Positions 1-64,000 of a stretch of 64,000 nucleotides of DNA are shown here, piece by piece. The notes beneath the pieces were generated by a model. It saw nothing but the letters and a program-made list of their open reading frames with translations. It searched no databases and was not told the DNA's origin. Position numbers and translations under genes: made by a program. The DNA comes from Sphaerotilus hippei (GTDB lineage Bacteria > Pseudomonadota > Gammaproteobacteria > Burkholderiales > Burkholderiaceae_C): positions 1-64,000 of the forward strand of contig NZ_QJJS01000012.1 of assembly GCF_003201595.1 (NCBI RefSeq). The letters run 5' to 3'. Every line of letters starts with the position of its first letter. Within the stretch, counting starts at the first letter, position 1.

Positions 1-162
1 GCGGGCATCAGCGGGGCGATCCAGCACCTGGCGGGCATGAAGGACTCCAAGGTGATCGTGGCGATCAACAAGGACCCCGAGGCCCCGATCTTCTCGGTCG
101 CCGACTACGGCCTGGAGGCCGATCTGTTCTCCGCCGTGCCCGGACTGGTCCAGGCGCTCTGA
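1..162 (+). CDS. etfA: Electron transfer flavoprotein subunit alpha, C-terminal end (partial)
   Basis: Only the last 53 codons are present; the gene begins before the window. The visible tail contains [15 protein letters not shown] and [14 protein letters not shown], the conserved C-terminal FAD-binding segment of EtfA/FixB proteins, and ends shortly after [11 protein letters not shown] as full-length members do. EtfA pairs with EtfB and passes electrons from acyl-CoA dehydrogenases to ETF:ubiquinone oxidoreductase. The next gene is an acyl-CoA dehydrogenase, which fits a beta-oxidation electron-transfer cluster. A strong terminator follows, so that gene is probably transcribed separately. 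The family call is firm; the rest of the gene cannot be judged. Confidence 0.95.
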
Positions 163-192
163 GCGTCGCGCCACCCGCCACACCGTCCACGA

Positions 193-226
193 GGGCGCCC
201 GACATGTCGTTGCGGCGCCCTTTTTT
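193..226 (+). terminator. Rho-independent terminator after etfA
   Basis: GGGCGCC (193-199) pairs with GGCGCCC (214-220) and is followed directly by six T (221-226). The 14-nt loop holds a small palindrome, CGACATGTCG. It ends the etfA transcript. Confidence 0.88.
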
Positions 227-265
227 CAATATCGCAGCGCAGAACCACCACAAGGATTGCGACCC

Positions 266-2056
266 ATGACCTACCGTGCCCCCGTCAAGGACTTCATGTT
301 CGGCCTCAAGGAGCTGGCCGGCCTGGAGCAGCTGACCCACATCCCCGAGTTCGCCGAAGCCGGGCTCGACACCGCGGCGGCCGTGCTCGAGGAGTGCGCC
401 AGGTTCAACGAGAACGTCGTCGCCCCGCTGAACTGGGAAGGCGACAGGAACCCCTCGTCGTGGAAGGACGGTGTCGTCACCACCACGCCGGGTTTCAAGG
501 AAGCCTTCCGCCAGTTCGGCGACGGTGGCTGGCAGGGCCTGCAGCACCCCGAGGCGTTCGGAGGGCAGGGCCTGCCCAAGGCGATCGGCGCGGCCTGCAT
601 CGAGATGATCAACAGCGCCAACCTGAGCTTCGCGCTGTGCCCGCTGCTGACCGACGGCGCGATCGAGGCGCTGCTGACGGCCGGCTCCGACGAGCAGAAG
701 GCGCTCTACCTGCCGCCCATGGTCGAAGGCCGCTGGACCGGCACGATGAACCTGACCGAGCCGCAGGCCGGCTCCGACCTGGCGGCGGTGCGCACCAAGG
801 CCGAGCCGCAGCCCGACGGCACCTACAAGATCTTCGGCACCAAGATCTTCATCACCTACGGTGAGCACGACATGGCCGAGAACATCGTCCACCTGGTGCT
901 GGCCCGCGTGGTCGGCGCGCCGGAGGGCGTCAAGGGCATCAGCCTGTTCATCGTGCCGAAGTTCATCGTGAACGCGGACGGCAGCCTGGGCGAGCGCAAC
1001 GACGCGCACTGCGTGTCCATCGAGCACAAGATGGGCATCAAGGCCAGCCCGACCGCGGTGCTGCAGTTCGGCGACCACGGCGGCGCGATCGGCCATCTGG
1101 TCGGCCAGGAGAACCGTGGCCTCGAGTACATGTTCATCATGATGAACGCCGCCCGTTTCGCCGTGGGCGTGCAGGGCATCGCGGTGGCCGAGCGGGCCTA
1201 CCAGAAGGCCGTGCAGTACGCCCGCGACCGGGTGCAGTCCCGTCCGGTCGACGGCTCGGTGGCCGGGGCCGCACCCATCATCCACCATGCCGACGTGCGC
1301 CGCATGCTGATGACGATGCGCGCCTGCACCGAAGGCTGCCGTGCGCTGGCCCTGGTCGCCGGTGCGGCCTATGACGCGGCGCACCATCACCCGGACGCCG
1401 ACACCCGCCAGGCCAACCAGACCTTCTACGAGTTCATGGTGCCGCTGATCAAGGGCTACAGCACCGAGATGAGCCTGGAGGTGACCTCGCTGGGCGTGCA
1501 GGTGCATGGCGGCATGGGCTTCATCGAGGAGACCGGCGCGGCGCAGTACTACCGCGATGCCAAGATCCTGACCATCTACGAAGGCACGACCGCGATCCAG
1601 GCCAACGACCTCGTGGGCCGCAAGACCGGGCGTGACGGTGGCCGGACCGCCAAGGCGCTGGCCGCGCAGATCGAGCAGACCGAGGCGCTGCTGGCCGCCC
1701 GCGACAGCGCGGCGGCGCAGTCGTTCGCCCGGAACCTGAAGGCGGCCCGCCTGGCCTTCGTCGACGTGGTCGAGTTCGTCGCCGGCCACGGCAAGGCCAG
1801 CCCGAACCTGGTCTTCGCCGGCTCGGTGCCCTACCTGATGCTGGCAGGCAACCTGATGGCGGGCTGGCAGATGGGCCGTGCGCTGCTGGCGGCCCAGGAC
1901 GCGCTCAACGAGGGCGAGGACAGCGCCTTCATGCAGGCCAAGATCGTCACCGCCCAGTTCTACGCCGAGCACATCCTGGCGCGCGTGCCGGGCCTGCGCG
2001 ACACGGTCGTGCACGGGGGCGGGTCGGTCTGCGCGATGCCGCTCGACGCGTTCTGA
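266..2056 (+). CDS. Acyl-CoA dehydrogenase, about 600-residue two-domain type
   Basis: A 596-residue FAD enzyme that oxidises an acyl-CoA to the enoyl-CoA and hands electrons to ETF. Visible are the flavin-side motif MNLTEPQAGSDLAAVRTKA (about residues 155-175), the middle beta-domain, and the C-terminal helical segment with GGMGFIEETGAAQYYRDAKI and IYEGTTAIQANDL, where family members carry the catalytic base. After the core comes the extra C-terminal domain (about residues 465-590) typical of long dehydrogenases such as DmdC-like enzymes. The ATG at 266 is chosen over a TTG nine bases earlier because AAGGA (252-256) sits 9 nt before the ATG. The position after etfA supports fatty-acid oxidation. 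The substrate chain length cannot be told from sequence. Confidence 0.95.
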   Translation: MTYRAPVKDFMFGLKELAGLEQLTHIPEFAEAGLDTAAAVLEECARFNENVVAPLNWEGDRNPSSWKDGVVTTTPGFKEAFRQFGDGGWQGLQHPEAFGGQGLPKAIGAACIEMINSANLSFALCPLLTDGAIEALLTAGSDEQKALYLPPMVEGRWTGTMNLTEPQAGSDLAAVRTKAEPQPDGTYKIFGTKIFITYGEHDMAENIVHLVLARVVGAPEGVKGISLFIVPKFIVNADGSLGERNDAHCVSIEHKMGIKASPTAVLQFGDHGGAIGHLVGQENRGLEYMFIMMNAARFAVGVQGIAVAERAYQKAVQYARDRVQSRPVDGSVAGAAPIIHHADVRRMLMTMRACTEGCRALALVAGAAYDAAHHHPDADTRQANQTFYEFMVPLIKGYSTEMSLEVTSLGVQVHGGMGFIEETGAAQYYRDAKILTIYEGTTAIQANDLVGRKTGRDGGRTAKALAAQIEQTEALLAARDSAAAQSFARNLKAARLAFVDVVEFVAGHGKASPNLVFAGSVPYLMLAGNLMAGWQMGRALLAAQDALNEGEDSAFMQAKIVTAQFYAEHILARVPGLRDTVVHGGGSVCAMPLDAF

Positions 2057-2134
2057 CCCTGCGCGGGGCGGGGCGCCGCCGACTGGGCTTGGGGCTCTGG
2101 TCCGCTGGCGCCTCGGTGACACGCCACGGGGCCG

Positions 2135-2168
2135 CCGCGGCCGCACACTCCCCGGTGCGCGGCCGCGG
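2135..2168. repeat. GC-rich inverted repeat between two genes
   Basis: CCGCGGCCGC (2135-2144) is the exact reverse complement of GCGGCCGCGG (2159-2168), with a 14-nt loop. No T-run follows, so it is not a standard terminator. It lies in the 148-nt gap between the dehydrogenase and the nitronate monooxygenase and could act as an RNA stem or a weak attenuator. Confidence 0.5.
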
Positions 2169-2204
2169 CCGCTCCATCGAACTCGAACCTTTCCGGAGAC
2201 GATC

Positions 2205-3158
2205 TTGGCCCTGCCTGCCGTGCTTGCGAACCTGCCGCTGCCCATCATCGGCTCGCCGCTGTTCATCATCAGCCACCCGAAACTCGTGATCGCCCAGTGC
2301 CAGGCCGGCATCGTCGGCTCGATGCCCGCGCTCAACGCCCGGCCCGCGTCGCAGCTCGAGGACTGGCTGGCCGAGATCACCGAGACCCTCGCCGCCTACG
2401 ATGCGGCCCACCCGGACGCGCCCTCGGCGCCGTTTGCCGTCAACCAGATCGTGCACCGCAGCAACGACCGGCTGGAGCAGGACATGGCCGTCTGCGCCCG
2501 CTACCGGGTGCCCATCGTCATCACCAGCCTGGGCGCGCGCACCGACGTCAACGACGCGGTGCACGGCTGGGGCGGGGTCGTGCTGCACGACATCATCAAC
2601 GACGCCTTCGCGAGGAAGGCGATCGACAAAGGCGCCGACGGCCTGATCGCGGTGGCGGCGGGGGCGGGTGGTCATGCCGGCGTCAAGAGCCCGTTCGCGC
2701 TGATCCAGGAGATCCGCCAGTGGTTCGACGGCCCGGTGGCGCTGTCGGGCTCGATCGCCACCGGCGGTGCGGTGCTGGCCGCCCAGGCCATGGGGGCGGA
2801 CTTCGCCTACATCGGCTCGGCCTTCATCGCCACCGACGAGGCCCGCGCCAGCGAGGCCTACAAGCAGTGCATCGTCGACAGCAGCAGCGACGATATCGTC
2901 TACAGCAGCCTGTTCACCGGCGTGCACGGCAACTACCTCAAGCCCTCGATCCGCGCGGCCGGGCTCGACCCCGACCACCTGCCCGACAGCGACCCGAGCG
3001 CGATGAACTTCGGCGCCGTCGACGCCAAGGCCTGGAAGGACATCTGGGGCTGCGGCCAGGGCATCGGCGCGATCGACGCCATCGTGCCGGTGGCCGAGCG
3101 GGTGGCGCGCCTGCGGCGTGAATACCTCGCGGCGCGGGCCCGGCTGTGCGCGGCCTAG
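2205..3158 (+). CDS. Nitronate monooxygenase (2-nitropropane dioxygenase family)
   Basis: A 317-residue FMN-dependent TIM-barrel enzyme that oxidises alkyl nitronates such as propionate-3-nitronate. The N-terminal strand PLPIIGSPLFIISHPKLVIAQ, the GAGGHAG motif carrying the probable catalytic His, the phosphate-binding segment PVALSGSIATGG, and GADFAYIGSAFIAT are all in family order. There is no in-frame ATG near the N-terminus. The TTG at 2205 is taken as start because GGAG (2195-2198) lies 6 nt upstream and the protein then begins at the first barrel strand. It overlaps nothing and faces recJ, with only 4 nt between the two stops. The family also includes FabK-like and NADH:quinone reductases, so the physiological substrate is uncertain. 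Confidence 0.9.
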   Translation: MALPAVLANLPLPIIGSPLFIISHPKLVIAQCQAGIVGSMPALNARPASQLEDWLAEITETLAAYDAAHPDAPSAPFAVNQIVHRSNDRLEQDMAVCARYRVPIVITSLGARTDVNDAVHGWGGVVLHDIINDAFARKAIDKGADGLIAVAAGAGGHAGVKSPFALIQEIRQWFDGPVALSGSIATGGAVLAAQAMGADFAYIGSAFIATDEARASEAYKQCIVDSSSDDIVYSSLFTGVHGNYLKPSIRAAGLDPDHLPDSDPSAMNFGAVDAKAWKDIWGCGQGIGAIDAIVPVAERVARLRREYLAARARLCAA

Positions 3159-3162
3159 GTCA

Positions 3163-4884
3163 TCAGCCCGCGGCTTCCACCACCATCTGCACGCGTGCCT
3201 GGCCCTGCCAGGTGTCGAGCGACAGGCGGTAGGCCAGCCGCACCCGGTCGGCCACCGGCTCGCTCCGGCCGAACCAGATCGCGTCGCGCACCTGGTCGTG
3301 CAGGCGCACGCTGAGCTTGAGGTGCCGCTCGCCGACCAGCCGCTGGCGCAGCACGTCGACCTCGTCGACGAACAGCGGGGCCTCGAAGGCCTGGCCCCAG
3401 ACCTGCTCGTCGAGCAGCGCGACGGTGGCGGCATCGAACCAGCGGGCCTCGAGCGGGCCGTCGGTGGCCAGGCGGCGTTGCAGCGCCGCGGGCTCGAGCC
3501 ACTCCTCGGCGATGGTCTGCAGCGCATGGTCGAAGTCGTCGAAGTCGGCCTGCTCGATGGTGCAGCCCGCGGCCATCGAGTGGCCGCCGAAGCGCTTGAG
3601 GATGCCGGGCTGGCGCTTGCTGATCAGGTCCAGCGCATCCCGCAGGTGGAAACCGGGGATGGAGCGGCCCGAGCCCTTGAGCAGCCCGTCGGCGCCGATC
3701 GCGAAGACGAAGGTCGGGCGGTGCAGGCGGTCCTTCAGGCGGCCGGCGACGATGCCCACCACCCCTTCGTGGAACTCGGGGTCGAACAGCACCACCGCCG
3801 GCGGCACCTCGCCCTCGGGCATCAGCGCATCGAGCAGCAGCTCGGCCTGCTCGCGCATGCCGGCCTCGACCTCGCGGCGCTCGCGGTTGATGCTGTCGAG
3901 CAGGCGAGCCAGCTCGGCGGCCTGGGTGCCGTCGTCGGTCAGCAGGCAGGTGATGCCGATGGTCATGTCGGCCAGCCGGCCGGCCGCGTTCAGGCGCGGT
4001 CCGAGCGAAAAGCCGAAATCCATCGCGCTGGCGCGCTGCGGGTCGCGCCCGGCGGCGGCAAACAGCGCGGCGATGCCCGGCTGCATGCGTCCGGCGCGGA
4101 TGCGCCGCAGGCCCTGCGCGACGAGGCGGCGGTTGTTGGTGTCGAGCTTGACGACGTCGGCCACCGTGCCCAGCGCGACCAGGTCGAGCAGGGCGTCGAG
4201 CCGGGGCTGGCCGGCCGCGTCGAAGCGGTCGCGCTGGCGCAGCTCCGCCCGCAGCGCCAGCAGCACGTAGAACATCACCCCGACCCCGGCGATGGCCTTG
4301 CTCGCGAAGCTGCAGCCGGGCTGGTTGGGGTTGACGATCACGTCGGCGGCGGGCAGCGTCGGCTGGCCGGCGTCGTCCATGGCCGGCAGGTGGTGGTCGG
4401 TCACCAGCACCCGCAGGCCCAGCTCGTGGGCCCGCTCGATGCCGGCGTGGCTGGCGATGCCGTTGTCCACGGTGACCAGCAGCGCCGGTCGGTGTTCCAT
4501 CGCCAGGTCGACGATGGTGGGGGTCAGGCCGTAGCCGTGCACCGCGCGGTCGGGCACGACGTAGTGCAGCGTGCCGGGCCTCGCGCCCAGCATCGCCAGG
4601 CCGCGCAGCGCCACCGCGCAGGCGGTCGCGCCGTCGCAGTCGTAGTCGGCCACCATGACGATGTGGCCGCCGGCGTCGAGCGTGTCGGCCAGCAGCCGGG
4701 CGGCCGCCGCGGTGCCCAGCAGCTCGGCGGGCGGGATCAGCCGGGCCAGGCCGTCGTCGAGCTCGTCCTGGCTGCGGATGCCCCGGGCGGCGAACAGGCG
4801 GGCGAGCAGCGGGTGCACGCCCGCCTGCTCCAGCGCCCAGCTGGCGCGTGGCGGCACGTCTCGGATGTCGATCTGTGGGGTCAT
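3163..4884 (-). CDS. recJ: Single-stranded-DNA-specific 5'-3' exonuclease RecJ
   Basis: A 573-residue nuclease of the DHH phosphoesterase superfamily that degrades single strands 5' to 3' in RecF-pathway recombination and mismatch repair. The metal-binding motifs are visible: VADYDCDGATA (about residues 78-88), LLVTVDNGI, and VTDHHLPA with Asp163-His164-His165. The DHHA1 segment with RSIPGFHLRDAL and KRFGGHSMAAG and a C-terminal OB-like domain follow. Length is normal for RecJ. It is read away from an RpfE-like gene located just upstream on the same strand, an arrangement also known near recJ in Xanthomonas. The start ATG at 4884 has no clear Shine-Dalgarno sequence. Confidence 0.97.
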   Translation of the reverse strand: MTPQIDIRDVPPRASWALEQAGVHPLLARLFAARGIRSQDELDDGLARLIPPAELLGTAAAARLLADTLDAGGHIVMVADYDCDGATACAVALRGLAMLGARPGTLHYVVPDRAVHGYGLTPTIVDLAMEHRPALLVTVDNGIASHAGIERAHELGLRVLVTDHHLPAMDDAGQPTLPAADVIVNPNQPGCSFASKAIAGVGVMFYVLLALRAELRQRDRFDAAGQPRLDALLDLVALGTVADVVKLDTNNRRLVAQGLRRIRAGRMQPGIAALFAAAGRDPQRASAMDFGFSLGPRLNAAGRLADMTIGITCLLTDDGTQAAELARLLDSINRERREVEAGMREQAELLLDALMPEGEVPPAVVLFDPEFHEGVVGIVAGRLKDRLHRPTFVFAIGADGLLKGSGRSIPGFHLRDALDLISKRQPGILKRFGGHSMAAGCTIEQADFDDFDHALQTIAEEWLEPAALQRRLATDGPLEARWFDAATVALLDEQVWGQAFEAPLFVDEVDVLRQRLVGERHLKLSVRLHDQVRDAIWFGRSEPVADRVRLAYRLSLDTWQGQARVQMVVEAAG

Positions 4885-4915
4885 GGCAGGGGCGGGCCGG
4901 TCGGAGGTGGAGGGA

Positions 4916-5863
4916 TCAGAGGTCGGCCAGCAGCGCGCGGGCGGACGGCGGTTGCCAGCGGGCGCGCCACTGGCGCACCTGGCGGGCCATCCAGCGGTCG
5001 TCGGGCCGGTCCAGGCGCTGCGCCACCCGCTCGCCGCTCAGCGTCAGGCTGACCGGCTCGCCACGCTCGCAGGCCGCCAGCAGCGTGCGGATCGGGCCGT
5101 CGTCGAGCGCCTGCCAGGCGGCGCACCAGGCGGCCCAGTCCCCGGCCACCAGCGGGCCGTGCAGCGTGTCGTCGACCTGCAGCCCGACCTCGGCCGCCGG
5201 CTGCGGCGCCCCGCAGCCGCTGAGCCAGAAGGAATTGACCGTCAGCGCCCGCCGCGCCTCGCGGCGGTCGTTGACCGGATGTTCGTGCCACAGCATCTGG
5301 GCCTCGACCTGCAGGCGGCGCAGCCGGCGTGCATCCGGATCCTGGCCGCGCAGCCAGAGGTCGAGGTTGCGGCCGATGGCCCGGTCGAGCGAGGCGGTGC
5401 GCAGCTGGCGCAGCACCGGGTGGCGGGCATACCAGCGCAGCGGTGCGCCCCAGTGCAGCTGCCAGCCTTCGGCCTCGAAGGACGGGCGCAGGGTGTCCAT
5501 CAGCGTGCGCGACTCGTCGGCCTGCAGCGCCAGCGCGCCGGGGTCGACCAGGCTGATCTGGTCGCTGCCGACCAGCCAGTGGCAGGGCGTGACCAGGCCC
5601 CAGCCCTCGTCGTCGACCTCGAGGCCGTCCTGCCGGGCCCGCCAGGCGGCGAACGGCCAGCGGCCGTCCTCGCCTTGCCAGCCGTGGTGTCGGGCCAGCA
5701 CCTGCTCGTGCGGCAGGCTCAGGGTGTACTCGTCGTCGCCCGAGCGTTCGCCGGCCACCAGCTGGCCGAGCAGGCGCTCCAGCACCGGCAGCTTCAGGGT
5801 GGCAAGGGCAGCGGCACCGGCGTCGGAGGCGGCGCTGGCGTGGGGGATCAGCAGGTGGGGCAC
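4916..5863 (-). CDS. RpfE-like conserved protein of unknown biochemical role
   Basis: A 315-residue soluble protein. I recognise the overall pattern of the RpfE-like family, often mislabelled phosphoglycerate mutase: an N-terminal LPHEQVLARHHGW, a central VTPCHWLVGSDQISL, and a Trp-rich body with ALTVNSFWLSGCG near residue 220. No metal-binding or catalytic set of a phosphoglycerate mutase can be picked out. GTG at 5863 is the start, with CGGAG about 7 nt upstream. The gene precedes recJ on the same strand with a 31-nt gap, so the two are probably co-transcribed. In Xanthomonas rpfE also lies next to recJ. A possible -10 box (GATAAT on the minus strand) sits at 5910-5915. Function unknown. 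Confidence 0.75.
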   Translation of the reverse strand: MPHLLIPHASAASDAGAAALATLKLPVLERLLGQLVAGERSGDDEYTLSLPHEQVLARHHGWQGEDGRWPFAAWRARQDGLEVDDEGWGLVTPCHWLVGSDQISLVDPGALALQADESRTLMDTLRPSFEAEGWQLHWGAPLRWYARHPVLRQLRTASLDRAIGRNLDLWLRGQDPDARRLRRLQVEAQMLWHEHPVNDRREARRALTVNSFWLSGCGAPQPAAEVGLQVDDTLHGPLVAGDWAAWCAAWQALDDGPIRTLLAACERGEPVSLTLSGERVAQRLDRPDDRWMARQVRQWRARWQPPSARALLADL

Positions 5864-5956
5864 GGGCAGGCTCCGGGCGGGGTGGCGCCGGGTCGCAGGT
5901 CAATCGGGCATTATCCGGCCTGTCCCGTGCACGCGGGCGGCCCGGCCGGTCTCGGG

Positions 5957-5962
5957 TAGCAT
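5957..5962 (+). promoter_or_regulatory. -10-like hexamer close to the lolC start
   Basis: TAGCAT, 8 nt before the ATG of lolC. It belongs to a recurring set in this window (also before 11142, 12268, 15592, 24421, 26779 and 36264). A transcript started from it would have almost no leader. Confidence 0.5.
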
Positions 5963-5970
5963 CGCCGCCC

Positions 5971-7227
5971 ATGAACTGGCCCTACGAAGTACGCATCGGC
6001 TGGCGCTACACCCGCGCAGGCCGCGCCGGGCGGCGCAATGGCTTCATCTCCTTCATCTCCGGCGTGTCGATGCTCGGCATCGCGCTGGGCGTGGCCGCGC
6101 TCATCATCGTGCTCAGCGTGATGAACGGCTTCCAGAAGGAGGTCCGCGACCGCATGCTCAGCGTCATCGCCCACATCGAGGTGTTCGATGCCACCGGCGC
6201 GCCGGTCGAGGACTGGCAGGCGCTGGCGCAGCGCACGCGTGCCCGGCCCGAGGTGCTGGCCGCCGCGCCCTTCATCTCGTCGCAGGCGCTGATCGCCCGT
6301 GGCGAGGACATGAGGGGCGCGATCGTGCGCGGCATCCAGCCCGACGAGGAGGCCAAGGTCACGCCGCTGGCGGCCCAGCTCAAGGACACGGTGCTGCAGC
6401 GGCTGCAGCCCGGCAGCTGGGGCATCGTGCTCGGTGGCCAGCTGGCGCGTTCGATGGGCGTGGGCGAGGGCGACCTGCTGACGCTGGTCACGCCCAGCGG
6501 GCAGACCACCCCGGCGGGTGTCGTGCCCCGCCTCAAGCAGGTCACGGTGGTGGGCGTGTTCAACGCCGGCCACTACGAATACGACAACGGCCTGGCGCTG
6601 ATGCACATCGACGACGCGGCGCGGCTGTTCCGCACCGGCGGGCCGCAAGGCATCCAGCTGCGCCTGAGCGAGCAGCAGCAGGCGCGCGAGGTCGCCGCCC
6701 GGCTGTCGGCCGACCTGGGCCGGCAGTACCTGGTGCGTGACTGGACCCGCACCAACGCCGCCTGGTACGACGCGGTGCAGATCGAGAAGCGCATGATGTT
6801 CATCATCCTGACGCTGATCGTCGCGGTGGCCGCGTTCAACCTCGTCTCCACGCTGGTGATGACGGTCACGGACAAGCAGGCCGACATCGCGATCCTGCGC
6901 ACGCTGGGCGCCAGCCCGCGCTCGATCATGGGCATCTTCATGGTCCAGGGCGCGGCCTCGGGCGTGATCGGCACGCTCGGTGGCCTGGCGCTCGGGCTGC
7001 TGGTGGCCTGCAACGTCGACGTGATCGTGCCGGCGCTCGAGGCGCTGTTCCAGACCACCTTCCTGCCCGGCAGCGTCTACCTGATCACCCGCATGCCCAG
7101 TGATCCGCAGGCGGTCGACATCGTGCCCATCGGGGTCATCTCGCTGCTGCTGGCCTTCGTCGCCACCGTCTACCCGAGCTGGCGCGCCAGCCGCGTCAAT
7201 CCAGCCGAGGCCTTGCGTTATGAATGA
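5971..7227 (+). CDS. lolC: Lipoprotein-releasing ABC transporter permease (LolC/LolE family)
   Basis: A 418-residue inner-membrane protein that, with LolD, extracts lipoproteins from the inner membrane and passes them to LolA. The N-terminus carries the family signature [20 protein letters not shown] followed by the first membrane helix. A large periplasmic domain (about residues 55-265) and three C-terminal helices (about 275-300, 320-350, 380-405) follow, including [20 protein letters not shown], the FtsX-like permease motif. The final codons overlap the lolD start by 8 nt, indicating translational coupling. No second permease (LolE) is adjacent, so this may be the single LolF-type permease working as a homodimer. 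That last point is inference. Confidence 0.95.
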
Positions 7228-7921
7228 ACAGGCGATGGATCACGTGCCGGTGATCGAGGCCCAGGGGCTGGTGCGCCGTTACCACGAGGGCGGTCGCGAC
7301 GGGCTGGACGTGACGGTGCTGCAGGGGGTCGACCTGACGGTGCGCCGCGGCGAGACGGTGGCCATCGTCGGCGCGTCGGGTTCGGGCAAGAGCACGCTGC
7401 TGCACCTGCTCGGCGGGCTGGATGCGCCCACGAGCGGCCAGGTGCGCCTGGCCGGGCGGGTGCTGCAGTCGATGGACGCGGTCGAGCAGGGCCGGTGGCG
7501 CAACCTGCAGCTGGGTTTTGTCTACCAGTTCCACCACCTGCTGCCCGAGTTCACCGCGCTGGACAATGTCGCGATGCCGCTGCTGATCCGCCGCGAACCG
7601 ATCGCCCGGGCCCGCGAGGCCGCACATGCCCAGCTGGCCACGATGGGTCTGGGCCAGCGCGTGTCGCACCGGCCGTCGGAGCTGTCGGGCGGCGAGCGCC
7701 AGCGGGTGGCGATCGCCCGGGCGCTGGTGTCGCGACCGGCCTGCGTGCTGGCCGACGAGCCGACCGGCAACCTCGACCGCGAGACCGCCGACAAGGTGTT
7801 CGACGAGATGATGCGGCGCTCGCGCGAGCAGGGCACCGCCTTCGTGCTGGTCACGCACGACCACGAACTGGCGTCGCGCTGCGACCGCACGCTGCGCCTG
7901 GTGCAGGGCCGCATGGCGTGA
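7220..7921 (+). CDS. lolD: Lipoprotein-releasing ABC transporter ATPase LolD
   Basis: A 233-residue ABC ATPase powering lipoprotein release. Walker A is GASGSGKST, the Q-loop region is [20 protein letters not shown], the signature is [15 protein letters not shown], Walker B is [12 protein letters not shown], and the H-loop is VTHDHELA. The [14 protein letters not shown]-type stretch is characteristic of LolD among MacB-like ATPases. ATG at 7220 starts inside the end of lolC; the reading frame also has a second ATG five codons later. A GC-rich hairpin lies just after the stop. Confidence 0.96.
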
Positions 7922-7929
7922 GGCCGGGC

Positions 7930-7949
7930 GGCGGGGCGAGTGCCCCGCC
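7930..7949. repeat. Hairpin between convergent lolD and tolC
   Basis: GGCGGGGC (7930-7937) pairs with GCCCCGCC (7942-7949) around a 4-nt GAGT loop, in the 36-nt gap between convergent genes. There is no T-run, so any terminator role would be weak or would depend on other factors. Confidence 0.5.
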
Positions 7950-7957
7950 TGCCGGGC

Positions 7958-9286
7958 TCAGCGGCTCATCAGGCTGCTGACCGGTTCCAAGTCGGCGGGG
8001 GTCAGCACGCCGGTGGCCTGCTGCAGCTTCAGGCGGGTGGCCAGCAGGTCGTAGCGCGCCTTGGCCAGCTCGCTCTGGGTCGAATAGAGCTGGCTCTGGG
8101 CGTTCAGCACGTCCAGGTTGACCCGCACGCCGACCTTGTAGCCCAGCTGCGTGGCGTCCAGCGCGAGCTTGCTCGAGGACTCGGCCGCCTCCAGCGCCCG
8201 CACCCGGGCGATGCCGGACTCGACGCCGAAATAGGCCTGGCGCACGCCCTGGGCGACGCTGCGGCGAGCGTTGTCGAGGTCGCTGCGCGACTTCTCCTCC
8301 AGCTTCAGCGCTTCGCGCACCTGGTTCTCGACCAGCCCGCCGGTGAACAGCGGCCACTGCAGGTTCACGCCGACGCTGGCGGTGCGGCTGGTGCCTTCGC
8401 CGCCCGAGCTCGGGGCGGCCGTGCCGTTGTTGTTGGCCAGCCCGACCGAGCCGGTCAGGCCCACCGTGGGCTGCTTGCCGGCCCGCACACGCTCGATCTC
8501 GTCCTTGGCGATGGCGCCACCCAGGCGGGCCTTGCGCACCAGCGGCGCGTCCTGGCTGCGCTCGATCCACTGGTCCACATTGCCTTCGGGCAGTCCGGGC
8601 AGGATCGCCGCCGGCGCCAGCGGGCGCGGGTCGACCCCGGTGCGCCCGACCAGCTGGTCGAGGTAGGTGCGCTTGACCCGCAGGTCGTTGTCCGCGGCGA
8701 TGACCTGGGCGCTGGACAGGTCGGCACGGGCCTGGGCTTCGCGGGTGTCGGTGATGGTGGCGGTGCCGACCTCGAAGTTGCGCTTGGCAGAGGCCAGCTG
8801 CACCCCGATCGCCTTCTGGCTGGCCTGGGCGGCGGCGAGCGCCTCACGGGCGGTCAGCACGTCGAAATAGGCCTGCGCCACCCGCACGATCAGGTCCTGC
8901 TCGGCCGCCTGCAGGTCGGCCTGGGAGACCTCGACGCCCTTGCGGGCCTTGTCGACCGAGGCGCTGCTGGCGCGGTTGTACAGCGACTGGTTGGCCTGCA
9001 GGCCCACCGAGGCGGTGCGCAGGTTGCGGTTGCCTGCCAGCGGCGTGTCGGAGTTGCTGCCCTGCAGCCCGGCGTTCAGGCCCAGCGTCGGGCGGCGTGC
9101 CGCCTCGGCCTGTCCGACCTGGAACGAGGTGGCTTCGGCCTGCGCACGGGCCGACAGGTAGATGGCGTCATAGGCCCGGGCCGCTTCGTAGACTTCCTGC
9201 AGGCTCTGGGCACGGACCTGCGAGGTCATCAGCGCGAGGGCGGCCAGGGTCATGGCCGCCAGAGGCGAGGGGATCAACCGGTTCAT
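7958..9286 (-). CDS. tolC: TolC-family outer-membrane efflux/secretion channel protein
   Basis: A 442-residue outer-membrane factor forming the trimeric exit duct for multidrug efflux pumps or type I secretion. An N-terminal signal peptide ends near SQVRAQSLQEVYE. Two OEP repeats follow: long helices with AYFDVLTAREALAAAQAS in the first half, and GVRQAYFGVESGIARVRALE with VGVRVNLDVLNAQSQLYSTQ in the second. The start is placed at the ATG at 9286 rather than 11 codons upstream because AAGGA lies 8 nt before it and it gives a proper signal peptide. It is last in the pcm-rhodanese-tolC run, a common Burkholderiales order. Partners are not in the window. Confidence 0.93.
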   Translation of the reverse strand: MNRLIPSPLAAMTLAALALMTSQVRAQSLQEVYEAARAYDAIYLSARAQAEATSFQVGQAEAARRPTLGLNAGLQGSNSDTPLAGNRNLRTASVGLQANQSLYNRASSASVDKARKGVEVSQADLQAAEQDLIVRVAQAYFDVLTAREALAAAQASQKAIGVQLASAKRNFEVGTATITDTREAQARADLSSAQVIAADNDLRVKRTYLDQLVGRTGVDPRPLAPAAILPGLPEGNVDQWIERSQDAPLVRKARLGGAIAKDEIERVRAGKQPTVGLTGSVGLANNNGTAAPSSGGEGTSRTASVGVNLQWPLFTGGLVENQVREALKLEEKSRSDLDNARRSVAQGVRQAYFGVESGIARVRALEAAESSSKLALDATQLGYKVGVRVNLDVLNAQSQLYSTQSELAKARYDLLATRLKLQQATGVLTPADLEPVSSLMSR

Positions 9287-9331
9287 GGACGCATCCTTTG
9301 CAGCCGAGTTCGGGGACATGAGACGAAAGGC

Positions 9332-9673
9332 TCAATACCGTGGGGTGGTGGCGTCGACCTGGTTGGACCAGGCGTCGATGCCACCGGCGATGTTGTACAC
9401 CTCTGCATGGGACTGCCGCTCCAGGAAGTGCGCGACCTGGAGGCTGCGCATCCCGTGGTGGCACAGCACGAACACCGGCTGCTCCGGATCCAGCTCGCCC
9501 AGCCGGGCCGGGATCTGCTGCATCGGGATGTCCAACCGGCGCATGCCCTCGGGCGTGAAGCTCGCCTGCGCGATCTCCCAGGGCTCGCGCACGTCCAGCA
9601 GCACCGGGGCGAGGCCCTGCTGCATCAGCTGCCGCACGAGCGAGGAGAGTTCGACGACGGACACCTGTTGCAT
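9332..9673 (-). CDS. Single-domain rhodanese-like sulfurtransferase
   Basis: A 113-residue cytosolic rhodanese domain. The active-site loop is CHHGMRS, with the persulfide-forming Cys at residue 71. The CH2A motif VLLDVREPWE and the end motif NIAGGIDAWS are both present, so the domain looks complete and catalytically competent. Such short proteins carry sulfane sulfur between acceptors; the acceptor is not known here. It sits 18 nt after pcm and 45 nt before tolC on the same strand, suggesting one transcript. Confidence 0.93.
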   Translation of the reverse strand: MQQVSVVELSSLVRQLMQQGLAPVLLDVREPWEIAQASFTPEGMRRLDIPMQQIPARLGELDPEQPVFVLCHHGMRSLQVAHFLERQSHAEVYNIAGGIDAWSNQVDATTPRY

Positions 9674-9691
9674 GCGGACCTCGGGGCGGGA

Positions 9692-10354
9692 TCAGAAGGC
9701 GAAATGTGCCGGCTCGGGAAAGCCGTCGAGTCGCGGAGCGATCGTGTCGAACAGGATTTCTGTGCGGAATTCACGCTCGCTCAGGCGGGTGATCCGTTCG
9801 GCGCGCATCACCGGCTCCTGGCCGACGATGGCCACCAGCCGCCCGCCGACCTTGAGCTGCTGCAGCAGGCTCTGCGGCACCTGGGCCACCGAGCCCGACA
9901 TCAGGATGGCATCCCACGGACCCTGCAGCACGCCTTCGGCGGCGTTGCCCTGGCGCACCTCGGCATTCATGACACCGGCGCGGCGCAGGTTGTCGCGGGC
10001 CATCGCGGCCAGCTCCGGGCGGATCTCCAGCGTCACCACCTGCTGGGCGCGGTGCGCCAGCAGCGCGGCCATGAAACCCGAGCCGGCACCGATCTCGAGC
10101 ACCTTCTCGTGGCGGGCCGGAGCCAGTTCCTGCAGCAGGCGGGCTTCCAGGCGCGGGGCGAGCATGCTCTGGGCGCTGCCGTCGCTGGCGGGCAGCGGAA
10201 TCTCCAGGTCCATGAAGGCCAGGCTGCGGTGGGCCATCGGCACGAAGTCTTCGCGCTTGACGATGCTCAGCAGCGACAGCACCGAGGTGTCCAGCACATC
10301 CCAGGGGCGGATCTGCTGCTCGATCATGTTGAAGCGGGCCTGTTCGACATTCAT
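9692..10354 (-). CDS. pcm: Protein-L-isoaspartate O-methyltransferase family protein
   Basis: A 220-residue class I methyltransferase related to PIMT, which repairs isoaspartyl residues in damaged proteins. The SAM-binding motif I is VLEIGAGSGFMAALLA and the acidic turn is VTLEIRPE. The N-terminal family stretch REDFVPMAHRSLAFMDLEIP matches the usual FVP...AY.D pattern with variation. The usual central motif reads WDAILMSGSVAQVPQSLL, where canonical enzymes have a more conserved VTAA/P sequence. The Burkholderiales tolC-linked version is a known divergent subgroup, so the repair activity is not certain. It starts at ATG 10354, 42 nt after the TetR regulator gene. Confidence 0.88.
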   Translation of the reverse strand: MNVEQARFNMIEQQIRPWDVLDTSVLSLLSIVKREDFVPMAHRSLAFMDLEIPLPASDGSAQSMLAPRLEARLLQELAPARHEKVLEIGAGSGFMAALLAHRAQQVVTLEIRPELAAMARDNLRRAGVMNAEVRQGNAAEGVLQGPWDAILMSGSVAQVPQSLLQQLKVGGRLVAIVGQEPVMRAERITRLSEREFRTEILFDTIAPRLDGFPEPAHFAF

Positions 10355-10396
10355 CGTGGGTTCCTTGGGGTCCTGAGGGCTCGAAAACCCGTCATT

Positions 10397-11053
10397 TTAG
10401 TTGCGCAGGCCGTGCAGCATCAGGTCCATGTGGTGGCGAATGAACACCGCGGGGTCGCCCATCGCGTCGCTCGGCTGGCACACGCCCAGCGAATGCTTGT
10501 GGATGCACAGCATGACCATGGGCAGCAGCAGCGAATGCACGGTGGCGTCCACGTCCACCGGCCGGAATTCGCCACGGTCGATGCCGGCCTGCAGCATGCC
10601 GGCGATCAGCGCGTGGCCCGGGCGCACCACCTGCTCGTTGTAGAACTCGGCGATGTCTGGGAAGTTGCGCACCTCGGTGATGATGAGCTTGAAGACCCCG
10701 GAGGCATCGCTGGCCACCACGCGTGCCCACCAGGCCGAGAGCACGTCGCTGAGCAGTTCGGTGGCGCTGCCGGTGTGGGCGGCCACCGCGGCGGCTCCGG
10801 CGGCGATCTCGGCCGACAGGCGCTGCTCGATGACGGCCTTGAGCAGCTCTTCCTTGCTCGGGTAGTAGAGGTAGAGCGTGCCCTTGGAGACGCCGGCGCG
10901 CTGGGCGACCTCCTCGGTGCGGGTGGCGGCAAAGCCCTTTTCCACGAACAGGGCCAGTGCCGCATCGATCAGTTCCTGCGGGCGCTCGGCCTTGCGGCGC
11001 AGGTGCGCCGGGGCCGTTTTGCCGGACGGGGAGGGGACGGAGGGCTTCGACAA
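10397..11053 (-). CDS. TetR/AcrR-family transcriptional regulator
   Basis: A 218-residue repressor-type regulator. The N-terminal helix-turn-helix (about residues 22-70) reads LIDAALALFVEKGFAATRTE and AQRAGVSKGTLYLYYPSKEE, a classic TetR DNA-binding domain. The C-terminal 140 residues form a variable ligand domain that I cannot assign. The start is a TTG at 11053; no better in-frame start precedes the domain and no clear Shine-Dalgarno is visible. A near-perfect operator-like palindrome lies 19-32 nt upstream, suggesting autoregulation and perhaps control of the divergent lipoprotein gene and of the pcm-tolC run downstream. Confidence 0.92.
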   Translation of the reverse strand: MSKPSVPSPSGKTAPAHLRRKAERPQELIDAALALFVEKGFAATRTEEVAQRAGVSKGTLYLYYPSKEELLKAVIEQRLSAEIAAGAAAVAAHTGSATELLSDVLSAWWARVVASDASGVFKLIITEVRNFPDIAEFYNEQVVRPGHALIAGMLQAGIDRGEFRPVDVDATVHSLLLPMVMLCIHKHSLGVCQPSDAMGDPAVFIRHHMDLMLHGLRN

Positions 11054-11071
11054 GAGGGGGACAGGTAAATG

Positions 11072-11085
11072 ACTGACTGGTCAGT
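11072..11085. promoter_or_regulatory. Probable TetR-type operator
   Basis: ACTGAC (11072-11077), two bases, then GTCAGT (11080-11085): a 6-bp perfect inverted repeat like many TetR/AcrR operators. It is placed just upstream of the TetR gene and about 45 nt before the -10-like box of the divergent gene. Confidence 0.65.
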
Positions 11086-11128
11086 AATGTAGCGGAGCAC
11101 TTTTGCAATGGTCAAGCGCGGGCCTGCC

Positions 11129-11134
11129 TAGAAT
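11129..11134 (+). promoter_or_regulatory. -10-like hexamer before the DUF1439-like lipoprotein gene
   Basis: TAGAAT, 7 nt before the ATG at 11142. It is one of the recurring near-start hexamers in this window. Confidence 0.55.
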
Positions 11135-11141
11135 GCGCCGC

Positions 11142-11729
11142 ATGAGTCGCCCGCCCGCTTCCCCGGCCCGCCGTCGCCTGCTCGGGCAGGCCGGCGGCGT
11201 GCTGCTGCCCTGGTCGATGCTCGGCGCCGGCTGCATCAGCCCGCCGCGCGAGTTCGAGATCAGCCAGGCGCAGCTGCTGCAGGGCCTGGGCGCGCACTTT
11301 CCGCTGCGCCGCCGCCTGGCCGGCCTGGTCGAGCTGGAGGCGGATCACCCGCGCCTGCGCCTGCTGCCCGAGCGCAACCGGCTCGCGCTGGCGCTGGACC
11401 TGCGTGGCACCGGGGCGCTGCCGGGCCCCTCGGGCTGGACGGGCGTGACGGGCCTGAGCACCGGCCTGCGCTTCGATCGTGATCAGGCGTCGGTGCGCCT
11501 GGACGACGTCGCGCTCGAGCGGCTCGAGATCGACGGCCTGTCGTCGGCCACGGGCGACCGGCTGGCCCGCCTGCTCGGGCCGCTGGTGTCCGGGGGGCTG
11601 CAGGACCTGGTGGTGCGGCGCTTTTCCGAACAGGCGATGGCCCGGGTGCACCGCCGCGGCGTGCGGCCCGCCGGCCTGCGCATCACCGCCACCGGCCTCG
11701 TGGTCGATCTGGAGCCGCTGCCCTCATGA
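11142..11729 (+). CDS. DUF1439-like lipoprotein (YceB family)
   Basis: A 195-residue predicted lipoprotein. The N-terminus combines a twin-arginine stretch (RRRLLGQAGG) with a hydrophobic segment and a lipobox-like GAGC, so it may be exported in a Tat-dependent way and lipidated. The body, with FEISQAQLLQGLGAHFP, RLALALDLRGTG and DDVALERLEIDGL, resembles the DUF1439/YceB beta-rich fold (lipid-binding TULIP-like in structure). An ATG three codons earlier (11133) overlaps the -10-like box and is less likely. It overlaps the glutathione peroxidase start by 4 nt, suggesting coupled translation. The role is unknown. Confidence 0.75.
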   Translation: MSRPPASPARRRLLGQAGGVLLPWSMLGAGCISPPREFEISQAQLLQGLGAHFPLRRRLAGLVELEADHPRLRLLPERNRLALALDLRGTGALPGPSGWTGVTGLSTGLRFDRDQASVRLDDVALERLEIDGLSSATGDRLARLLGPLVSGGLQDLVVRRFSEQAMARVHRRGVRPAGLRITATGLVVDLEPLPS

Positions 11730-12271
11730 CGGCATCCGCCTCCCGCCCGCCGATGGGTCCGCCCCGCTGCGCCTTCGACTTCGACGCGCTCTCCCTGGAC
11801 GGCCAGCCCGTGCGCCTGTCGACCTGGCAAAGCCGGGTGCTGCTGATCGTCAACACCGCCAGCGAATGTGGTTTCACGCCGCAGTACGCCGCGCTGCAGG
11901 CGCTGTGGCAGCGCCACGGCCCCGACGGGCTGGTGGTGCTGGGTTTCCCGTGCAACCAGTTCGGTGGACAGGAGCCGGGGGACGCGGCGCGCATCGGCGA
12001 GTTCTGCACGCAGCGCTTCGGCGTGAGTTTCCCGATGATGGCGCGGGTGGACGTGCGCGGCGCGCAGGCGCACCCGCTCTACCGCTGGCTGTGCGCGCAG
12101 GCGCCGGGGCTGCTGGGCACCCGCGCCATCAAGTGGAACTTCACCAAGTTCCTGGTCGGCCGCGACGGTCGGGTGATCGGGCGTTTTGCGCCGACGGCCA
12201 CCCCCGCCCGCCTGACCGGCGCCATCGAGGCGGCGCTGGCCGAGGCGGGCCGCGGCACAATCCCGCCATGA
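11726..12271 (+). CDS. Glutathione peroxidase family protein (Cys type)
   Basis: A 181-residue thiol peroxidase of the glutathione peroxidase superfamily, reducing peroxides at the expense of thioredoxin or glutathione. The peroxidatic Cys48 lies in NTASECGFTPQY, the Gln78 tetrad residue in GFPCNQFGGQEPG, and Trp137-Asn138 in IKWNFTKFLV, so the catalytic set Cys-Gln-Trp-Asn is complete. A selenocysteine is not used. It starts 4 nt inside the end of the lipoprotein gene and ends 4 nt inside the next gene, so it is the middle of a three-gene coupled unit. Bacterial enzymes of this type often prefer thioredoxin; the donor here is unknown. Confidence 0.94.
   Translation: MTASASRPPMGPPRCAFDFDALSLDGQPVRLSTWQSRVLLIVNTASECGFTPQYAALQALWQRHGPDGLVVLGFPCNQFGGQEPGDAARIGEFCTQRFGVSFPMMARVDVRGAQAHPLYRWLCAQAPGLLGTRAIKWNFTKFLVGRDGRVIGRFAPTATPARLTGAIEAALAEAGRGTIPP
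12256..12261 (+). promoter_or_regulatory. -10-like hexamer inside the end of gpx
   Basis: CACAAT, 6 nt before the ATG at 12268, followed by CCCGCC. It could give the YecA/SEC-C gene its own short-leader transcript besides read-through from gpx. Confidence 0.4.
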
Positions 12272-12993
12272 ACGCACCAGCCCATGAGCCGCTCGACGAG
12301 CTCGAATTCGACCGCCTGCAGAGTTTCCTGAGCGGTCTGCCCACCGGGGCGATGAACGTCGAGGAGCTCGACGGCTTCTTCTGCGGCCTGCAGACCGCGC
12401 CCGAGCGCCTGACCAACGAGGTCTGGCTGCCGCTGATCTGGGGCAGTGATGCCAACGAGCAGGCGTCCTTCGACAGTCCCGCCCAGGCGCAGGCCATCCT
12501 GCAGCTGGTGATGCGCCACTGGACCACCGTCGGCCGGGGCCTGGCCCGGATGCTGGCCGAGCCCGACCAGCTCTACCTGCCCATCCTGCTCGATGACGGT
12601 GAAGGTGGCCTGCAGGGCAACGACTGGGCGCGCGGCTACGTGCGTGCGATGCGGCTGGCGCCCGAGGGCTGGGAGATGCTGCTGCAGGATCCGGCCCAGG
12701 CCGGGGCGCTCGAGCCGCTGCTCTGGCTGGCCCACGAGCACGACGAGGACGAGCAGAAGCGCTCGCCCGCCCTGCCGGCCGAGGAGCGCCAGGAGCTGCT
12801 GATGCACCTGGTGGTCGGCCTCAACCGGGCCCATGCCAGCCTGGAGCCGCAGCGCCAGCAGCGTGCGCAGGCCCAGCGCCAGGCGACGACCTTCCGCCGC
12901 ACGGGCGTCAAGCCCGGCCGCAACGACAGCTGTCCCTGCGGCAGCGGTCGCAAGTACAAGCACTGCTGCGCGCTGGTCCAGCGCGAGGACTGA
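12268..12993 (+). CDS. UPF0149/YecA-family protein with C-terminal SEC-C zinc motif
   Basis: A 241-residue soluble protein. The N-terminal part (about residues 10-170) matches the UPF0149 (YgfB/YecA) helical family, with MNVEELDGFFCGLQ and LNRAHASL as landmarks. The C-terminus is a SEC-C motif, DSCPCGSGRKYKHCC, which binds zinc through CxCx8CC and is shared with the SecA tail. Such proteins can bind ribosomes or SecB in some species; the role here is not shown. It overlaps the gpx stop by 4 nt. It is convergent with the methyltransferase gene, with a GC-rich palindrome around 13002-13017 between them. Confidence 0.88.
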   Translation: MNAPAHEPLDELEFDRLQSFLSGLPTGAMNVEELDGFFCGLQTAPERLTNEVWLPLIWGSDANEQASFDSPAQAQAILQLVMRHWTTVGRGLARMLAEPDQLYLPILLDDGEGGLQGNDWARGYVRAMRLAPEGWEMLLQDPAQAGALEPLLWLAHEHDEDEQKRSPALPAEERQELLMHLVVGLNRAHASLEPQRQQRAQAQRQATTFRRTGVKPGRNDSCPCGSGRKYKHCCALVQRED

Positions 12994-13022
12994 GACCGCC
13001 CGGCCCGGCCGGGCCGGCTCGC

Positions 13023-14303
13023 TCAGGCCTTCAGCAGCGTCTCGAGGCAGTGCTCGCGGATGCCGTAGAAGTCCTTGAGCGCCTGCACCTGGGCCAGCAC
13101 CGTCTCGCGGTGGCCGGCCGGGTCCGGACGCTGGCGGCGCGTGGCCAGGATCATCTTGTTCTTGTTGGTGTGCTCGAGCGAGATGAACTCGAACACCTGG
13201 GTGTCGTAGCCCTGCGCGTCGAGCAGCAGCGCCCGCAGGCCGTCGGTCACCATCTCGGCCTCCTGGCCCAGGTGGATGCCGTGCTGCAGCAGCGGGCGCA
13301 GCAGTGCCGGGGCGTTCATCTGCGGGCGCAGCTGCTTGTGGCAGCAGGGCGAGCACATGATGATGCTCGCGCCGGCCCGCAGGCCGAGGTGGATCGCGAA
13401 GTCGGTGGCGGTGTCGCAGGCGTGCAGCGCGATCATCGCGTCGACCGGGTCGGGCGTGTAGCTGCGAACGTCGCCGGCGTCGAAGCGCAGGCCGTCCAGC
13501 CCGTGGGCCTGCGCGCTGCGGTTGCACAGCTCGACCAGTTCCTGCCTCAGCTCGACGCCCATCACCTGCGCCTCGCGTCCCTGGCTGCGCAGCAGTTCGT
13601 GCATCGCGAAGGTCAGGTAACCCTTGCCGCAGCCGAAGTCGATGACCCGCACCTGCCGCGACGCGGCCAGCGGCGAGGCGGCCAGCGCGGCGCTGAAGAT
13701 CTCCGCGAAGCGGTTGATCTGCTTCCACTTGCGTGCCATCGCCGGCACCATCTGGCCCCCGGGCGTGGTCAGGCCGAGGTCGACCCAGCAGGGCTGGCCC
13801 AGGTCGAGCAGGCGCTGCTTGCTGCGGTTGTGGGCCAGCGCGTCCGCGCCGGTTCCGGCCGGAACCTCGCCGCCGTCGTCGGCGGCCGGCTCGGCCGCCG
13901 CCGTGCCGGGCAGGCGGCCCACCCGCAGCTGGCTGCGGTCGCGCCCGCCCTTTTCCTTGACGCTCAGCTGCACCTCCTGCGTGGCCGTGGTCAGGTGGGC
14001 GTTCTGGAATGCCGGCCCGAGCAGTTGCCGCATCAGCGCGTCGACCTCGCCGACCGGGTGGTTCTTGGTGATGTCCTTGGTCGCGTGGCGATACACCAGC
14101 TGCAGGCAGGGCGTCCCGCGCAGCATCACCGGCCGGCCCAGCACCCGCTCCAGCCCCGCCTCGTCGCCCCGGTAGCGGCTCAGGTTGAGCTTCAGGGGCG
14201 AGCCGGTGTGCAGCGCGGTCAGCAGCAGGCGGATGAAACGCTCGCGCGCCGACGGCTCGGCCGTGGCGTCGGTCGATGGGGTGTCGATCAGGTGGGTGAA
14301 CAT
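13023..14303 (-). CDS. Class I SAM-dependent methyltransferase with Methyltransf_32-like domain
   Basis: A 426-residue protein. An N-terminal region of about 190 residues, unlike standard methyltransferases, holds LKLNLSRYRGDEAGLERVLG and HATKDITKNHPVGE. The catalytic half has motif I VIDFGCGKGYLTFAMHELL, then ALHACDTATDFAI and CSPCCHKQLRPQM. The PCCHK motif and its spacing match the domain family found in GSTCD and related RNA-methylase-like proteins. The substrate is probably RNA but is not demonstrated. The start ATG 14303 is the first in-frame codon. The gene stands alone, convergent with the SEC-C gene. Confidence 0.85.
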   Translation of the reverse strand: MFTHLIDTPSTDATAEPSARERFIRLLLTALHTGSPLKLNLSRYRGDEAGLERVLGRPVMLRGTPCLQLVYRHATKDITKNHPVGEVDALMRQLLGPAFQNAHLTTATQEVQLSVKEKGGRDRSQLRVGRLPGTAAAEPAADDGGEVPAGTGADALAHNRSKQRLLDLGQPCWVDLGLTTPGGQMVPAMARKWKQINRFAEIFSAALAASPLAASRQVRVIDFGCGKGYLTFAMHELLRSQGREAQVMGVELRQELVELCNRSAQAHGLDGLRFDAGDVRSYTPDPVDAMIALHACDTATDFAIHLGLRAGASIIMCSPCCHKQLRPQMNAPALLRPLLQHGIHLGQEAEMVTDGLRALLLDAQGYDTQVFEFISLEHTNKNKMILATRRQRPDPAGHRETVLAQVQALKDFYGIREHCLETLLKA

Positions 14304-14458
14304 CGGGCGGGCCGTCGGGGCGTGGGTGGGTGCCGATTGTCCGTCATGCCCGCGCCCTGGCCGGGGTGGGGAACCTCCCGCAGCCCCCGGGGTCCATGCA
14401 GCACGTTGGCCGCCACGTGGGCGGTCCGGTGATGTCGACTCCTGGAGGATGAAGCGTG

Positions 14459-14785
14459 ATGGGCAAGTTCATGAACCTGAAACGTCTGGCGGTGATGTGG
14501 TCGGCCCTGAGCCGCGATGCACGGGTGCTCTGGCAGGCGCTGAAACACCCGCAGGCACCCGGCTGGCTGAAGGTCTGCACCGTGCTGCTGGTCGGCTACG
14601 TGCTGTCCCCGATCGACCTGATCCCGGACTTCCTGGCGATCTTCGGCTGGGTCGACGACCTGCTGATCGTCGGTTTCTCGCTGCGCTGGCTGCTGTCCCG
14701 CCTGCCGGTGCGGGTGCGCGAGGATGCCGAACGGGCGGCTTTCGGTCATGGCGCGACGGTGGTCGAGGTGGTGGATCGCCGCTGA
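14459..14785 (+). CDS. YkvA-like small membrane protein (DUF1232)
   Basis: A 108-residue protein. The DUF1232 hallmark LSPIDLIPDFLAIFGWVDDL is complete and lies in the middle. It is flanked by two hydrophobic segments, one just before it (about residues 40-55) and one after (about 65-80), suggesting an integral inner-membrane protein. The ATG at 14459 is preceded by a GTG in frame at 14456; GGAGG (14444-14448) suits either. The function of this family is not known. It is followed by a 9-bp hairpin. Confidence 0.85.
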   Translation: MGKFMNLKRLAVMWSALSRDARVLWQALKHPQAPGWLKVCTVLLVGYVLSPIDLIPDFLAIFGWVDDLLIVGFSLRWLLSRLPVRVREDAERAAFGHGATVVEVVDRR

Positions 14786-14796
14786 TTCGCCTGCCG

Positions 14797-14818
14797 GGCT
14801 CGCGAGCGGTCGCGAGCC
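14797..14818. repeat. Nine-base-pair hairpin after the DUF1232 gene
   Basis: GGCTCGCGA (14797-14805) pairs with TCGCGAGCC (14810-14818) around a 4-nt loop. There is no T-run. It probably marks the 3' end of the DUF1232 transcript. Confidence 0.45.
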
Positions 14819-14890
14819 GTGCATTCCTGACGAGTGCGACGGGACCACGCTGGATAAACTGCGTGGTCCCTGCTCGTATCGACCTCCGCC

Positions 14891-15520
14891 ATGCCTTCGA
14901 ATGCCGAATCGGTCCTGACGTTGTTCCACTCGCCCCGGACCCGCTCGACGGGCATCCGGATCCTGCTGGAGGAGCTGGAAGCCCCCCACCGGCTGCAGCC
15001 GGTGGATGTCGCCGGTGGCGAGCAGCGCCAGGCCGGTTATCTGGCCATCAACCCGATGGGGAAAGTGCCGGCGGTGCTGCACCAGGGGCAGCTGATCACC
15101 GAGCAGGCGGCGCTGTGCATCTTCCTGGCCGACCTGTTCCCGGCGGCGGGCCTGGCCCCGGCGATCGACGAGCCGCTGCGCGGACCTTACCTGCGCTGGC
15201 TGGTGTTCTACGGTTCGTGCTTCGAGCCCGCGGTGCTTGACCGGGCGCTGCAGCGTGCGCCGGCGCCGCTTTCGATGTGCCCCTACGGTGACTGGGAGAC
15301 GACGATGGCGACGCTCGGCGAGCAGCTGTCCCTCGGACCCTTCCTGCTGGGCGAGCGCTTCAGCGCCGCCGACGTGCTCTGGGGCATCGCGCTGCGCTGG
15401 GTGACCGAGTTCGGCCTCGTGCCGTCGACGCCGGTGATCCGGGCCTACGTCGACCGGGTGGTCAGCCGGCCGGCCGCGCAGCGGGTGCTGGGCGAAGAGG
15501 CCGCCCTGCCGGTGAGCTGA
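14891..15520 (+). CDS. Glutathione S-transferase
   Basis: A 209-residue cytosolic GST. The thioredoxin-like N-domain begins LTLFHSPRTRSTGIRILLEE, with the Ser/Thr-rich catalytic turn near residues 14-20. NPMGKVPAVLHQGQLITEQAA contains the cis-proline and the glutathione-binding Glu/Ser-type site. The C-terminal helical domain has the N-capping region GERFSAADVLWGIAL. The class (beta-like or another bacterial class) and the substrate are not clear. The start ATG at 14891 is preceded only by a weak CCTCC-type region; no other in-frame start is better. It stands between the DUF1232 protein and the DUF294 signalling protein. Confidence 0.92.
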   Translation: MPSNAESVLTLFHSPRTRSTGIRILLEELEAPHRLQPVDVAGGEQRQAGYLAINPMGKVPAVLHQGQLITEQAALCIFLADLFPAAGLAPAIDEPLRGPYLRWLVFYGSCFEPAVLDRALQRAPAPLSMCPYGDWETTMATLGEQLSLGPFLLGERFSAADVLWGIALRWVTEFGLVPSTPVIRAYVDRVVSRPAAQRVLGEEAALPVS

Positions 15521-15579
15521 GGTCCGCCGCCGCGGTCGCGGGCTTGATCAAGGGCAGGGGTCCGCGCCGCCGCGGCTGA

Positions 15580-15585
15580 CAGAAT
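15580..15585 (+). promoter_or_regulatory. -10-like hexamer before the DUF294 gene
   Basis: CAGAAT, 6 nt before the ATG at 15592. It is part of the recurring near-start hexamer set. Confidence 0.5.
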
Positions 15586-15591
15586 CGGTGC

Positions 15592-17439
15592 ATGCCCAGC
15601 GCCTTCAACTTCTCCGCCTCGCCCTACGACTGCCTCACCGCCGAGGAGCGGCAGCTGGTGCGCGACCATGTCGACATCGAGTACTTCCGCGACGGGCAGG
15701 TGATCCTCGAGGAGGGGGAGGCGCCGTCGCACCTGCTGGTGGTCATCAAGGGCCATGTGCGCGAGTGGCGCGGCGAGGAGCCGGTGGGCACCAGCGGCCC
15801 CGACGACAGCTTCGACGGCCGTGGCCTGGTGGCGGGCAAGACGAGCAGCCGCTTCGTCGCCGCCGAGGAGGTGCTGGCCTACCGCATCGCCCGCTCGGCG
15901 GTGCAGGAGCTGATCTCGCGCAACGCCACCTTCGGGGCGCTGCTGTTCGCCGACCTGTCCAACAAGCTGGGCGCCCTGGCCGAACGCGCCGGGCAGCACG
16001 AGCTGCAGTCGCTGACGATGGCCCGGGTCGAGCAGGCGTTCGTGCGGCCGGCGCATGTCGTCGATGGCGAGGCCGACATCGTCTCGGTGGTCAAGGTCTT
16101 CCAGTCGCAGCGCACCACCAATGTCATCGTGCGCGATGCCCGCGAGCAGCCGCCGCGGCTGGGCATCTTCACGATGAGCGGGCTGCAGCGTGCCATCCTG
16201 GACGGCCGCCCGCTGGCCGAGCTGCCGGTGCGCGAGCTGTCGAGCTTCCGGCTGATCACCGTGCGACCGCAGGACCACCTGTTCGACGCCTTGTCGCAGA
16301 TGGTGCGCCACCGGGTGCACCGGGTGGTGGTCGCCCGGCCCGCGCCCGACGAGGGCGCGCCGCCGCAGATCATCGGCTTCCTCGAGCAGCTCGACCTGCT
16401 GAGCTTCCTGTCCAACCACTCCTACCTGATCTCCCTGCAGATCATGGAGGCGCAGGATCTGCCGACGCTGCAGGAGGCCTCACGCCAGGTCGTGCGGCTG
16501 ATCGGGCTGCTGCAGCGTGGCGGCACGCGGGTGGGGCAGATCGCCCGGCTGGTGCAGGAGCTCAATGCCAAGCTGTTCGAGCGCGCCTGGCAGCTGGTCG
16601 CGCCGGCCGAGCTGGTGGCCAACAGCTGCCTGTTCGTGATGGGCAGCGAGGGCCGCGGCGAGCAGCTGCTCAAGACCGACCAGGACAACGGCCTGATCCT
16701 GCGCGATGGCTACCCGCCACCGGCCGACCTCGAGGCGATCTGCCAGCGCTTCACCGCCGCGCTGATCGACTTCGGCTATCCGCCGTGCCCGGGCCGCATC
16801 ATGGTCAGCAACCCGGCATGGCGCCAGGAGGCCACCCCCTTCGGCCACACGGTGCGGTCGTGGCTGATGGTGCCCGACACCGAGCGCCTGATGTCGCTGG
16901 CGATCTTCCTCGATGCCCAGGCGGTGGCGGGTGATGCCGGCCTGCTGGAGGCGGTGCGCCAGCAGTTCGATGCGCTGAGCGCCGACCACGACCTGACGCT
17001 GAGCCGTTTCGCCTCGGCGATCGACCTCTTCGGCGACGAGCCCGGCTGGCTCAACCGCCTGCTGACCCGGGGCGAGTCGCACCGCCACGGGCTGGACCTG
17101 AAGAAGGCGGGCCTCTTCCCGATCGTGCACGGCGTGCGCAGCATGGCGCTGGTGCGCCACCTGCGGGTGACGGGCACGGTCGAGCGCATCGAGGCCCTGG
17201 TCGGCCTCGGCGACCTGCCTGCGGACCTGGCCACCGACCTGATCGACAGCCTGCATTTTTTCATGGGCCTGAAGCTCAAGGTCGGCCTGATGGCGCTCGA
17301 GGCCGATCGCCCGCCGGACGGCGAGGTGCATCCGGAGCGGCTCAGCAGCCTCGACCGTGACCTGCTGAAGGACACGCTGGGCGTGGTCCGGCGCTTCAAG
17401 GCGCTGGTGCGCCACCGTTTCCACCTCACCGTGCTGTGA
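15592..17439 (+). CDS. DUF294 putative nucleotidyltransferase with cyclic-nucleotide-binding and CBS domains
   Basis: A 615-residue cytosolic signalling-type protein. Order of domains: cyclic-nucleotide-binding-like domain (about 15-120, with FRDGQVILEEGEAPSHLLVV), a pair of CBS domains (about 150-270, with VIVRDAREQPPRLGIFTMS and RPQDHLFDALSQMVRHRVHR), a DUF294 nucleotidyltransferase core (about 305-430) with the GlnD-like MGSEGRGEQLLKTDQDNGLI, and a DUF294_C helical tail. The GS...D.D metal-binding pattern is intact, so it may transfer nucleotides to a protein. The exonuclease gene follows 10 nt downstream. In beta-proteobacteria this pair often lies beside actP, as here, hinting at a link with acetate uptake. 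The target is unknown. Confidence 0.9.
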   Translation: MPSAFNFSASPYDCLTAEERQLVRDHVDIEYFRDGQVILEEGEAPSHLLVVIKGHVREWRGEEPVGTSGPDDSFDGRGLVAGKTSSRFVAAEEVLAYRIARSAVQELISRNATFGALLFADLSNKLGALAERAGQHELQSLTMARVEQAFVRPAHVVDGEADIVSVVKVFQSQRTTNVIVRDAREQPPRLGIFTMSGLQRAILDGRPLAELPVRELSSFRLITVRPQDHLFDALSQMVRHRVHRVVVARPAPDEGAPPQIIGFLEQLDLLSFLSNHSYLISLQIMEAQDLPTLQEASRQVVRLIGLLQRGGTRVGQIARLVQELNAKLFERAWQLVAPAELVANSCLFVMGSEGRGEQLLKTDQDNGLILRDGYPPPADLEAICQRFTAALIDFGYPPCPGRIMVSNPAWRQEATPFGHTVRSWLMVPDTERLMSLAIFLDAQAVAGDAGLLEAVRQQFDALSADHDLTLSRFASAIDLFGDEPGWLNRLLTRGESHRHGLDLKKAGLFPIVHGVRSMALVRHLRVTGTVERIEALVGLGDLPADLATDLIDSLHFFMGLKLKVGLMALEADRPPDGEVHPERLSSLDRDLLKDTLGVVRRFKALVRHRFHLTVL

Positions 17440-17449
17440 GGAGCGCCTG

Positions 17450-18148
17450 ATGGACTCGCTGCATGCTGCCTCTCCCTGGTCGCCGGGCATGCCCGGCTCG
17501 TCGGCGCTGTCCCGCTGGTGGCGGGCGCTGCGCCGCCGCCGTGCCCTGAGGCGCTTGAGCGACCCGAGCCTGAGCGGCATCTTCGATGCCCCGCCGCCCG
17601 ACGAATGGGTGTCGCTCGACTGCGAGACCACCGGTCTGGACGTGCAGCGTGACGAGATCATCGCCATCGGTGCGGTGCGCATCGCCGGCTGCCGCGTGCT
17701 GACCAGCGAGCGGCTGGAGCTGCTGGTGCGTCCGAGCCGAGGCGTCTCGGCCGACAGCGTGCGCGTGCACGGGCTGCGCGAGCTGGACATCGCCGACGGG
17801 CTGGCGCCCGAGGACGCGCTGCGGCGCCTGCTGGCCTTCATCGGCAGCCGGCCGCTGGTGGGTTATTACCTCGAGTTCGACGTGGCGATGCTCAACCGCC
17901 TGGCCCGCCCGCTGCTCGGCGGGCCGCTGCCGCACCAGGCCATCGAGGTCTCGGCGCTGTACTACGACCTCAAGCACTCGCAGCTGCCCCCCTACCAGCA
18001 GGGCAGCGAGATCGACCTGCGCTTCGCGACCCTGATGAAGGACCTCGACCTGCCCCAGCGCCCGGCGCACAACGCCGTCAACGATGCGGTCATGGCCGCG
18101 CTGGCTTTCATCAAGCTGCGCGAGCTGGCCCGCGCGCGCTCGCGCTGA
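17450..18148 (+). CDS. DEDDh 3'-5' exonuclease (DnaQ-like)
   Basis: A 232-residue exonuclease of the PolIII-epsilon superfamily. The Exo I motif is VSLDCETTGLDVQRDEIIAIG, Exo II is GYYLEFDVAMLNR, and Exo III is the His-containing AHNAVNDAVMAALAF, so all four acidic residues and the His are present. An N-terminal extension of about 50 basic residues precedes the domain. Lacking other PolIII contacts, it may act on RNA or oligonucleotides; the substrate is not known. It begins 10 nt after the DUF294 gene and ends before a terminator shared with the facing actP gene. Confidence 0.92.
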   Translation: MDSLHAASPWSPGMPGSSALSRWWRALRRRRALRRLSDPSLSGIFDAPPPDEWVSLDCETTGLDVQRDEIIAIGAVRIAGCRVLTSERLELLVRPSRGVSADSVRVHGLRELDIADGLAPEDALRRLLAFIGSRPLVGYYLEFDVAMLNRLARPLLGGPLPHQAIEVSALYYDLKHSQLPPYQQGSEIDLRFATLMKDLDLPQRPAHNAVNDAVMAALAFIKLRELARARSR

Positions 18149-18163
18149 CACCGGCGCGCCCAT

Positions 18164-18193
18164 GAAAAAACACCCGGGAGCGGCCCGGGTGTT
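18164..18193 (-). terminator. Rho-independent terminator of the DUF485-actP operon
   Basis: AACACCCGGG (18169-18178) pairs with CCCGGGTGTT (18184-18193) across a 5-nt loop. On the minus strand it is followed by a T-run (the A-run at 18165-18170 on the + strand), so it ends the minus-strand operon. Confidence 0.88.
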
Positions 18194-18236
18194 CTGGGGT
18201 CAGGGGCCACCCGCGAGGGGTGGCCTGCCGTCGGGG

Positions 18237-19964
18237 TCAGTGACCCGAGGCGCCGTCGGCACCGAGGCCGGTCTCGGAGCGCACCTGCTGCGCGTCGAAC
18301 GCGGCACGTTCCTTGGCGGCCTGGGCGCTGCGGTCCATGATCGACACCAGCCAGATCGTCACGAAGGCGATGGCCATCGAGAACAGTGCCGGCGAGGTGT
18401 AGGGGAACCAGGCCGAGCCCTTCGGGTTGCCCAGCGTAGCTTCCCACACCGACGGCGACACGACGGTCAGCGCGACCGACGAGATCAGGCCGAGGAAGCC
18501 GCCCGCCACCGCACCCTTGGTGGTGCAGTCCTTCCACAGCACGCTCATGAAGAGCACCGGGAAGTTGGCCGAGGCCGCGATCGCGAAGGCCAGCGACACC
18601 ATGAAGGCGATGTTCTGCTTCTCGAAGGCGATGCCCAGCGTCACCGCCAGCACACCCAGGGCCAGCGTGGTGGCACGCGAGACCTTCAGCTCGGAGGCGC
18701 TGTCGGCCTTGCCCTTCTTGATCAGCGTGGCGTAGATGTCGTGGGACACCGCCGAGGCGCCCGACAGCGTCAGGCCAGCCACCACCGCGAGGATGGTCGC
18801 GAAGGCCACCGCCGAGATGAAGCCGTAGAACACGTTGCCGCCGACCGCCTTGGCCACCAGCACGGCCGCCATGTTGGACGTGCCCGCGCCGCCCTTGATG
18901 ACACCCTTGACGGTGTCGGCGTACTCGGGGTTGGTCAGCACCAGCGTGATCGCGCCGAAGCCGATGATGAAGATCAGGATGTAGAAGTAGCCGATCCAGG
19001 TGGTGGCCCAGAACACGCTCTTGCGGGCTTCCTTGGCATCAGGCACCGTGAAGAAGCGCATCAGGATGTGCGGCAGGCCGGCCGTGCCGAACATCAGCGC
19101 CATGCCGAAGCTGATGGCCGAGATCGGGTCCTTGATGAAGCCGCCCGGGCCCATCAGCTTGAGGCCGATGGCGGCCGCTTCCTCGGGCGTCTTGCCCGAG
19201 CCTTCGGCGATCGCGGCCTTGACGGCGACCCCCTTGGCGAACAGCGCTTCCGGGCTGAAGCCGAACTGCGACATCACCATGAAGGCCATGAAGGTCACGC
19301 CCGACAGCAGCAGGCAGGCCTTGATGATCTGCACCCAGGTGGTGGCCGTCATGCCGCCGAACAGCACGTAGACCATCATCAGCGCGCCGACGATCACGAC
19401 CGCCATCCAGTACTCGAGACCGAACAGCAGCTTGATCAGCTGGCCGGCGCCGACCATCTGGGCGATCAGGTAGAACGCCACCACGACCAGCGTGCCCGAC
19501 GCGGCGAACGCGCGGATCGGGCCCTGCTGGAAGCGGTAGCCGGCGACGTCGGCGAAGGTGAACTTGCCGAGGTTGCGCAGGCGTTCGGCCATCAGGAAGG
19601 TGATGACCGGCCAGCCGACCAGGAAGCCGATCGAGTAGATCAGGCCGTCGTAGCCGCTGGCCATCACGGCCGCGGAGATGCCCAGGAACGAGGCGGCCGA
19701 CATGTAGTCACCCGCGATCGCCAGGCCGTTCTGGAAACCGGTGATGCCGCCACCGCCGGTGTAGAAGTCGGCCGCCGACTTGGTCTTCGCGGCCGCCCAC
19801 TTGGTGATGTATAGCGTGCCGGCCACGAAGATGCCGAACATCGTGATGGCGGTCCAGTTGGTCTCTTGCTGGGCGATCTGGCCCATGTCCGCACCGGCGG
19901 CCAGCGCCGCTCCGGTGCTCAGCAGGCCCGCCAGGGCCATCAGGAACTTGAACTGACGGCTCAC
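18237..19964 (-). CDS. actP: Cation/acetate symporter ActP
   Basis: A 575-residue sodium:solute symporter that takes up acetate and related short acids with a cation. An N-terminal signal-like helix ([16 protein letters not shown]) is followed by about 13 membrane segments, with family landmarks [20 protein letters not shown] near residue 70 and [19 protein letters not shown] near residue 400. Length matches ActP/YjcG. It overlaps the end of the DUF485 gene by 4 nt, the usual YjcH-YjcG arrangement. Growth on acetate fits the lifestyle suggested by the ETF and acyl-CoA dehydrogenase genes. Confidence 0.96.
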
Positions 19965-20269
19965 TTCGACACCTCCTGCAGGATCTCTTTGGTCAGGCGG
20001 TCGAACTCGTCATTGGCCCGACGCACATAAATGCCGGTGATGACGATCGTGAACACGATGACGCCAAAACCGATGGGCACGCCGATGGTGGTCACGCCGG
20101 CACCCAGGGGCTGGGCGAGGAATTCCTTGTTGAAGGCGATCAGGGCGATGTAGCCGTAATAGACCACCATCATCAGCAGGGTCAGCCACCAGCCGAAACC
20201 ACCGCGTTTTTTCCTCAGCTCCGCATACTTCGGGTTTGCCCTGATCCGGGCTACCACGTTGTCGGCCAT
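19961..20269 (-). CDS. DUF485 small inner-membrane protein (YjcH-like)
   Basis: A 102-residue protein with two membrane helices (about residues 25-47 and 60-85). The family pattern is visible: [20 protein letters not shown], then [19 protein letters not shown], then [20 protein letters not shown]. The ATG at 20269 is preceded by GAGGAG 7 nt upstream, which decides it over an in-frame start further upstream. It is first in the operon and is coupled to actP by an ATGA overlap. DUF485 proteins accompany acetate permeases widely and may assist them; their exact role is unresolved. Confidence 0.93.
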
Positions 20270-20525
20270 CGATTTCTCCTCGTTGCCAGATGTGACAAGG
20301 AACCCGTGAATACCTTGCGGCATCCATGTTTTCCGGTAATTTCAGGTTAGGGTCGGTAACTGACCGATTGCTGACCCCGCCGGTGTTTTGTGCTGAGGGT
20401 TTGTACGAGTTACCTGGGTTTCCACGGATACCTTGCTGCGCCTGCTGCACTGAGCGCGCTCAAAAAGGATCCCGAATCCGGGTCTACCCTGACAGAATGT
20501 GACCCACCGATGAATTCCAGCTTCC
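20270..20525. promoter_or_regulatory. Divergent control region between DUF485-actP and a PaaK-like gene
   Basis: A 256-nt non-coding stretch of lower GC than its neighbours. It holds an inverted repeat TCGGT/ACCGA (20353-20357 and 20363-20367, 5-nt spacer) and a -10-like CAGAAT (20493-20498) in the direction of the PaaK-like gene. No regulator can be named. Confidence 0.5.
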
Positions 20526-21902
20526 ATGATGGCCGTGTCCAGGATGAATGATTCGAATCTGCTCGATGGCGCGCATGCGCTGGCCCGCCAGCCGCTGGCC
20601 CGCGCCCGGGCGCTGCAGCTGATCGACCGGGCGCTCGACCGCAGCCCGTTCTATGCGCGGCTCTACCAGGGGCGGGCCACCGGGCTCGACGCGTGGCAGT
20701 CGCTGCCGGTGGTCGACAAGTCGCAGCTGATGGCGGCCTTCGACGACTGGGCCTGTGATCGGCGCATCCGGCTGGCCGCCGTGCAGGACTGGATCGCCGA
20801 TCCGGCACGCATCGGACAGGACTTCCTGGGGCGCTATGCGGTCTGGAGCACCTCGGGCACGACGGGCGTGCCGGGGCTCTTCGTGCATGACAGCCAGGCG
20901 CTGGCGACCTATGCGACGCTGCTGCAGACGCGCATGAGCCACCGCCATGCGCAGGGCCGCGGCACGGTGCCGGGCCGGCTGCCCCGCACGGCACTGCTGA
21001 TCGCGAGCGACGGCCATTACGCGGGCATCGGTTTCTGGGCCCGCCAGCAGCGCCTCTACCCGATGCTGCGGGCGAGCTCGCTGGCGCTGAACGTGACCGC
21101 GCCGCCCGAGGAGATCCGCGCGGCCCTGCAGGCCTGGCAGCCCGACCATGTCGCCAGTTACCCGAGCATGCTGGCCGAGCTGGCGCGCTGGCAGGAGGAC
21201 GGCCGCATCGACCTGAAGCTCGCGGCGCTGTGGGGCGGGGGCGAGGGCCTGTGCGCGAGCACGCGGGCCTGGATCTCGTCGGTGTTCGGTGCGCCGGTGG
21301 TCAACGACTACGGCGCCTCCGAGTGCCTGACGATCGCCTTCGAGTGTGACCACGGCCACCTGCACCTCAACGACGACTGGGTGCTGCTCGAGCCGGTCGA
21401 CAGGCAGGATCGGCCGGTGCCGGCGGGCACGGCCTCGCATTCGGTGCTGCTGACCAACCTGGCCAACCACGTGCAGCCGGTGATCCGCTACCGGCTGGGC
21501 GACAGCGTGACCTTCCTCGACCGGGCCTGTGCGTGCGGTGACGCCCGTCCGGCGTTCACGGTCGAGGGGCGCTGCGACGACACCCTGCGCCTGCGCGACG
21601 CGCAGGACCGTGAGGTCCGCCTGCTGCCGATGGCGCTGACCACGGCGCTGGAGGAGGGCGCCGACATCCACCGCTTCCAGGTGGTCCAGACCGAGGCCCG
21701 AGCGCTGGTGCTGCGCCTGGACCTCGACCGCGAGTCCGATCCGGGGTCCGTCTCGGACCGGGCGACGCAGGTGCTGGGCCATTACCTGCGATCGCAGGGG
21801 CTCGACCAGGTGCGGCTGCGGGTCGAGCATGACCCGCTGGCCTGCGACGAGCGCAGCGGCAAGCTGCGGCAGGTGCTGTGCCTGCTCGATCGGCCGGCCT
21901 GA
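20526..21902 (+). CDS. PaaK / coenzyme F390 synthetase-like adenylate-forming enzyme
   Basis: A 458-residue member of the ANL superfamily resembling phenylacetate-CoA ligase. The A3 phosphate-binding motif is STSGTTGVPGLFVHD, the A5 region is NDYGASECLTIAFE, and the adenylate-binding A7 motif is YRLGDSVTFL, followed by a Cys-containing A8-like stretch (CACGDARPAF). The C-terminal AMP-binding domain 2 is present. It could activate an aryl or other acid to a thioester, but the substrate is unknown; no other phenylacetate genes are nearby. Start: ATG 20526, with a second ATG at 20529 and a third at 20544; no decisive ribosome site is seen. It converges on a TonB receptor gene with a 12-nt gap. 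Confidence 0.82.
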   Translation: MMAVSRMNDSNLLDGAHALARQPLARARALQLIDRALDRSPFYARLYQGRATGLDAWQSLPVVDKSQLMAAFDDWACDRRIRLAAVQDWIADPARIGQDFLGRYAVWSTSGTTGVPGLFVHDSQALATYATLLQTRMSHRHAQGRGTVPGRLPRTALLIASDGHYAGIGFWARQQRLYPMLRASSLALNVTAPPEEIRAALQAWQPDHVASYPSMLAELARWQEDGRIDLKLAALWGGGEGLCASTRAWISSVFGAPVVNDYGASECLTIAFECDHGHLHLNDDWVLLEPVDRQDRPVPAGTASHSVLLTNLANHVQPVIRYRLGDSVTFLDRACACGDARPAFTVEGRCDDTLRLRDAQDREVRLLPMALTTALEEGADIHRFQVVQTEARALVLRLDLDRESDPGSVSDRATQVLGHYLRSQGLDQVRLRVEHDPLACDERSGKLRQVLCLLDRPA

Positions 21903-21914
21903 GGCCGGCGCGGC

Positions 21915-24284
21915 TCACAGCTTCATCTCGAGCCTCAGGTTCCAGGCCGTCAGGCCGGGCGCCGTGCTGCCGCTGCTGCGGTCGGTGCGCACGCTGCCGT
22001 CCGACGCGATCGTGCGCACGAGGCTGCCGCTGGTGTAGTCGCGTGGTGCCAGGTTGCTGGCGCCGACCCGCAGCTGCACGGCCGGGCTGAAGCGCCACAG
22101 GCCGTAGACGTCGATCACCCGCTTGCTGTCGAACTCGCTGCGCCGGCTGTTGCTGAGCTGCACGGCGTAGTCGGAGCTCAGCGTGACGCTGCCCCCCAGC
22201 GTCAGCGGCAGGCTGCGCAGCCGGTAGTCGGCCCCCAGCTGCGCCGACCAGTCGGGCTGCTGGTCGATGCGGTTGTCCGGGCCGTCGATGCCGTCGACCC
22301 GGGAGCGGTACAGGCCGAGGTTGCCGCGCAGGTCGAGCGGCGGGGCCTCGTCCATCAGCTCGGCCAGGCGGAACTTGCCGTCCAGCTCGATGCCGCTGGT
22401 GCGGGCCGTGCCGATGTTCTCGGGCCGCGACACCCAGCGCTGCACGCTGGCGTAGCCGACGTCCTGCAGCGTCACCACCGAACGCATCAGCCCGGTGATG
22501 CGGCGGTGGAAGACACTGGCGCTGAGCACGCCACCGCGGGCGAGGTAGTGCTCGAAGGCCAGGTCGACGCCGGTGGCCAGCTCGGGCTCCAGGTCCGGGT
22601 TGCCGGCCTGGTCCGGGCTGCCGGGCTGGTTGCCGCCGGTGCCGTCGGCGCCCACCGGATAGCGGCTGGCGATGGCCCGGCTGGTGGTGAGCTGGTTCAG
22701 CGAGGGGGCCCGGTAGCTGCGCGTCAGGCTCATGCGCACCTGGTCCTTGCTGCGCTGCCCGGGGCGCCAGACCGCATGCAGCAGCGGGGTGGTCACCGCC
22801 GAGCGGTGTTCGATGCGGCTGTCGCCGGCCTCGCTGCGGGTGCGGATCTCCTCCCAGCGCAGGCCGCCCATCACCGACCACTGCGGGTTCAGGGCCCATT
22901 CGTCCTGTGCCCACAGCGCGCTGCGCTGCACCCGGGCGTGCTGGTTGTCGCCCAGGTCGGTGTCCAGCGACTGGCAGCTGCCGCCGCTGCCGCATTCGAT
23001 GTTGCTGCGCCGGTCGTCGCGGCGATCGGTCTCCAGCTCCCAGCCCAGCGCCAGTTCATGGCCTTCGCCGTCGTCGCCGAGCAGCGCGTGCTGCAGCTTG
23101 CCGCCGGTGCTCCAGCCGGTGTCGCGCAGGCTGACGCGGTCCTCCAGGCTGCGCAGCGCCGAGGCGCTGCGGTCGGATTCGGCACGTTCGGTGTGGGCGT
23201 CGTACAGCGAGCGGTGCACGCGGGCACGCAGCTCCAGCCGCGATCCCTGGGGCAGCCGGGTCTGCCAGGTCGATTGCAGCCGGCCCATCGTGTAGCGGGC
23301 ATTGCCCTCGCTCAGGGCGCTGGCGTAATCCGAGGCCGAGCCGTCGCTGCCGCTCAGGCGGGAGCGACGCTCCTGCCCCAGCGTCTGGCTGTGCGCGAGC
23401 ATCACGAACGGGGCCAGCGTGAAGCTGCTGCCCGGCCCGAGCCGCCACTGCAGGCGGCTGCCCAGGTGCAGGCGGTCCGAGGTGGTCTGCGTCAGGCTGT
23501 CGTCGATCTGGTCGAAGGTCGTGGTCTCGGCGCCGGTGCCCAGGTCCTGCTCGACGGTGCGGCTGTGCGTGCTGCTGCGCTGGCGGCTCGTGCGGTGGGC
23601 GTAGTGGCCGCTGACCTGGTAGCTCAGTGCGTCGAGCTGGTCGGCGCGGTTCCAGCCGAGCTCGGGTTGCCCGTGGTCGCTGTCGTGGCCCAGCGTCAGC
23701 GTGATCTGGTTCAGGCGCTGGCGCAGGTCCTCGCGCAGCACGATGTTGATCGTGCCGGCGATGGCCTGGGCGCCGTATTCGGCCGTCGGCGCACGCAGCA
23801 CCTCGATGCGCTCGACCTGTTCGGGCGTCAGCTGCTCGACGCTGAAGCCCGCCGGCGGGCGTTCGCCGTTGACGAGGATCTGCGTGTAGCCGTTGCCCAT
23901 GCCCCGCATGCGCACCCGGCCACCTCGCCCGGGGGCACCTTCGGTGGTCACGCCGGGCAGGCGCTGCAGCACCTCGCCCAGCGTGCTGTCGCCCATGCGC
24001 TCGATCTCCTCGCGGCCGATGACGATCTTGGCGGCCGAGGACTGCCGGCGCTGCTCGGTGTCGTCCGCCCCCTGGCGGCTGGCGCGGATCTCGACCCGCT
24101 CCAGCGTCTGCGGCGGCGCGGTGGCGGGGTCCGCCACCGGGGCGGCCGGTGCCGGCGTGCTCGGCACGGTGACCGGCTGCGCCCGCGCGGCGCCGCCGGC
24201 CAGCGTGGCGGATGCGGCCAGCAGCGCCCCCAGCAGCGAGCAGGGGACGGGCGAGGGGCGGCGGGGTGGACAGGTGGAGGGCAT
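21915..24284 (-). CDS. TonB-dependent outer-membrane receptor
   Basis: A 789-residue outer-membrane receptor. A signal peptide (SLLGALLAASATLAGGAARA) is followed by a TonB-box-like stretch (LERVEIRAS), a plug domain (about residues 75-185, with LGEVLQRLPGVTT and MGNGYTQILVNGERP), and a large beta-barrel ending LRLEMKL. The ligand cannot be read from sequence: siderophore, cobalamin, copper and carbohydrate receptors all share this fold. The start at ATG 24284 gives a signal peptide; longer in-frame starts add an unlikely basic N-terminus. There is no regulator beside it and no TonB/ExbB/ExbD in the window. Confidence 0.9.
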   Translation of the reverse strand: MPSTCPPRRPSPVPCSLLGALLAASATLAGGAARAQPVTVPSTPAPAAPVADPATAPPQTLERVEIRASRQGADDTEQRRQSSAAKIVIGREEIERMGDSTLGEVLQRLPGVTTEGAPGRGGRVRMRGMGNGYTQILVNGERPPAGFSVEQLTPEQVERIEVLRAPTAEYGAQAIAGTINIVLREDLRQRLNQITLTLGHDSDHGQPELGWNRADQLDALSYQVSGHYAHRTSRQRSSTHSRTVEQDLGTGAETTTFDQIDDSLTQTTSDRLHLGSRLQWRLGPGSSFTLAPFVMLAHSQTLGQERRSRLSGSDGSASDYASALSEGNARYTMGRLQSTWQTRLPQGSRLELRARVHRSLYDAHTERAESDRSASALRSLEDRVSLRDTGWSTGGKLQHALLGDDGEGHELALGWELETDRRDDRRSNIECGSGGSCQSLDTDLGDNQHARVQRSALWAQDEWALNPQWSVMGGLRWEEIRTRSEAGDSRIEHRSAVTTPLLHAVWRPGQRSKDQVRMSLTRSYRAPSLNQLTTSRAIASRYPVGADGTGGNQPGSPDQAGNPDLEPELATGVDLAFEHYLARGGVLSASVFHRRITGLMRSVVTLQDVGYASVQRWVSRPENIGTARTSGIELDGKFRLAELMDEAPPLDLRGNLGLYRSRVDGIDGPDNRIDQQPDWSAQLGADYRLRSLPLTLGGSVTLSSDYAVQLSNSRRSEFDSKRVIDVYGLWRFSPAVQLRVGASNLAPRDYTSGSLVRTIASDGSVRTDRSSGSTAPGLTAWNLRLEMKL

Positions 24285-24406
24285 CGGCGGGCGCAGGTTG
24301 GCGTGGGGACACGGGCGCACCGATTGTCGGGTTCGTGGCTTGACCTGCGGATGACCAGGGGCTGTGGCGGCGCCGATGCTGCCCAATCCGCCACGGGCCG
24401 GGCGTT

Positions 24407-24412
24407 TAGACT
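24407..24412 (+). promoter_or_regulatory. -10-like hexamer before coaBC
   Basis: TAGACT, 8 nt before the ATG at 24421. Confidence 0.45.
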
Positions 24413-24420
24413 CCCGACCC

Positions 24421-25698
24421 ATGAATCAACGACAGGACCTGGCCGGACGCCGCGTGGTGCTCGGTCTCAGCGGCGGCATCGCCTGCTACAAGAGTGCGGA
24501 GCTGCTGCGTCTGCTGGTCAAGGCCGGTGCGACGGTGCAGGTGGTGATGACCGCCGGAGCGCAGCGTTTCATCACCCCGGAGACGATGCAGGCGCTGTCG
24601 GGCCAGCCCGTGCTGCTCGACACCTGGGATGCCCGCGAGCCCAACGTGATGCCGCACATCAACCTGACCCGAGGTGCCGATGCGGTGCTGGTCGCGCCCG
24701 CCTCGGCCGACTTCATCGCCCGGCTGGCCCAGGGCCGCGCCGAGGACCTGCTCAGCCTGACCTGCCTGGCCCGCCCCTGGGGCGTGGGCGAGCAGCCCTG
24801 TCCGCTGGTGCTGGCCCCGGCGATGAACCGCGAGATGTGGGCCCACCCGGCCACGCGCCGCAACGTCGCCCAGGTGCAGGCCGACGGCGCGCTGGTGCTG
24901 GGGGTCGAGGCCGGTGCCCAGGCCTGCGGCGAGGTTGGCGACGGCCGCATGCTGGAGCCACCGGCCATCGTCGAGGAGCTGGTCGCGGCCCTGTCGCCGC
25001 GTCCGCTGGCGGGCCGGCGCCTGCTGATCACCGCCGGTCCGACCTTCGAGGCGATCGACCCGGTGCGGGGCATCACCAACCTGTCGAGCGGCAAGATGGG
25101 CTTCGCGATCGCCCGCGCGGCGCGCGAGGCGGGGGCCGAGGTCACGCTGGTCGCCGGCCCGGTGCACCTGGACACCCCGCGTGGCGTGCGGCGCATCGAC
25201 GTGCGCTCGGCGCTGCAGATGCTCGAGGCCGTGATGCCGCTGGCCGATGAGCACGACGTCTTCGTCGCCACCGCCGCGGTCGCCGACTGGCGCCCGGCCA
25301 GCCTGTCGGCCCACAAGATCAAGAAGGATGGCAAGAAGATCGCGCCGACCTTCGAGCTCAGCGAGAACCCCGACATCCTGGCCGCGGTGTCGGCCCGCTC
25401 GCGCGAGCGCGGTGCGCCGTACTGCGTCGGGTTCGCGGCCGAGAGCGAACAGCTCGAGCGCCACGCCCGCGAGAAGCTGCTGCGCAAGCGGGTGCCGCTG
25501 ATCATCGGCAACCTCGGCCCGGCCACCTTCGGCCGCGACGACAACAGCCTGCTGCTGGTCGATGCCCAGGGGGCCACGCCCCTGCCGGTCGACGGTCAGG
25601 CCACCGACAAGCTCACGCTGGCCCGACTGCTGATGGCCGATCTGGCCGATCGGCTGGCGTCGAGGCCGCTTTCCCCCGTTTCCGGAACCCCCGAATGA
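24421..25698 (+). CDS. coaBC: Bifunctional phosphopantothenoylcysteine decarboxylase / phosphopantothenate-cysteine ligase
   Basis: A 425-residue fused coenzyme A synthesis enzyme. The N-terminal CoaC half (about 1-190) shows [18 protein letters not shown], the catalytic His in [14 protein letters not shown], and the substrate-clamp Cys in [11 protein letters not shown]. The C-terminal CoaB half (about 195-415) shows [36 protein letters not shown] and the lysine-rich KIKKDGKKI ligase motif. Start ATG 24421 is the first that gives the standard N-terminus. It overlaps dut by 4 nt, the usual coaBC-dut operon. Confidence 0.98.
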
Positions 25699-26150
25699 AC
25701 AAGACGACGATCGCCCTGAAGGTGCTGGACGCCCGCATGGCCGAACAGCTGCCCGCCTACGCCACCGAAGGCTCGGCCGGACTCGACCTGCGCGCCTGCC
25801 TGGACAGCGCCGTGTCGCTGGCCCCCGGGCAGACGGTGCTGATCCCGACCGGCCTGGCCATCCACATCGGTGATGCGTCGCTGGCGGCCATCATCCTGCC
25901 GCGCTCGGGCCTGGGCCACAAGCACGGCATCGTGCTGGGCAACCTGGTCGGCCTGATCGACAGCGACTACCAGGGCCAGCTGATGGTGAGCTGCTGGAAC
26001 CGCGGCCAGCAGCCGTTCACGATCGAGCCGATGGAGCGCATCGCCCAGCTGGTGATCGTGCCGGTGGTGCAGGCGCGGTTCGAGCTCGTGGAGGACTTTG
26101 CCAACTCGGCGCGCGGCACCGGCGGCTTCGGTTCGACCGGGCGCACCTGA
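25695..26150 (+). CDS. dut: Deoxyuridine 5'-triphosphate nucleotidohydrolase (dUTPase)
   Basis: A 151-residue trimeric dUTPase that hydrolyses dUTP to dUMP, keeping uracil out of DNA. All five motifs are visible: AGLDLRA, PRSGLG, the uracil-binding [18 protein letters not shown], and the glycine-rich tail [10 protein letters not shown]. Length is normal. The start overlaps the coaBC stop (ATGA), so the two are translationally coupled. A short gap separates it from the convergent FKBP gene. Confidence 0.98.
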
Positions 26151-26183
26151 GACGGCGTCTCGAGGGTCGCCCGGAACGCGGCT

Positions 26184-26705
26184 TCAGTGCAGCGTGGTGG
26201 AGGCGGGCGCCAGGCTGATCAGGCTCGCGCCGGCTTCGCCGACGCTGCGCTGCGCGATCTCTTCTTCGGTCGCCTCGCGCACGTCGCGCACCTCCAGCTG
26301 CAGCACCAGGGCGATGCCGGCCAGCGGGTGGTTGCCGTCGAGCACGACATGGCTCTCGTAGACCTCGGTGACGTTGTAGATCACGTCGGCGGGCAGGTCG
26401 GGCGTCTGGCTGCCCTCGGGCGGGCCCTCGAACTGCATGCCCGGCTGGATCTCGTCGGGGAAGAGGCCACGTTCCTCGAAGAACACCAGGTTGGCGTCGT
26501 AGAGGCCGAACGCGGCTTCGGGTTCCAGGTGCACGGTGGCCGTGAAACCGGGCTGCTGGCCGACCAGCACCGATTCGACCTTCTCGAACAGGTCGTCACC
26601 GCCGTAGAAGAATTCCATCGGCTCGGTCAGGTCGTCGATCAGCTGTCCATGGGCGTCTTCCAGGCGCCAGATGAGCGTGACCACGCAAGGGGCTTGAATT
26701 TGCAT
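26184..26705 (-). CDS. FKBP-type peptidyl-prolyl isomerase (SlyD-like)
   Basis: A 173-residue peptidyl-prolyl cis/trans isomerase and chaperone-like protein. The FKBP fold is split by an insert-in-flap region (about residues 70-130), as in SlyD. Landmarks are PMEFFYGGDDLFEKVESVLVG, EAAFGLYD in the flap, and LDGNHPLAGIALVLQLEV at the end. Unlike E. coli SlyD there is no His/Cys-rich metal-binding tail. The ATG at 26705 is preferred, although an in-frame ATG four codons earlier cannot be ruled out. Confidence 0.88.
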   Translation of the reverse strand: MQIQAPCVVTLIWRLEDAHGQLIDDLTEPMEFFYGGDDLFEKVESVLVGQQPGFTATVHLEPEAAFGLYDANLVFFEERGLFPDEIQPGMQFEGPPEGSQTPDLPADVIYNVTEVYESHVVLDGNHPLAGIALVLQLEVRDVREATEEEIAQRSVGEAGASLISLAPASTTLH

Positions 26706-26766
26706 GGGCAGGATCATCGCATGACTGGGCCTCGATGCCGGTCAAGGCCGGCTCGGGACGGGCAGG

Positions 26767-26772
26767 CACAAT
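26767..26772 (+). promoter_or_regulatory. -10-like hexamer before the JmjC gene
   Basis: CACAAT, 6 nt before the ATG at 26779. Confidence 0.45.
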
Positions 26773-26778
26773 TGCCGG

Positions 26779-28020
26779 ATGGCCTCTTCCACCAAGTCCC
26801 CCAAATCTCCCCGGCCGTCCTCCGCGGCCTCGCCCGCGCCGGCAGCCTCCCACCCTGACCGGGCCGTGGCGCCGCTGGGCCAGCCTGTCGAGCTGCTCGG
26901 CGGCCTGAGCGCCGAGCAGTTCATGAGCCGCCACTGGCAGCGCAAGCCGCTGCTGGTGCGCCAGGCCCTTCCGGCCGTCGTGCCCCCGGTCAGCCGCGCC
27001 GAGATGTTCGAGCTGGCGCAGCGCGACGATGTCGAGTCCCGCCTGGTGGTGCGCGACCTCGAGCGCGGGGATGCCGGCTGGCAGCTGCGCAGCGGCCCGA
27101 TCGCCCGCCGCAGCCTGCCGCCGCTGCGCCAGCCGGGCTGGACGGTGCTGGTGCAGGGGCTCAACCTGCATGTGCCGGCGGCCCACGAACTGCTGATGCG
27201 CTTCCGCTTCGTGCCGCAGGCCCGACTCGACGACCTGATGGTGTCGTGGGCCAGCGAAGGTGGCGGCGTCGGTCCGCACTTCGACTCCTACGACGTCTTC
27301 CTGATCCAGGTCAGCGGGCGCCGTCGCTGGCGCATCGGGCGCCAGGCGGGGGCCAGGCTCAAGCCGGACCTGCCGCTGAAGATCATCGACGACTTCCAGC
27401 CCGAGCAGGAGTGGGTGCTCGAGCCGGGTGACATGCTCTACCTGCCGCCGGGCTGGGCCCACGACGGTGACGCGGTCGACGGCGAATGCATGACCTGCTC
27501 GGTCGGCTTCCGCTCGCCCCACCGCAGCGAACTCGCCCGCGAGACGCTGCTGCGCCTGGCCGATGCGGTCGAGGACCCGGCCGACGAGGGTGTGCGTCCG
27601 GTGATCTACCGCGACCCGGCCCAGCCGGCCACCGTCACGCCCGGCCTGATCCCCGGCGAGCTGGTCGAGTTCGCCCGCGAGGGCCTGCAGCGGGTGCTGG
27701 AAGACCCGGATGCCCTGGCGCGTGCGCTGGGCGAGTACATGAGCGAGCCCAAGGCGCAGGTCAGCTTCGACATCGGCAACCCGCTGCCCGAGGGCTGCGG
27801 CGTCAGGCTCGATCCGCGCACCTGCATGCTCTACGACGCCCGCCATGTCTACGTCAACGGCGACTCCTGGCGTGCCGGAGGGCGTGACGCCACCACGCTG
27901 CACCAGCTGGCCGACGCCCGCCGCCTCGACGCGGCGGTGGTCGCCCGCTCCAGCGCGGCACTGCAGGAGCTGCTGATGCAGTGGGTGGAAGACGGCTGGC
28001 TGCACCCGCTTGAGGCGTGA
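26779..28020 (+). CDS. roxA: JmjC-domain ribosomal protein oxygenase (YcfD/RoxA-like)
   Basis: A 413-residue 2-oxoglutarate/Fe(II) oxygenase. The JmjC barrel carries the HxD iron ligands in GPHFDSYDVFLIQVSGRRRW and the distal His in LPPGWAHDGDAV. The N-terminal MSRHWQRKPLLVRQALP is typical of YcfD/RoxA, which hydroxylates an arginine of ribosomal protein uL16. A C-terminal helical domain (about 230-400) follows, as in that family. The first 30 residues are Ser/Pro/Ala-rich and lie outside the fold. Assignment to the ribosomal arginine hydroxylase is by similarity; the substrate was not tested. Confidence 0.88.
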   Translation: MASSTKSPKSPRPSSAASPAPAASHPDRAVAPLGQPVELLGGLSAEQFMSRHWQRKPLLVRQALPAVVPPVSRAEMFELAQRDDVESRLVVRDLERGDAGWQLRSGPIARRSLPPLRQPGWTVLVQGLNLHVPAAHELLMRFRFVPQARLDDLMVSWASEGGGVGPHFDSYDVFLIQVSGRRRWRIGRQAGARLKPDLPLKIIDDFQPEQEWVLEPGDMLYLPPGWAHDGDAVDGECMTCSVGFRSPHRSELARETLLRLADAVEDPADEGVRPVIYRDPAQPATVTPGLIPGELVEFAREGLQRVLEDPDALARALGEYMSEPKAQVSFDIGNPLPEGCGVRLDPRTCMLYDARHVYVNGDSWRAGGRDATTLHQLADARRLDAAVVARSSAALQELLMQWVEDGWLHPLEA

Positions 28021-28100
28021 TCGACACGGACGTGGGCGTACCGGGTTAGAGTCTGGCCCCGGGTTGGGGCTTCGAGACACAAATCGACGTGCTCAATATG

Positions 28101-28106
28101 TATAAT
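28101..28106 (+). promoter_or_regulatory. TATAAT -10 box upstream of the small lipoprotein gene
   Basis: A perfect TATAAT in an AT-richer stretch after the JmjC gene. A clear -35 at 17-nt spacing is not seen. Transcripts from here would have a leader of about 130 nt before the ATG at 28244. Confidence 0.7.
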
Positions 28107-28191
28107 CGGGGGCTGGATTGGGGAATGCTCGAGCGTTTCCCGGTCCTCGTGGGACACTTGCGACTGCCGACGTTCATTCAGCGTGCTGTCG

Positions 28192-28216
28192 GAGGGCCCT
28201 CAATTACCGGTAATTG
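28192..28216. promoter_or_regulatory. Two abutting palindromes in the lipoprotein leader
   Basis: GAGGGCCCTC (28192-28201) is a perfect 10-bp palindrome whose last C is also the first base of CAATTACCGGTAATTG (28201-28216), a perfect 16-bp palindrome. They lie about 30 nt before the start codon, so could be an operator, an RNA stem or both. Confidence 0.55.
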
Positions 28217-28243
28217 TTAGTCTCTTTGATTGAGGTATAAAGC

Positions 28244-28465
28244 ATGAAAAAGTCGCTCCTGATGGTTTCGCTGGTCGCTGCCGTTGCCCTGGCCGCTTGC
28301 GGCAAGAAGGCTGAAGAAGTGGTCGCTCCGGTGGCTGATGTCGCTGCTTCGGCTGCCGCTCCGGCTGTTGACGCCGCCGCTTCGGTTGCTGCCGCTGCTG
28401 ACGCCGCCGCTTCGGCTGTGGTCGACGCCGCTTCCGCTGCCGTGGACGCTGCTGCTTCGAAGTAA
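28244..28465 (+). CDS. Small alanine-rich lipoprotein
   Basis: A 73-residue protein. The signal peptide MKKSLLMVSLVAAVALAAC ends at a lipobox (LAAC), so the mature protein starts at Cys19 and is about 55 residues long. More than half of the rest is Ala, Val, Asp and Ser in repeating VDAA/AAAS units predicted to be helical. GAGG (28232-28235) is 8 nt before the ATG. Upstream is a canonical TATAAT, downstream a strong terminator, so it is a monocistronic, likely well-expressed gene. The composition resembles entericidin-like or Lpp-like envelope proteins but I cannot assign a family. Confidence 0.85.
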   Translation: MKKSLLMVSLVAAVALAACGKKAEEVVAPVADVAASAAAPAVDAAASVAAAADAAASAVVDAASAAVDAAASK

Positions 28466-28482
28466 TTCGAATCTGCTCTGAA

Positions 28483-28515
28483 AAAATGGCCGCCCGATGG
28501 GCGGCCATTTTTTTT
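28483..28515 (+). terminator. Strong terminator after the small lipoprotein gene
   Basis: AAAATGGCCGCCC (28483-28495) pairs with GGGCGGCCATTTT (28499-28511) around a 3-nt loop and runs into eight T. The A-run on its left side makes it usable for minus-strand transcripts too, and bamC ends nearby. Confidence 0.93.
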
Positions 28516-28557
28516 GGGCGCTGCGCCGCTGACGATCGCGTCGGCGGGGCCGGACCG

Positions 28558-28597
28558 TGAGGTCCCCGGGGCGCGAGTGCGCGCCCCGGGGACCTCA
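28558..28597. repeat. 18-bp perfect inverted repeat between terminator and bamC
   Basis: TGAGGTCCCCGGGGCGCG (28558-28575) is the exact reverse complement of 28580-28597, with a 4-nt AGTG loop. The whole would be an extremely stable RNA hairpin just past the bamC stop. No T-run. Confidence 0.75.
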
Positions 28598-28602
28598 GGG
28601 CT

Positions 28603-29820
28603 TCAACGCAGTTCGAGCAGCAGCGTCTGGATGATGCTGCGGGCGCCGTCGTCGTTGCGTGGCCGGCCTTCGCTGTCGAGCACGCTGACCGTGCTGGCGC
28701 TGTCGCCCATGCCGGTGACCCGCACGCGGTAACGCACGCCAGCCCGGGCTGCGCGGTCGTCCTTGCCGAACAGGCGGGCGAAGAAGCCCGGCTCTTCGGT
28801 GCCGGCCAGTTTCGGGTCGACGTAACGCATGTCGATCAGGCCGGCCTTGCGGTCGCGGTCCTCGACGGTGAAGCCGGCGCGGTCCAGTGCCAGGCCGACG
28901 CGGCGCCAGGTGCGGTCGTAGTTCTCGTCGACCTGCAGCGTGGCGGCGGGCTGGCCGTCCAGCAGGCGCGCGCGTGCCGGTGCCTCGGGCGCCTTGGCGA
29001 CGGCCTGGATCGCCGCGGCCACCGTGTCCGCCGGCTTGCTGCTGGCGGTCGTGGTGGCGGACAGCTTCACCAGCAGGCGGCCCAGGAACTCGGCTTCCAG
29101 ATTCGGGTCGTTCGGCCCGATCACCCAGCGGGTGCGATCGCTGTTGCGCTCGCCCACCAGCTCCTCGACGGCGCTGCGGTGGCTGATGGTGATCTCGGTG
29201 CCCTGGGCGCTGCGTTCGACGCGGGTGCGATAGCGGTCACGCTGGCCGCTGTCGTAGAGCCCGTCGAGCACCCGGCCGACCGAGCGGCGGATGAAATCCT
29301 GCGGTAGTCTGGCGCGGTTCTCGGCCCACTCCGTCTCCATCGTGCCGACGTCGGCCTGATCGATCGCCAGCGTGAAGCCGCCTTCGGTCCAGAAGGTGCG
29401 CAGCAGCGGCCAGACCTGTTCCGGCGTCAGCCCGGTGACCAGCCAGCGCTGGTTGCCCGAGCGCTCGATGCGGGCCTCCTGGCTGGCCTGCACGGCCACC
29501 GCGACCGGGGCGGGCGTGCCGGCGGTCACCGAGGCCTGGCCTGCGGACTGCAGCGCGGCCGCACTCACCACCGTGCCCGGGCCGGGCTGCTGGTAGCGCG
29601 GGTCCCGCGACAGCTGGCTCAGGTCCGGCGGCACGTCCAGCGGTGCGCTGCGCGAGGAGGCTGACTTGTAGTCGACCTTGTTGGAGGAGAACGTTTCCGA
29701 CAGGGACGAGCACGCACCCAGGCTGCCGGCCAGCGCCAGGGCAAGACCGGTGCGGGTCAGGCGGGCGGTGGTCGACGACGGTTGAATCTGGGAAGCGCTC
29801 AAAGACAGGCGACAGGTCAC
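28603..29820 (-). CDS. bamC: BamC/NlpB outer-membrane assembly lipoprotein
   Basis: A 405-residue lipoprotein of the BAM complex, which inserts beta-barrel proteins into the outer membrane. The lipobox is in ALAGSLGACSSL; the unstructured lasso region with YKSASSRSAPLDVPPDLSQL, which in E. coli binds BamD, follows. Two helix-grip domains come next (about 140-260 and 300-400). The start is a GTG at 29820, with GGAG about 11 nt upstream; a TTG six codons later is an alternative. It follows dapA by 94 nt, as in the E. coli dapA-nlpB unit. Confidence 0.9.
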   Translation of the reverse strand: MTCRLSLSASQIQPSSTTARLTRTGLALALAGSLGACSSLSETFSSNKVDYKSASSRSAPLDVPPDLSQLSRDPRYQQPGPGTVVSAAALQSAGQASVTAGTPAPVAVAVQASQEARIERSGNQRWLVTGLTPEQVWPLLRTFWTEGGFTLAIDQADVGTMETEWAENRARLPQDFIRRSVGRVLDGLYDSGQRDRYRTRVERSAQGTEITISHRSAVEELVGERNSDRTRWVIGPNDPNLEAEFLGRLLVKLSATTTASSKPADTVAAAIQAVAKAPEAPARARLLDGQPAATLQVDENYDRTWRRVGLALDRAGFTVEDRDRKAGLIDMRYVDPKLAGTEEPGFFARLFGKDDRAARAGVRYRVRVTGMGDSASTVSVLDSEGRPRNDDGARSIIQTLLLELR

Positions 29821-29914
29821 TGGGGCGTTACTCCGCGGTATCGGGAAATGGTGTCGCGACCGGGCGATCCGGGCCGCGAAGCGGCCGGGGCGCCCAGGGC
29901 CGACAGGGGTGAGG

Positions 29915-30796
29915 TCAGAGCAGTCCGGCCGACTGCAGCGCCGCGTCGAAGGCGGGTTCCAGCGAAGCCGACATCGGCACCAGCGGCAGGCGCAGGTGGC
30001 CCCCGCATCGACCCAGGCGCTGCATGGCCCACTTCACCGGGATCGGGTTGGGCTCGACGAAGAGCTGGCGGTGCACCGCCAGCAGGCGCATGTGGATCTC
30101 GCGGGCGGTGCGGGCGTCACCGGCCACGGCGGCCGCGCACAGCTCGGCCATGGCGCGCGGGGCGATGTTGGCGGTCACGCTGACGTTGCCCTGGCCGCCC
30201 ATCAGCATCAGCGCGATGGCGGTGCCGTCGTCACCCGAGTAGACCGAGAAGCCGGCCGGGGCCTCGCGGATCAGCCAGCAGGCCCGCTCGATGTTGCCGG
30301 TGGCCTCCTTGATGCCGATGATGCCGGGCACCTCGGCCAGGCGCAGCGAGGTCTCGGGCAGCATGTCCGCGCCGGTCCGCCCGGGCACGTTGTAGAGCAT
30401 CATCGGGATGTCCACGGCTTCGGCGATGCTGCGGAAATGCCGGTACATGCCTTCCTGGGTCGGCTTGTTGTAGTAGGGCACCACGCTCAGCGTGCAGTCG
30501 GCGCCGACTTCCTTGGCGTAGCGCGACAGCGCGATGGCCTCGCGCGTGGAGTTGCCGCCCGCGCCGGCCATCACCGGCACGCGTCCGGCGGTCTGCTCGA
30601 CGGCCACGCGGATGATCTCGCAGTGCTCCTCGACCGAGACGGTCGGGGACTCGCCGGTCGTGCCCACCACGCCGATGCACGCCGTGCCTTCGGCGATCTG
30701 CCAGTCAATCAACTGCCGCAGCGCGGGATAGTCCACGCTGCCATCTTCCTGCATCGGTGTCACCAGGGCGACGATGCTGCCTACGATCGGTGTCAT
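29915..30796 (-). CDS. dapA: 4-Hydroxy-tetrahydrodipicolinate synthase
   Basis: A 293-residue TIM-barrel aldolase that condenses pyruvate with aspartate semialdehyde in lysine and diaminopimelate synthesis. The Schiff-base Lys163 is in [11 protein letters not shown], Tyr135 in [11 protein letters not shown], and the GTTGES substrate-binding motif at residues 45-50. Length is standard. It precedes bamC on the same strand. No riboswitch is visible in the short leader before it. Confidence 0.98.
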
Positions 30797-30846
30797 GAGA
30801 AATGTCCTTGCAATCCAACGATTCTAACTGTCGCTGCCTGCCGCCC

Positions 30847-31395
30847 TCAGGGCCGGGGCGCGAGTAAAAAAGTGCTGCCCGGGTCGCCCGGCGGGTCACA
30901 CGGGCGGCAGGCCGCGATGCGCTGCACCCGCCGCGGGGGGGCGTCGAGCAGGCCGTCCTCGAAGGCCAGCACATGCAGCGGTCCGCGCACGTGGTCGATC
31001 AGCTCAAGCGGCTGCAGCAGGAAGTCGGGGTTGTGCGGTCGCCCCAGCCGCTGCTGGCCCGCCGCGAAGGTCTCCCAGACCAGCCGCCCGCCCGGAGCGA
31101 CGCAGGCCAGCACCTCGGGCAGGCGTGGTCGCCAGAGGTAGTGGGTCACCACGACCAGATCGAAGCGGCGGCCCGTCAGCGGCCAGGTGCCGCTCTCCAG
31201 GTCGGCGCAGACGATCTCGCCGGCCACGTCCTCCAGGCCGGCCAGGGCCTGCGCGTCCCGGTCGACGGCGGTGACCACGTGGCCCTGCGCGGCCAGCCAG
31301 CGCACGTGGCGCCCCCGGCCGCAGGCGAGGTCCAGCACCCGCCGGCCCGCAGGCAGGTCGGCACTGAAGCGGCACACCCAGTCGGACGGGGCCAT
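30847..31395 (-). CDS. Class I SAM-dependent methyltransferase
   Basis: A 182-residue methyltransferase. Motif I is VLDLACGRGRHVRWLAAQGH, then the acidic VTAVDRDAQAL and the central FDLVVVTHYLWRPRLPEVL, all in normal order. TehB/UbiE-like small methyltransferases look like this; the substrate is unknown. The ATG at 31395 is chosen over a GTG 12 codons upstream that would overlap the small membrane-protein gene. It is third in a minus-strand run after an MFS transporter and a 42-residue membrane protein. Confidence 0.83.
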   Translation of the reverse strand: MAPSDWVCRFSADLPAGRRVLDLACGRGRHVRWLAAQGHVVTAVDRDAQALAGLEDVAGEIVCADLESGTWPLTGRRFDLVVVTHYLWRPRLPEVLACVAPGGRLVWETFAAGQQRLGRPHNPDFLLQPLELIDHVRGPLHVLAFEDGLLDAPPRRVQRIAACRPCDPPGDPGSTFLLAPRP

Positions 31396-31415
31396 GGTGC
31401 CTGGCGCGGGCGAGG

Positions 31416-31544
31416 TCAGAAGCAGCTCCACAGCCGGTTGCCCAGGTCGACGATCAGCCCGGGCTGGAAGTAGCTCGCGAAGACGGCCAGCAAGGCCGCG
31501 GTGATCACCGCGGTGGCGGCCCAGCGGCTGGTGCGCGGGCTCAT
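31416..31544 (-). CDS. 42-residue predicted membrane protein
   Basis: A very small protein with one hydrophobic helix (AATAVITAALLAVFASYF, about residues 9-26), a basic N-terminus and a C-terminal tail LIVDLGNRLWSCF. Its ATG overlaps the MFS transporter stop by 4 nt (ATGA), the usual sign of translational coupling. The methyltransferase starts 20 nt after its stop. It might assist the transporter, but no known family is recognised. The coupling and the clear membrane helix argue that it is real. Confidence 0.65.
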   Translation of the reverse strand: MSPRTSRWAATAVITAALLAVFASYFQPGLIVDLGNRLWSCF

Positions 31545-32773
31545 CGGGCCGCCAGTGCGCCGGCCGGCGCCCGCACCAGCGGCGTCTCCCGGATCGGCAG
31601 GTTGACCGCGAAGGCGAGCACGCCCAGCGCCACGGCGATCCACCAGACGATGTCGTAGCTGCCGGTGCTGTCGTAGAGGCGCCCGCCCAGCCAGACCCCC
31701 AGGAAGGAGCCGACCTGGTGCGACAGGAAGACGAAGCCGCCGAGCATCGACAGGTGCTGCACCCCGAAGACCTGGGCCACCACCGCGTTGGTCGGAGGCA
31801 CGGTCGACAGCCACAGCACCCCCATCACCGCCGCGAAGACGTAGACGCTCATCGGAGTCAGCGGCACGTTCAGGAAGATCACGATGGCCAGCGAGCGCAG
31901 CAGGTAGATGCCCGAGAGCAGGTAGCGTTTCGGGAAACGCTGCCCCAGCGAGCCGGCGGTGTAGGTGCCCACGACGTTGAACAGGCCGATCAGCGCCAGC
32001 GCGCCGGTGGCGACCTCGGGTGCGAGCCCGTGGTCCTTCAGGTAGCTGGGCATGTGCACGCCGATGAAGACGACTTGGAAGCCGCAGACGAAGTAGCCCG
32101 CCATCAGCAGCTGGAAGCTGCGCTCGCCGAAGGCCTCGCGCACCGCCGACAGCACGCTCTGGTGCGCCTGGCTGGACGTGGCCGCCCGGGCCGGCTCGCG
32201 CAGCCCCAGCGCGATCGGCGTGATGAGCAGCGCCAGCGCGCCCAGCAGCATCAGCGCCTGCTGCCAGCCGAAGCTGGCGATCAGCCAGTTCTCCACCGGC
32301 ACCATCAGGAACTGGCCGAAGGAGCCGGCCGCCGCGGCCACCCCCATCGCCCATGAGCGCCGCGCCGGGTCGACATGGCGGCCGATCACGCCGTAGACGA
32401 CGGCGTAGGTCGTGCCCGACTGGGCGATGCCGATCAGCAGCCCGGCGCTGCCGGTGAAGGCCAGGCCGGTGGTCGACAGCGCCATCAGCAGCAGGCCCAG
32501 CGCATAGAGCCCGCTGCCCGCGGCCAGCACCCGGAAGGCGCCCCAGCGGTCGGCCAGCATGCCGGTGAGCGGGCCGGCCAGGCCCCAGGCCAGGTTCTGC
32601 ACCGCCATCGCGAAGGAGAAGGTCTCGCGCGTCCAGCCCCGGTCCATCGTGATCGGGGCCAGCCACAGGCCGAAGCCGTGGCGGATGCCCATCGACAGCG
32701 TGACGATGGCGGCGCCGCACCAGAGCACCCGGCTCATCGACAGGCGTGGGGAGGAGGCAGGTGGCGAGGACAT
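31541..32773 (-). CDS. MFS transporter
   Basis: A 410-residue major facilitator transporter with about 12 membrane helices and the family motif in GPLTGMLADRWGAFRVL between helices 2 and 3 (GxLaDrxGxrrxl type). The N-terminal GIRHGFGLWLAPITMDRGWTRETFSFAMAVQ resembles the monocarboxylate/oxalate-formate-like subgroup; no substrate can be set. The start ATG at 32773 is chosen because it directly precedes the first helix; upstream in-frame Met codons would extend into the promoter of the divergent glyoxalase gene. It is coupled to the 42-residue membrane protein. Confidence 0.9.
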   Translation of the reverse strand: MSSPPASSPRLSMSRVLWCGAAIVTLSMGIRHGFGLWLAPITMDRGWTRETFSFAMAVQNLAWGLAGPLTGMLADRWGAFRVLAAGSGLYALGLLLMALSTTGLAFTGSAGLLIGIAQSGTTYAVVYGVIGRHVDPARRSWAMGVAAAAGSFGQFLMVPVENWLIASFGWQQALMLLGALALLITPIALGLREPARAATSSQAHQSVLSAVREAFGERSFQLLMAGYFVCGFQVVFIGVHMPSYLKDHGLAPEVATGALALIGLFNVVGTYTAGSLGQRFPKRYLLSGIYLLRSLAIVIFLNVPLTPMSVYVFAAVMGVLWLSTVPPTNAVVAQVFGVQHLSMLGGFVFLSHQVGSFLGVWLGGRLYDSTGSYDIVWWIAVALGVLAFAVNLPIRETPLVRAPAGALAAR

Positions 32774-32822
32774 CCCGCCAATGTAGTGCATGCGCCGCAG
32801 CCGCTCGGGCATCATGGGGAGC

Positions 32823-33236
32823 ATGCAAGGCATGCACCACGTCGCCCTGATCGCCTCGGACTACGAGCGGTCGAAGGATTTCTACATCCGCATCCTGGGC
32901 CTGCGGATCCTGGCCGAACACTGGCGCGAGGCCCGCTCGTCCTGGAAGCTCGACCTGGCGGGCGAGGGCGGGCTGCAGCTCGAGCTGTTCAGCTTTCCCG
33001 GCGCGCCGCCGCGCCCGTCCCGCCCCGAGGCCTGCGGCCTGCGCCACCTGGCCTTCCGGGTCGGCGACCTCGATGCCGAACGTCGCCGGCTCGAGGCGCT
33101 GGGCGTCGAGCTGGAGCCGGTGCGCCTGGACGAGTTCACCGGAGACCGGTTCTGCTTCTTCGCCGACCCGGACGGCCTGCCGCTGGAGCTGGTCGAGCTG
33201 GCCAGCCCGAGGTCACCATCGTTGGTACGTGCTTGA
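32823..33236 (+). CDS. VOC-family (glyoxalase-like) protein, YaeR type
   Basis: A 137-residue vicinal-oxygen-chelate protein. The N-terminus HHVALIASDYERSKDFYIRILGLRIL and the second beta-alpha-beta unit LRHLAFRVGDLDAERRRLEALG with DPDGLPLELVEL are typical of YaeR/SMU1112c-like proteins. Metal-ligand positions (His near the start, Glu in LQLELF and LELVEL) look intact. The substrate is unknown. ATG 32823 or 32832 may be the start; GGGGAG at 32816-32821 fits 32832 slightly better. It is divergent from the MFS gene. Confidence 0.85.
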   Translation: MQGMHHVALIASDYERSKDFYIRILGLRILAEHWREARSSWKLDLAGEGGLQLELFSFPGAPPRPSRPEACGLRHLAFRVGDLDAERRRLEALGVELEPVRLDEFTGDRFCFFADPDGLPLELVELASPRSPSLVRA

Positions 33237-33251
33237 TCAAACACGAAAAAA

Positions 33252-33276
33252 CGTCATTTCTTGACGGATTCCGTCA
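33252..33276. promoter_or_regulatory. Inverted-repeat cluster before the chemoreceptor gene
   Basis: TGACGGA (33262-33268) and TCCGTCA (33270-33276) form a 15-bp near-perfect palindrome. CGTCA (33252-33256) also pairs with TGACG (33262-33266). The site is just after the glyoxalase stop, in an AT-richer patch about 95 nt before the chemoreceptor ATG; it could be an operator or an alternative-stem structure. Confidence 0.45.
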
Positions 33277-33368
33277 GGTTGAACTCCTTCACGATGTCGT
33301 TGGGGGTCTCGGGTGTCGATCACACCGGGATGCACTGACACCACAACACGCTGTAGAAGGATCGACCG

Positions 33369-35312
33369 ATGATCTCCTGGCACCAACGCCTGCCGATGGC
33401 CAAGAAGTTCCTGTTGCTGGGCGCGCTGGCGCTCGGCGTGATCGTGCCGCTCTCGGCGCTGGTCATCATGGGGCAGTCGCAGGCGGCGGCCACGGCCACG
33501 CGGCAGCTGTCGGGGCTGACGCCAGCCGAGAACGTGCTCAAGCTCGTGATGTTGACCCAGAAGCACCGAGGCGCGGCCGGCGGCGTGCTCACCGGCAACG
33601 AGGGCATGCGGGCGATCCGCGAGGAGGCTGAAAAAGCCGCCTCGACCGGTTTCGAGCAGACCGACGCGGCGCTGTCGGCGCTGAACGATGCGGGTGTCCA
33701 GCGCAGCCTGGGGGCCTTGAAGACCCGCTGGACGGCCCTGGTCGACGACGTGCGTGCGCAGCGTGTCGATGCCGTGCAGAACTTCACCCGCCACACGGAG
33801 CTGATCACGCTGCAGCTGGGGCTGCTGACCGAGGTGATGGACGCGTCGGCGCTGAGCCTCGATGCCGATCCGGTGACCTACCACCTGGTGATGGGCGTGC
33901 TCGAGGACATGCCGCGCGTCACCGAGACCCTGGGCCAGCTGCGGGCCAAGGGCACGCTGGCGCTGACCCGTCGGGAGATGACGCCGGTGGCACAGGCCGA
34001 GATGGCGGCGCTGATGCGGCAGGGGCAGTCCCATTTCGTCGACGCCGGTCGGCATCTGGCGGCCAGCGCGACCTCATCGGCCGCGGTCGATCGGCTGCTG
34101 GCGACGCCGCGCACCACGGCGGCGGCCCAGCTCCAGCAGATGGAACGGCTGGTGCAGTCGGTGCTGCAGGGTCATGCCAGCGGCCAGATGGAGGCCAAGG
34201 CCTATTTCGCCGAGACCTCCCGGGCCATCGATGCGCAGTTCACGCTGATCGACGCCGCCTTGCCGCATCTGCGTCAGGTGCTCGAGGCCCGTGCCCGCGA
34301 GGAGCAGCAGCTGGCCTGGGGCATCGCGGCCCTGGTGGCGGGGATGGTCGGGGTCTGTGGCTGGCTGTCCTGGTCGATCGCCCGCAGCACCACCCGCTCG
34401 GTCGATGCGGCCGTGCGCCTGGCCCGTGACGTGGCCGGCGGCGACCTGTCGCAGCGGGTCCACGCCGAGGGCGACGACGAGCTCGCGCAGCTGCTGCGCA
34501 CGCTGGACGACATGGTGCAGAAGCTCTCGGGCATGGTCGGCTCGGTGCGCGAGGGCAGCGACACGATCGCCACCGCGGCGGCCCAGATCGCCTCGGGCAA
34601 TGCCGACCTGTCGACCCGGACCGAGCACCAGGCCGCCAACCTGCAGGAAACCGCCTCGTCCCTCGAGGACGTGGCGAGCTCGGCCCGCCATTCGGCCGAA
34701 AACGCCCGCCTGGCCGAACAGCTGGCCAACCAGGCCACGACCGTCGCCTCCCAGGGCGGGCACGCGGTGCATCAGGTGGTCGACACCATGACCGACATCC
34801 AGGTGGCCAGCCGCAAGATCTCCGACATCATCGGCGTGATCGACGGCATCGCCTTCCAGACCAACATCCTGGCGCTCAATGCCGCCGTCGAGGCGGCCCG
34901 TGCCGGCGAGCATGGCCGCGGTTTTGCCGTGGTGGCCGCCGAGGTGCGCACGCTGGCGCAGCGCTCGGCCAGCGCGGCACGCGAGATCAAGGTGCTGATC
35001 ACCGACAGCGTCGAGAAGGTCGAGCTGGGACATGCCCGCGTCAGCGAGGCCGGGCAGACCATCTCCGGCGTGGTGGATCACGTCCGCCGCGTCAACGACC
35101 TGATCGCGGAGATGTCCGCCGCCAGCCTCGCCCAGGAGTCGGGCATGACGCAGGTGAACGCGGCCGTCAGCCAGATCGACCAGTCGACCCAGCAGAACGC
35201 CGCGCTGGTCGAGCAGACCGCCGCGGCGGCCGGCAGCCTGCGCCAGCAGGCGCTGCGCCTGTCCGAGACGGTGGGCGCCTTCCGGCTGGCCGAGCGGGCC
35301 CGGGCCGGCTGA
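33369..35312 (+). CDS. Methyl-accepting chemotaxis protein
   Basis: A 647-residue chemoreceptor. First membrane helix (about 12-33), a large periplasmic domain of about 280 residues, second helix (about 317-338, WGIAALVAGMVGVCGWLSW), a HAMP domain (about 340-395) and the cytoplasmic signalling domain with the tip IIGVIDGIAFQTNILALNAA (about 484-503) and EHGRGFAVVAAEVR. The periplasmic domain is all-helical, like nitrate/nitrite-sensing or 4-helix-bundle sensors; the ligand is unknown. No CheR-binding NWETF-type pentapeptide is at the end. GGA-containing AAGGATCGACCG precedes the ATG. Confidence 0.95.
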   Translation: MISWHQRLPMAKKFLLLGALALGVIVPLSALVIMGQSQAAATATRQLSGLTPAENVLKLVMLTQKHRGAAGGVLTGNEGMRAIREEAEKAASTGFEQTDAALSALNDAGVQRSLGALKTRWTALVDDVRAQRVDAVQNFTRHTELITLQLGLLTEVMDASALSLDADPVTYHLVMGVLEDMPRVTETLGQLRAKGTLALTRREMTPVAQAEMAALMRQGQSHFVDAGRHLAASATSSAAVDRLLATPRTTAAAQLQQMERLVQSVLQGHASGQMEAKAYFAETSRAIDAQFTLIDAALPHLRQVLEARAREEQQLAWGIAALVAGMVGVCGWLSWSIARSTTRSVDAAVRLARDVAGGDLSQRVHAEGDDELAQLLRTLDDMVQKLSGMVGSVREGSDTIATAAAQIASGNADLSTRTEHQAANLQETASSLEDVASSARHSAENARLAEQLANQATTVASQGGHAVHQVVDTMTDIQVASRKISDIIGVIDGIAFQTNILALNAAVEAARAGEHGRGFAVVAAEVRTLAQRSASAAREIKVLITDSVEKVELGHARVSEAGQTISGVVDHVRRVNDLIAEMSAASLAQESGMTQVNAAVSQIDQSTQQNAALVEQTAAAAGSLRQQALRLSETVGAFRLAERARAG

Positions 35313-35325
35313 GACCGCGGTCCGC

Positions 35326-36087
35326 TCAGAAGCGCAGGCCGGCCTTGACGCCGTAGGAGGTGTTCTTGCCGGTCCTGTCGCCTTCGACGGCGACGTTGAT
35401 CAGCCCCAGGTTGAGGTTGGCGCCGACGAACACCTTGTTCAGGTTGAAGCGCTCCTTCTGCAGCGTGGCGATGCCCTGCGCCTGGCTGTGCACCTGCACC
35501 ACGCCGATGCCGGCGTACGGGGTGAACAGCAGGAAACCCTTGGAGACCGACAGGTCCACGCTCGAGGTGCGCAGCTGGAGCTGGTCGACGCCCGACAGCC
35601 GGGTGTAGGCCGCACGCACGGCCACCGCCGGCACCAGCACGTCGCCCGGGATGAAGGCCCAGCGCAGTTCGGCGCCGCTGGTCTCGATGTTGCTGCCGGG
35701 CACCTGGCCCACCGCGACGGCCACGTCGAAGTTCCACGGCAGCCCCTTGTCCAGGCGCACCGAGGCCAGCGGCAGCGTGCCGGGCACCGAGCCGCCACCG
35801 GCGGCCTTCTTCAGCAGGTCGCGGTGCTCCAGCACCGTGCCGCTCACCGCCACGCCGACATCGAAGCCGAGCGTGCCCAGCGGGGCGGTCGGAATCAGCG
35901 GCTTGTAGGACAGGGCAGCGCCCAGGTCCTCGCTGAGCAGCCGGAACTCGCGCTGGTCGAGCTGCTGCACGGTGCCGATGTCGGCGGCATGTGTCGTGGC
36001 GACGCAACAGATGCCGGCCAGTGCCACCAGGGCACGCGGCAGTCGGGTCGGCAGGATCGTTCGGATCGAAGGGCGGACGGTGTTCAT
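35326..36087 (-). CDS. Predicted outer-membrane beta-barrel protein
   Basis: A 253-residue exported protein. The signal peptide (LVALAGICCVATTHAAD) leads to alternating hydrophobic/polar strands, such as LGFDVGVAVSGTV, WNFDVAVAVGQVPG, FTPYAGIGVVQVHSQ and VFVGANLNLGLINVAVEG, ending in YGVKAGLRF with the terminal Phe typical of BAM substrates. No named family is recognised. Its stop is close to the chemoreceptor stop (convergent). Role unknown. Confidence 0.8.
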   Translation of the reverse strand: MNTVRPSIRTILPTRLPRALVALAGICCVATTHAADIGTVQQLDQREFRLLSEDLGAALSYKPLIPTAPLGTLGFDVGVAVSGTVLEHRDLLKKAAGGGSVPGTLPLASVRLDKGLPWNFDVAVAVGQVPGSNIETSGAELRWAFIPGDVLVPAVAVRAAYTRLSGVDQLQLRTSSVDLSVSKGFLLFTPYAGIGVVQVHSQAQGIATLQKERFNLNKVFVGANLNLGLINVAVEGDRTGKNTSYGVKAGLRF

Positions 36088-36249
36088 GGCGTGTCGACTG
36101 GAAGGTGGGAACAGCGGGTGCGGCGGGCCGGTCGGCCGGCCGCGGACGGGCTCAGGCTAGCACCTCCGGCCCGCTTTCCATGGCGTCGGCCCACCCCGGC
36201 ATGCAACCCGATGTTGCGGCCCGGCTGGTGGGCGGGTCGCCGCTGTCCC

Positions 36250-36255
36250 TAGAAT
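36250..36255 (+). promoter_or_regulatory. -10-like hexamer before parE
   Basis: TAGAAT, 8 nt before the parE ATG at 36264; same arrangement as at 11129. Confidence 0.55.
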
Positions 36256-36263
36256 CCGCCGCC

Positions 36264-38234
36264 ATGGCAAGCAAACAAGGCAGCTACGAAGAGAGTTCGA
36301 TCCGTGTGCTCAAGGGGCTGGAACCCGTGAAGCAGCGGCCGGGCATGTACACCCGCACCGACAACCCGCTGCACATCGTGCAGGAGGTGATCGACAACGC
36401 CGCCGACGAGGCCCTGGCGCAGAACGGCAAGCGCATCGCCGTGACCCTGCACCTCGACGGCTCCATCAGCGTCGAGGACGACGGTCGCGGCATTCCATTC
36501 GGCCTGCACCCCGAGGAGCAGGTGCCGGTGGTGGAGATCGTCTTCACCCGGCTGCACGCGGGCGGCAAGTTCGACAAGGGCTCCGGCGGGGCCTACAGCT
36601 TCTCCGGCGGCCTGCACGGCGTGGGCGTCAGCGTGACCAATGCGCTGTCGACCCGGCTGCAGGTCAGCGTCTGGCGTGACCGCCAGGTGGCGCAGCTGGC
36701 GTTCTCGGGCGGTGACGTGATCGAGCCGCTGGTGGTGCGCCCGGCCGGCAGCGGCGACCGCCGCCAGGGCACGACGGTGCGGGTCTGGCCCGATGCGACC
36801 TATTTCGAGAGCGCCGACCTGCCGCGCGCCGAGCTGACCCACCTGCTGCGCAGCAAGGCGGTGCTGATGCCCGGCGTCACCGTGACGCTGCGCCACGAGA
36901 AGACCGGCGAGGTGCAGACCTGGCTGTACAAGGGCGGCCTGCGTGACTATCTGCAGCAGCACCTGAGCGCGGACACGCTGATCCCGCTGTTCGAGGGTGA
37001 GCAGCACGCCACCCGCGGCGAGAGCGAGACCTTCGCCGAAGGCGAGGGTGCGGCCTGGTGCGTCGCGTTCACCGAAGAAGGCTCGAACCTGCGCGAGAGC
37101 TACGTCAACCTGATCCCCACGGTGGCCGGCGGCACGCACGAGGCGGGCCTGAAGGACGGCCTGTTCCAGGCGGTCAAGGGTTTCGTCGAGCTGCATGCGC
37201 TGCTGCCCAAGGGCGTCAAGCTGATGCCCGACGACGTGTTCGGCCGCGCCAGCTTCGTGCTGTCGGCCAAGGTGCTGGATCCGCAGTTCCAGGGCCAGAT
37301 CAAGGAGCGCCTGAACAGCCGCGACGCGCTGCGGCTGGTGTCGGCCTATGTGCGACCGGCGCTGGAGCTGTGGCTGAACCAGCACGTCGAATACGGCCGC
37401 AAGCTGGCCGAGCTGGTCATCCGTCAGGCCCAGGCGCGCCAGCGCGCGGGCCAGAAGGTCGAGAAGAAGAAGGGCTCGGGCGTGGCGGTGCTGCCGGGCA
37501 AGCTGACCGACTGCGAGAGCCGCGACCTGAGCCTCAACGAGGTCTTCCTGGTCGAGGGCGACTCGGCCGGCGGCAGCGCCAAGATGGGGCGCAACAAGGA
37601 AACCCAGGCGGTGCTGCCGCTGCGCGGCAAGGTGCTCAACGCCTGGGAGGTCGAGCGCGACCGCCTGTTCGCCAACAACGAGATCCACGACATCGCGGTG
37701 GCCGTGGGGGTCGACCCGCACGGGCCGGACGACCAGCCGGACCTCAGCGGCCTGCGCTACGGCAAGATCTGCATCCTCAGCGACGCCGACGTCGACGGCT
37801 CGCACATCCAGGTGCTGCTGCTGACGCTGTTCTTCCGCCACTTTCCCCGGCTGATCGAGGCCGGCCACATCTTCGTGGCCAAGCCCCCGCTCTACCGGGT
37901 CGACGTGCCCGCGCGTGGCAAGAAGCTGGCGGCCAAGCATTACGCGCTCGACGAGGGCGAGCTGCAGTCCATTCTCGACAAGCAGCGCAAGGACGGCGCC
38001 CGCGAGAACAGCTGGAGCATCAGCCGCTTCAAGGGCCTGGGCGAGATGAGCGCCGAGCAGCTGTGGGAGACCACGCTGAACCCGGACACGCGCCGGCTGC
38101 TGCGGGTCGACTGCGGCGCGGTCGACTTCGGTGCCACGGTCGAGGCGCTGACCAAGCTGATGGGCAAGGGCGAGGCCGCGTCGCGGCGCGAACTGATGGA
38201 GCTGCACGGCGACGACGTCGAAGTCGACGTCTGA
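36264..38234 (+). CDS. parE: DNA topoisomerase IV subunit B
   Basis: A 656-residue ATPase subunit of topoisomerase IV, which decatenates sister chromosomes. The GHKL ATP-binding motifs are EVIDNAADEALA, VEDDGRGIP and HAGGKFDKGSG with GGLHGVGVSVTNAL. The transducer domain follows. The TOPRIM domain shows LVEGDSAGGSA and SDADVDGSHIQVLLLTLFF. Length and lack of the large GyrB insert favour ParE over GyrB. The start is ATG 36264; parC lies 4.4 kb further on the same strand, with a channel gene and a two-component system between them. Confidence 0.96.
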   Translation: MASKQGSYEESSIRVLKGLEPVKQRPGMYTRTDNPLHIVQEVIDNAADEALAQNGKRIAVTLHLDGSISVEDDGRGIPFGLHPEEQVPVVEIVFTRLHAGGKFDKGSGGAYSFSGGLHGVGVSVTNALSTRLQVSVWRDRQVAQLAFSGGDVIEPLVVRPAGSGDRRQGTTVRVWPDATYFESADLPRAELTHLLRSKAVLMPGVTVTLRHEKTGEVQTWLYKGGLRDYLQQHLSADTLIPLFEGEQHATRGESETFAEGEGAAWCVAFTEEGSNLRESYVNLIPTVAGGTHEAGLKDGLFQAVKGFVELHALLPKGVKLMPDDVFGRASFVLSAKVLDPQFQGQIKERLNSRDALRLVSAYVRPALELWLNQHVEYGRKLAELVIRQAQARQRAGQKVEKKKGSGVAVLPGKLTDCESRDLSLNEVFLVEGDSAGGSAKMGRNKETQAVLPLRGKVLNAWEVERDRLFANNEIHDIAVAVGVDPHGPDDQPDLSGLRYGKICILSDADVDGSHIQVLLLTLFFRHFPRLIEAGHIFVAKPPLYRVDVPARGKKLAAKHYALDEGELQSILDKQRKDGARENSWSISRFKGLGEMSAEQLWETTLNPDTRRLLRVDCGAVDFGATVEALTKLMGKGEAASRRELMELHGDDVEVDV

Positions 38235-38344
38235 GGCCTGCACGGTGATCCGGCCGGCCGCGGACCTGCGGCCCGGCCGGGCGCCACGATCGGCCGCCAA
38301 GGCCGAGAGGGCACCCCGGGCTGTACCTCGCCGGGGAGGGAGGC

Positions 38345-38363
38345 GTGGCGCGCCAGGCGCCAC
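38345..38363. repeat. Hairpin in the parE-to-channel gap
   Basis: GTGGCGC (38345-38351) pairs with GCGCCAC (38357-38363) with a 5-nt loop, 28 nt before the channel start at 38391. The surrounding 156-nt gap is GC-rich and otherwise shows nothing. Confidence 0.45.
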
Positions 38364-38390
38364 GGGGCAATCTGCACTGGGGTGGTGAAC

Positions 38391-39617
38391 ATGGATGAAG
38401 TGAAGGCGGCCCTCGCGGTCGTCGCCGGCGGGCTGGGCCCGTACGGCCCGAAGATCGTCGGCGCGCTGGTGCTGGCGCTGGTGGCCTGGGTGGCCTCGCG
38501 CCTGGTGCGCGGCGGGGTGCTGCGGGTGTGCCTGCGGCGCGGGCTGGACAGCCGGCTGCAGACGCCCGGCTTCTCGCTGATGCTGGCCAACATCGGCGCC
38601 GGCGTGGTCTGGCTGCTGGCCTTGCCGGGCCTGCTGGAGACGCTGGAGCTGCAGGGCCTGCTGGTGCCGGTCAACGTCATGATGTCGCGCATCATGGGTT
38701 TCCTGCCCAACCTGGTCGGGGCCGGGGTGGTCTTCGCGATCGGTTTCCTGGTCGCGCGCATCCTGCGCCAGATCGTCACCGGCCTGCTGCGCGCGGCCGG
38801 CTCGGAGCGGCTGGCCGAGCGGCTCGGCCTGGCCACCTCGCTGGGTGAGCACGGCCTGGCCGGCCTGGTCGGCTCGATGGTGTTCTCCTTCGTGCTGCTG
38901 CCGGTGCTGGCGGCCGCGCTCGAGCCGCTCGGGCTGGACGCGGTCACGCAGCCGGTCAGCCATCTGCTCGACACCATCGTCGCGCTGATCCCCAAGGTGA
39001 CCGCCTCGGTGATCATCCTGGCGATCTCCGCGCTGATCGGGCGGGCGGTCTCGGGCATCGTCGCCGGGCTGCTCGGCGGCATGGGCTTCAACAAGCTGCC
39101 GCAGCAGCTGGGCATGAGCGCCGGCCTGCTGCCGGGCGGGCGCAGCGCCTCGGAGCTGGCCGGCTCGGTGGTGATGGGGGCCATCGTGCTGGTCGCGCTG
39201 ATGCAGGCCTGCGAGGTGCTCGGCTTCTCCATCCTGACCCGGCTGGTGGCCGACATCGGCGCGGCCGTGGCGCGGGTGATGGTGGCGGTGGTGGTCATGC
39301 TCGCCGGGCTGTGGCTGTCGGCCGCGGCGATGCGCGTGATCCGCGCCGGTTCGGCCGCCAATGCGCCGGCACTGGCGCAGATGGCGCGCCTGGCCATCCT
39401 GTTCTTCACCGCAGCACTGGCGCTGCGCCAGGCCGGCCTGCCCGGCGACATCGTCGCGATCGCCTTCGGCGGGGTGGTCGGTGCGCTGGCCATCGGGGTG
39501 GCCGTGGCCGTGGGGGTGGGCGGGCGCCATGTCGCCGGGCGCCTGCTCGAGGAGGCGGTCGCGGCGCTGCGCACGCGCCGTCCGGACTCGCCGCCGCCGA
39601 TCCGCTTTCCCGACTGA
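38391..39617 (+). CDS. MscS-like / TM-helix-repeat membrane channel protein (CmpX-like)
   Basis: A 408-residue inner-membrane protein with about ten hydrophobic segments. Repeated units such as FLPNLVGAGVVFAIGFLVAR and ALIPKVTASVIILAISALIG match the conserved TM-helix repeat seen in CmpX-type mechanosensitive-channel relatives. A long cytoplasmic MscS beta-domain is not evident, so channel activity is an inference. ATG 38391 is the start; a GTG three codons earlier is possible. It is followed after 10 nt by a 17-codon leader frame and a histidine kinase, which suggests a link to envelope-stress sensing. Confidence 0.8.
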   Translation: MDEVKAALAVVAGGLGPYGPKIVGALVLALVAWVASRLVRGGVLRVCLRRGLDSRLQTPGFSLMLANIGAGVVWLLALPGLLETLELQGLLVPVNVMMSRIMGFLPNLVGAGVVFAIGFLVARILRQIVTGLLRAAGSERLAERLGLATSLGEHGLAGLVGSMVFSFVLLPVLAAALEPLGLDAVTQPVSHLLDTIVALIPKVTASVIILAISALIGRAVSGIVAGLLGGMGFNKLPQQLGMSAGLLPGGRSASELAGSVVMGAIVLVALMQACEVLGFSILTRLVADIGAAVARVMVAVVVMLAGLWLSAAAMRVIRAGSAANAPALAQMARLAILFFTAALALRQAGLPGDIVAIAFGGVVGALAIGVAVAVGVGGRHVAGRLLEEAVAALRTRRPDSPPPIRFPD

Positions 39618-39627
39618 GGAGCCGGCC

Positions 39628-39681
39628 ATGGGCATGCAGACCGGACGAGCGGGCGGGCGACGCGCCTGCCCGGGCCGCTGA
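39628..39681 (+). CDS. 17-residue leader peptide coupled to the histidine kinase
   Basis: A short frame (MGMQTGRAGGRRACPGR) with GAGGA about 8 nt upstream. Its stop TGA overlaps the kinase ATG (TGATG). The kinase has no Shine-Dalgarno of its own, so its translation probably depends on ribosomes finishing this frame. It is too short to be a folded protein; the role is probably translational coupling. Confidence 0.55.
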   Translation: MGMQTGRAGGRRACPGR

Positions 39682-41285
39682 TGCGGCGCCTGCGGCGCTG
39701 GTTCGAGAGCCGGCGCCTGCTCATCCAGCACCTGCTGGTCGGCGCGGTGCCGACGCTCGCGCTGGCCGGGCTGGCGCACCGTGTGCTGGCGCTGCCGCAG
39801 GAGGTCGTGCTGGCCGTGCTGCTCACCGGGGGCTCGTGCACGGCCGCCGCCGCGGCCCTCGCGTGGCAGACGGCCAAGGTGCTGCGCGGCTTCAGCATCG
39901 GTTCGCAGGTGCTGCGCCGCAGCACGGTGCACGACGAGCACAACTTCCCGCTGTCGCACACCAGCGCCGACGTGCAGCGCGCCTGCGTCTCGCTGCGCCG
40001 GCTGGTCGAGGGCACGCGCCGGCGCCAGCGGGTGCTGGTCGCCCATGCCGAAGTGCTCGGCCACCGGCTGGAGGCGCGCACCCATGAGCTGTCGACGCTG
40101 CAGAACCTGTCCATCGGCCTGGCCAGCAAGTCCGACCTGAACGAGCTGGTCGACGAGGCGCTCGGCGCGCTGGAGCAGACCATGGCCTACAGCAGCGCCT
40201 CGGTCTGGTCGCGCGGCGAGCGCGAGGCCGGCGGGCACGTGGTGCTGATGGGCTACCGCCACGCGTCCGACCAGATCGACCAGATGCCGGCCGAGGACCT
40301 GACCGGCATGCGCCTGTCGCGCCAGAACCTGCAGCGCTACGAGCAGATCGAGCGGGAGGGCCTGCCGGTGGTCGAGAACCAGGTGCGCCAGAGCCTGCTG
40401 TCGTGGCTGTGGAGCTTCCTGTCCGACGATGCCCGCACCTCCGAGCTCTACCGCAGCACCCGCGCCTGGATGGCCGTGCCGCTGAAGTCGCGCGAGAGCG
40501 TGATGGGCGTGCTGCGGGTCGATCACAGCGACCCCGACTACTTCGACGAGCAGCGCATGCGCCTGCTCAGCGCCGTGGGCAGCCAGACGGGGCTGGCGAT
40601 GCGCCACGCCCAGCTGCTGGCGCAGCAGAAGGACATGGCCGTGGTGGCCGAGCGCAACCGCATCGCCCGTGACCTGCACGACGCCGTGTCGCAGACCCTG
40701 TTCGCCGCCAACGTGATTGCCGGCACCGTGGCCACGCTGGCCGATCGTGGCGACCTCGAGGCCGGCGAGCGTCTGCGCAGGCAGGCGCAGACGCTGCAGC
40801 GCCTGAACCGCGGAGCGCTGTCGGAGATGCGCCTGCTGATGTTCGAGCTGCGCCCCGACGCGATCGAGCAGACCCCGCTGGCCGAACTGCTCGGCCATGC
40901 GATCGAGGCGCTGGCCTGCCGCGGCGAGGTGGTCGTGACCCAGCAGCTCGATCGTGAGGACCGGCTGCCCGCGGCCGTGCGGGTGCAGCTCTACCGCATC
41001 GCGCAGGAGGCGCTGTCGAACGTGGCCCGCCACAGCGGGGCCAGCGAGGTGCTGGTGCGGTGGCAGGCCCCGGCCGACGGTCCGGTGGTCCTGACCATCA
41101 CCGACAATGGCCGCGGTTTCGAGACCGGCCTGCATCGGCCCGGCCACTTCGGCCTGGGCAACATGGCCGACCGCGCCGCCGAGATCGGCGCCCGGCTCGA
41201 ATTCATCAGTTCGCCCGACCAAGGTACATCGGTGCGCATCGAGCATTCAACCGCTCTGATTTCCGATAATCCTGATCCCCCATGA
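39681..41285 (+). CDS. GAF-containing sensor histidine kinase (NarX/LiaS-type)
   Basis: A 534-residue kinase of the HisKA_3 class. Two N-terminal membrane helices (about 14-34 and 38-58) are followed by a coiled-coil, a GAF domain (about 135-310) with MAVPLKSRESVMGVLRVDHS, the dimerisation/phosphoacceptor helix AERNRIARDLHDAVSQTLF with the phospho-His at residue 333, and a HATPase domain with QEALSNVARHSGA, ITDNGRGF and GHFGLGNMADRAAEIGARL. Together with the following response regulator, which it overlaps by 4 nt, it forms a two-component system. The stimulus is unknown. Confidence 0.92.
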   Translation: MRRLRRWFESRRLLIQHLLVGAVPTLALAGLAHRVLALPQEVVLAVLLTGGSCTAAAAALAWQTAKVLRGFSIGSQVLRRSTVHDEHNFPLSHTSADVQRACVSLRRLVEGTRRRQRVLVAHAEVLGHRLEARTHELSTLQNLSIGLASKSDLNELVDEALGALEQTMAYSSASVWSRGEREAGGHVVLMGYRHASDQIDQMPAEDLTGMRLSRQNLQRYEQIEREGLPVVENQVRQSLLSWLWSFLSDDARTSELYRSTRAWMAVPLKSRESVMGVLRVDHSDPDYFDEQRMRLLSAVGSQTGLAMRHAQLLAQQKDMAVVAERNRIARDLHDAVSQTLFAANVIAGTVATLADRGDLEAGERLRRQAQTLQRLNRGALSEMRLLMFELRPDAIEQTPLAELLGHAIEALACRGEVVVTQQLDREDRLPAAVRVQLYRIAQEALSNVARHSGASEVLVRWQAPADGPVVLTITDNGRGFETGLHRPGHFGLGNMADRAAEIGARLEFISSPDQGTSVRIEHSTALISDNPDPP

Positions 41286-41941
41286 CCCCGTCCCCTGTTT
41301 CTGCCGCCCCGGCCATCCGCGTGTTTGTCGTCGACGATCACCCGATGATCCGCCTGGGGCTGATCGCCATGGTCGAGGGCGAGACGGACCTCGAGTGCGT
41401 GGGCGAGGCCGCCCACGGCCGCGATGCCGTGCGCCTGATTCCCGAGGTGGCGCCCGACGTGGTGCTGCTCGACCTGCTGATGCCCCAGATGGACGGCATC
41501 GAGGTGCTGCAGGCGCTGGCCGCCCGCCTGCCGCAGACCCGCTTCCTGGTGCTGACCAGCCTGGTCGAGCCCGCTCAGGTGCAGCGTGCGCTGGCCGCCG
41601 GGGCCAGCGGCTTCCTCGCCAAGACGGCTTCGGCGCAGGAGCTGGTCCACATCATCCGCGGTGCCCATGGCGGGCGCCGTGTGCTGTCGCCCGAGGTCAC
41701 CGAGGCGCTGATCGATGCCCAGCGCAGCCCCGCTCCCGGGGCCGACCTGACCCAGCGCGAGCGTGACCTGCTGGCGCTGATGGCGCGTGGCTGCAGCAAC
41801 CAGGACATCGCCGGGCAGCTCCACATCGCGCTGCCCACGGTCAAGTACCACGTCACCAACATCCTCGGCAAGCTGGGCGCGAGCAACCGCACCGAGGCCG
41901 TGCTGCTGGCCCTGCGCCACCGCATCGTCGCCACCGACTGA
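41282..41941 (+). CDS. NarL/LuxR-family response regulator
   Basis: A 219-residue regulator. The receiver domain begins with IRVFVVDDHPMIRLGL, has the phosphoacceptor Asp64 in DVVLLDLLMPQMDG and the conserved Lys in GFLAKTASA. The C-terminal GerE-type helix-turn-helix reads LTQRERDLLALMARGCSNQD and IALPTVKYHVTNILGKLGAS. It is coupled to the histidine kinase by an ATGA overlap. A terminator follows. Target genes are unknown; the channel upstream is a candidate. Confidence 0.95.
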   Translation: MTPSPVSAAPAIRVFVVDDHPMIRLGLIAMVEGETDLECVGEAAHGRDAVRLIPEVAPDVVLLDLLMPQMDGIEVLQALAARLPQTRFLVLTSLVEPAQVQRALAAGASGFLAKTASAQELVHIIRGAHGGRRVLSPEVTEALIDAQRSPAPGADLTQRERDLLALMARGCSNQDIAGQLHIALPTVKYHVTNILGKLGASNRTEAVLLALRHRIVATD

Positions 41942-41965
41942 ACCCGTCCCCGACTTTGGTATGGG

Positions 41966-41995
41966 CCCCGACCCGACCCGGGTCGGGGGTGTTTT
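41966..41995 (+). terminator. Terminator after the two-component pair
   Basis: CCCCGACCC (41966-41974) pairs with GGGTCGGGG (41980-41988) across a 5-nt loop; TTTT ends at 41995. It separates the kinase-regulator transcript from the parC unit. Confidence 0.82.
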
Positions 41996-42096
41996 CCCCT
42001 GCGCGCTCCTAACATCGTCGTCAGCGAGCGGCGGTGCTTTCTCCCCCTGCGAAGCCGCTCGCCGGACCATACAACTGACAGGGAGGGTCTTTTTAA

Positions 42097-42207
42097 ATGA
42101 ACAACTCGACAGGGACCCGTGTCTGCATGGCCACGGGAAGAGGGCGGTCGTCAGCCGCCGTTCCTTCCGCCTCGCGTGTCCGGTCCGCCTGCGCTGATCC
42201 GTGGTGA
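42097..42207 (+). CDS. Possible 36-residue leader/small protein upstream of parC
   Basis: A frame MNNSTGTRVCMATGRGRSSA... of 36 codons with GGAGG at 42082-42086 (10 nt upstream) and a -10-like TACAAC at 42070-42075. Its TGA ends 2 nt before the next gene's ATG (42210). The composition (Arg/Ser-rich) is unlike a folded protein. It may couple translation of the next gene; it may also be chance. Confidence 0.35.
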   Translation: MNNSTGTRVCMATGRGRSSAAVPSASRVRSACADPW

Positions 42208-42209
42208 CG

Positions 42210-42638
42210 ATGATGAACAGCTGGATCCTGTCGCTGCAGCTGATGCTGCTGCTCACGCTGGTGCTGGTGATCAAGGGCTGGCGCAGCTGGTCCGGGCAGG
42301 GCGCGCGCCGGGTCGCGTCCGCTGCGCCCCGGGTCGACGTCGCGCTCCCGGACGAGCCTGACGCCGATTTCCCCGACACGCTCATCGACTGGGCGAGCTT
42401 CCGGCTCGACACCCAGTTCATGGAAGAGCTGCGCTTCAGCCTCTTCGAGACCGACGCCGAGGGCTCGGCGCAGGAGCCGGCGCCGCTGACCGACTGGCAG
42501 GAGTTCGGCATCCCCGACGCCGGCGTGGAGCCCCACGACGCGTCGCCGGGTTCCGGGGACGCGGCCTTGTCCTGCACAATCGCGGCGCAGGTGCACGAAC
42601 GTGCCTGGGTACCATGGGTCGACCGTCCGGTCGGCTGA
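42210..42638 (+). CDS. Small membrane-anchored acidic protein of unknown function
   Basis: A 142-residue protein with one N-terminal membrane helix (about residues 3-22, WILSLQLMLLLTLVLVIKGW) and an acidic, probably cytoplasmic tail of about 115 residues, rich in Asp/Glu and Pro. It has no recognised domain. The ATG at 42210 follows a weak ribosome site; the next codon, also ATG, is equally possible. parC starts 21 nt after its stop. Confidence 0.55.
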   Translation: MMNSWILSLQLMLLLTLVLVIKGWRSWSGQGARRVASAAPRVDVALPDEPDADFPDTLIDWASFRLDTQFMEELRFSLFETDAEGSAQEPAPLTDWQEFGIPDAGVEPHDASPGSGDAALSCTIAAQVHERAWVPWVDRPVG

Positions 42639-42659
42639 GGCACCACACCCCGCGAGACG

Positions 42660-44987
<2,328 letters not shown>

Positions 44988-44992
44988 TGCGA

Positions 44993-45021
44993 CCGGGGGT
45001 GCGGTGCCGCCGTTCCCCCGG
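44993..45021. repeat. Hairpin between convergent parC and HDOD genes
   Basis: CCGGGGG (44993-44999) pairs with CCCCCGG (45015-45021). The loop of 15 nt contains a smaller GGTGCCGCC. No T-run; it probably shields both 3' ends. Confidence 0.45.
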
Positions 45022-45027
45022 CGCAGC

Positions 45028-45891
45028 TCAGTGCAGCAGGTCCTGCAGGCCGCCCAGCAGCTCCTCGAGCGGGGGCATCACCGCCTTGGGCTTCAGGTGA
45101 GCGTGTTCGGCCGCCAGCTCGGGCAGCCAGGTCGGCGCGATGCCCAGGCGCTGGCCGACGTCCCCGGGGTAGGACGCGACCAGCTCCTCGCTGCCGAGCC
45201 GGTATTCCGACACCCGGGCCCGCCAGGCAGCCAGATGCACGATGGCCGCGACCTTGCCACCCGATTCGTCCTCCAGCGGCGAGGGCACGTGGCGGATGGC
45301 CTCGGTGATCTCGTCGGGGAAATGCCAGCGCCGCGCCAGCTCGGCACCGACGTCGGCATAGTGGTAGCCGAAGCTCTGGGTCTCCATCTCGGCGCGGCGC
45401 GGGTCGATGGGTGAGCAGGTCCTGTCCATGAACAGCATCTGCTCGGGCATGGCCGCATGCATCACCAGTTCGCCGATGGCATGCGTCAGGCCGACGGTGA
45501 AGCACAGGTCGGTGTTCTCTCCGGCCAGCCTGCCCAGCCAGCGCGCGGTCACGGCCGTGCCCAGGCAGTAGCTCCAGAACTGGTTCAGGTTCAGGCTCGG
45601 CGTGGCCTTGAAGCCGCCGGCCAGCCCGCTGCCGACCACCAGGTTGCGCACCATGACGAACCCCAGCATGCGCAGCGCGTCATCGACGGTGCTGACCTTG
45701 TGCGTGACATGGAAGTAGGCCGAGTTCGCCAGGCGCAGCAGCTTGGCGCTGATGACCGGGTCGGCCGTGATCTGGCTGGCGATCTCGTCGATCGACACCT
45801 CTTCGTGGTTGAAGCTCTGGATCAGCTGGTGCACGACCTTGGGAATCGTCGGCAGGGCGTGGGCATGATCAAAGAGATGGGCGATGCGCAT
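45028..45891 (-). CDS. HDOD-domain signalling protein
   Basis: A 287-residue protein. The HDOD domain (about 15-215) starts LPTIPKVVHQLIQSFNHEEV, with LLRLANSAYFHVTHKVSTVDDAL and GLTHAIGELVM. The HD metal ligands are replaced, as is usual for HDOD, so it is not expected to be a phosphodiesterase. Such proteins act in bacterial signalling, motility or stress responses without a clear common function. It stands alone on the minus strand, convergent with parC. Confidence 0.9.
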   Translation of the reverse strand: MRIAHLFDHAHALPTIPKVVHQLIQSFNHEEVSIDEIASQITADPVISAKLLRLANSAYFHVTHKVSTVDDALRMLGFVMVRNLVVGSGLAGGFKATPSLNLNQFWSYCLGTAVTARWLGRLAGENTDLCFTVGLTHAIGELVMHAAMPEQMLFMDRTCSPIDPRRAEMETQSFGYHYADVGAELARRWHFPDEITEAIRHVPSPLEDESGGKVAAIVHLAAWRARVSEYRLGSEELVASYPGDVGQRLGIAPTWLPELAAEHAHLKPKAVMPPLEELLGGLQDLLH

Positions 45892-46019
45892 GGTCGGACT
45901 CCTGACGTGGTCCGCACCTTGCGGACGTCGTTCCGGGATATCGACCTTCGTCCGGACGCATTGAGCTCACCCGGCACCGTGTTTTCCCTGCGCCGGGCCT
46001 GCGGCACGAAACGCGCGGA

Positions 46020-46250
46020 TCAGCGCCTCGGCGTTCCGTCCGGAAGCGGCAGCGGCGACTCCATGTGCGACCAGTCCATCGACGGCAGCGACGAGACCCA
46101 CCACGACAGCCACAGCTGGTGGGACTGCAGGCATTCGCTCATCACCCGCTGCTGGGCATGCAGCGCCTCTTCCCAGGACCACAGTCGATACAGGTCGTGG
46201 AACGGCGTGGCCAGCGGCAGGCCCAGGTCGGCGACGCGGAGTTCATCCAT
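46020..46250 (-). CDS. Small Trp-rich protein of unknown function
   Basis: A 76-residue protein preceded by a strong AAGGAG 9 nt before the ATG. It is unusually rich in tryptophan (6 of 76), with SWEEALHAQQRVMSECLQSH and LWLSWWVSSLPSMDWSH. One amphipathic helix is likely in the middle. I do not recognise a family, though the short phasin-like helical pattern is similar. It is a single gene between HDOD and the candidate small RNA. Confidence 0.65.
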   Translation of the reverse strand: MDELRVADLGLPLATPFHDLYRLWSWEEALHAQQRVMSECLQSHQLWLSWWVSSLPSMDWSHMESPLPLPDGTPRR

Positions 46251-46417
46251 GGGTGTGTCTCCTTCTGAAGGTGCTTCCGCACATCGGGTGCGGGTCCGTG
46301 ACCCACTGTGCCATGAAGCTCGACCCCGCGAATGAGGGATATCAACCGTGGCTTGTGCCGCACGGGGGTCTGTGCTCCAATCCGATCAACGTAACAAACG
46401 TAACTTTTTCCCCTGCG

Positions 46418-46450
46418 CCAAGCCGTCGATGGAGTCGGCTTGGGGTTTTT
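46418..46450 (+). terminator. First of two tandem plus-strand terminators
   Basis: CCAAGCCG (46418-46425) pairs with CGGCTTGG (46436-46443), loop of 10 nt, then GGTTTTT. Confidence 0.72.
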
Positions 46451-46452
46451 GA

Positions 46453-46478
46453 AGCCCGGCTGGTCCGGGCTCTTTTTT
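46453..46478 (+). terminator. Second tandem plus-strand terminator
   Basis: AGCCCGG (46453-46459) pairs with CCGGGCT (46465-46471), loop of 5 nt, then CTTTTTT. It faces the stop of the minus-strand gene at 46482. Confidence 0.82.
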
Positions 46479-46481
46479 GCG

Positions 46482-47213
46482 TCAGTCGGCCGACCAGCGG
46501 TAGCGGCACAGCGTGCGGCTCTCGGCCTGCAGGTAGACGACGCTGTCGTGCCGGAAGCCGGGCTGATGGACGAAGGCGTGCAGGCGGCGCGAGAGCTGCC
46601 CGTGGTCCTGGGGGTCGAGGGTTTCCCAGCCGATGGCCACCGGGATCCGCTGCAGCAGGCGCACCAGCGCCACGCCTTCCTCGCGCGCCAGCGCCACCAC
46701 GGCATCGGGGTCGGCGATGCGGGTGCGCAGGCGCAGCAGGTCGTCGCCCAGCGTGGTCGTGATGCGGCCCGTGCCCAGCCCGCGGGCCTCGAGGGCCTGG
46801 CGCCACTGCCGCACGTCCTCCTGGGCGACGGCGCTGGCCAGCCAGGTCCGGGTGTTGCCCATGGCCCGCACGCGCACGATCAGCTCGTCCGTGCCGAGGG
46901 CCTGCCTGAACTGCTGCCGCGCCAGCGCCAGCGCCGCCTGCTGGCGCTGCGGCGCCAGCCAGGGCGGCGAGGGCAGCGTGATCAGGGTGTGGTGGGCGAA
47001 CTCGTCGTCCACCGTCATGCGCACCCTGCCGCGCCAGGGCTGCGGGTCGGCCCGCTGCAGTGCGTCCAGCGCCGCCCCGATCGAGGCGGCGCCCAGGCCG
47101 CTGCCGGTGGCCGTCGCCCGCGGGCGGGCGCTCCAGCCGGGGCCCCAGCGTTCGGCCTGGCAGCTGCGCAGGTGCAGCTGCAGGCCCAGCTCACTCGTCC
47201 ACCGCAGTGACAC
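46482..47213 (-). CDS. GspL/PilM-like protein, partner of a degenerate secretion ATPase
   Basis: A 243-residue soluble protein. I do not recognise a named family, but the pattern VRMTVDDEFAHHTLITLPSP followed by RQQAALALARQQFRQALG and AVAQEDVRQWRQALEARGLG resembles the actin-like cytoplasmic part of GspL/PilM in beta-proteobacteria. It has no membrane helix. It overlaps the end of the ATPase-like gene by 23 nt, so the two are surely co-translated. No other pilus or secretion gene is nearby. Role inferred only. Confidence 0.55.
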   Translation of the reverse strand: MSLRWTSELGLQLHLRSCQAERWGPGWSARPRATATGSGLGAASIGAALDALQRADPQPWRGRVRMTVDDEFAHHTLITLPSPPWLAPQRQQAALALARQQFRQALGTDELIVRVRAMGNTRTWLASAVAQEDVRQWRQALEARGLGTGRITTTLGDDLLRLRTRIADPDAVVALAREEGVALVRLLQRIPVAIGWETLDPQDHGQLSRRLHAFVHQPGFRHDSVVYLQAESRTLCRYRWSAD

Positions 47214-48927
47214 GGTCGGCTTCCTCCAGCGTCACCAGGCCGTCGCAGACCTGCTGCAGCGCGGCTTCGCGCAGGCTGGGCAGGCCGATGGCCGCGATGT
47301 TCTGCATCAGCGCGTCGAGGCCGGCATCGCTGCCCAGCGAGGCCCTCAGGTGCTGTCCGGGATCGAACCACTGCGAGATCACGACCTGGCCGTCCTGCCC
47401 GGTGTGGTGGCAGGCGGCGCAGCCGGTGCCCCGCACGAAGGCCCAGCCTTCCTCGCGGACGTCGCGGCTCAGGCCGCTGGCGCGCAGCCGGGCGTCGTCG
47501 GGGTCGTCGGTCTCGAGGCAGTGCCGGCACACCGTGCCCAGCAGACGCTGGGCGTACAGCCCGGTCAGCACCGATCCCAGCGTGGCCCCGCTGTCCGGCC
47601 CGCACAGGTGGCGCAGGCGTTCCCAGGCGCCCGGCACATGGGGCGCGGCCAGGGTCAGCACGACGTTGCGCCCGCTCAGCGCCTGCTGCAGCGCCCAGGC
47701 GGCCAGCGCGGGCGTGTCCACGTCGTCGAGCGCGACCAGGGCCGGGCCGAGGGCCTGGACTTGCGCGTCCAGCGTGCCGGGCAGGGCGGGCCGGTCGATC
47801 ACCGTCACCCCGGCCGACCGCAGCGCCGGGTCCGTGTCGCTGCCGGCCCGGTTGGCGGCGCGCACCAGCAGCATCGATCCGTGCCGGGCGGGCGAGGTCA
47901 GCGACGTCAGGCACTGCGACAGCAGTTCGCCCTTGCCCTGGTCGGGCGGGCTGGCCAGCACCAGCAGCCCGAAGGGCCGGCCCAGCGCCCGGACCAGGCC
48001 CGAACGGGTCGTGCCTTCGAGCGGCACCGGCCGGGGCGAGCCGGTCGTGGCGAGGCCGGCCAGCTCGATCACGACGCTGCGCTCGCCGGCCTGCCAGGCC
48101 AGCAGGCGCACCGGGCAGCACACCGTCCGGTCATGGAAGGGCAGGGGCAGCAGGCCGGCCGTCGGATCGGCCGCGTGCCAGTCGACCTGCGCATGCAGGT
48201 CGGCCAGCACGTCCAGTGCCGCGCCACCGGGCATTTCGCCGATGCGCAGCGTGTTCACCGGGCGGGCCTGCCAGCCGCTGGTGAACCCGAGGCGCTGCCG
48301 CAGCCCGTGGTGGTCGGCCGTCAGGTGCAGGCGCCGGGCGCCGTCGCGCAGCGCGTCGGTCAGCAGCTCGCGCAAGGGACTGCGTGCGCCGTCGGCCGGT
48401 CCGCCGCAGGGCAGGGCCGCTTCCGGCGCGTCGGCGGCGCCGGACAGGTCCGGGCCGGGCGCCGGCCACAGCGGCAGCTCGCGAGCGGTGCGTTGCCAGT
48501 AGTCGATCAGGTCCTCGTGCGGGGCGACGAACCAGCGGCAGCGGGGCCGGTGGGCGCGCCGGATGCGCGCTTCCAGCCACCAGCGGGTGCCACGATCGAA
48601 GGGGTCGGCCAGCACCAGGTCGGGGCCGCCGTCGTCGCGCCGCAGCGCGACGCACAGGCGCGCCAGCCCTTCCTGCGGGCCGATCAGGTCGAGGTCGGCC
48701 ACCCGCACCGGGGCGCTGGCCAGCGCGGCCAGCGGCATGCCGGCGCGCTCGACCAGCCAGCGCCGGTAGGCCGCCTCGCGGACCGGGCCGGGCGCGTCGG
48801 TGGGCAGCCGGACTTCGGCCCGGAAACGTCCGTCCAGCCGCTGCGAGGCCTGCCGGGCGGCCTGCCCGGCTTCGTCCAGTCCCGATCGGGGTGCGGTGGC
48901 CAGGGCGGCGCGTTGCGGTGCGGTCAT
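47191..48927 (-). CDS. Degenerate type II secretion / type IV pilus ATPase-like protein (GspE/PilB family)
   Basis: A 578-residue protein. The N-domain (about 30-150) resembles the GspE N-terminal domain, including LVLADPFDRGTRWWLEARIR. The ATPase core follows, but Walker A reads SPPDQGKGELLS (about 326-337) instead of GPTGSGKST, and the Walker B region reads ALVALDDVDTP (about 396-406) instead of the GEIRD type. The tetra-cysteine zinc motif is retained: Cys467/470 and Cys503/506. So it probably binds zinc but may not hydrolyse ATP normally. It is overlapped by a GspL/PilM-like gene. No other T2SS/T4P genes are seen here. Confidence 0.75.
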   Translation of the reverse strand: MTAPQRAALATAPRSGLDEAGQAARQASQRLDGRFRAEVRLPTDAPGPVREAAYRRWLVERAGMPLAALASAPVRVADLDLIGPQEGLARLCVALRRDDGGPDLVLADPFDRGTRWWLEARIRRAHRPRCRWFVAPHEDLIDYWQRTARELPLWPAPGPDLSGAADAPEAALPCGGPADGARSPLRELLTDALRDGARRLHLTADHHGLRQRLGFTSGWQARPVNTLRIGEMPGGAALDVLADLHAQVDWHAADPTAGLLPLPFHDRTVCCPVRLLAWQAGERSVVIELAGLATTGSPRPVPLEGTTRSGLVRALGRPFGLLVLASPPDQGKGELLSQCLTSLTSPARHGSMLLVRAANRAGSDTDPALRSAGVTVIDRPALPGTLDAQVQALGPALVALDDVDTPALAAWALQQALSGRNVVLTLAAPHVPGAWERLRHLCGPDSGATLGSVLTGLYAQRLLGTVCRHCLETDDPDDARLRASGLSRDVREEGWAFVRGTGCAACHHTGQDGQVVISQWFDPGQHLRASLGSDAGLDALMQNIAAIGLPSLREAALQQVCDGLVTLEEADRVTAVDE

Positions 48928-49059
48928 GTGATCCGGTGGAGTCTCGAAGTCTCAGGGTAGCCGCAGTCGGGCCGCACCGCCGTCATGTCCCGCCTCGAGA
49001 GGGGGCGCGAGCCCCTCGGGCAGGGGAGGTCGCGGCCGTGAAGGACGCAAGATCCCGGT

Positions 49060-49572
49060 TCAGCGCCGGCCGGCCCGCAGCGCCAGCATCACGCCGGCAC
49101 TGCCCAGCACGACGAACAGCAGCAGGCTCCACAGCTCGAAGGGCACGCCCAGCACCGACACCGCCGCCTCGGCGCAGGAGGCCCGCACCTCGAACACCTC
49201 CGGCTGCCAGCGGTCCAGTCCCAGTCCGGAGACGATCCGGTCGGCCAGCGTCATCGCGCAGGACGATGACTTCGACGCCACCAGGTGCTGGTAGGCCGCG
49301 GTGGCCACGCCAGCGGCGCTCAGCGCGGCGAGCACGCCGGCCGACGCGCCGGTCAGGCGCCGGCGCCAAGCCGACGGGCGTGCGCCGATGCCCAGCGCGG
49401 CGATCACCGCCACCAGCGAGATGGCCAGGAAGATCACCCGCTGCAGGATGCACCACGGGCAGGGCTGCATGTCGAGCAGGTGCTGGGCGGCCACGGCCGC
49501 GGCCACCGCCGCGGCACTGACGGCCGCCAGCGCGAGGAAACCGGCCCGCGCGGCGGTGGGCGAGCCCTTCAT
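49060..49572 (-). CDS. dsbB: Disulfide bond formation protein DsbB
   Basis: A 170-residue inner-membrane protein with four membrane helices that reoxidises DsbA and passes electrons to quinone. The first redox pair is Cys38/Cys41 in QPCPWCILQR; the second pair is Cys105 (SSSCAMT) and Cys133 (ASCAEA) in the second periplasmic loop. The start ATG 49572 overlaps the stop of the RidA gene by 4 nt. Length fits DsbB. DsbA is not in the window. Confidence 0.95.
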   Translation of the reverse strand: MKGSPTAARAGFLALAAVSAAAVAAAVAAQHLLDMQPCPWCILQRVIFLAISLVAVIAALGIGARPSAWRRRLTGASAGVLAALSAAGVATAAYQHLVASKSSSCAMTLADRIVSGLGLDRWQPEVFEVRASCAEAAVSVLGVPFELWSLLLFVVLGSAGVMLALRAGRR

Positions 49573-50027
49573 TGCACTTCGGCGATCAGCTCGATCTCGA
49601 CGCAGGCCCCCAGCGGGATCTGCGCGACGCCGAAGGCGCTGCGCGCGTGCGCGCCGATCTCCGGGCCGAACACCTCGGCCAGCAGTTCGGAGGCGCCGTT
49701 GGTCACCAGGTGCTGCTCGGTGTAGGTGGGCGTGCTGTTGACCAGCGACATCACCTTGACGATGCGGCGCACCCGGCCCAGGTCGCCGACCGCGGCCTGC
49801 AGCGTGCCCATCAGCTCGATGGCGATGGCCCGCGCGGCCAGCTTGCCGGTGGCGGTGTCCATGTCCAGCCCGAGCTGGCCCACCCAGGGCTTGCCATCCC
49901 GCCGGGCGATGTGGCCGGAGAGGAAGACGAGGTTGCCGGTGCGCACGAACGGCACGTAGGCCGCAGCCGGTGCAGCGACGGGGGGCAGTTCGATGCCGAG
50001 GTTCTTCAGGCGGTCTTGGATGCTCAT
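49569..50027 (-). CDS. RidA-family protein (YjgF/YER057c/UK114)
   Basis: A 152-residue member of the longer RidA subgroup. The N-terminal SIQDRLKNLGIELPP, VFLSGHIARRDGKPW and the C-terminal HARSAFGVAQIPLGACVEIE, with the conserved Arg of the deaminase site, are visible. RidA proteins hydrolyse reactive enamine/imine intermediates; this subgroup is less well studied. The ATG at 50027 gives the standard start; the frame extends further upstream but without good start context. It overlaps dsbB by 4 nt. Confidence 0.92.
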   Translation of the reverse strand: MSIQDRLKNLGIELPPVAAPAAAYVPFVRTGNLVFLSGHIARRDGKPWVGQLGLDMDTATGKLAARAIAIELMGTLQAAVGDLGRVRRIVKVMSLVNSTPTYTEQHLVTNGASELLAEVFGPEIGAHARSAFGVAQIPLGACVEIELIAEVQ

Positions 50028-50143
50028 CGGGGGGTCTGGTCGGTTGATGCCCGTCTTTCGGGCGATGGATTTTGAATCGTACACCGGCCACAGTGGGCGG
50101 GCGGGCGCCGGTCGCGGCCGTGACGGGGGCGGGGTGGAGATCG

Positions 50144-52657
50144 ATGGGCACACAGGCGCTTTCACGGGTCGGTGGCGGGCGCCGTGCCGCGCTGGCGCTG
50201 GGCTGGCTCGGCGGCACGGGCTGGCAGCTGCACGGCGCGTCCGTCGTCCCTCTTGCCGCCTCGGCGGGGATGGTCGGCCTGCTGCTGCTGGCCGGGGTGC
50301 TGCTGCACGCGTGGTGCCGCCGGCGCGAGCGTGGGTGGACGGCGGTGTGGCTGTGCCTGCTGCTGGGGGCGGGCCTGGGCTGGGCCCAGACCGACTGGCG
50401 GGCCGCCCGGCGGCTGGCGGTGGTGCTGCCGCCCGCGCTCGAGGGTCAGGCCCTGGCGGTCGTGGGCCGGGTGGTGGCGCTGCCGGCCCGCACCGGGGAC
50501 GGCGTGCGTTTCCTGTTCGAGATCGAGTCCTTCGACCGGCCGGTGCCCGATACCATGCCCCGGCGCGTGATGCTGAGCTGGTTCGTCCCGTCCTGGGGGC
50601 TGCCGGGGCAGCCGGCGCCGCAGGACCTGGCCGCCGGTCAGCGCTGGCGCCTGGAGGTCCGGCTGCGTCAGCCCCATGGCGCGATCAACCCCGGCGGCTT
50701 CGACCGCGAGCTCTGGCTGTTCGAGCAGGACGTGCGGGCCACCGGCTCGGTGCGCACCGGCAAGTCGGCCCGGGCGCAGCGCCTGGAGGCGGGGGTCTGC
50801 TGCGCCCTCGAGCGCTACCGCCAGCGCGTGCGCGAGGCCCTGGAGCGCCGGCTCGGGGACACGCCGCAGGCGGGGGTGCTGGCGGCCCTGAGCGTTGGTG
50901 ACCAGTCGGCGATCGATCGTGCCGACTGGGCGGTGTTCCGCCTGACCGGCGTGGCCCACCTGATGGCCATCAGCGGCCTGCACATCACGATGCTGGCCTG
51001 GCTGGCGGCGCGCCTGGCCGCCTGGGGCTGGCGGCGCAGCCGGCGGCTGTGCTGGTGCGTGCCGGCCCCGCTGGCCGGCGCCTGGGCGGGGGTGGTGCTG
51101 GCCATCGCCTATGCGCTGCTGGCGGGCTGGGGCGTGCCGGCCCAGCGCACCGTGTGCATGCTGGTGGCCTGGCAGGTCTGGCGCACCGCCGGGCTGCGCT
51201 CCTCCGCGGCGGGGCAGTGGCTGCTGGCCGCGCTGGTGGTGGCCGTGGCCGATCCGTGGGCGCTGCTGCAGGCCGGTTTCTGGCTGTCCTTCATCGCGGT
51301 CGGGCTGCTGATGGGCTCGGGTGGCGTCGGCGAGGGCATCGACCGGCGCGAGCCGTCCGGGGGAGATCCGGGGCCGGCGTGGCCGGCGCGTGCGGGGCGG
51401 CTGGTCCGCGAGGGGCTGCACAGTCAGTGGGTCGCCAGCATCGGCCTGGCGCCCTGGACGCTGCTGCTGTTCCAGCAGCTGTCGCTGGTGGGGCTGCTGG
51501 CCAATCTGGTGGCCGTGCCGGTCGTGACCTGGCTGGTGACCCCGCTGGCGCTGCTGGGCCTGTTCTGGTCGGGCAGCTGGGTGCTGGCCGCCGCGCCGCT
51601 CGAAGGGTTGATGGCCGCCCTGTCGTGGCTGTCGACCTGGCCCTGGGCGGCCTGGTCCGCCCCGGCCGCGCCGGTCTGGGCCAGCGTGGCCGGGCTGATC
51701 GGCGGCGGGCTGATGGTGGCCCCGCTGCCCGTGACGATGCGGGGTGTCGGCCTGCTGCTGACGCTGCCGATGCTGTGGCCGGCCGTGCCGGGCCCGGCGG
51801 CAGGCGAGTTCGACGTGCTCGTGCCCGACGTGGGTCAGGGCAACGCCGTGCTGGTGCGCACGGCGACCCATGCCCTGCTCTATGACACCGGGCCGGCCTG
51901 GGCGCGGGGCGCGGGTGCGGGCGAGCTGATCCTGGTGCCGCTGCTGCGCCGCCTGGGCGTGGGGCGCCTGGATGCGCTGGTGCTGTCCCACCGCGACAGC
52001 GACCACACGGGCGGAGCCGAGGCGGTGATTCACTCTCTTGGTGCATACCACCTGTTCTCCTCGCTCGAAGCCGGGCATGCTCTGCGGGGCAGGGCACCAC
52101 ATCAGTGGTGTTCGCGGGGTCTGCGCTGGCAATGGGACGGGGTGAGTTTCGAGTTTCTTCATCCATCGGCCGACCTGGCCGGCCAGGGGATCGAGGCCGT
52201 GCGGCCGGGACGCTCCAATGCCCGTTCCTGCGTGTTGCAGATCCGCAATGCATCCCGGTCCGTCTTGTTGACCGGCGACATGGAACGTGAGCAGGAGCTC
52301 ACGCTGTTACAGGCGCCAACACTGAAAATTCGAACCGATGTCATGCTGGTACCGCATCATGGAAGTCGCACGTCTTCCAGCGATGAATGGCTGCGAGCGG
52401 TGAAACCGGACGTTGCGGTGGTCCAGGCGGGCTACCTCAATCGTTACGGGCATCCGGCGGCCGAGGTCATGGCTCGATATGGCGCGCACGGTATTGGTGT
52501 GATCCGCACGGATTCGTGCGGAGCCTGGCGCTGGAGCAGCACGAATGCGCGTTTTTCGTGCACGAGGGTCGAGACCCCCCGGTATTGGCGTGCCCTGCTT
52601 CGGGGCGATGGCCCTGAATTTGCTAAGACCCTGTCATTCGACAACACAGAACCATGA
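50144..52657 (+). CDS. comEC: ComEC/Rec2-family DNA uptake channel
   Basis: An 837-residue polytopic inner-membrane protein needed to take single-stranded DNA into the cytoplasm during natural transformation. The N-terminal DUF4131-like OB region (about 30-190), the competence domain with GVAHLMAISGLHITM and several helices (about 235-520), and a C-terminal metallo-beta-lactamase-like domain with LSHRDSDHTGG are in family order. The ATG at 50144 follows GGAG; a TTG 24 codons upstream is possible. The last 600 bases and the start of the next gene have clearly lower GC than the rest. It overlaps the next gene by 4 nt. Confidence 0.93.
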   Translation: MGTQALSRVGGGRRAALALGWLGGTGWQLHGASVVPLAASAGMVGLLLLAGVLLHAWCRRRERGWTAVWLCLLLGAGLGWAQTDWRAARRLAVVLPPALEGQALAVVGRVVALPARTGDGVRFLFEIESFDRPVPDTMPRRVMLSWFVPSWGLPGQPAPQDLAAGQRWRLEVRLRQPHGAINPGGFDRELWLFEQDVRATGSVRTGKSARAQRLEAGVCCALERYRQRVREALERRLGDTPQAGVLAALSVGDQSAIDRADWAVFRLTGVAHLMAISGLHITMLAWLAARLAAWGWRRSRRLCWCVPAPLAGAWAGVVLAIAYALLAGWGVPAQRTVCMLVAWQVWRTAGLRSSAAGQWLLAALVVAVADPWALLQAGFWLSFIAVGLLMGSGGVGEGIDRREPSGGDPGPAWPARAGRLVREGLHSQWVASIGLAPWTLLLFQQLSLVGLLANLVAVPVVTWLVTPLALLGLFWSGSWVLAAAPLEGLMAALSWLSTWPWAAWSAPAAPVWASVAGLIGGGLMVAPLPVTMRGVGLLLTLPMLWPAVPGPAAGEFDVLVPDVGQGNAVLVRTATHALLYDTGPAWARGAGAGELILVPLLRRLGVGRLDALVLSHRDSDHTGGAEAVIHSLGAYHLFSSLEAGHALRGRAPHQWCSRGLRWQWDGVSFEFLHPSADLAGQGIEAVRPGRSNARSCVLQIRNASRSVLLTGDMEREQELTLLQAPTLKIRTDVMLVPHHGSRTSSSDEWLRAVKPDVAVVQAGYLNRYGHPAAEVMARYGAHGIGVIRTDSCGAWRWSSTNARFSCTRVETPRYWRALLRGDGPEFAKTLSFDNTEP

Positions 52658-54090
52658 GACCAATGTTTGACGAAATGTATGCCTCCGGCACAGAAGTTCG
52701 GGATCACTACAGAAACTACGGTCGCTGGTTGGCTGAGCAGCCCGAAGATGTGATGCGCATCCGCCGTGAAGAGGCGGAGATGATCTTCCGCCGCGTGGGG
52801 ATCACCTTCGCGGTCTACGGCGACAAGGACAGCGGCGAGGGCACCGAACGCCTGATCCCGTTCGACCTGATCCCCCGTGTCATTCCCGCCGCCGAATGGC
52901 GGGAGATGGAAAAAGGGCTGCGACAGCGCGTGACCGCCCTGAACCGCTTCATCCACGACGTCTACCACGACCAGGAGATCGTCAAGGCGGGCCTGGTGCC
53001 CCGGGAGCAGATCCTCAACAACGCGCAGTTCCGCCCCGAGATGATCGGCGTGGACGTGCCCGGGGGCATCTACTCCCACATCGCCGGCATCGACATCGTG
53101 CGTGCGGCCAACCCGGATGGCAGCGGCACCTACTACGTGCTCGAGGACAACCTGCGGGTGCCCAGCGGCGTGAGCTACATGCTCGAGAACCGCAAGATGA
53201 TGATGCGGCTCTTTCCCGAGCTGTTCGCCTCCAACAAGGTCGCCCCGGTGGCGCACTACCCCGACCTGCTGCTCGAGACGCTGCGCAGCGTGGCGCCCAA
53301 CGGCGTCAACGACCCGACGGTGGTGGTGCTGACGCCGGGCATGTACAACTCGGCCTACTTCGAGCACGCCTTCCTCGCCCAGCAGATGGGCGTGGAGCTG
53401 GTCGAGGGCAAGGACCTGTTCGTCAAGGACCACTTCGTCTTCATGCGCACGACGCGCGGCCCGCGCCGTGTCGACGTGATCTACCGCCGCCTCGACGACG
53501 ACTTCCTCGATCCCCAGGCCTTCCGTGCGGACTCGACGCTGGGCTGCGCCGGCCTGCTGTCGGCCTACCGCGCCGGCAACGTGACGCTGTCCAACGGCAT
53601 CGGCACCGGCGTGGCCGACGACAAGTCGATCTACGCCTACGTGCCCAAGATGATCGAGTTCTACCTGGGCGAGAAGCCGATCCTGCAGAACGTGCCGACC
53701 TACCTCTGCCGCGAGGCGGATGACCTGAAGTACGTGCTCGACCACCTCGACGAGCTGGTGGTCAAGGAGGTGCACGGCGCCGGCGGCTACGGCATGCTGG
53801 TGGGTCCGGCGGCGACCCAGGCCGAGATCGCGACCTTCCGCCAGCACCTGCTGGCCAATCCCGGCAACTACATCGCCCAGCCGACGCTGAGCCTGTCGAC
53901 CTGCCCGACCTACGTCGAGTCCGGCATCGCCCCGCGTCACATCGACCTGCGCCCCTTCGTGCTGTCGGGTCGCAACGAGGTGCAGATGGTGCCGGGCGGC
54001 CTGACCCGCGTGGCCCTGAAGGAGGGCTCGCTGGTGGTCAACTCGTCGCAGGGCGGTGGCACCAAGGACACCTGGGTGCTGGAAGCCTGA
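52654..54090 (+). CDS. Circularly permuted ATP-grasp protein (DUF404/DUF407 type)
   Basis: A 478-residue protein of the CP-ATP-grasp family predicted to form peptide or amide bonds. Landmarks: YYVLEDNLRVPSGVSYMLEN (about 168-187), VVVLTPGMYNSAYFEHAFLA, FVKDHFVFMRTTRGPRRVDV with IYRRLDDDFLDPQAF, VVKEVHGAGGYGML near residue 370, and the end PGGLTRVALKEGSLVVNSSQ with GGGTKDTWVLEA. Start ATG 52654 overlaps the comEC stop by 4 nt. It is the first of five genes of the ATP-grasp / Alpha-E / transglutaminase type. Biochemical product unknown. Confidence 0.92.
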   Translation: MRPMFDEMYASGTEVRDHYRNYGRWLAEQPEDVMRIRREEAEMIFRRVGITFAVYGDKDSGEGTERLIPFDLIPRVIPAAEWREMEKGLRQRVTALNRFIHDVYHDQEIVKAGLVPREQILNNAQFRPEMIGVDVPGGIYSHIAGIDIVRAANPDGSGTYYVLEDNLRVPSGVSYMLENRKMMMRLFPELFASNKVAPVAHYPDLLLETLRSVAPNGVNDPTVVVLTPGMYNSAYFEHAFLAQQMGVELVEGKDLFVKDHFVFMRTTRGPRRVDVIYRRLDDDFLDPQAFRADSTLGCAGLLSAYRAGNVTLSNGIGTGVADDKSIYAYVPKMIEFYLGEKPILQNVPTYLCREADDLKYVLDHLDELVVKEVHGAGGYGMLVGPAATQAEIATFRQHLLANPGNYIAQPTLSLSTCPTYVESGIAPRHIDLRPFVLSGRNEVQMVPGGLTRVALKEGSLVVNSSQGGGTKDTWVLEA

Positions 54091-54221
54091 GGTGGCGGTC
54101 GGCCTGATCCTTTCCTTTCCCTTTTCCCGGGCGGGGTGCCAGCGAGGCATCTCCGCTCATGAACATCAAGTCCAAGCAGAGACCGGTGCGGCAGTGAACG
54201 CCCGGTCCGGAGATGCGCCCC

Positions 54222-55178
54222 ATGCTGTCAAGAACCGCTGATCACCTCTTCTGGATGGCCCGCTACATGGAGCGGGCCGAGAACACCGCGCGCATGCTGG
54301 ACGTCAACTACCAGACGGCCCTGCTGCCCCAGTCCGAGGCGGTGGCCGAGCAGGGCTGGCGCGGCCTGCTGAGCATCTCCGAGCTGAGCGGCGACTACGC
54401 CAGCCGCTACGGCGACATCGATGCCCGCAGCGTCATGAACTTCATGGTCAGCGACGAGAAGAACCCGTCGTCCATCGTGCGCTGCCTGCACGCCGCCCGC
54501 GAGAACGCCCGTGCGGTGCGGGGCGCGCTGACCACCGAGGTCTGGGAGACCACCAACCAGACCTGGCTGGAGTTCAACCGCATGCTGCGCGACAGCGCCT
54601 TCGAGCGTGACCCCGGGCCGCTCTACGAGTGGGTCAAGTTCCGCTCGCACCTGTCGCGTGGGGTCCAGGTCGGCACCATGCTGCAGGACGAGGCGCTGCA
54701 TTTCGTGCGCATCGGCACCTTCCTGGAGCGCTCGGACAACACCGCCCGACTGCTCGACGTCAAGTTCCACGCCGTCGAGAGCGATTTCTACGGCGCGGCC
54801 GAGGCCCGTGATCAGGAGTACGACTTCTATCACTGGTCGGCCATCCTGCGTTCGGTCTCGGGCTTCGAGGTCTACCGCAAGGTCTACCGCAACGTCATCC
54901 AGCCCGAGAAGGTCGCCGAACTGCTGATCCTGCGTCCCGACATGCCACGCTCGCTGGCCGCCTGCATGAACGAGGTGGTGGTCAACCTGTCGCTGGTGGC
55001 CAGCGAACAGTCCTCCGAGACCCTGCGCCGGGCCGGTCGCCTGCGCGCCGACCTCGAGTACGGCCGCATCGACGAGATCCTGGCCACCGGACTCCATGCC
55101 TACCTGACCCAGTTCCTCGACCGTGTCGGGGCCCTGGGCCTGGGCATCAGTCGCGACTTCCTGGTAGCGGTGCACTGA
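54222..55178 (+). CDS. Alpha-E domain protein (DUF403)
   Basis: A 318-residue all-helical protein. The family N-terminus MLSRTADHLFWMARYMERAE and the end LRADLEYGRIDEILATGLHA define the Alpha-E domain, which always accompanies CP-ATP-grasp proteins. Its action is unknown. The ATG at 54222 is preferred over one at 54213 because GGAG (54209-54212) then sits 9 nt upstream. A 131-nt gap precedes it; a strong hairpin follows. Confidence 0.92.
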   Translation: MLSRTADHLFWMARYMERAENTARMLDVNYQTALLPQSEAVAEQGWRGLLSISELSGDYASRYGDIDARSVMNFMVSDEKNPSSIVRCLHAARENARAVRGALTTEVWETTNQTWLEFNRMLRDSAFERDPGPLYEWVKFRSHLSRGVQVGTMLQDEALHFVRIGTFLERSDNTARLLDVKFHAVESDFYGAAEARDQEYDFYHWSAILRSVSGFEVYRKVYRNVIQPEKVAELLILRPDMPRSLAACMNEVVVNLSLVASEQSSETLRRAGRLRADLEYGRIDEILATGLHAYLTQFLDRVGALGLGISRDFLVAVH

Positions 55179-55187
55179 TCGGCGGCC

Positions 55188-55226
55188 GTGCCGCGGCCGG
55201 TCCCCGCCAAGCGGGGGCCGCGGCAC
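55188..55226. repeat. Hairpin inside the ATP-grasp operon
   Basis: GTGCCGCGGCC (55188-55198) pairs with GGCCGCGGCAC (55216-55226); inside, CCCCGC/GCGGGG continues the stem past a small bulge. No T-run. It lies between the Alpha-E and the transglutaminase/DUF2126 genes and may act as an RNA stability or processing element. Confidence 0.6.
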
Positions 55227-55278
55227 TGTCATCGATTCCGACCACACTCGCTCCGACAACATCACACAGGGTCCATCC

Positions 55279-58200
55279 GTGTCCATTCACGTCGCTCTCA
55301 GTCACGTCACCCACTACCGATACGACCGGCGCGTCAACCTGTCGCCCCAGATCGTGCGCCTGCGCCCCGCGCCGCACTGCCGCACGCCCATCCTGTCCTA
55401 TTCGCTGCGCGTCGAGCCGCAGAGCCACTTCATCAACTGGCAGCAGGATCCGTTCTCGAACTACCTGGGCCGCCTGGTCTTCCCGGAACCGACCACCGAG
55501 TTCAAGGTCACCATCGACCTGGTGGCCGAGATGTCGGTCTACAACCCGTTCGACTTCTTCCTCGAGCCGGGCGCCGAGAACTATCCCTTCGCCTACGACG
55601 ACGCGCTCAAGCAGGAGCTCGCGCCCTACCTCGTGGCCGAGCCGGCCACGCCCGCCTTCCAGAAGTTCCTCGACTCGATCGACCGCAAGGAAGTGCGCAC
55701 GATCGACTTCCTGGTCGGGCTGAACCAGCGCCTGCAGGGGGACATCAGCTACCTGATCCGCCTCGAGCCGGGCGTGCAGACGCCCGAGGAGACGCTGACC
55801 AAGGCGTCGGGCTCCTGCCGCGACACCGGCTGGCTGATGGTCGAGACGCTGCGCCACATGGGCCTGGCCGCCCGCTTCGTCTCCGGCTACCTCATCCAGC
55901 TCAAGCCCGACGTCAAGGCGCTGGACGGCCCGAGTGGCACCGAGGTCGACTTCACCGACCTGCACGCCTGGTGCGAGGTCTACCTGCCGGGCGCCGGCTG
56001 GATCGGCCTGGACCCGACCTCGGGCCTGATGGCCGGCGAAGGCCACATCCCGCTGGCCTGCACGCCCCAGCCCTCGAGCGCGGCGCCGATCACCGGCGCG
56101 GTCGACGAGTGCGAGGTCGAGTTCGGCCACGAGATGAACATCACGCGCATCTGGGAATCACCGCGCGTCACCAAACCCTACACCGATGACCAGTGGCAGG
56201 CCGTGCTGAGCCTGGGCGACCAGGTCGACGAGGAGCTGGTCGCCGGCGACGTGCGCCTGACCATGGGCGGCGAGCCGACCTTCGTGTCGGTCGACGACCG
56301 CGACGGCGCCGAATGGAACACCGAGGCGCTCGGCCCGACCAAGCGCATGTACGCCCAGGACCTGACGCAGCGCCTGCGTGACCATTACGGCCAGGGTGGA
56401 TTCCTGCACTTCGGCCAGGGCAAGTGGTACCCGGGCGAGCAGCTGCCGCGCTGGGCGCTGTCGATCTTCTGGCGCGCCGACGGCCAGCCCTGCTGGCACG
56501 ACCCGAGCCTGTTCGCCGACGAGCGTGATCCGCACGCCTACACCTCGGCCGATGCCCAGCATTTCCTGCGCACGCTGACGCGCAAGCTCGGCCTGACCGA
56601 CAGCTACATCCAGACCGGCTACGAGGACACCTGGTACTACCTGTGGCGCGAACGCCGCCTGCCGGTCAACGTCGATCCGTTCGACAGCCGCCTGGACGAC
56701 GAGCTCGAGCGCATGCGCCTGCGGCGCGTCTTCGCCCAGGGCCTGGACTACGACGTCGGCTACGTGCTGCCGATCCAGCCCGAAGGCGGTCCGGGTCTCG
56801 GCGGTTCGCGCTGGACCACCGGCCCGTGGTTCTTCCGCGACGAGCGCATGTACCTGATCCCGGGCGACTCGCCGATGGGCTACCGCCTGCCGCTGGACTC
56901 GCTGCCCTGGGTCAGCAAGGGCGAGTACCCCTACCTGATCGACCACGATCCGTTCGCCGACCGTGACGCGCTGCCCGCGTCCACGCGGGTGCGCAGCCAG
57001 TATGCCGCCCATGTCGTGGGGGGCGGTTTTGCCGAAGGCGGCACGGTGGCGCTGCAGGCCGATGCCGGCACCGGCGCGGGGGCTGCGGGCTACACGCTGG
57101 ACCTGAGCGGCGCGGACGCCACGGGTGCTGGCACGGCCGGGGGCGCGACCGCCGCCGGCCTGGCGGGTTCCGGTGACGGCGCCGGCCGCAAGCCCTCCGA
57201 CAGCCTGCGCGCGCTGACGCCCGAGGAGCTGGCGCGCCATCCGCAGCGCTTCGAGTCGGCCCACTGGATCACCCGCACCGCGCTGTGCGTGGAGGTGCGT
57301 GACCCGCGCCGCGCCAACGGCCCGAAGGCCGAGAAGGTCGGCAGCGCCACCGGCGTGCTCTATGTCTTCATGCCGCCGCTGGCGCATCTGGAGGACTACC
57401 TCGACCTGCTGGCCGCGATCGAGGCCTCGGCGGCCGAGCTGGGCATGAAGATCGTGCTCGAGGGCTATCCGCCGCCGCGCGACCCGCGCCTGAAGATGCT
57501 GCAGGTCACGCCCGACCCGGGCGTCATCGAGGTCAACATCCATCCGGCGCACGACTGGAAGGAGCTGGTCGAGCACACCGAATTCCTCTACGACGCCGCG
57601 TGGAAGTCGCGCCTGTCGACCGAGAAGTTCATGCTCGACGGCCGCCACACCGGCACCGGCGGGGGCAACCACTTCGTGCTGGGCGGGGCCACGCCGGCCG
57701 ACTCGCCCTTCCTGCGCCGCCCGGACCTGCTGGCCAGCCTGCTGACCTTCTGGCACAACCATCCGTCGCTGAGCTACCTGTTCTCGGGCCTGTTCATCGG
57801 CCCGACCAGCCAGGCCCCGCGCGTGGACGAGGCCCGCAACGACCAGGTCTACGAGCTGGAGATCGCGCTGGCCGAGATCGAGCGCAACAAGGCGATCTAC
57901 GGCGCCGACATGCCGCCGTGGCTGGTCGACCGCACGCTGCGCAACGTGCTGATCGACGTGACCGGCAACACGCACCGCAGCGAGTTCTGCATCGACAAGC
58001 TCTATTCGCCCGACAGCTCGACCGGCCGCCTGGGCCTGCTGGAGCTGCGTGCGTTCGAGATGCCCCCGCATGCGCAGATGAGCATCGCCCAGCAGCTGCT
58101 GCTGCGTGCGCTGCTGGCGCGTTTCTGGAAGGAGCCCTACCGCGCGCCGCTGGTGCGCTGGGGCACCGAGCTGCACGACCGTTTCCTGCTGCCCACCTTC

Positions 58201-58836
58201 GTGCAGATGGACTTCGACGACGTGATGGAGGACATGCGCCAGGCCGGCTACGCCTTCGACACCGAGTGGTTCGCGCCGCACTTCGAGTTCCGTTTCCCGA
58301 AGGTCGGCGAGGTCACGGCCCGCGGGGTCCACGTGACGCTGCGCAACGCGCTCGAACCCTGGCACGTGATGGGCGAGGAGGGTGCCGTCGGCGGCACGGT
58401 GCGCTACGTCGACTCGTCGCTGGAGCGCATGGAGGTCAAGGTCACGGGTCTGGTCGATCCGCGCCATGTCGTGACCTGCAACGGCGTGCCGGTGCCGCTG
58501 CAGCCGACCGGCCGGGTGGGCGAGTACGTGGCCGGGGTGCGTTACCGTGCCTGGCAGCCGTCGGCCGCGCTGCATCCGACCATCGGGGTCCATGCGCCGC
58601 TGACCTTCGATCTGGTCGACACCTGGATGAACCGCTCGATGGGCGGCTGCCAGTACCACGTGGCCCATCCGGGCGGACGCAACTACGACTCCTTCCCGGT
58701 GAACTCCTACGAGGCCGAGAGCCGGCGCCTGGGTCGTTTCTTCGCCATGGGTCACACCCCGGGCAAGGTCGTCGCGGCCCAGCCTGATCGAAGCTGGGAG
58801 TTCCCGTTCTCGCTCGATCTGCGCCGTCCGGTCTGA
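55279..58836 (+). CDS. Transglutaminase-like protease fused to DUF2126
   Basis: A 1185-residue protein. N-terminal Bact_transglu_N-like region (about 1-90, SHVTHYRYDRRVNLSPQIVR), then a transglutaminase core with the triad Cys180 (SGSCRDTGW), His229 (DLHAWCEVY) and Asp245 (IGLDPTSG). DUF2126 fills most of the rest, starting with VRLTMGGEPTFVSVDDRDGA (about 326-345) and including ITRTALCVEVRDPR, GMKIVLEGYPPPRDPRL and HTGTGGGNHFVLGG. A Gly/Ala-rich linker of about 60 residues (57013-57200) breaks DUF2126. The GTG at 55279 starts the reading frame at the expected N-terminus. It probably acts on the product of the ATP-grasp enzymes; this is inference. Confidence 0.92.
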   Translation: MSIHVALSHVTHYRYDRRVNLSPQIVRLRPAPHCRTPILSYSLRVEPQSHFINWQQDPFSNYLGRLVFPEPTTEFKVTIDLVAEMSVYNPFDFFLEPGAENYPFAYDDALKQELAPYLVAEPATPAFQKFLDSIDRKEVRTIDFLVGLNQRLQGDISYLIRLEPGVQTPEETLTKASGSCRDTGWLMVETLRHMGLAARFVSGYLIQLKPDVKALDGPSGTEVDFTDLHAWCEVYLPGAGWIGLDPTSGLMAGEGHIPLACTPQPSSAAPITGAVDECEVEFGHEMNITRIWESPRVTKPYTDDQWQAVLSLGDQVDEELVAGDVRLTMGGEPTFVSVDDRDGAEWNTEALGPTKRMYAQDLTQRLRDHYGQGGFLHFGQGKWYPGEQLPRWALSIFWRADGQPCWHDPSLFADERDPHAYTSADAQHFLRTLTRKLGLTDSYIQTGYEDTWYYLWRERRLPVNVDPFDSRLDDELERMRLRRVFAQGLDYDVGYVLPIQPEGGPGLGGSRWTTGPWFFRDERMYLIPGDSPMGYRLPLDSLPWVSKGEYPYLIDHDPFADRDALPASTRVRSQYAAHVVGGGFAEGGTVALQADAGTGAGAAGYTLDLSGADATGAGTAGGATAAGLAGSGDGAGRKPSDSLRALTPEELARHPQRFESAHWITRTALCVEVRDPRRANGPKAEKVGSATGVLYVFMPPLAHLEDYLDLLAAIEASAAELGMKIVLEGYPPPRDPRLKMLQVTPDPGVIEVNIHPAHDWKELVEHTEFLYDAAWKSRLSTEKFMLDGRHTGTGGGNHFVLGGATPADSPFLRRPDLLASLLTFWHNHPSLSYLFSGLFIGPTSQAPRVDEARNDQVYELEIALAEIERNKAIYGADMPPWLVDRTLRNVLIDVTGNTHRSEFCIDKLYSPDSSTGRLGLLELRAFEMPPHAQMSIAQQLLLRALLARFWKEPYRAPLVRWGTELHDRFLLPTFVQMDFDDVMEDMRQAGYAFDTEWFAPHFEFRFPKVGEVTARGVHVTLRNALEPWHVMGEEGAVGGTVRYVDSSLERMEVKVTGLVDPRHVVTCNGVPVPLQPTGRVGEYVAGVRYRAWQPSAALHPTIGVHAPLTFDLVDTWMNRSMGGCQYHVAHPGGRNYDSFPVNSYEAESRRLGRFFAMGHTPGKVVAAQPDRSWEFPFSLDLRRPV

Positions 58837-58854
58837 TCCGCGCCAGGATCGGTC

Positions 58855-61839
58855 ATGAATGGGGCCAAGGATCCCGGCGGTCCGCCCCGGAAAACGGCTG
58901 AGCGCCTCCCGGAACCGGTGGGTTCCGGGGCGCCTGTCCGGGTGAGCCACCTGGGGCCGTCGTCCGAAGCAGGGCATGATCCGGACATGCAATCGAGTTT
59001 GCTTTCCGAAGAAATGCCCGATGCGGCCGCGCTGGCGGCCGCCGCGGCGCTGGCGGCCACGCCCGGCCATCACGATGAACTGCGGGGCATCCCCGCGCTG
59101 TGTGCCCAGGTCGTGGACAAGGGCGAGGACGCGGACAAGGACGACACGGCGGCGTCCGGCGAGAGCCTGTCGCCGCTGTGGAGCCAGTTCTTCGACATCA
59201 ACGGTGTCGAGGGCTGGAACGACCTGCCGGCGCGGCTGGCGCGCATCCAGCGCCGCGTGCGCGAGGACGGCGCGACCTACAACGTCTATGCCGAGAACGG
59301 GGACGGCGCCCGCTCCTGGCCGCTGGAGATGCTGCCGCTGCTGGTCAGCCCGCTCGAGTGGGCGCACATCGAGAAGGGCGTGACCCAGCGTGCGCGGCTG
59401 CTGGAGGCGGCGCTGCGCGACATCTACGGGCCGCAGGAGCTGCTGCGCACCGGCCTGCTGCCGGCGCCGCTGATCTACGGCCATCCCCAGTACCTGCATG
59501 CGGTGCACGGGCTGCAGCCGGCCGGCCAGGCGTGGCTGCACGTGATGGCGGTCGACCTGGCCCGCGGCCCCGACGGTCACTGGTGGGTCGTCGGTCACCG
59601 CACCGGCGCGCCCTCCGGCCTGGGCTACCTGCTCGAGAACCGGCTCATCGTCGCGCAGCAGTTTCCCGATGCCTTCCGCGAGATGCGGGTGCAGCGCATC
59701 GCCTCGGCCTTCCGGGCGTTGATGGAAGGCCTGATGCATGCCAGTCCGGCGGGCGACCGCTCGCGCACGGTGCTGCTGACGCCGGGGCCGCGCAACGAGA
59801 CCTATTTCGAGCACGTCTTCCTGGCCCGCTACCTGGGCCTGTCGCTGGTCGAGGGCTCCGACCTGACGGTGCGCGACCAGAAGCTCTACCTCAAGACCAT
59901 GCATGGCCTCGAGCGGGTGCACATCGTGCTGCGCCGGGTCGACGACGAGTGGGTCGATCCGCTCGAGCTGCGTTCGGATTCGGCCCTGGGCGTGCCCGGC
60001 CTGCTGCAGGCCGTGCGAGCCCAGCAGGTGGTGCTGGCCAACGTGCCGGGTGCCGGCGTGCTCGAGAGCCCGGGCCTGACCGCCTTCTGGCCCGGGGTCG
60101 CCCGCAAGCTGCTCAAGGAAGAGCTGATCCTGCCCGCGACCACCAGCTGGTGGTGCGGCGAGGGCAGCGTCTGGAACGCCAACCGCGCGACCCTGTCCGA
60201 CTACGTGATCATGCCGACCTTCCCGGCCGGCCCGGTCACGCGCAGCTTCGAGCCGGTGCTCGCCGGTGACCTGAGTCCGGAACGCCTGCGTGCCTGGGAG
60301 GCGCGCATCGCGGCCGATCCGGCCGCGCACACCCTGCTCGAGCCGGTGCACCCCTCGGAGCTGCCGGTCTGGCGGGACGGGCGCCTGGAGCCCCGGCCGG
60401 TGGTGATGCGGGTCTACGCCATGCTCGACGGCGAAGGCCGCTGGCGGGTGCTGCCGGGCGGGCTGACGCGGGTGGCCACCCGGCGTGCGCCGGGGGCGAC
60501 GACGGCGGCTTCACGTGCGGCGATCGCCGCGACCGCCGAGCTGTCGGCCAAGGCGGCCCGCTCGTCGAGCGAGGCGGCCGCCAACGACGGCACGGTCGAG
60601 CCTGCGCCGCCCATGGCCGAACCCGTGGTGCCCGTGCCCGCCGCGGCCGCTGCGGCGCCGGTGGCCACGACGCTGGGGGCCACGGCCTCGCGGGCCGACG
60701 GCGGCAGTGGCGCGGACGCCTACCTGTCCATGCAGCGCGGCAGCGCCAGCACCGACACCTGGGTGCTGGCCGAGGGCGAGGTCGATGCCACCAGCCTGCT
60801 GCCCCAGCCGCTGGTCGCCGCCGACCTGATGGGCTGGCACCGGGTGATCACCAGCCGGGCGGCGGAAAACCTGTTCTGGCTGGGCCGCTACACCGAGCGG
60901 GCCGAAAACGCCAACCGCCTGGCCCGGCTGCTGCTGGAGAGCCTGCCCACCGCCCGGGCGCCGGTGGTCGACTACCTGCATGCGCTGGCGCTGCGCCACG
61001 GCCTGATCGGGCGGTCGGTGCCGTCGCCGGTGCGTGGCACGCCGCAGGCGGCCCGGCTGTTCGAACGTTCGCTGATGCATGCGCTGGCCGATCCGACGGG
61101 CTCGACCAGCGTGGCCTACAACCTGCGAGCCCTGCGCCGCTGCGCCGAGTCGCTGCGCGAGCGGCTGTCCGACGAGCACTGGTCCCTGATCCTCGACCTC
61201 GACGAGCGGTTTTCCCGGCGGGTCGGGGCGGTGCTGGCGCAGGAGGGCCACGAGCCGCTGAGCGACGTGCTGGCGGTGCTGGCCCAGACCGCCACGCAGC
61301 TGGCGGCCGTGACCGGCTCGCAGACCGACCGCATGACCCGCGACGACGGCTGGCGTCTGCTCAGCGTGGGCCGGCAGATCGAGCGGCTGCACATGCTCTC
61401 GCATGCGCTGGCCAGCGGCTTCGAGCGTGGGCTGCAGCGCTCCGACGACGGTTTTGCCACGCTGCTGGGCCTGTTCGACTCGACCATCACCTACCGGGCC
61501 CAGTTCCAGGCCCGCAAGGAGGTGCCGCCGCTGCTGCACCTGCTGGTGATGGACACCGACAACCCGCGCGCGCTGGCCTGGGTGGCCCGCACGCTGCGTG
61601 ACCGGCTGGTCAAGCTGGCCCGCCACGATCCGCCCTGGGCCGAGGAGGTCTGCGCCTTGCTGCCCCAGCCGGTGGGCTGGGACCTGGCCGCGCTGTGCGA
61701 GGTCGACGACGAGCGGCGCTACCGGCAGCTGAACGAGGCGCTGACCGCCTGCAGCGAAGGCGTCTGGGCGCTGTCCAACGAAATCAGCCGACACCTGTTC
61801 TCGCACGTGGGCCCGGCCCCGCGGGCGGTGTGGCAATGA
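58855..61839 (+). CDS. Fusion of a circularly permuted ATP-grasp protein and an Alpha-E domain
   Basis: A 994-residue protein. The N-terminal half (about 100-540) is a second CP-ATP-grasp unit, with LLENRLIVAQQFPDAFREMR, LRRVDDEWVDPLELRSDSAL and TTSWWCGEGSVWNANRATL. An Ala-rich low-complexity insert of about 80 residues (60481-60720) separates PGGLTRVATRR from ASTDTWVLAEGE, the usual C-terminal ATP-grasp motif. The Alpha-E unit (about 662-990) begins RVITSRAAENLFWLGRYTER. ATG 58855 has AGGA 6 nt upstream; an internal Met at 58987 is less supported. It overlaps the last transglutaminase gene by 4 nt. Confidence 0.9.
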   Translation: MNGAKDPGGPPRKTAERLPEPVGSGAPVRVSHLGPSSEAGHDPDMQSSLLSEEMPDAAALAAAAALAATPGHHDELRGIPALCAQVVDKGEDADKDDTAASGESLSPLWSQFFDINGVEGWNDLPARLARIQRRVREDGATYNVYAENGDGARSWPLEMLPLLVSPLEWAHIEKGVTQRARLLEAALRDIYGPQELLRTGLLPAPLIYGHPQYLHAVHGLQPAGQAWLHVMAVDLARGPDGHWWVVGHRTGAPSGLGYLLENRLIVAQQFPDAFREMRVQRIASAFRALMEGLMHASPAGDRSRTVLLTPGPRNETYFEHVFLARYLGLSLVEGSDLTVRDQKLYLKTMHGLERVHIVLRRVDDEWVDPLELRSDSALGVPGLLQAVRAQQVVLANVPGAGVLESPGLTAFWPGVARKLLKEELILPATTSWWCGEGSVWNANRATLSDYVIMPTFPAGPVTRSFEPVLAGDLSPERLRAWEARIAADPAAHTLLEPVHPSELPVWRDGRLEPRPVVMRVYAMLDGEGRWRVLPGGLTRVATRRAPGATTAASRAAIAATAELSAKAARSSSEAAANDGTVEPAPPMAEPVVPVPAAAAAAPVATTLGATASRADGGSGADAYLSMQRGSASTDTWVLAEGEVDATSLLPQPLVAADLMGWHRVITSRAAENLFWLGRYTERAENANRLARLLLESLPTARAPVVDYLHALALRHGLIGRSVPSPVRGTPQAARLFERSLMHALADPTGSTSVAYNLRALRRCAESLRERLSDEHWSLILDLDERFSRRVGAVLAQEGHEPLSDVLAVLAQTATQLAAVTGSQTDRMTRDDGWRLLSVGRQIERLHMLSHALASGFERGLQRSDDGFATLLGLFDSTITYRAQFQARKEVPPLLHLLVMDTDNPRALAWVARTLRDRLVKLARHDPPWAEEVCALLPQPVGWDLAALCEVDDERRYRQLNEALTACSEGVWALSNEISRHLFSHVGPAPRAVWQ

Positions 61840-62912
61840 ACGCGACGATGACCGATTCCGAGAAACCGGTGATCCGCGGGGTGCCCATCCGCATCCTGCG
61901 GGTCGAGCACGAGACCCGCTACCGCTACGACGCGCCGGTCGAGCTGGCCAACCACATGGCCCGGCTGCGGCCCCGTCACACGGCGACGCAGCGCATCCGC
62001 GACTGGCACCTGGTGGTCGAGCCCTTGCCCGATGCCTCGCCGGAGGGGGAGGAGCCGGGCGCGCCTCAGGTGGTGCCGCCCGGCGTGCACCAGAGCCGCG
62101 ACACCTGGGGCAACTGGCGCGCGACGTTCTCGCATTCGCGGGTGCACGACCAGCTGGTCGTGCGCTCGACCTTCCAGGCCCAGGTCTGCGCGGCCGTGAG
62201 CCTGCAGATGCTCAACAGCCCGGCGTGGGAGAAGGTGGCCGAGCGGCTGCGCTACCGTGCGCGCGTGCCGCTCGACGATGCGCTCGAGTTCGCGCTGCCT
62301 TCGGCCTATGCCCCCCGGGATGCGGCGCTGGCGGCCTTCGCCAACGAGGTGTTCGTGCCCGGCACGCCGCTGCTGGCGGGTGCGTTCGCGCTGATGCACC
62401 TGATCCACCGGCGCTTCGAGTACCGGCCCAGTGCCACGTCGGTCTCCACCCGGGCGCCCGAAGCCCTGGCGCAGCGCCGCGGCGTCTGCCAGGACTTCGC
62501 CCACGTGATGATCGGCGCGATGCGCTCGCTGGGCCTGTCGGCGCGTTACGTCAGCGGCTACCTGCTGACCCAGCCGCCACCGGGCCAGCCCCGGCTGGTC
62601 GGGGCCGACGCCTCCCATGCCTGGGTGCAGGTGTGGTGCCCGGTGCATGGCTGGGTGGCGCTGGACCCGACCAACGCGGTGCTGGTCGGCCCCGACCACG
62701 TGACGCTGGCCTGGGGTCGCGACTACGAGGACGTGGCACCGCTGCGCGGGGTGATCCGCGGCGGCGGGCGGGCGATCCCGGAGGTGGCGGTCACGGTCGA
62801 GCCGATCGAGGTCGCGGCCGCCCGCGGGGCCTGCGCGCCCGTGCGGCCCCCGGGGGCGGCGGTGCCCGCCGCACGGCCCGCGGCCGCACCGGTCACGCCG
62901 CCGCGGCGTTGA
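61836..62912 (+). CDS. Short transglutaminase-like cysteine protease
   Basis: A 358-residue protein. The N-terminal RVEHETRYRYDAPVELANHM region (Bact_transglu_N) is followed by a transglutaminase core with Cys218 (RRGVCQDFAH), His261 (DASHAWVQV) and Asp277 (VALDPTNAV), so the catalytic triad is complete. It lacks DUF2126. It starts at ATG 61836, 4 nt inside the fusion gene, so translation is coupled. The last 45 residues are Pro/Ala-rich. It completes the second round of ATP-grasp / Alpha-E / transglutaminase. Confidence 0.93.
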   Translation: MNATMTDSEKPVIRGVPIRILRVEHETRYRYDAPVELANHMARLRPRHTATQRIRDWHLVVEPLPDASPEGEEPGAPQVVPPGVHQSRDTWGNWRATFSHSRVHDQLVVRSTFQAQVCAAVSLQMLNSPAWEKVAERLRYRARVPLDDALEFALPSAYAPRDAALAAFANEVFVPGTPLLAGAFALMHLIHRRFEYRPSATSVSTRAPEALAQRRGVCQDFAHVMIGAMRSLGLSARYVSGYLLTQPPPGQPRLVGADASHAWVQVWCPVHGWVALDPTNAVLVGPDHVTLAWGRDYEDVAPLRGVIRGGGRAIPEVAVTVEPIEVAAARGACAPVRPPGAAVPAARPAAAPVTPPRR

Positions 62913-62916
62913 GCGC

Positions 62917-63546
62917 TCAGCGCGCCTGGCTCAGCACCGCGCAGCCACGCTGCACGGCCGGGCGCTCGCCGATGCGGTCGAACCAGGCCTTCAGGTGCGG
63001 AAAGTCCGTCCAGTCGATGCCCTGGTTCTGCCAGGAGCGCAGCCAGGGGTAGATCGCGATGTCGGCGATCGAGTAGTCGTTGCCGGCCATCCAGGCCGAC
63101 TGTGCCAGGCGCCGGTCCATCACCCCGTACAGCCGCTGCGCCTCGCGGGTGTAGCGCTCGATCGCGTAGTCGACCTTCACCGGCGCGTAGACGCGGAAGT
63201 GGTGCGCCTGGCCCAGCATCGGACCGACCCCGCCGACCTGGAACATCAGCCACTGCATCACCTCGAGGCGCGCCCGCGGATCGGTGGGCAGGAAACGACC
63301 GGTCTTCTCGGCCAGGTAGAGCAGGATCGCGCCCGACTCGAACAGCGAGATCGGCGCAGCGCCCGGACCGTCGGAGTCGACCAGTGCCGGGATCTTGTTG
63401 TTCGGGCTGATGCGCAGGAAGTCCGGCGCGAACTGTTCCCCTGCGCCGATGTTCACCGCCCGGACCTGATAGGGCAGCTCGCACTCCTCGAGCATGATGT
63501 GGATCTTGTGCCCGTTGGGGGTGGGCCACGAAAAGAGTTCAATCAC
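62917..63546 (-). CDS. Glutathione S-transferase / disulfide-bond oxidoreductase (YfcG-like)
   Basis: A 209-residue thioredoxin-fold/GST protein. The N-terminus IELFSWPTPNGHKIHIMLEE with Thr/Asn-containing active-site turn, SPNNKIPALVDSDGPG and LFESGAILLYLAEKTGRFLP, then the long-helix C-domain, fit the YfcG/Nu-class enzymes that reduce disulfides using glutathione. The stop is 4 nt from the stop of the convergent transglutaminase gene. Upstream the 62-nt gap to the next gene is divergent. Confidence 0.92.
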   Translation of the reverse strand: MIELFSWPTPNGHKIHIMLEECELPYQVRAVNIGAGEQFAPDFLRISPNNKIPALVDSDGPGAAPISLFESGAILLYLAEKTGRFLPTDPRARLEVMQWLMFQVGGVGPMLGQAHHFRVYAPVKVDYAIERYTREAQRLYGVMDRRLAQSAWMAGNDYSIADIAIYPWLRSWQNQGIDWTDFPHLKAWFDRIGERPAVQRGCAVLSQAR

Positions 63547-63608
63547 GGTACCGCCTGGTCGATAAGAGTAAGGACACGTTTTCCACTCTATTCGAATTCA
63601 AGCCGCCA

Positions 63609-64000
63609 TGTTCCAAGCCATCCATCGCCTGTTGCGCCCCCGTGCGGTGGCCGCACCCGATTCGGGTCTGCTCGAGGAGTGGGCCGAGCACCGGGGTGAA
63701 CACTGCAAGCGGGTGCGCCGCGGCCACGGCTGCGCGATCGACTTCCGCGTCCTGGGTCGCCCCGGCCGCATGGAGTGGGGCCCCAGCCAGCGTGACTACA
63801 TCCCGCGCCAGGAGCTGCGGGTGCGCATCGACATGGGCCTGCCGGCGCTGCTGGAGATGATGGTGATGTCGCGGCCGCTGGCCGAACGGCTGGAGGGTGA
63901 CGCCTACGGCACGCTGGTGCAGGGCCACAAGACCGGCATGGGCCACGCCCTGCCCGAGGAGCTGCGCTGGCTGTCGATGATGGACCGGGTCGATTTCCCC
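63609..64000 (+). CDS. Unknown conserved-looking protein, N-terminal part (partial)
   Basis: The first 130 codons of a gene that runs off the window. It begins MFQAIHRLLRPRAVAAPDSG and continues with LEEWAEHRGEHCKRVRRGHG and ELRVRIDMGLPALLEMMV; no membrane helix or known motif is visible. The codon use matches the neighbours, so it is a real gene. It is divergent from the GST gene. No family assigned. Confidence 0.7.

Follow-up and report, generated by a model that had tools for sequence, protein, structure and literature searches.

A putative amide ligase/transglutaminase cluster of Sphaerotilus hippei includes an ATP-grasp/Alpha-E fusion lacking the predicted catalytic residues

The ATP-grasp/Alpha-E/transglutaminase system is already known, and Iyer et al. 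2009 is reportedly its founding paper. In the parts of the later papers available to us, these three genes, together with Anbu itself, are described as making up the four-gene Anbu operon, for which a link to nitrogen starvation was reported (PMC5666114, PMC6376114). Phosphate release from ATP was seen in vitro with the ATP-grasp encoded in the Anbu operon of Yersinia bercovieri, and a co-expression test gave no sign that Anbu interacts with the remaining products of its operon (PMC6376114). The same parts of PMC5666114 and PMC6376114 give no product for the system, and we agree with the first-pass annotation of the locus described here that this is a family predicted to make and cleave amides for which no product is established. 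According to the accessible part of PMC5491218, a cluster of the same gene kinds in Burkholderia cenocepacia H111 (I35_5080-5083) depends on NtrC and sigma-54, with 6.0- to 9.4-fold lower expression in an ntrC mutant, and in marine metagenomes DUF403/404/407 were grouped with urea-metabolism domains (PMC3597751, seen in part). Our literature search, whose scope did not include Iyer et al. 2009, found no paper calling the ATP-grasp/Alpha-E fusion inactive.

The cluster lies within the window, i.e. the whole 64-kb stretch of S. hippei DNA that was analysed. Similar to the Anbu operon, a predicted peptide synthesis/tagging system, it has adjacent free ATP-grasp and Alpha-E genes together with a transglutaminase, but this transglutaminase is fused to DUF2126 and a pseudo-ATP-grasp fusion is added. 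We confirmed that all five contiguous plus-strand open reading frames of the first-pass annotation (52654-62912) are present, and Pfam matches agreed with the domain content it had assigned (ATP-grasp, Alpha-E, transglutaminase, a DUF2126 fusion and an ATP-grasp/Alpha-E fusion): P0004 matched Bact_transglu_N, Transglut_core and DUF2126 (E 0; 1358.7 bits), P0005 matched CP_ATPgrasp_2 (4.8e-137) and Alpha-E (7e-57), and P0001 matched Transglut_core (8.3e-23) and Bact_transglu_N. The two ATGA overlaps that had been pointed out were also found, between comEC and P0002 (52654-52657) and, over four bases, between P0005 and P0001 (61836-61839). Both P0002 and P0005 scored above the profile cut-off for circularly permuted (CP) ATP-grasp ligases (PF14403/PF04174). 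In the whole genome (4.43 Mb, completeness 100), CP ATP-grasp and Alpha-E each matched twice, every time within the cluster. Neither a PADLOC search for defence systems nor an NCBIfam search gave a match at E 0.01. Database records name the fusion 'circularly permuted type 2 ATP-grasp protein'.

Table 1 Features of the cluster and their coordinates in the window.
Feature	Position	Strand	Details
P0002, free circularly permuted ATP-grasp ligase, active type	52654..54090	+	478 aa; CP_ATPgrasp_2 E 2.5e-168; PDB 3n6x E 4.9e-220
P0003, free Alpha-E protein	54213..55178	+	321 aa; Alpha-E E 7.1e-98
P0004, transglutaminase (Cys180/His229/Asp245 intact) fused to DUF2126 putative amidoligase	55279..58836	+	1185 aa, GTG start
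P0005, pseudo-ATP-grasp + Alpha-E fusion	58855..61839	+	994 aa; residue alignment, fold model
P0001, short transglutaminase, Cys218/His261/Asp277 intact	61836..62912	+	358 aa from ATG
Sigma-54 type -24/-12 promoter-like site TGGCCCTGAATTTGCT	52609..52624	+	10/12 consensus letters; within comEC 3' end
P0002 Glu164-Asp-Asn166, predicted metal-binding Glu-x-Asn motif, intact	53143..53151	+	residue alignment
P0002 Lys371, predicted ATP lysine, intact	53764..53766	+	residue alignment
P0005 Gly247-His-Arg249-Thr-Gly251, at free-copy Glu-Asp-Asn-x-Arg position	59593..59607	+	residue alignment
P0005 Met453, at free-copy ATP lysine position	60211..60213	+	residue alignment

Active-site residues were compared in 124 free and 121 fused ATP-grasps, a larger set used after a first alignment of 53 free and 29 fused copies, with two open reading frames below 180 bits dropped; the resulting counts are not independent, because 80 of the 120 fusion loci were the best 80 of 582 from one scan and nearly all belong to Burkholderiales. 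Glu-Asp-Asn-x-Arg was present in all 124 free copies, whereas that Glu or that Asn occurred in none of the 121 fused ones, which mostly read (S/A/G)-x-Arg-x-Gln at the site (Arg in 115, Gln in 113; Asp in one and Asn in one at the Glu position). A permissive scan of the fused domains for Glu-x-Asn at any position matched 11 of 121. The GGYG loop was found in 122/124 free copies and GG[YFH]G in 2/121 fused ones, while the ATP lysine was kept in 92/121 fused domains, so that nucleotide binding is possible in most of them. P0005 itself has lost Glu-x-Asn (Gly-His-Arg instead), the loop, the lysine and, within GHRTG, also the Gln; in all 12 fusion copies nearest to it on the tree the lysine position is Val or Ala. 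Glu164 and Asn166 of P0002 are predicted counterparts of known metal ligands, on the basis of the motif, the fold and a weak profile alignment (E 0.25) of Glu164-Asp-Asn166 with Glu-Asn-Asn of YgiC; hhalign of the free ATP-grasp profile against GspS gave no useful alignment and missed the Glu-x-Asn site. By these alignments, the ATP-grasp domain of P0005 is present but lacks the predicted catalytic residues, and the loss of Glu-x-Asn is a trait of the whole fusion family, not of P0005 alone.

The fold itself appears to be kept. The predicted structure of P0005 (pLDDT 81.8) matched PDB 3n6x best, followed by glutathione synthetases, YgiC and GspS, and all 47 matches at E 0.001 or better were ATP-grasp enzymes by their descriptions. 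PDB 3n6x, a putative glutathionylspermidine synthase of Methylobacillus flagellatus, is also a near full-length homologue of P0002, but it carries the Glu-Asp-Asn motif that P0005 lacks. The E. coli permuted ATP-grasp ligases GspS and YgiC share the motif order (Glu-x-Asn, then lysine), although the similarity is only remote and P0005 has no Glu-x-Asn. In the tree, free and fused ATP-grasps separated cleanly with none misplaced (support 1.0, branch 0.90), and the fused domain had roughly 2.5-fold the evolutionary rate of its free counterpart (median 2.47; 71 loci giving 1454 pairs). Alpha-E was encoded within the same open reading frame in 115/120 fusion-type and 0/123 free-type frames. Among 124 free and 108 fused Alpha-E sequences, the fused ones kept both Glu-Arg motifs, and most lacked Glu112, Asp175, Thr177, Arg179 and Asp182; loss of Arg96-Glu97-Asn98 is uncertain because this alignment and another of 52 free and 26 fused sequences place the stretch differently. 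A sequence search with Alpha-E against the PDB gave no match up to E 1.

An alternative explanation is that the fused ATP-grasp is alive with changed chemistry, using the Arg-x-Gln site for another nucleotide-dependent reaction or metal arrangement; some pseudokinases transfer AMP. The near-fixation of Arg and Gln, which extends to the loci from Acidobacteriota and Actinomycetota, together with the frequent retention of the lysine, suggests that the former active site is still under selection, and the two fixed residues could mean new chemistry instead of none. However, the window copy has neither the lysine nor the Gln, the protein persists in its 12 nearest relatives with Val or Ala in place of the lysine, and the GGYG loop is gone, and we therefore regard this explanation as unlikely.

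A comparison of active sites had been proposed for both enzyme types, and it came out unevenly: P0002 and the Cys-His-Asp triads of P0004 and P0001 were intact, but the P0005 residues were lost. The triad was kept in 44/44 DUF2126-linked and 28/28 fusion-type transglutaminase rows; in 25 other rows Cys was kept in 23, His in 22 and Asp in 24. For DUF2126 the predicted model was poor (pLDDT 64.4), with glutamine synthetases only as weak matches (E 0.23-0.84). It may be a glutamine-synthetase-like ligase, and a second ligase of the cluster would more likely be DUF2126 than P0005. The transglutaminase-DUF2126 protein may resemble GspS, in which a ligase is paired with an amidase, but its ligase fold and its amidase family would both be different.

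The distribution of the fusion was examined in 85 genomes scored as having one, of which three (G482, G346 and G413) match the ATP-grasp half only, in long frames, and two (G366 and G549) have frames containing a stop. In 84 of them another CP ATP-grasp scored as free type, the sole exception being a 74% complete assembly, so the fusion seems to depend on an active-type ATP-grasp in the same genome as its partner. The same held for 15/15 fusion genomes in a class sample of 185 genomes and for 21/21, own genome counted, in an order sample of 120. DUF2126 was missing from 11/85 fusion genomes, and of 299 genomes sampled across the phylum, 157 had a CP ATP-grasp. The sampled fusions were from Pseudomonadota, plus a single locus from Acidobacteriota and another from Actinomycetota.

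The five-gene order of the window was repeated in 17 other loci, and the order transglutaminase-DUF2126, fusion, transglutaminase is common to the window and its relatives. A transglutaminase lay directly 3' of the fusion in 108/120 loci (in 8 none was found, and 4 ran into the contig end), and the transglutaminase-DUF2126 gene lay upstream of it, on the same strand and within 2.5 kb, in 84/120 (not there in 21, contig end in 15). The free ATP-grasp and Alpha-E genes were on the strand opposite to the fusion in 32/120 loci and look like a unit apart from transglutaminase-DUF2126 and the fusion, which shifts the boundary that the first-pass annotation had drawn between two sets of genes. Its broader claim, that the cluster holds two complete parallel sets, each with its own ligase, Alpha-E, transglutaminase and substrate, is compatible with domain sets that are both far above the Pfam cut-off and with two intact transglutaminase triads. 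We nevertheless consider it improbable. It fails the residue criterion that the annotation had itself set, as the metal ligands are missing from 121/121 fusion ATP-grasps, and a second ligase working on its own should have no need of the free ATP-grasp that accompanies it in 84/85 genomes; different substrates for two sets are likewise not supported. An Anbu-type tagging and degradation operon, handing ligated proteins to a proteasome-like peptidase, would fit the three shared operon genes (PMC5666114, PMC6376114, in the parts available), but it is very improbable here, since no Anbu was found in the genome and its only proteasome-family match is HslV, beside HslU.

A consensus-count scan requiring GG and GC found five sigma-54-like sites in the window, both strands counted, including the one listed in Table 1, which lies 45 nt before P0002; a stricter pattern, TGGCAYRNNNNTTGCW with up to one mismatch, had no match in the window. 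Another candidate seen by eye near 52583 was dropped because its spacing was two bases short. Among 17 named near relatives, 15 had an ATP-grasp gene in the locus, and 14 of these carried a sigma-54-like site (9-11 of 12) 37-64 nt before its start. Sites of at least 10/12 were found upstream of 72/121 free ATP-grasp and 50/105 transglutaminase-DUF2126 genes, compared with 3/116 fusion genes and 51 of 1710 random stretches drawn from the same loci; the exact NtrC core was found upstream of 26/121, 7/105 and 4/116 genes, respectively, and in 35/1710 random stretches. Upstream of the cluster in the window there was no exact core (GCAC-N7-GTGC) but two copies with one mismatch. The locus of another B. 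cenocepacia strain (L267; ATP-grasp, Alpha-E, transglutaminase, transglutaminase-DUF2126, fusion, transglutaminase) has both a sigma-54 site and an exact NtrC core, and differs from the window in that core and in one more transglutaminase. Both rpoN and ntrC are present in the S. hippei genome. Judging from these sites and from the regulation reported for B. cenocepacia H111, the cluster is probably switched on when nitrogen is short.

The overlap with comEC is no proof of cotranscription, because the promoter-like site lies in the comEC end, 45 nt before gene 1. That the cluster extends a comEC (DNA uptake) operon, the overlap reflecting shared function, is hardly credible: comEC was present in the fetched stretch of 51/173 loci, and by eye no clear Shine-Dalgarno sequence precedes gene 1 in the window or in a near relative (L132), but a separate sigma-54 site precedes it in the window and relatives, and 122/173 stretches, some of them short, had no comEC.

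Overall, we favour, as reasonably probable, one nitrogen-limitation amide ligase/amidase system with a non-ligating paralogue, P0005. From the computed domains, residue losses, conservation, co-occurrence and promoter-like site we infer the activities, complex formation and nitrogen control in S. hippei. P0002 would activate a carboxylate with ATP and join it to an amine, with P0003 as its partner, and P0004 would combine a second, unrelated ligase type (DUF2126) with a thiol transglutaminase/amidase, working like the ligase-plus-amidase enzyme GspS. P0005 would have kept the ATP-grasp/Alpha-E fold while being unable to perform metal-dependent phosphoryl transfer, and may act as a scaffold, bind substrate or regulate, with P0001, encoded directly behind it, as its likeliest partner. 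The cluster would be expressed under nitrogen limitation. We see about even chances for the broader proposal that ATP-grasp/Alpha-E fusions are an ancient conserved pseudoenzyme class, with a nearly fixed Arg-x-Gln replacing the metal ligands, that occurs almost obligately alongside an active free paralogue and would, as a subunit, give specificity to or regulate an amide ligase/transglutaminase machine that works in nitrogen starvation. The system is widespread, yet PMC5666114 and PMC6376114, in the parts available, assign it no product. One of the two apparent ligases, the fusion, would then have to be treated as a non-catalytic partner, and nitrogen starvation would be the condition in which to seek a phenotype or metabolite.

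The five genes and the domains assigned to them in the first-pass annotation were confirmed by ORF and Pfam domain calls. Genome-wide (4.43 Mb), two matches to the circularly permuted (CP) ATP-grasp domain and two to Alpha-E were found, all within the five-gene cluster. The window covers the first 64,000 of the 132,880 bases of contig 12, and the cluster is flanked upstream by comEC and downstream by a glutathione S-transferase gene on the opposite strand. The cluster shares its stretch with comEC in 51/173 loci, and the order comEC, DNA polymerase III delta, rpsT, ATP-grasp was found even in Tsukamurella (L262).

Features of the cluster and of the compared loci (window positions unless a locus is named; TG, transglutaminase)
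Feature	Position	Strand	Remark
T2SSE-type ATPase-like ORF	47191-48927	-	upstream of cluster; PF00437 over cut-off, MshEN weak
comEC	50072-52657		
Predicted -24/-12 site	52609-52624		TGGCCCTGAATTTGCT; 45 nt before ATG, inside comEC (site scan)
P0002, free ATP-grasp	52654-54090	+	
P0003, free Alpha-E	54213-55178	+	
P0004, TG-DUF2126	55279-58836	+	
P0005, ATP-grasp/Alpha-E fusion	58855-61839	+	
Ala-rich insert of P0005	60487-60720		C-terminal part of fused ATP-grasp, residues about 545-622
P0001, short TG	61836-62912	+	
Split free ATP-grasp gene, L104 (G200)	7517-9171	-	two frames; Alpha-E short
'Putative zinc-binding metallopeptidase', L264 (Caballeronia)	4183-5244	-	between Alpha-E and TG-DUF2126
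'Putative zinc-binding metallopeptidase', L265 (Hymenobacter)	7506-8459	-	adjoins ATP-grasp gene

Loci were gathered from related genomes and plasmids (n = 172), and 124 free and 121 fusion-type ATP-grasp domains, all distinct in sequence and including the window's two, were aligned, with two short ORFs left out. The motif Glu164-Asp-Asn166-x-Arg168 (P0002 numbering) was present in 124/124 free ATP-grasps, and the equivalents of Glu164 and Asn166 were each present in 0/121 fusion ATP-grasps, in which the Glu position is Ser, Ala or Gly (118/121), the Asn position Arg (115/121) and the Arg168 position Gln (113/121). GGYG was found in 122/124 free copies; of the fused ones, 2/121 have GG[YFH]G. 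Lysine is kept at the Lys371 position in 92/121 fusions; the window's fusion has Met there, and its 12 nearest copies on the tree have Val or Ala. E. coli GspS and YgiC both have Asp...Glu-x-Asn and later Val-Lys-Pro, which the P0002 motif matches by order and sequence. In GspS and glutathione synthetase, Mg2+ and ATP are bound through the Glu-x-Asn and lysine residues. Weak profile comparisons aligned P0002 Glu164-Asp-Asn166 to Glu-Asn-Asn of YgiC (E 0.25) and P0005 Met453 to the YgiC lysine (E 0.12). The P0005 model (mean pLDDT 81.8) is still a good ATP-grasp, with 3n6x as its best PDB match (TM 0.80 by target length), followed by glutathione synthetases, YgiC and GspS. P0005 is therefore predicted to retain the ATP-grasp fold, and by the alignment its chemistry site is lost. 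The Ala-rich insert, directly ahead of the conserved SMQRG segment, was modelled with low confidence (pLDDT <50 for residues 563-620).

Judged from sequence, the ligase-site loss is old and selected across the fusion class. Free and fused ATP-grasps split in the tree without any misplaced copy (support 1.0, branch 0.90), and Glu and Asn are also missing from fusions of Acidobacteriota (Granulicella, L259), Actinomycetota (Tsukamurella, L261) and Alphaproteobacteria (L260, L263, L266). By the tree and the best 80 of 582 matches, the nearest relatives by fusion protein include Sphaerotilus, Ideonella, Roseateles and Aquabacterium (Burkholderiales). Alpha-E lies in the same ORF in 115/120 fusion-type and 0/123 free-type cases, and the fused ATP-grasp evolves at about 2.5 times the rate of the free one. 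In the Alpha-E comparison (124 free, 108 fused), the two Glu-Arg motifs are kept in fused copies, which mostly lack the Glu112, Asp175, Thr177, Arg179 and Asp182 seen in free Alpha-E; a difference at positions 96-98 is less certain, since two alignments place them differently. Unlike the fused ATP-grasp site, Cys-His-Asp is intact in all TG rows examined (DUF2126-linked, 44/44; fusion-type, 28/28).

A CP ATP-grasp match was found in 157/299 genomes of a phylum-wide sample, and a fusion was read in 85 of them by frame length and score (G482, G346 and G413 match the ATP-grasp half only, with long frames; G366 and G549 contain a stop). A further CP ATP-grasp was present in 84/85, the sole exception being G439, which is 74% complete. 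DUF2126 occurred in 74/85 fusion genomes and the fusion in 74/84 DUF2126 genomes. In the 84 genomes the further copy was assigned to the free type by their best E-values, all <=1.6e-129 versus 8.6e-110 for the best fusion in the class sample (185 genomes). In that class sample the free type was found in 15/15 fusion genomes and in 34/35 DUF2126 genomes, the 35th (G152) having a copy split into two frames; DUF2126 was missing from two fusion genomes (G225, G132). The fusion is unlikely to be an independent second ligase, since such a ligase would not need this co-occurrence with the free type. Rather, the fusion class appears to depend on the active-type paralogue. The first-pass reading of two complete sets of ATP-grasp, Alpha-E and TG activities was not borne out, given the missing ligase-site residues and the co-occurring free paralogue. 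At L104, TG-DUF2126, fusion and TG are whole, and G200 has a second free ATP-grasp at L217. Locus L074 (G028 contig 33) combines two free ATP-grasps with a fusion, a TG-DUF2126 gene and three TG genes within about 17 kb; a third free copy lies on contig 1.

Gene orders were compared across 120 fusion loci, 80 of which are the best 80 of 582 matches and nearly all Burkholderiales, so that the residue counts given above are not independent. The window's order and strand recurred in 17/120, and with one extra TG in 3 more; in 32/120, ATP-grasp/Alpha-E and TG-DUF2126/fusion/TG are arranged divergently. The fusion is followed directly by TG in 108/120, and Sinorhizobium, Sphingomonas and Tsukamurella have fusion and TG without adjoining DUF2126. 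The cluster is, by these orders, a combination of three units that recurs among loci (ATP-grasp/Alpha-E, TG-DUF2126 and fusion/TG), not the product of a recent one-set duplication. The 'putative zinc-binding metallopeptidase' is possibly another component of the system.

The best -24/-12 site per upstream stretch was scored out of 12, with 1710 random stretches from the same loci as controls. Sites of >=10/12 preceded 72/121 free ATP-grasp, 50/105 TG-DUF2126 and 3/116 fusion genes, and 51/1710 random stretches. Best-site scores run from 9 to 11 in 15 near relatives, and in 14/15 the site lies 37 to 64 nt ahead of the start. The site predicted before P0002 (10/12) is one of five with that score when both strands of the window are counted. 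An exact NtrC core was found upstream of 26/121 free ATP-grasp, 7/105 TG-DUF2126 and 4/116 fusion genes and in 35/1710 controls; none was found upstream in the window by the site scan. The genome encodes rpoN and an NtrC that scores over the family cut-off. In B. cenocepacia H111, I35_5080-5083 (DUF404/407, DUF403, TG, large TG protein) were reduced 6.0- to 9.4-fold by ntrC mutation and are listed among common targets of NtrC and sigma-54 (PMC5491218, in part). In another strain of this species, a locus combines these gene kinds with fusion and TG; an 11/12 site lies 81 nt upstream and an NtrC core 161 nt upstream. Anbu expression under nitrogen starvation has been reported, and the operon's expression was unchanged under various other conditions according to excerpts of one of these sources (PMC5666114, PMC6376114). 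The ATG overlap said to join comEC to the first gene is thus a weaker reading, owing to the predicted sigma-54 site, the enrichment of such sites in relatives and the B. cenocepacia ntrC data, though some coupling is possible because gene 1 has no clear Shine-Dalgarno sequence.

The Anbu-operon ATP-grasp of Yersinia bercovieri freed phosphate from ATP in vitro (PMC6376114, in part); we therefore propose that P0002 with P0003 would make an amide via an acyl-phosphate. P0004 would couple a second ligase (DUF2126, a putative amidoligase per Pfam, whose poor model, pLDDT 64.4, matches glutamine synthetases weakly, E 0.23-0.84) to a thiol amidase, and P0005 would act as a partner protein without ligase activity, most probably that of P0001. 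The five-gene system is of a known kind; of interest are that fusions systematically lack the ligase site and that they appear to depend on an active-type paralogue.
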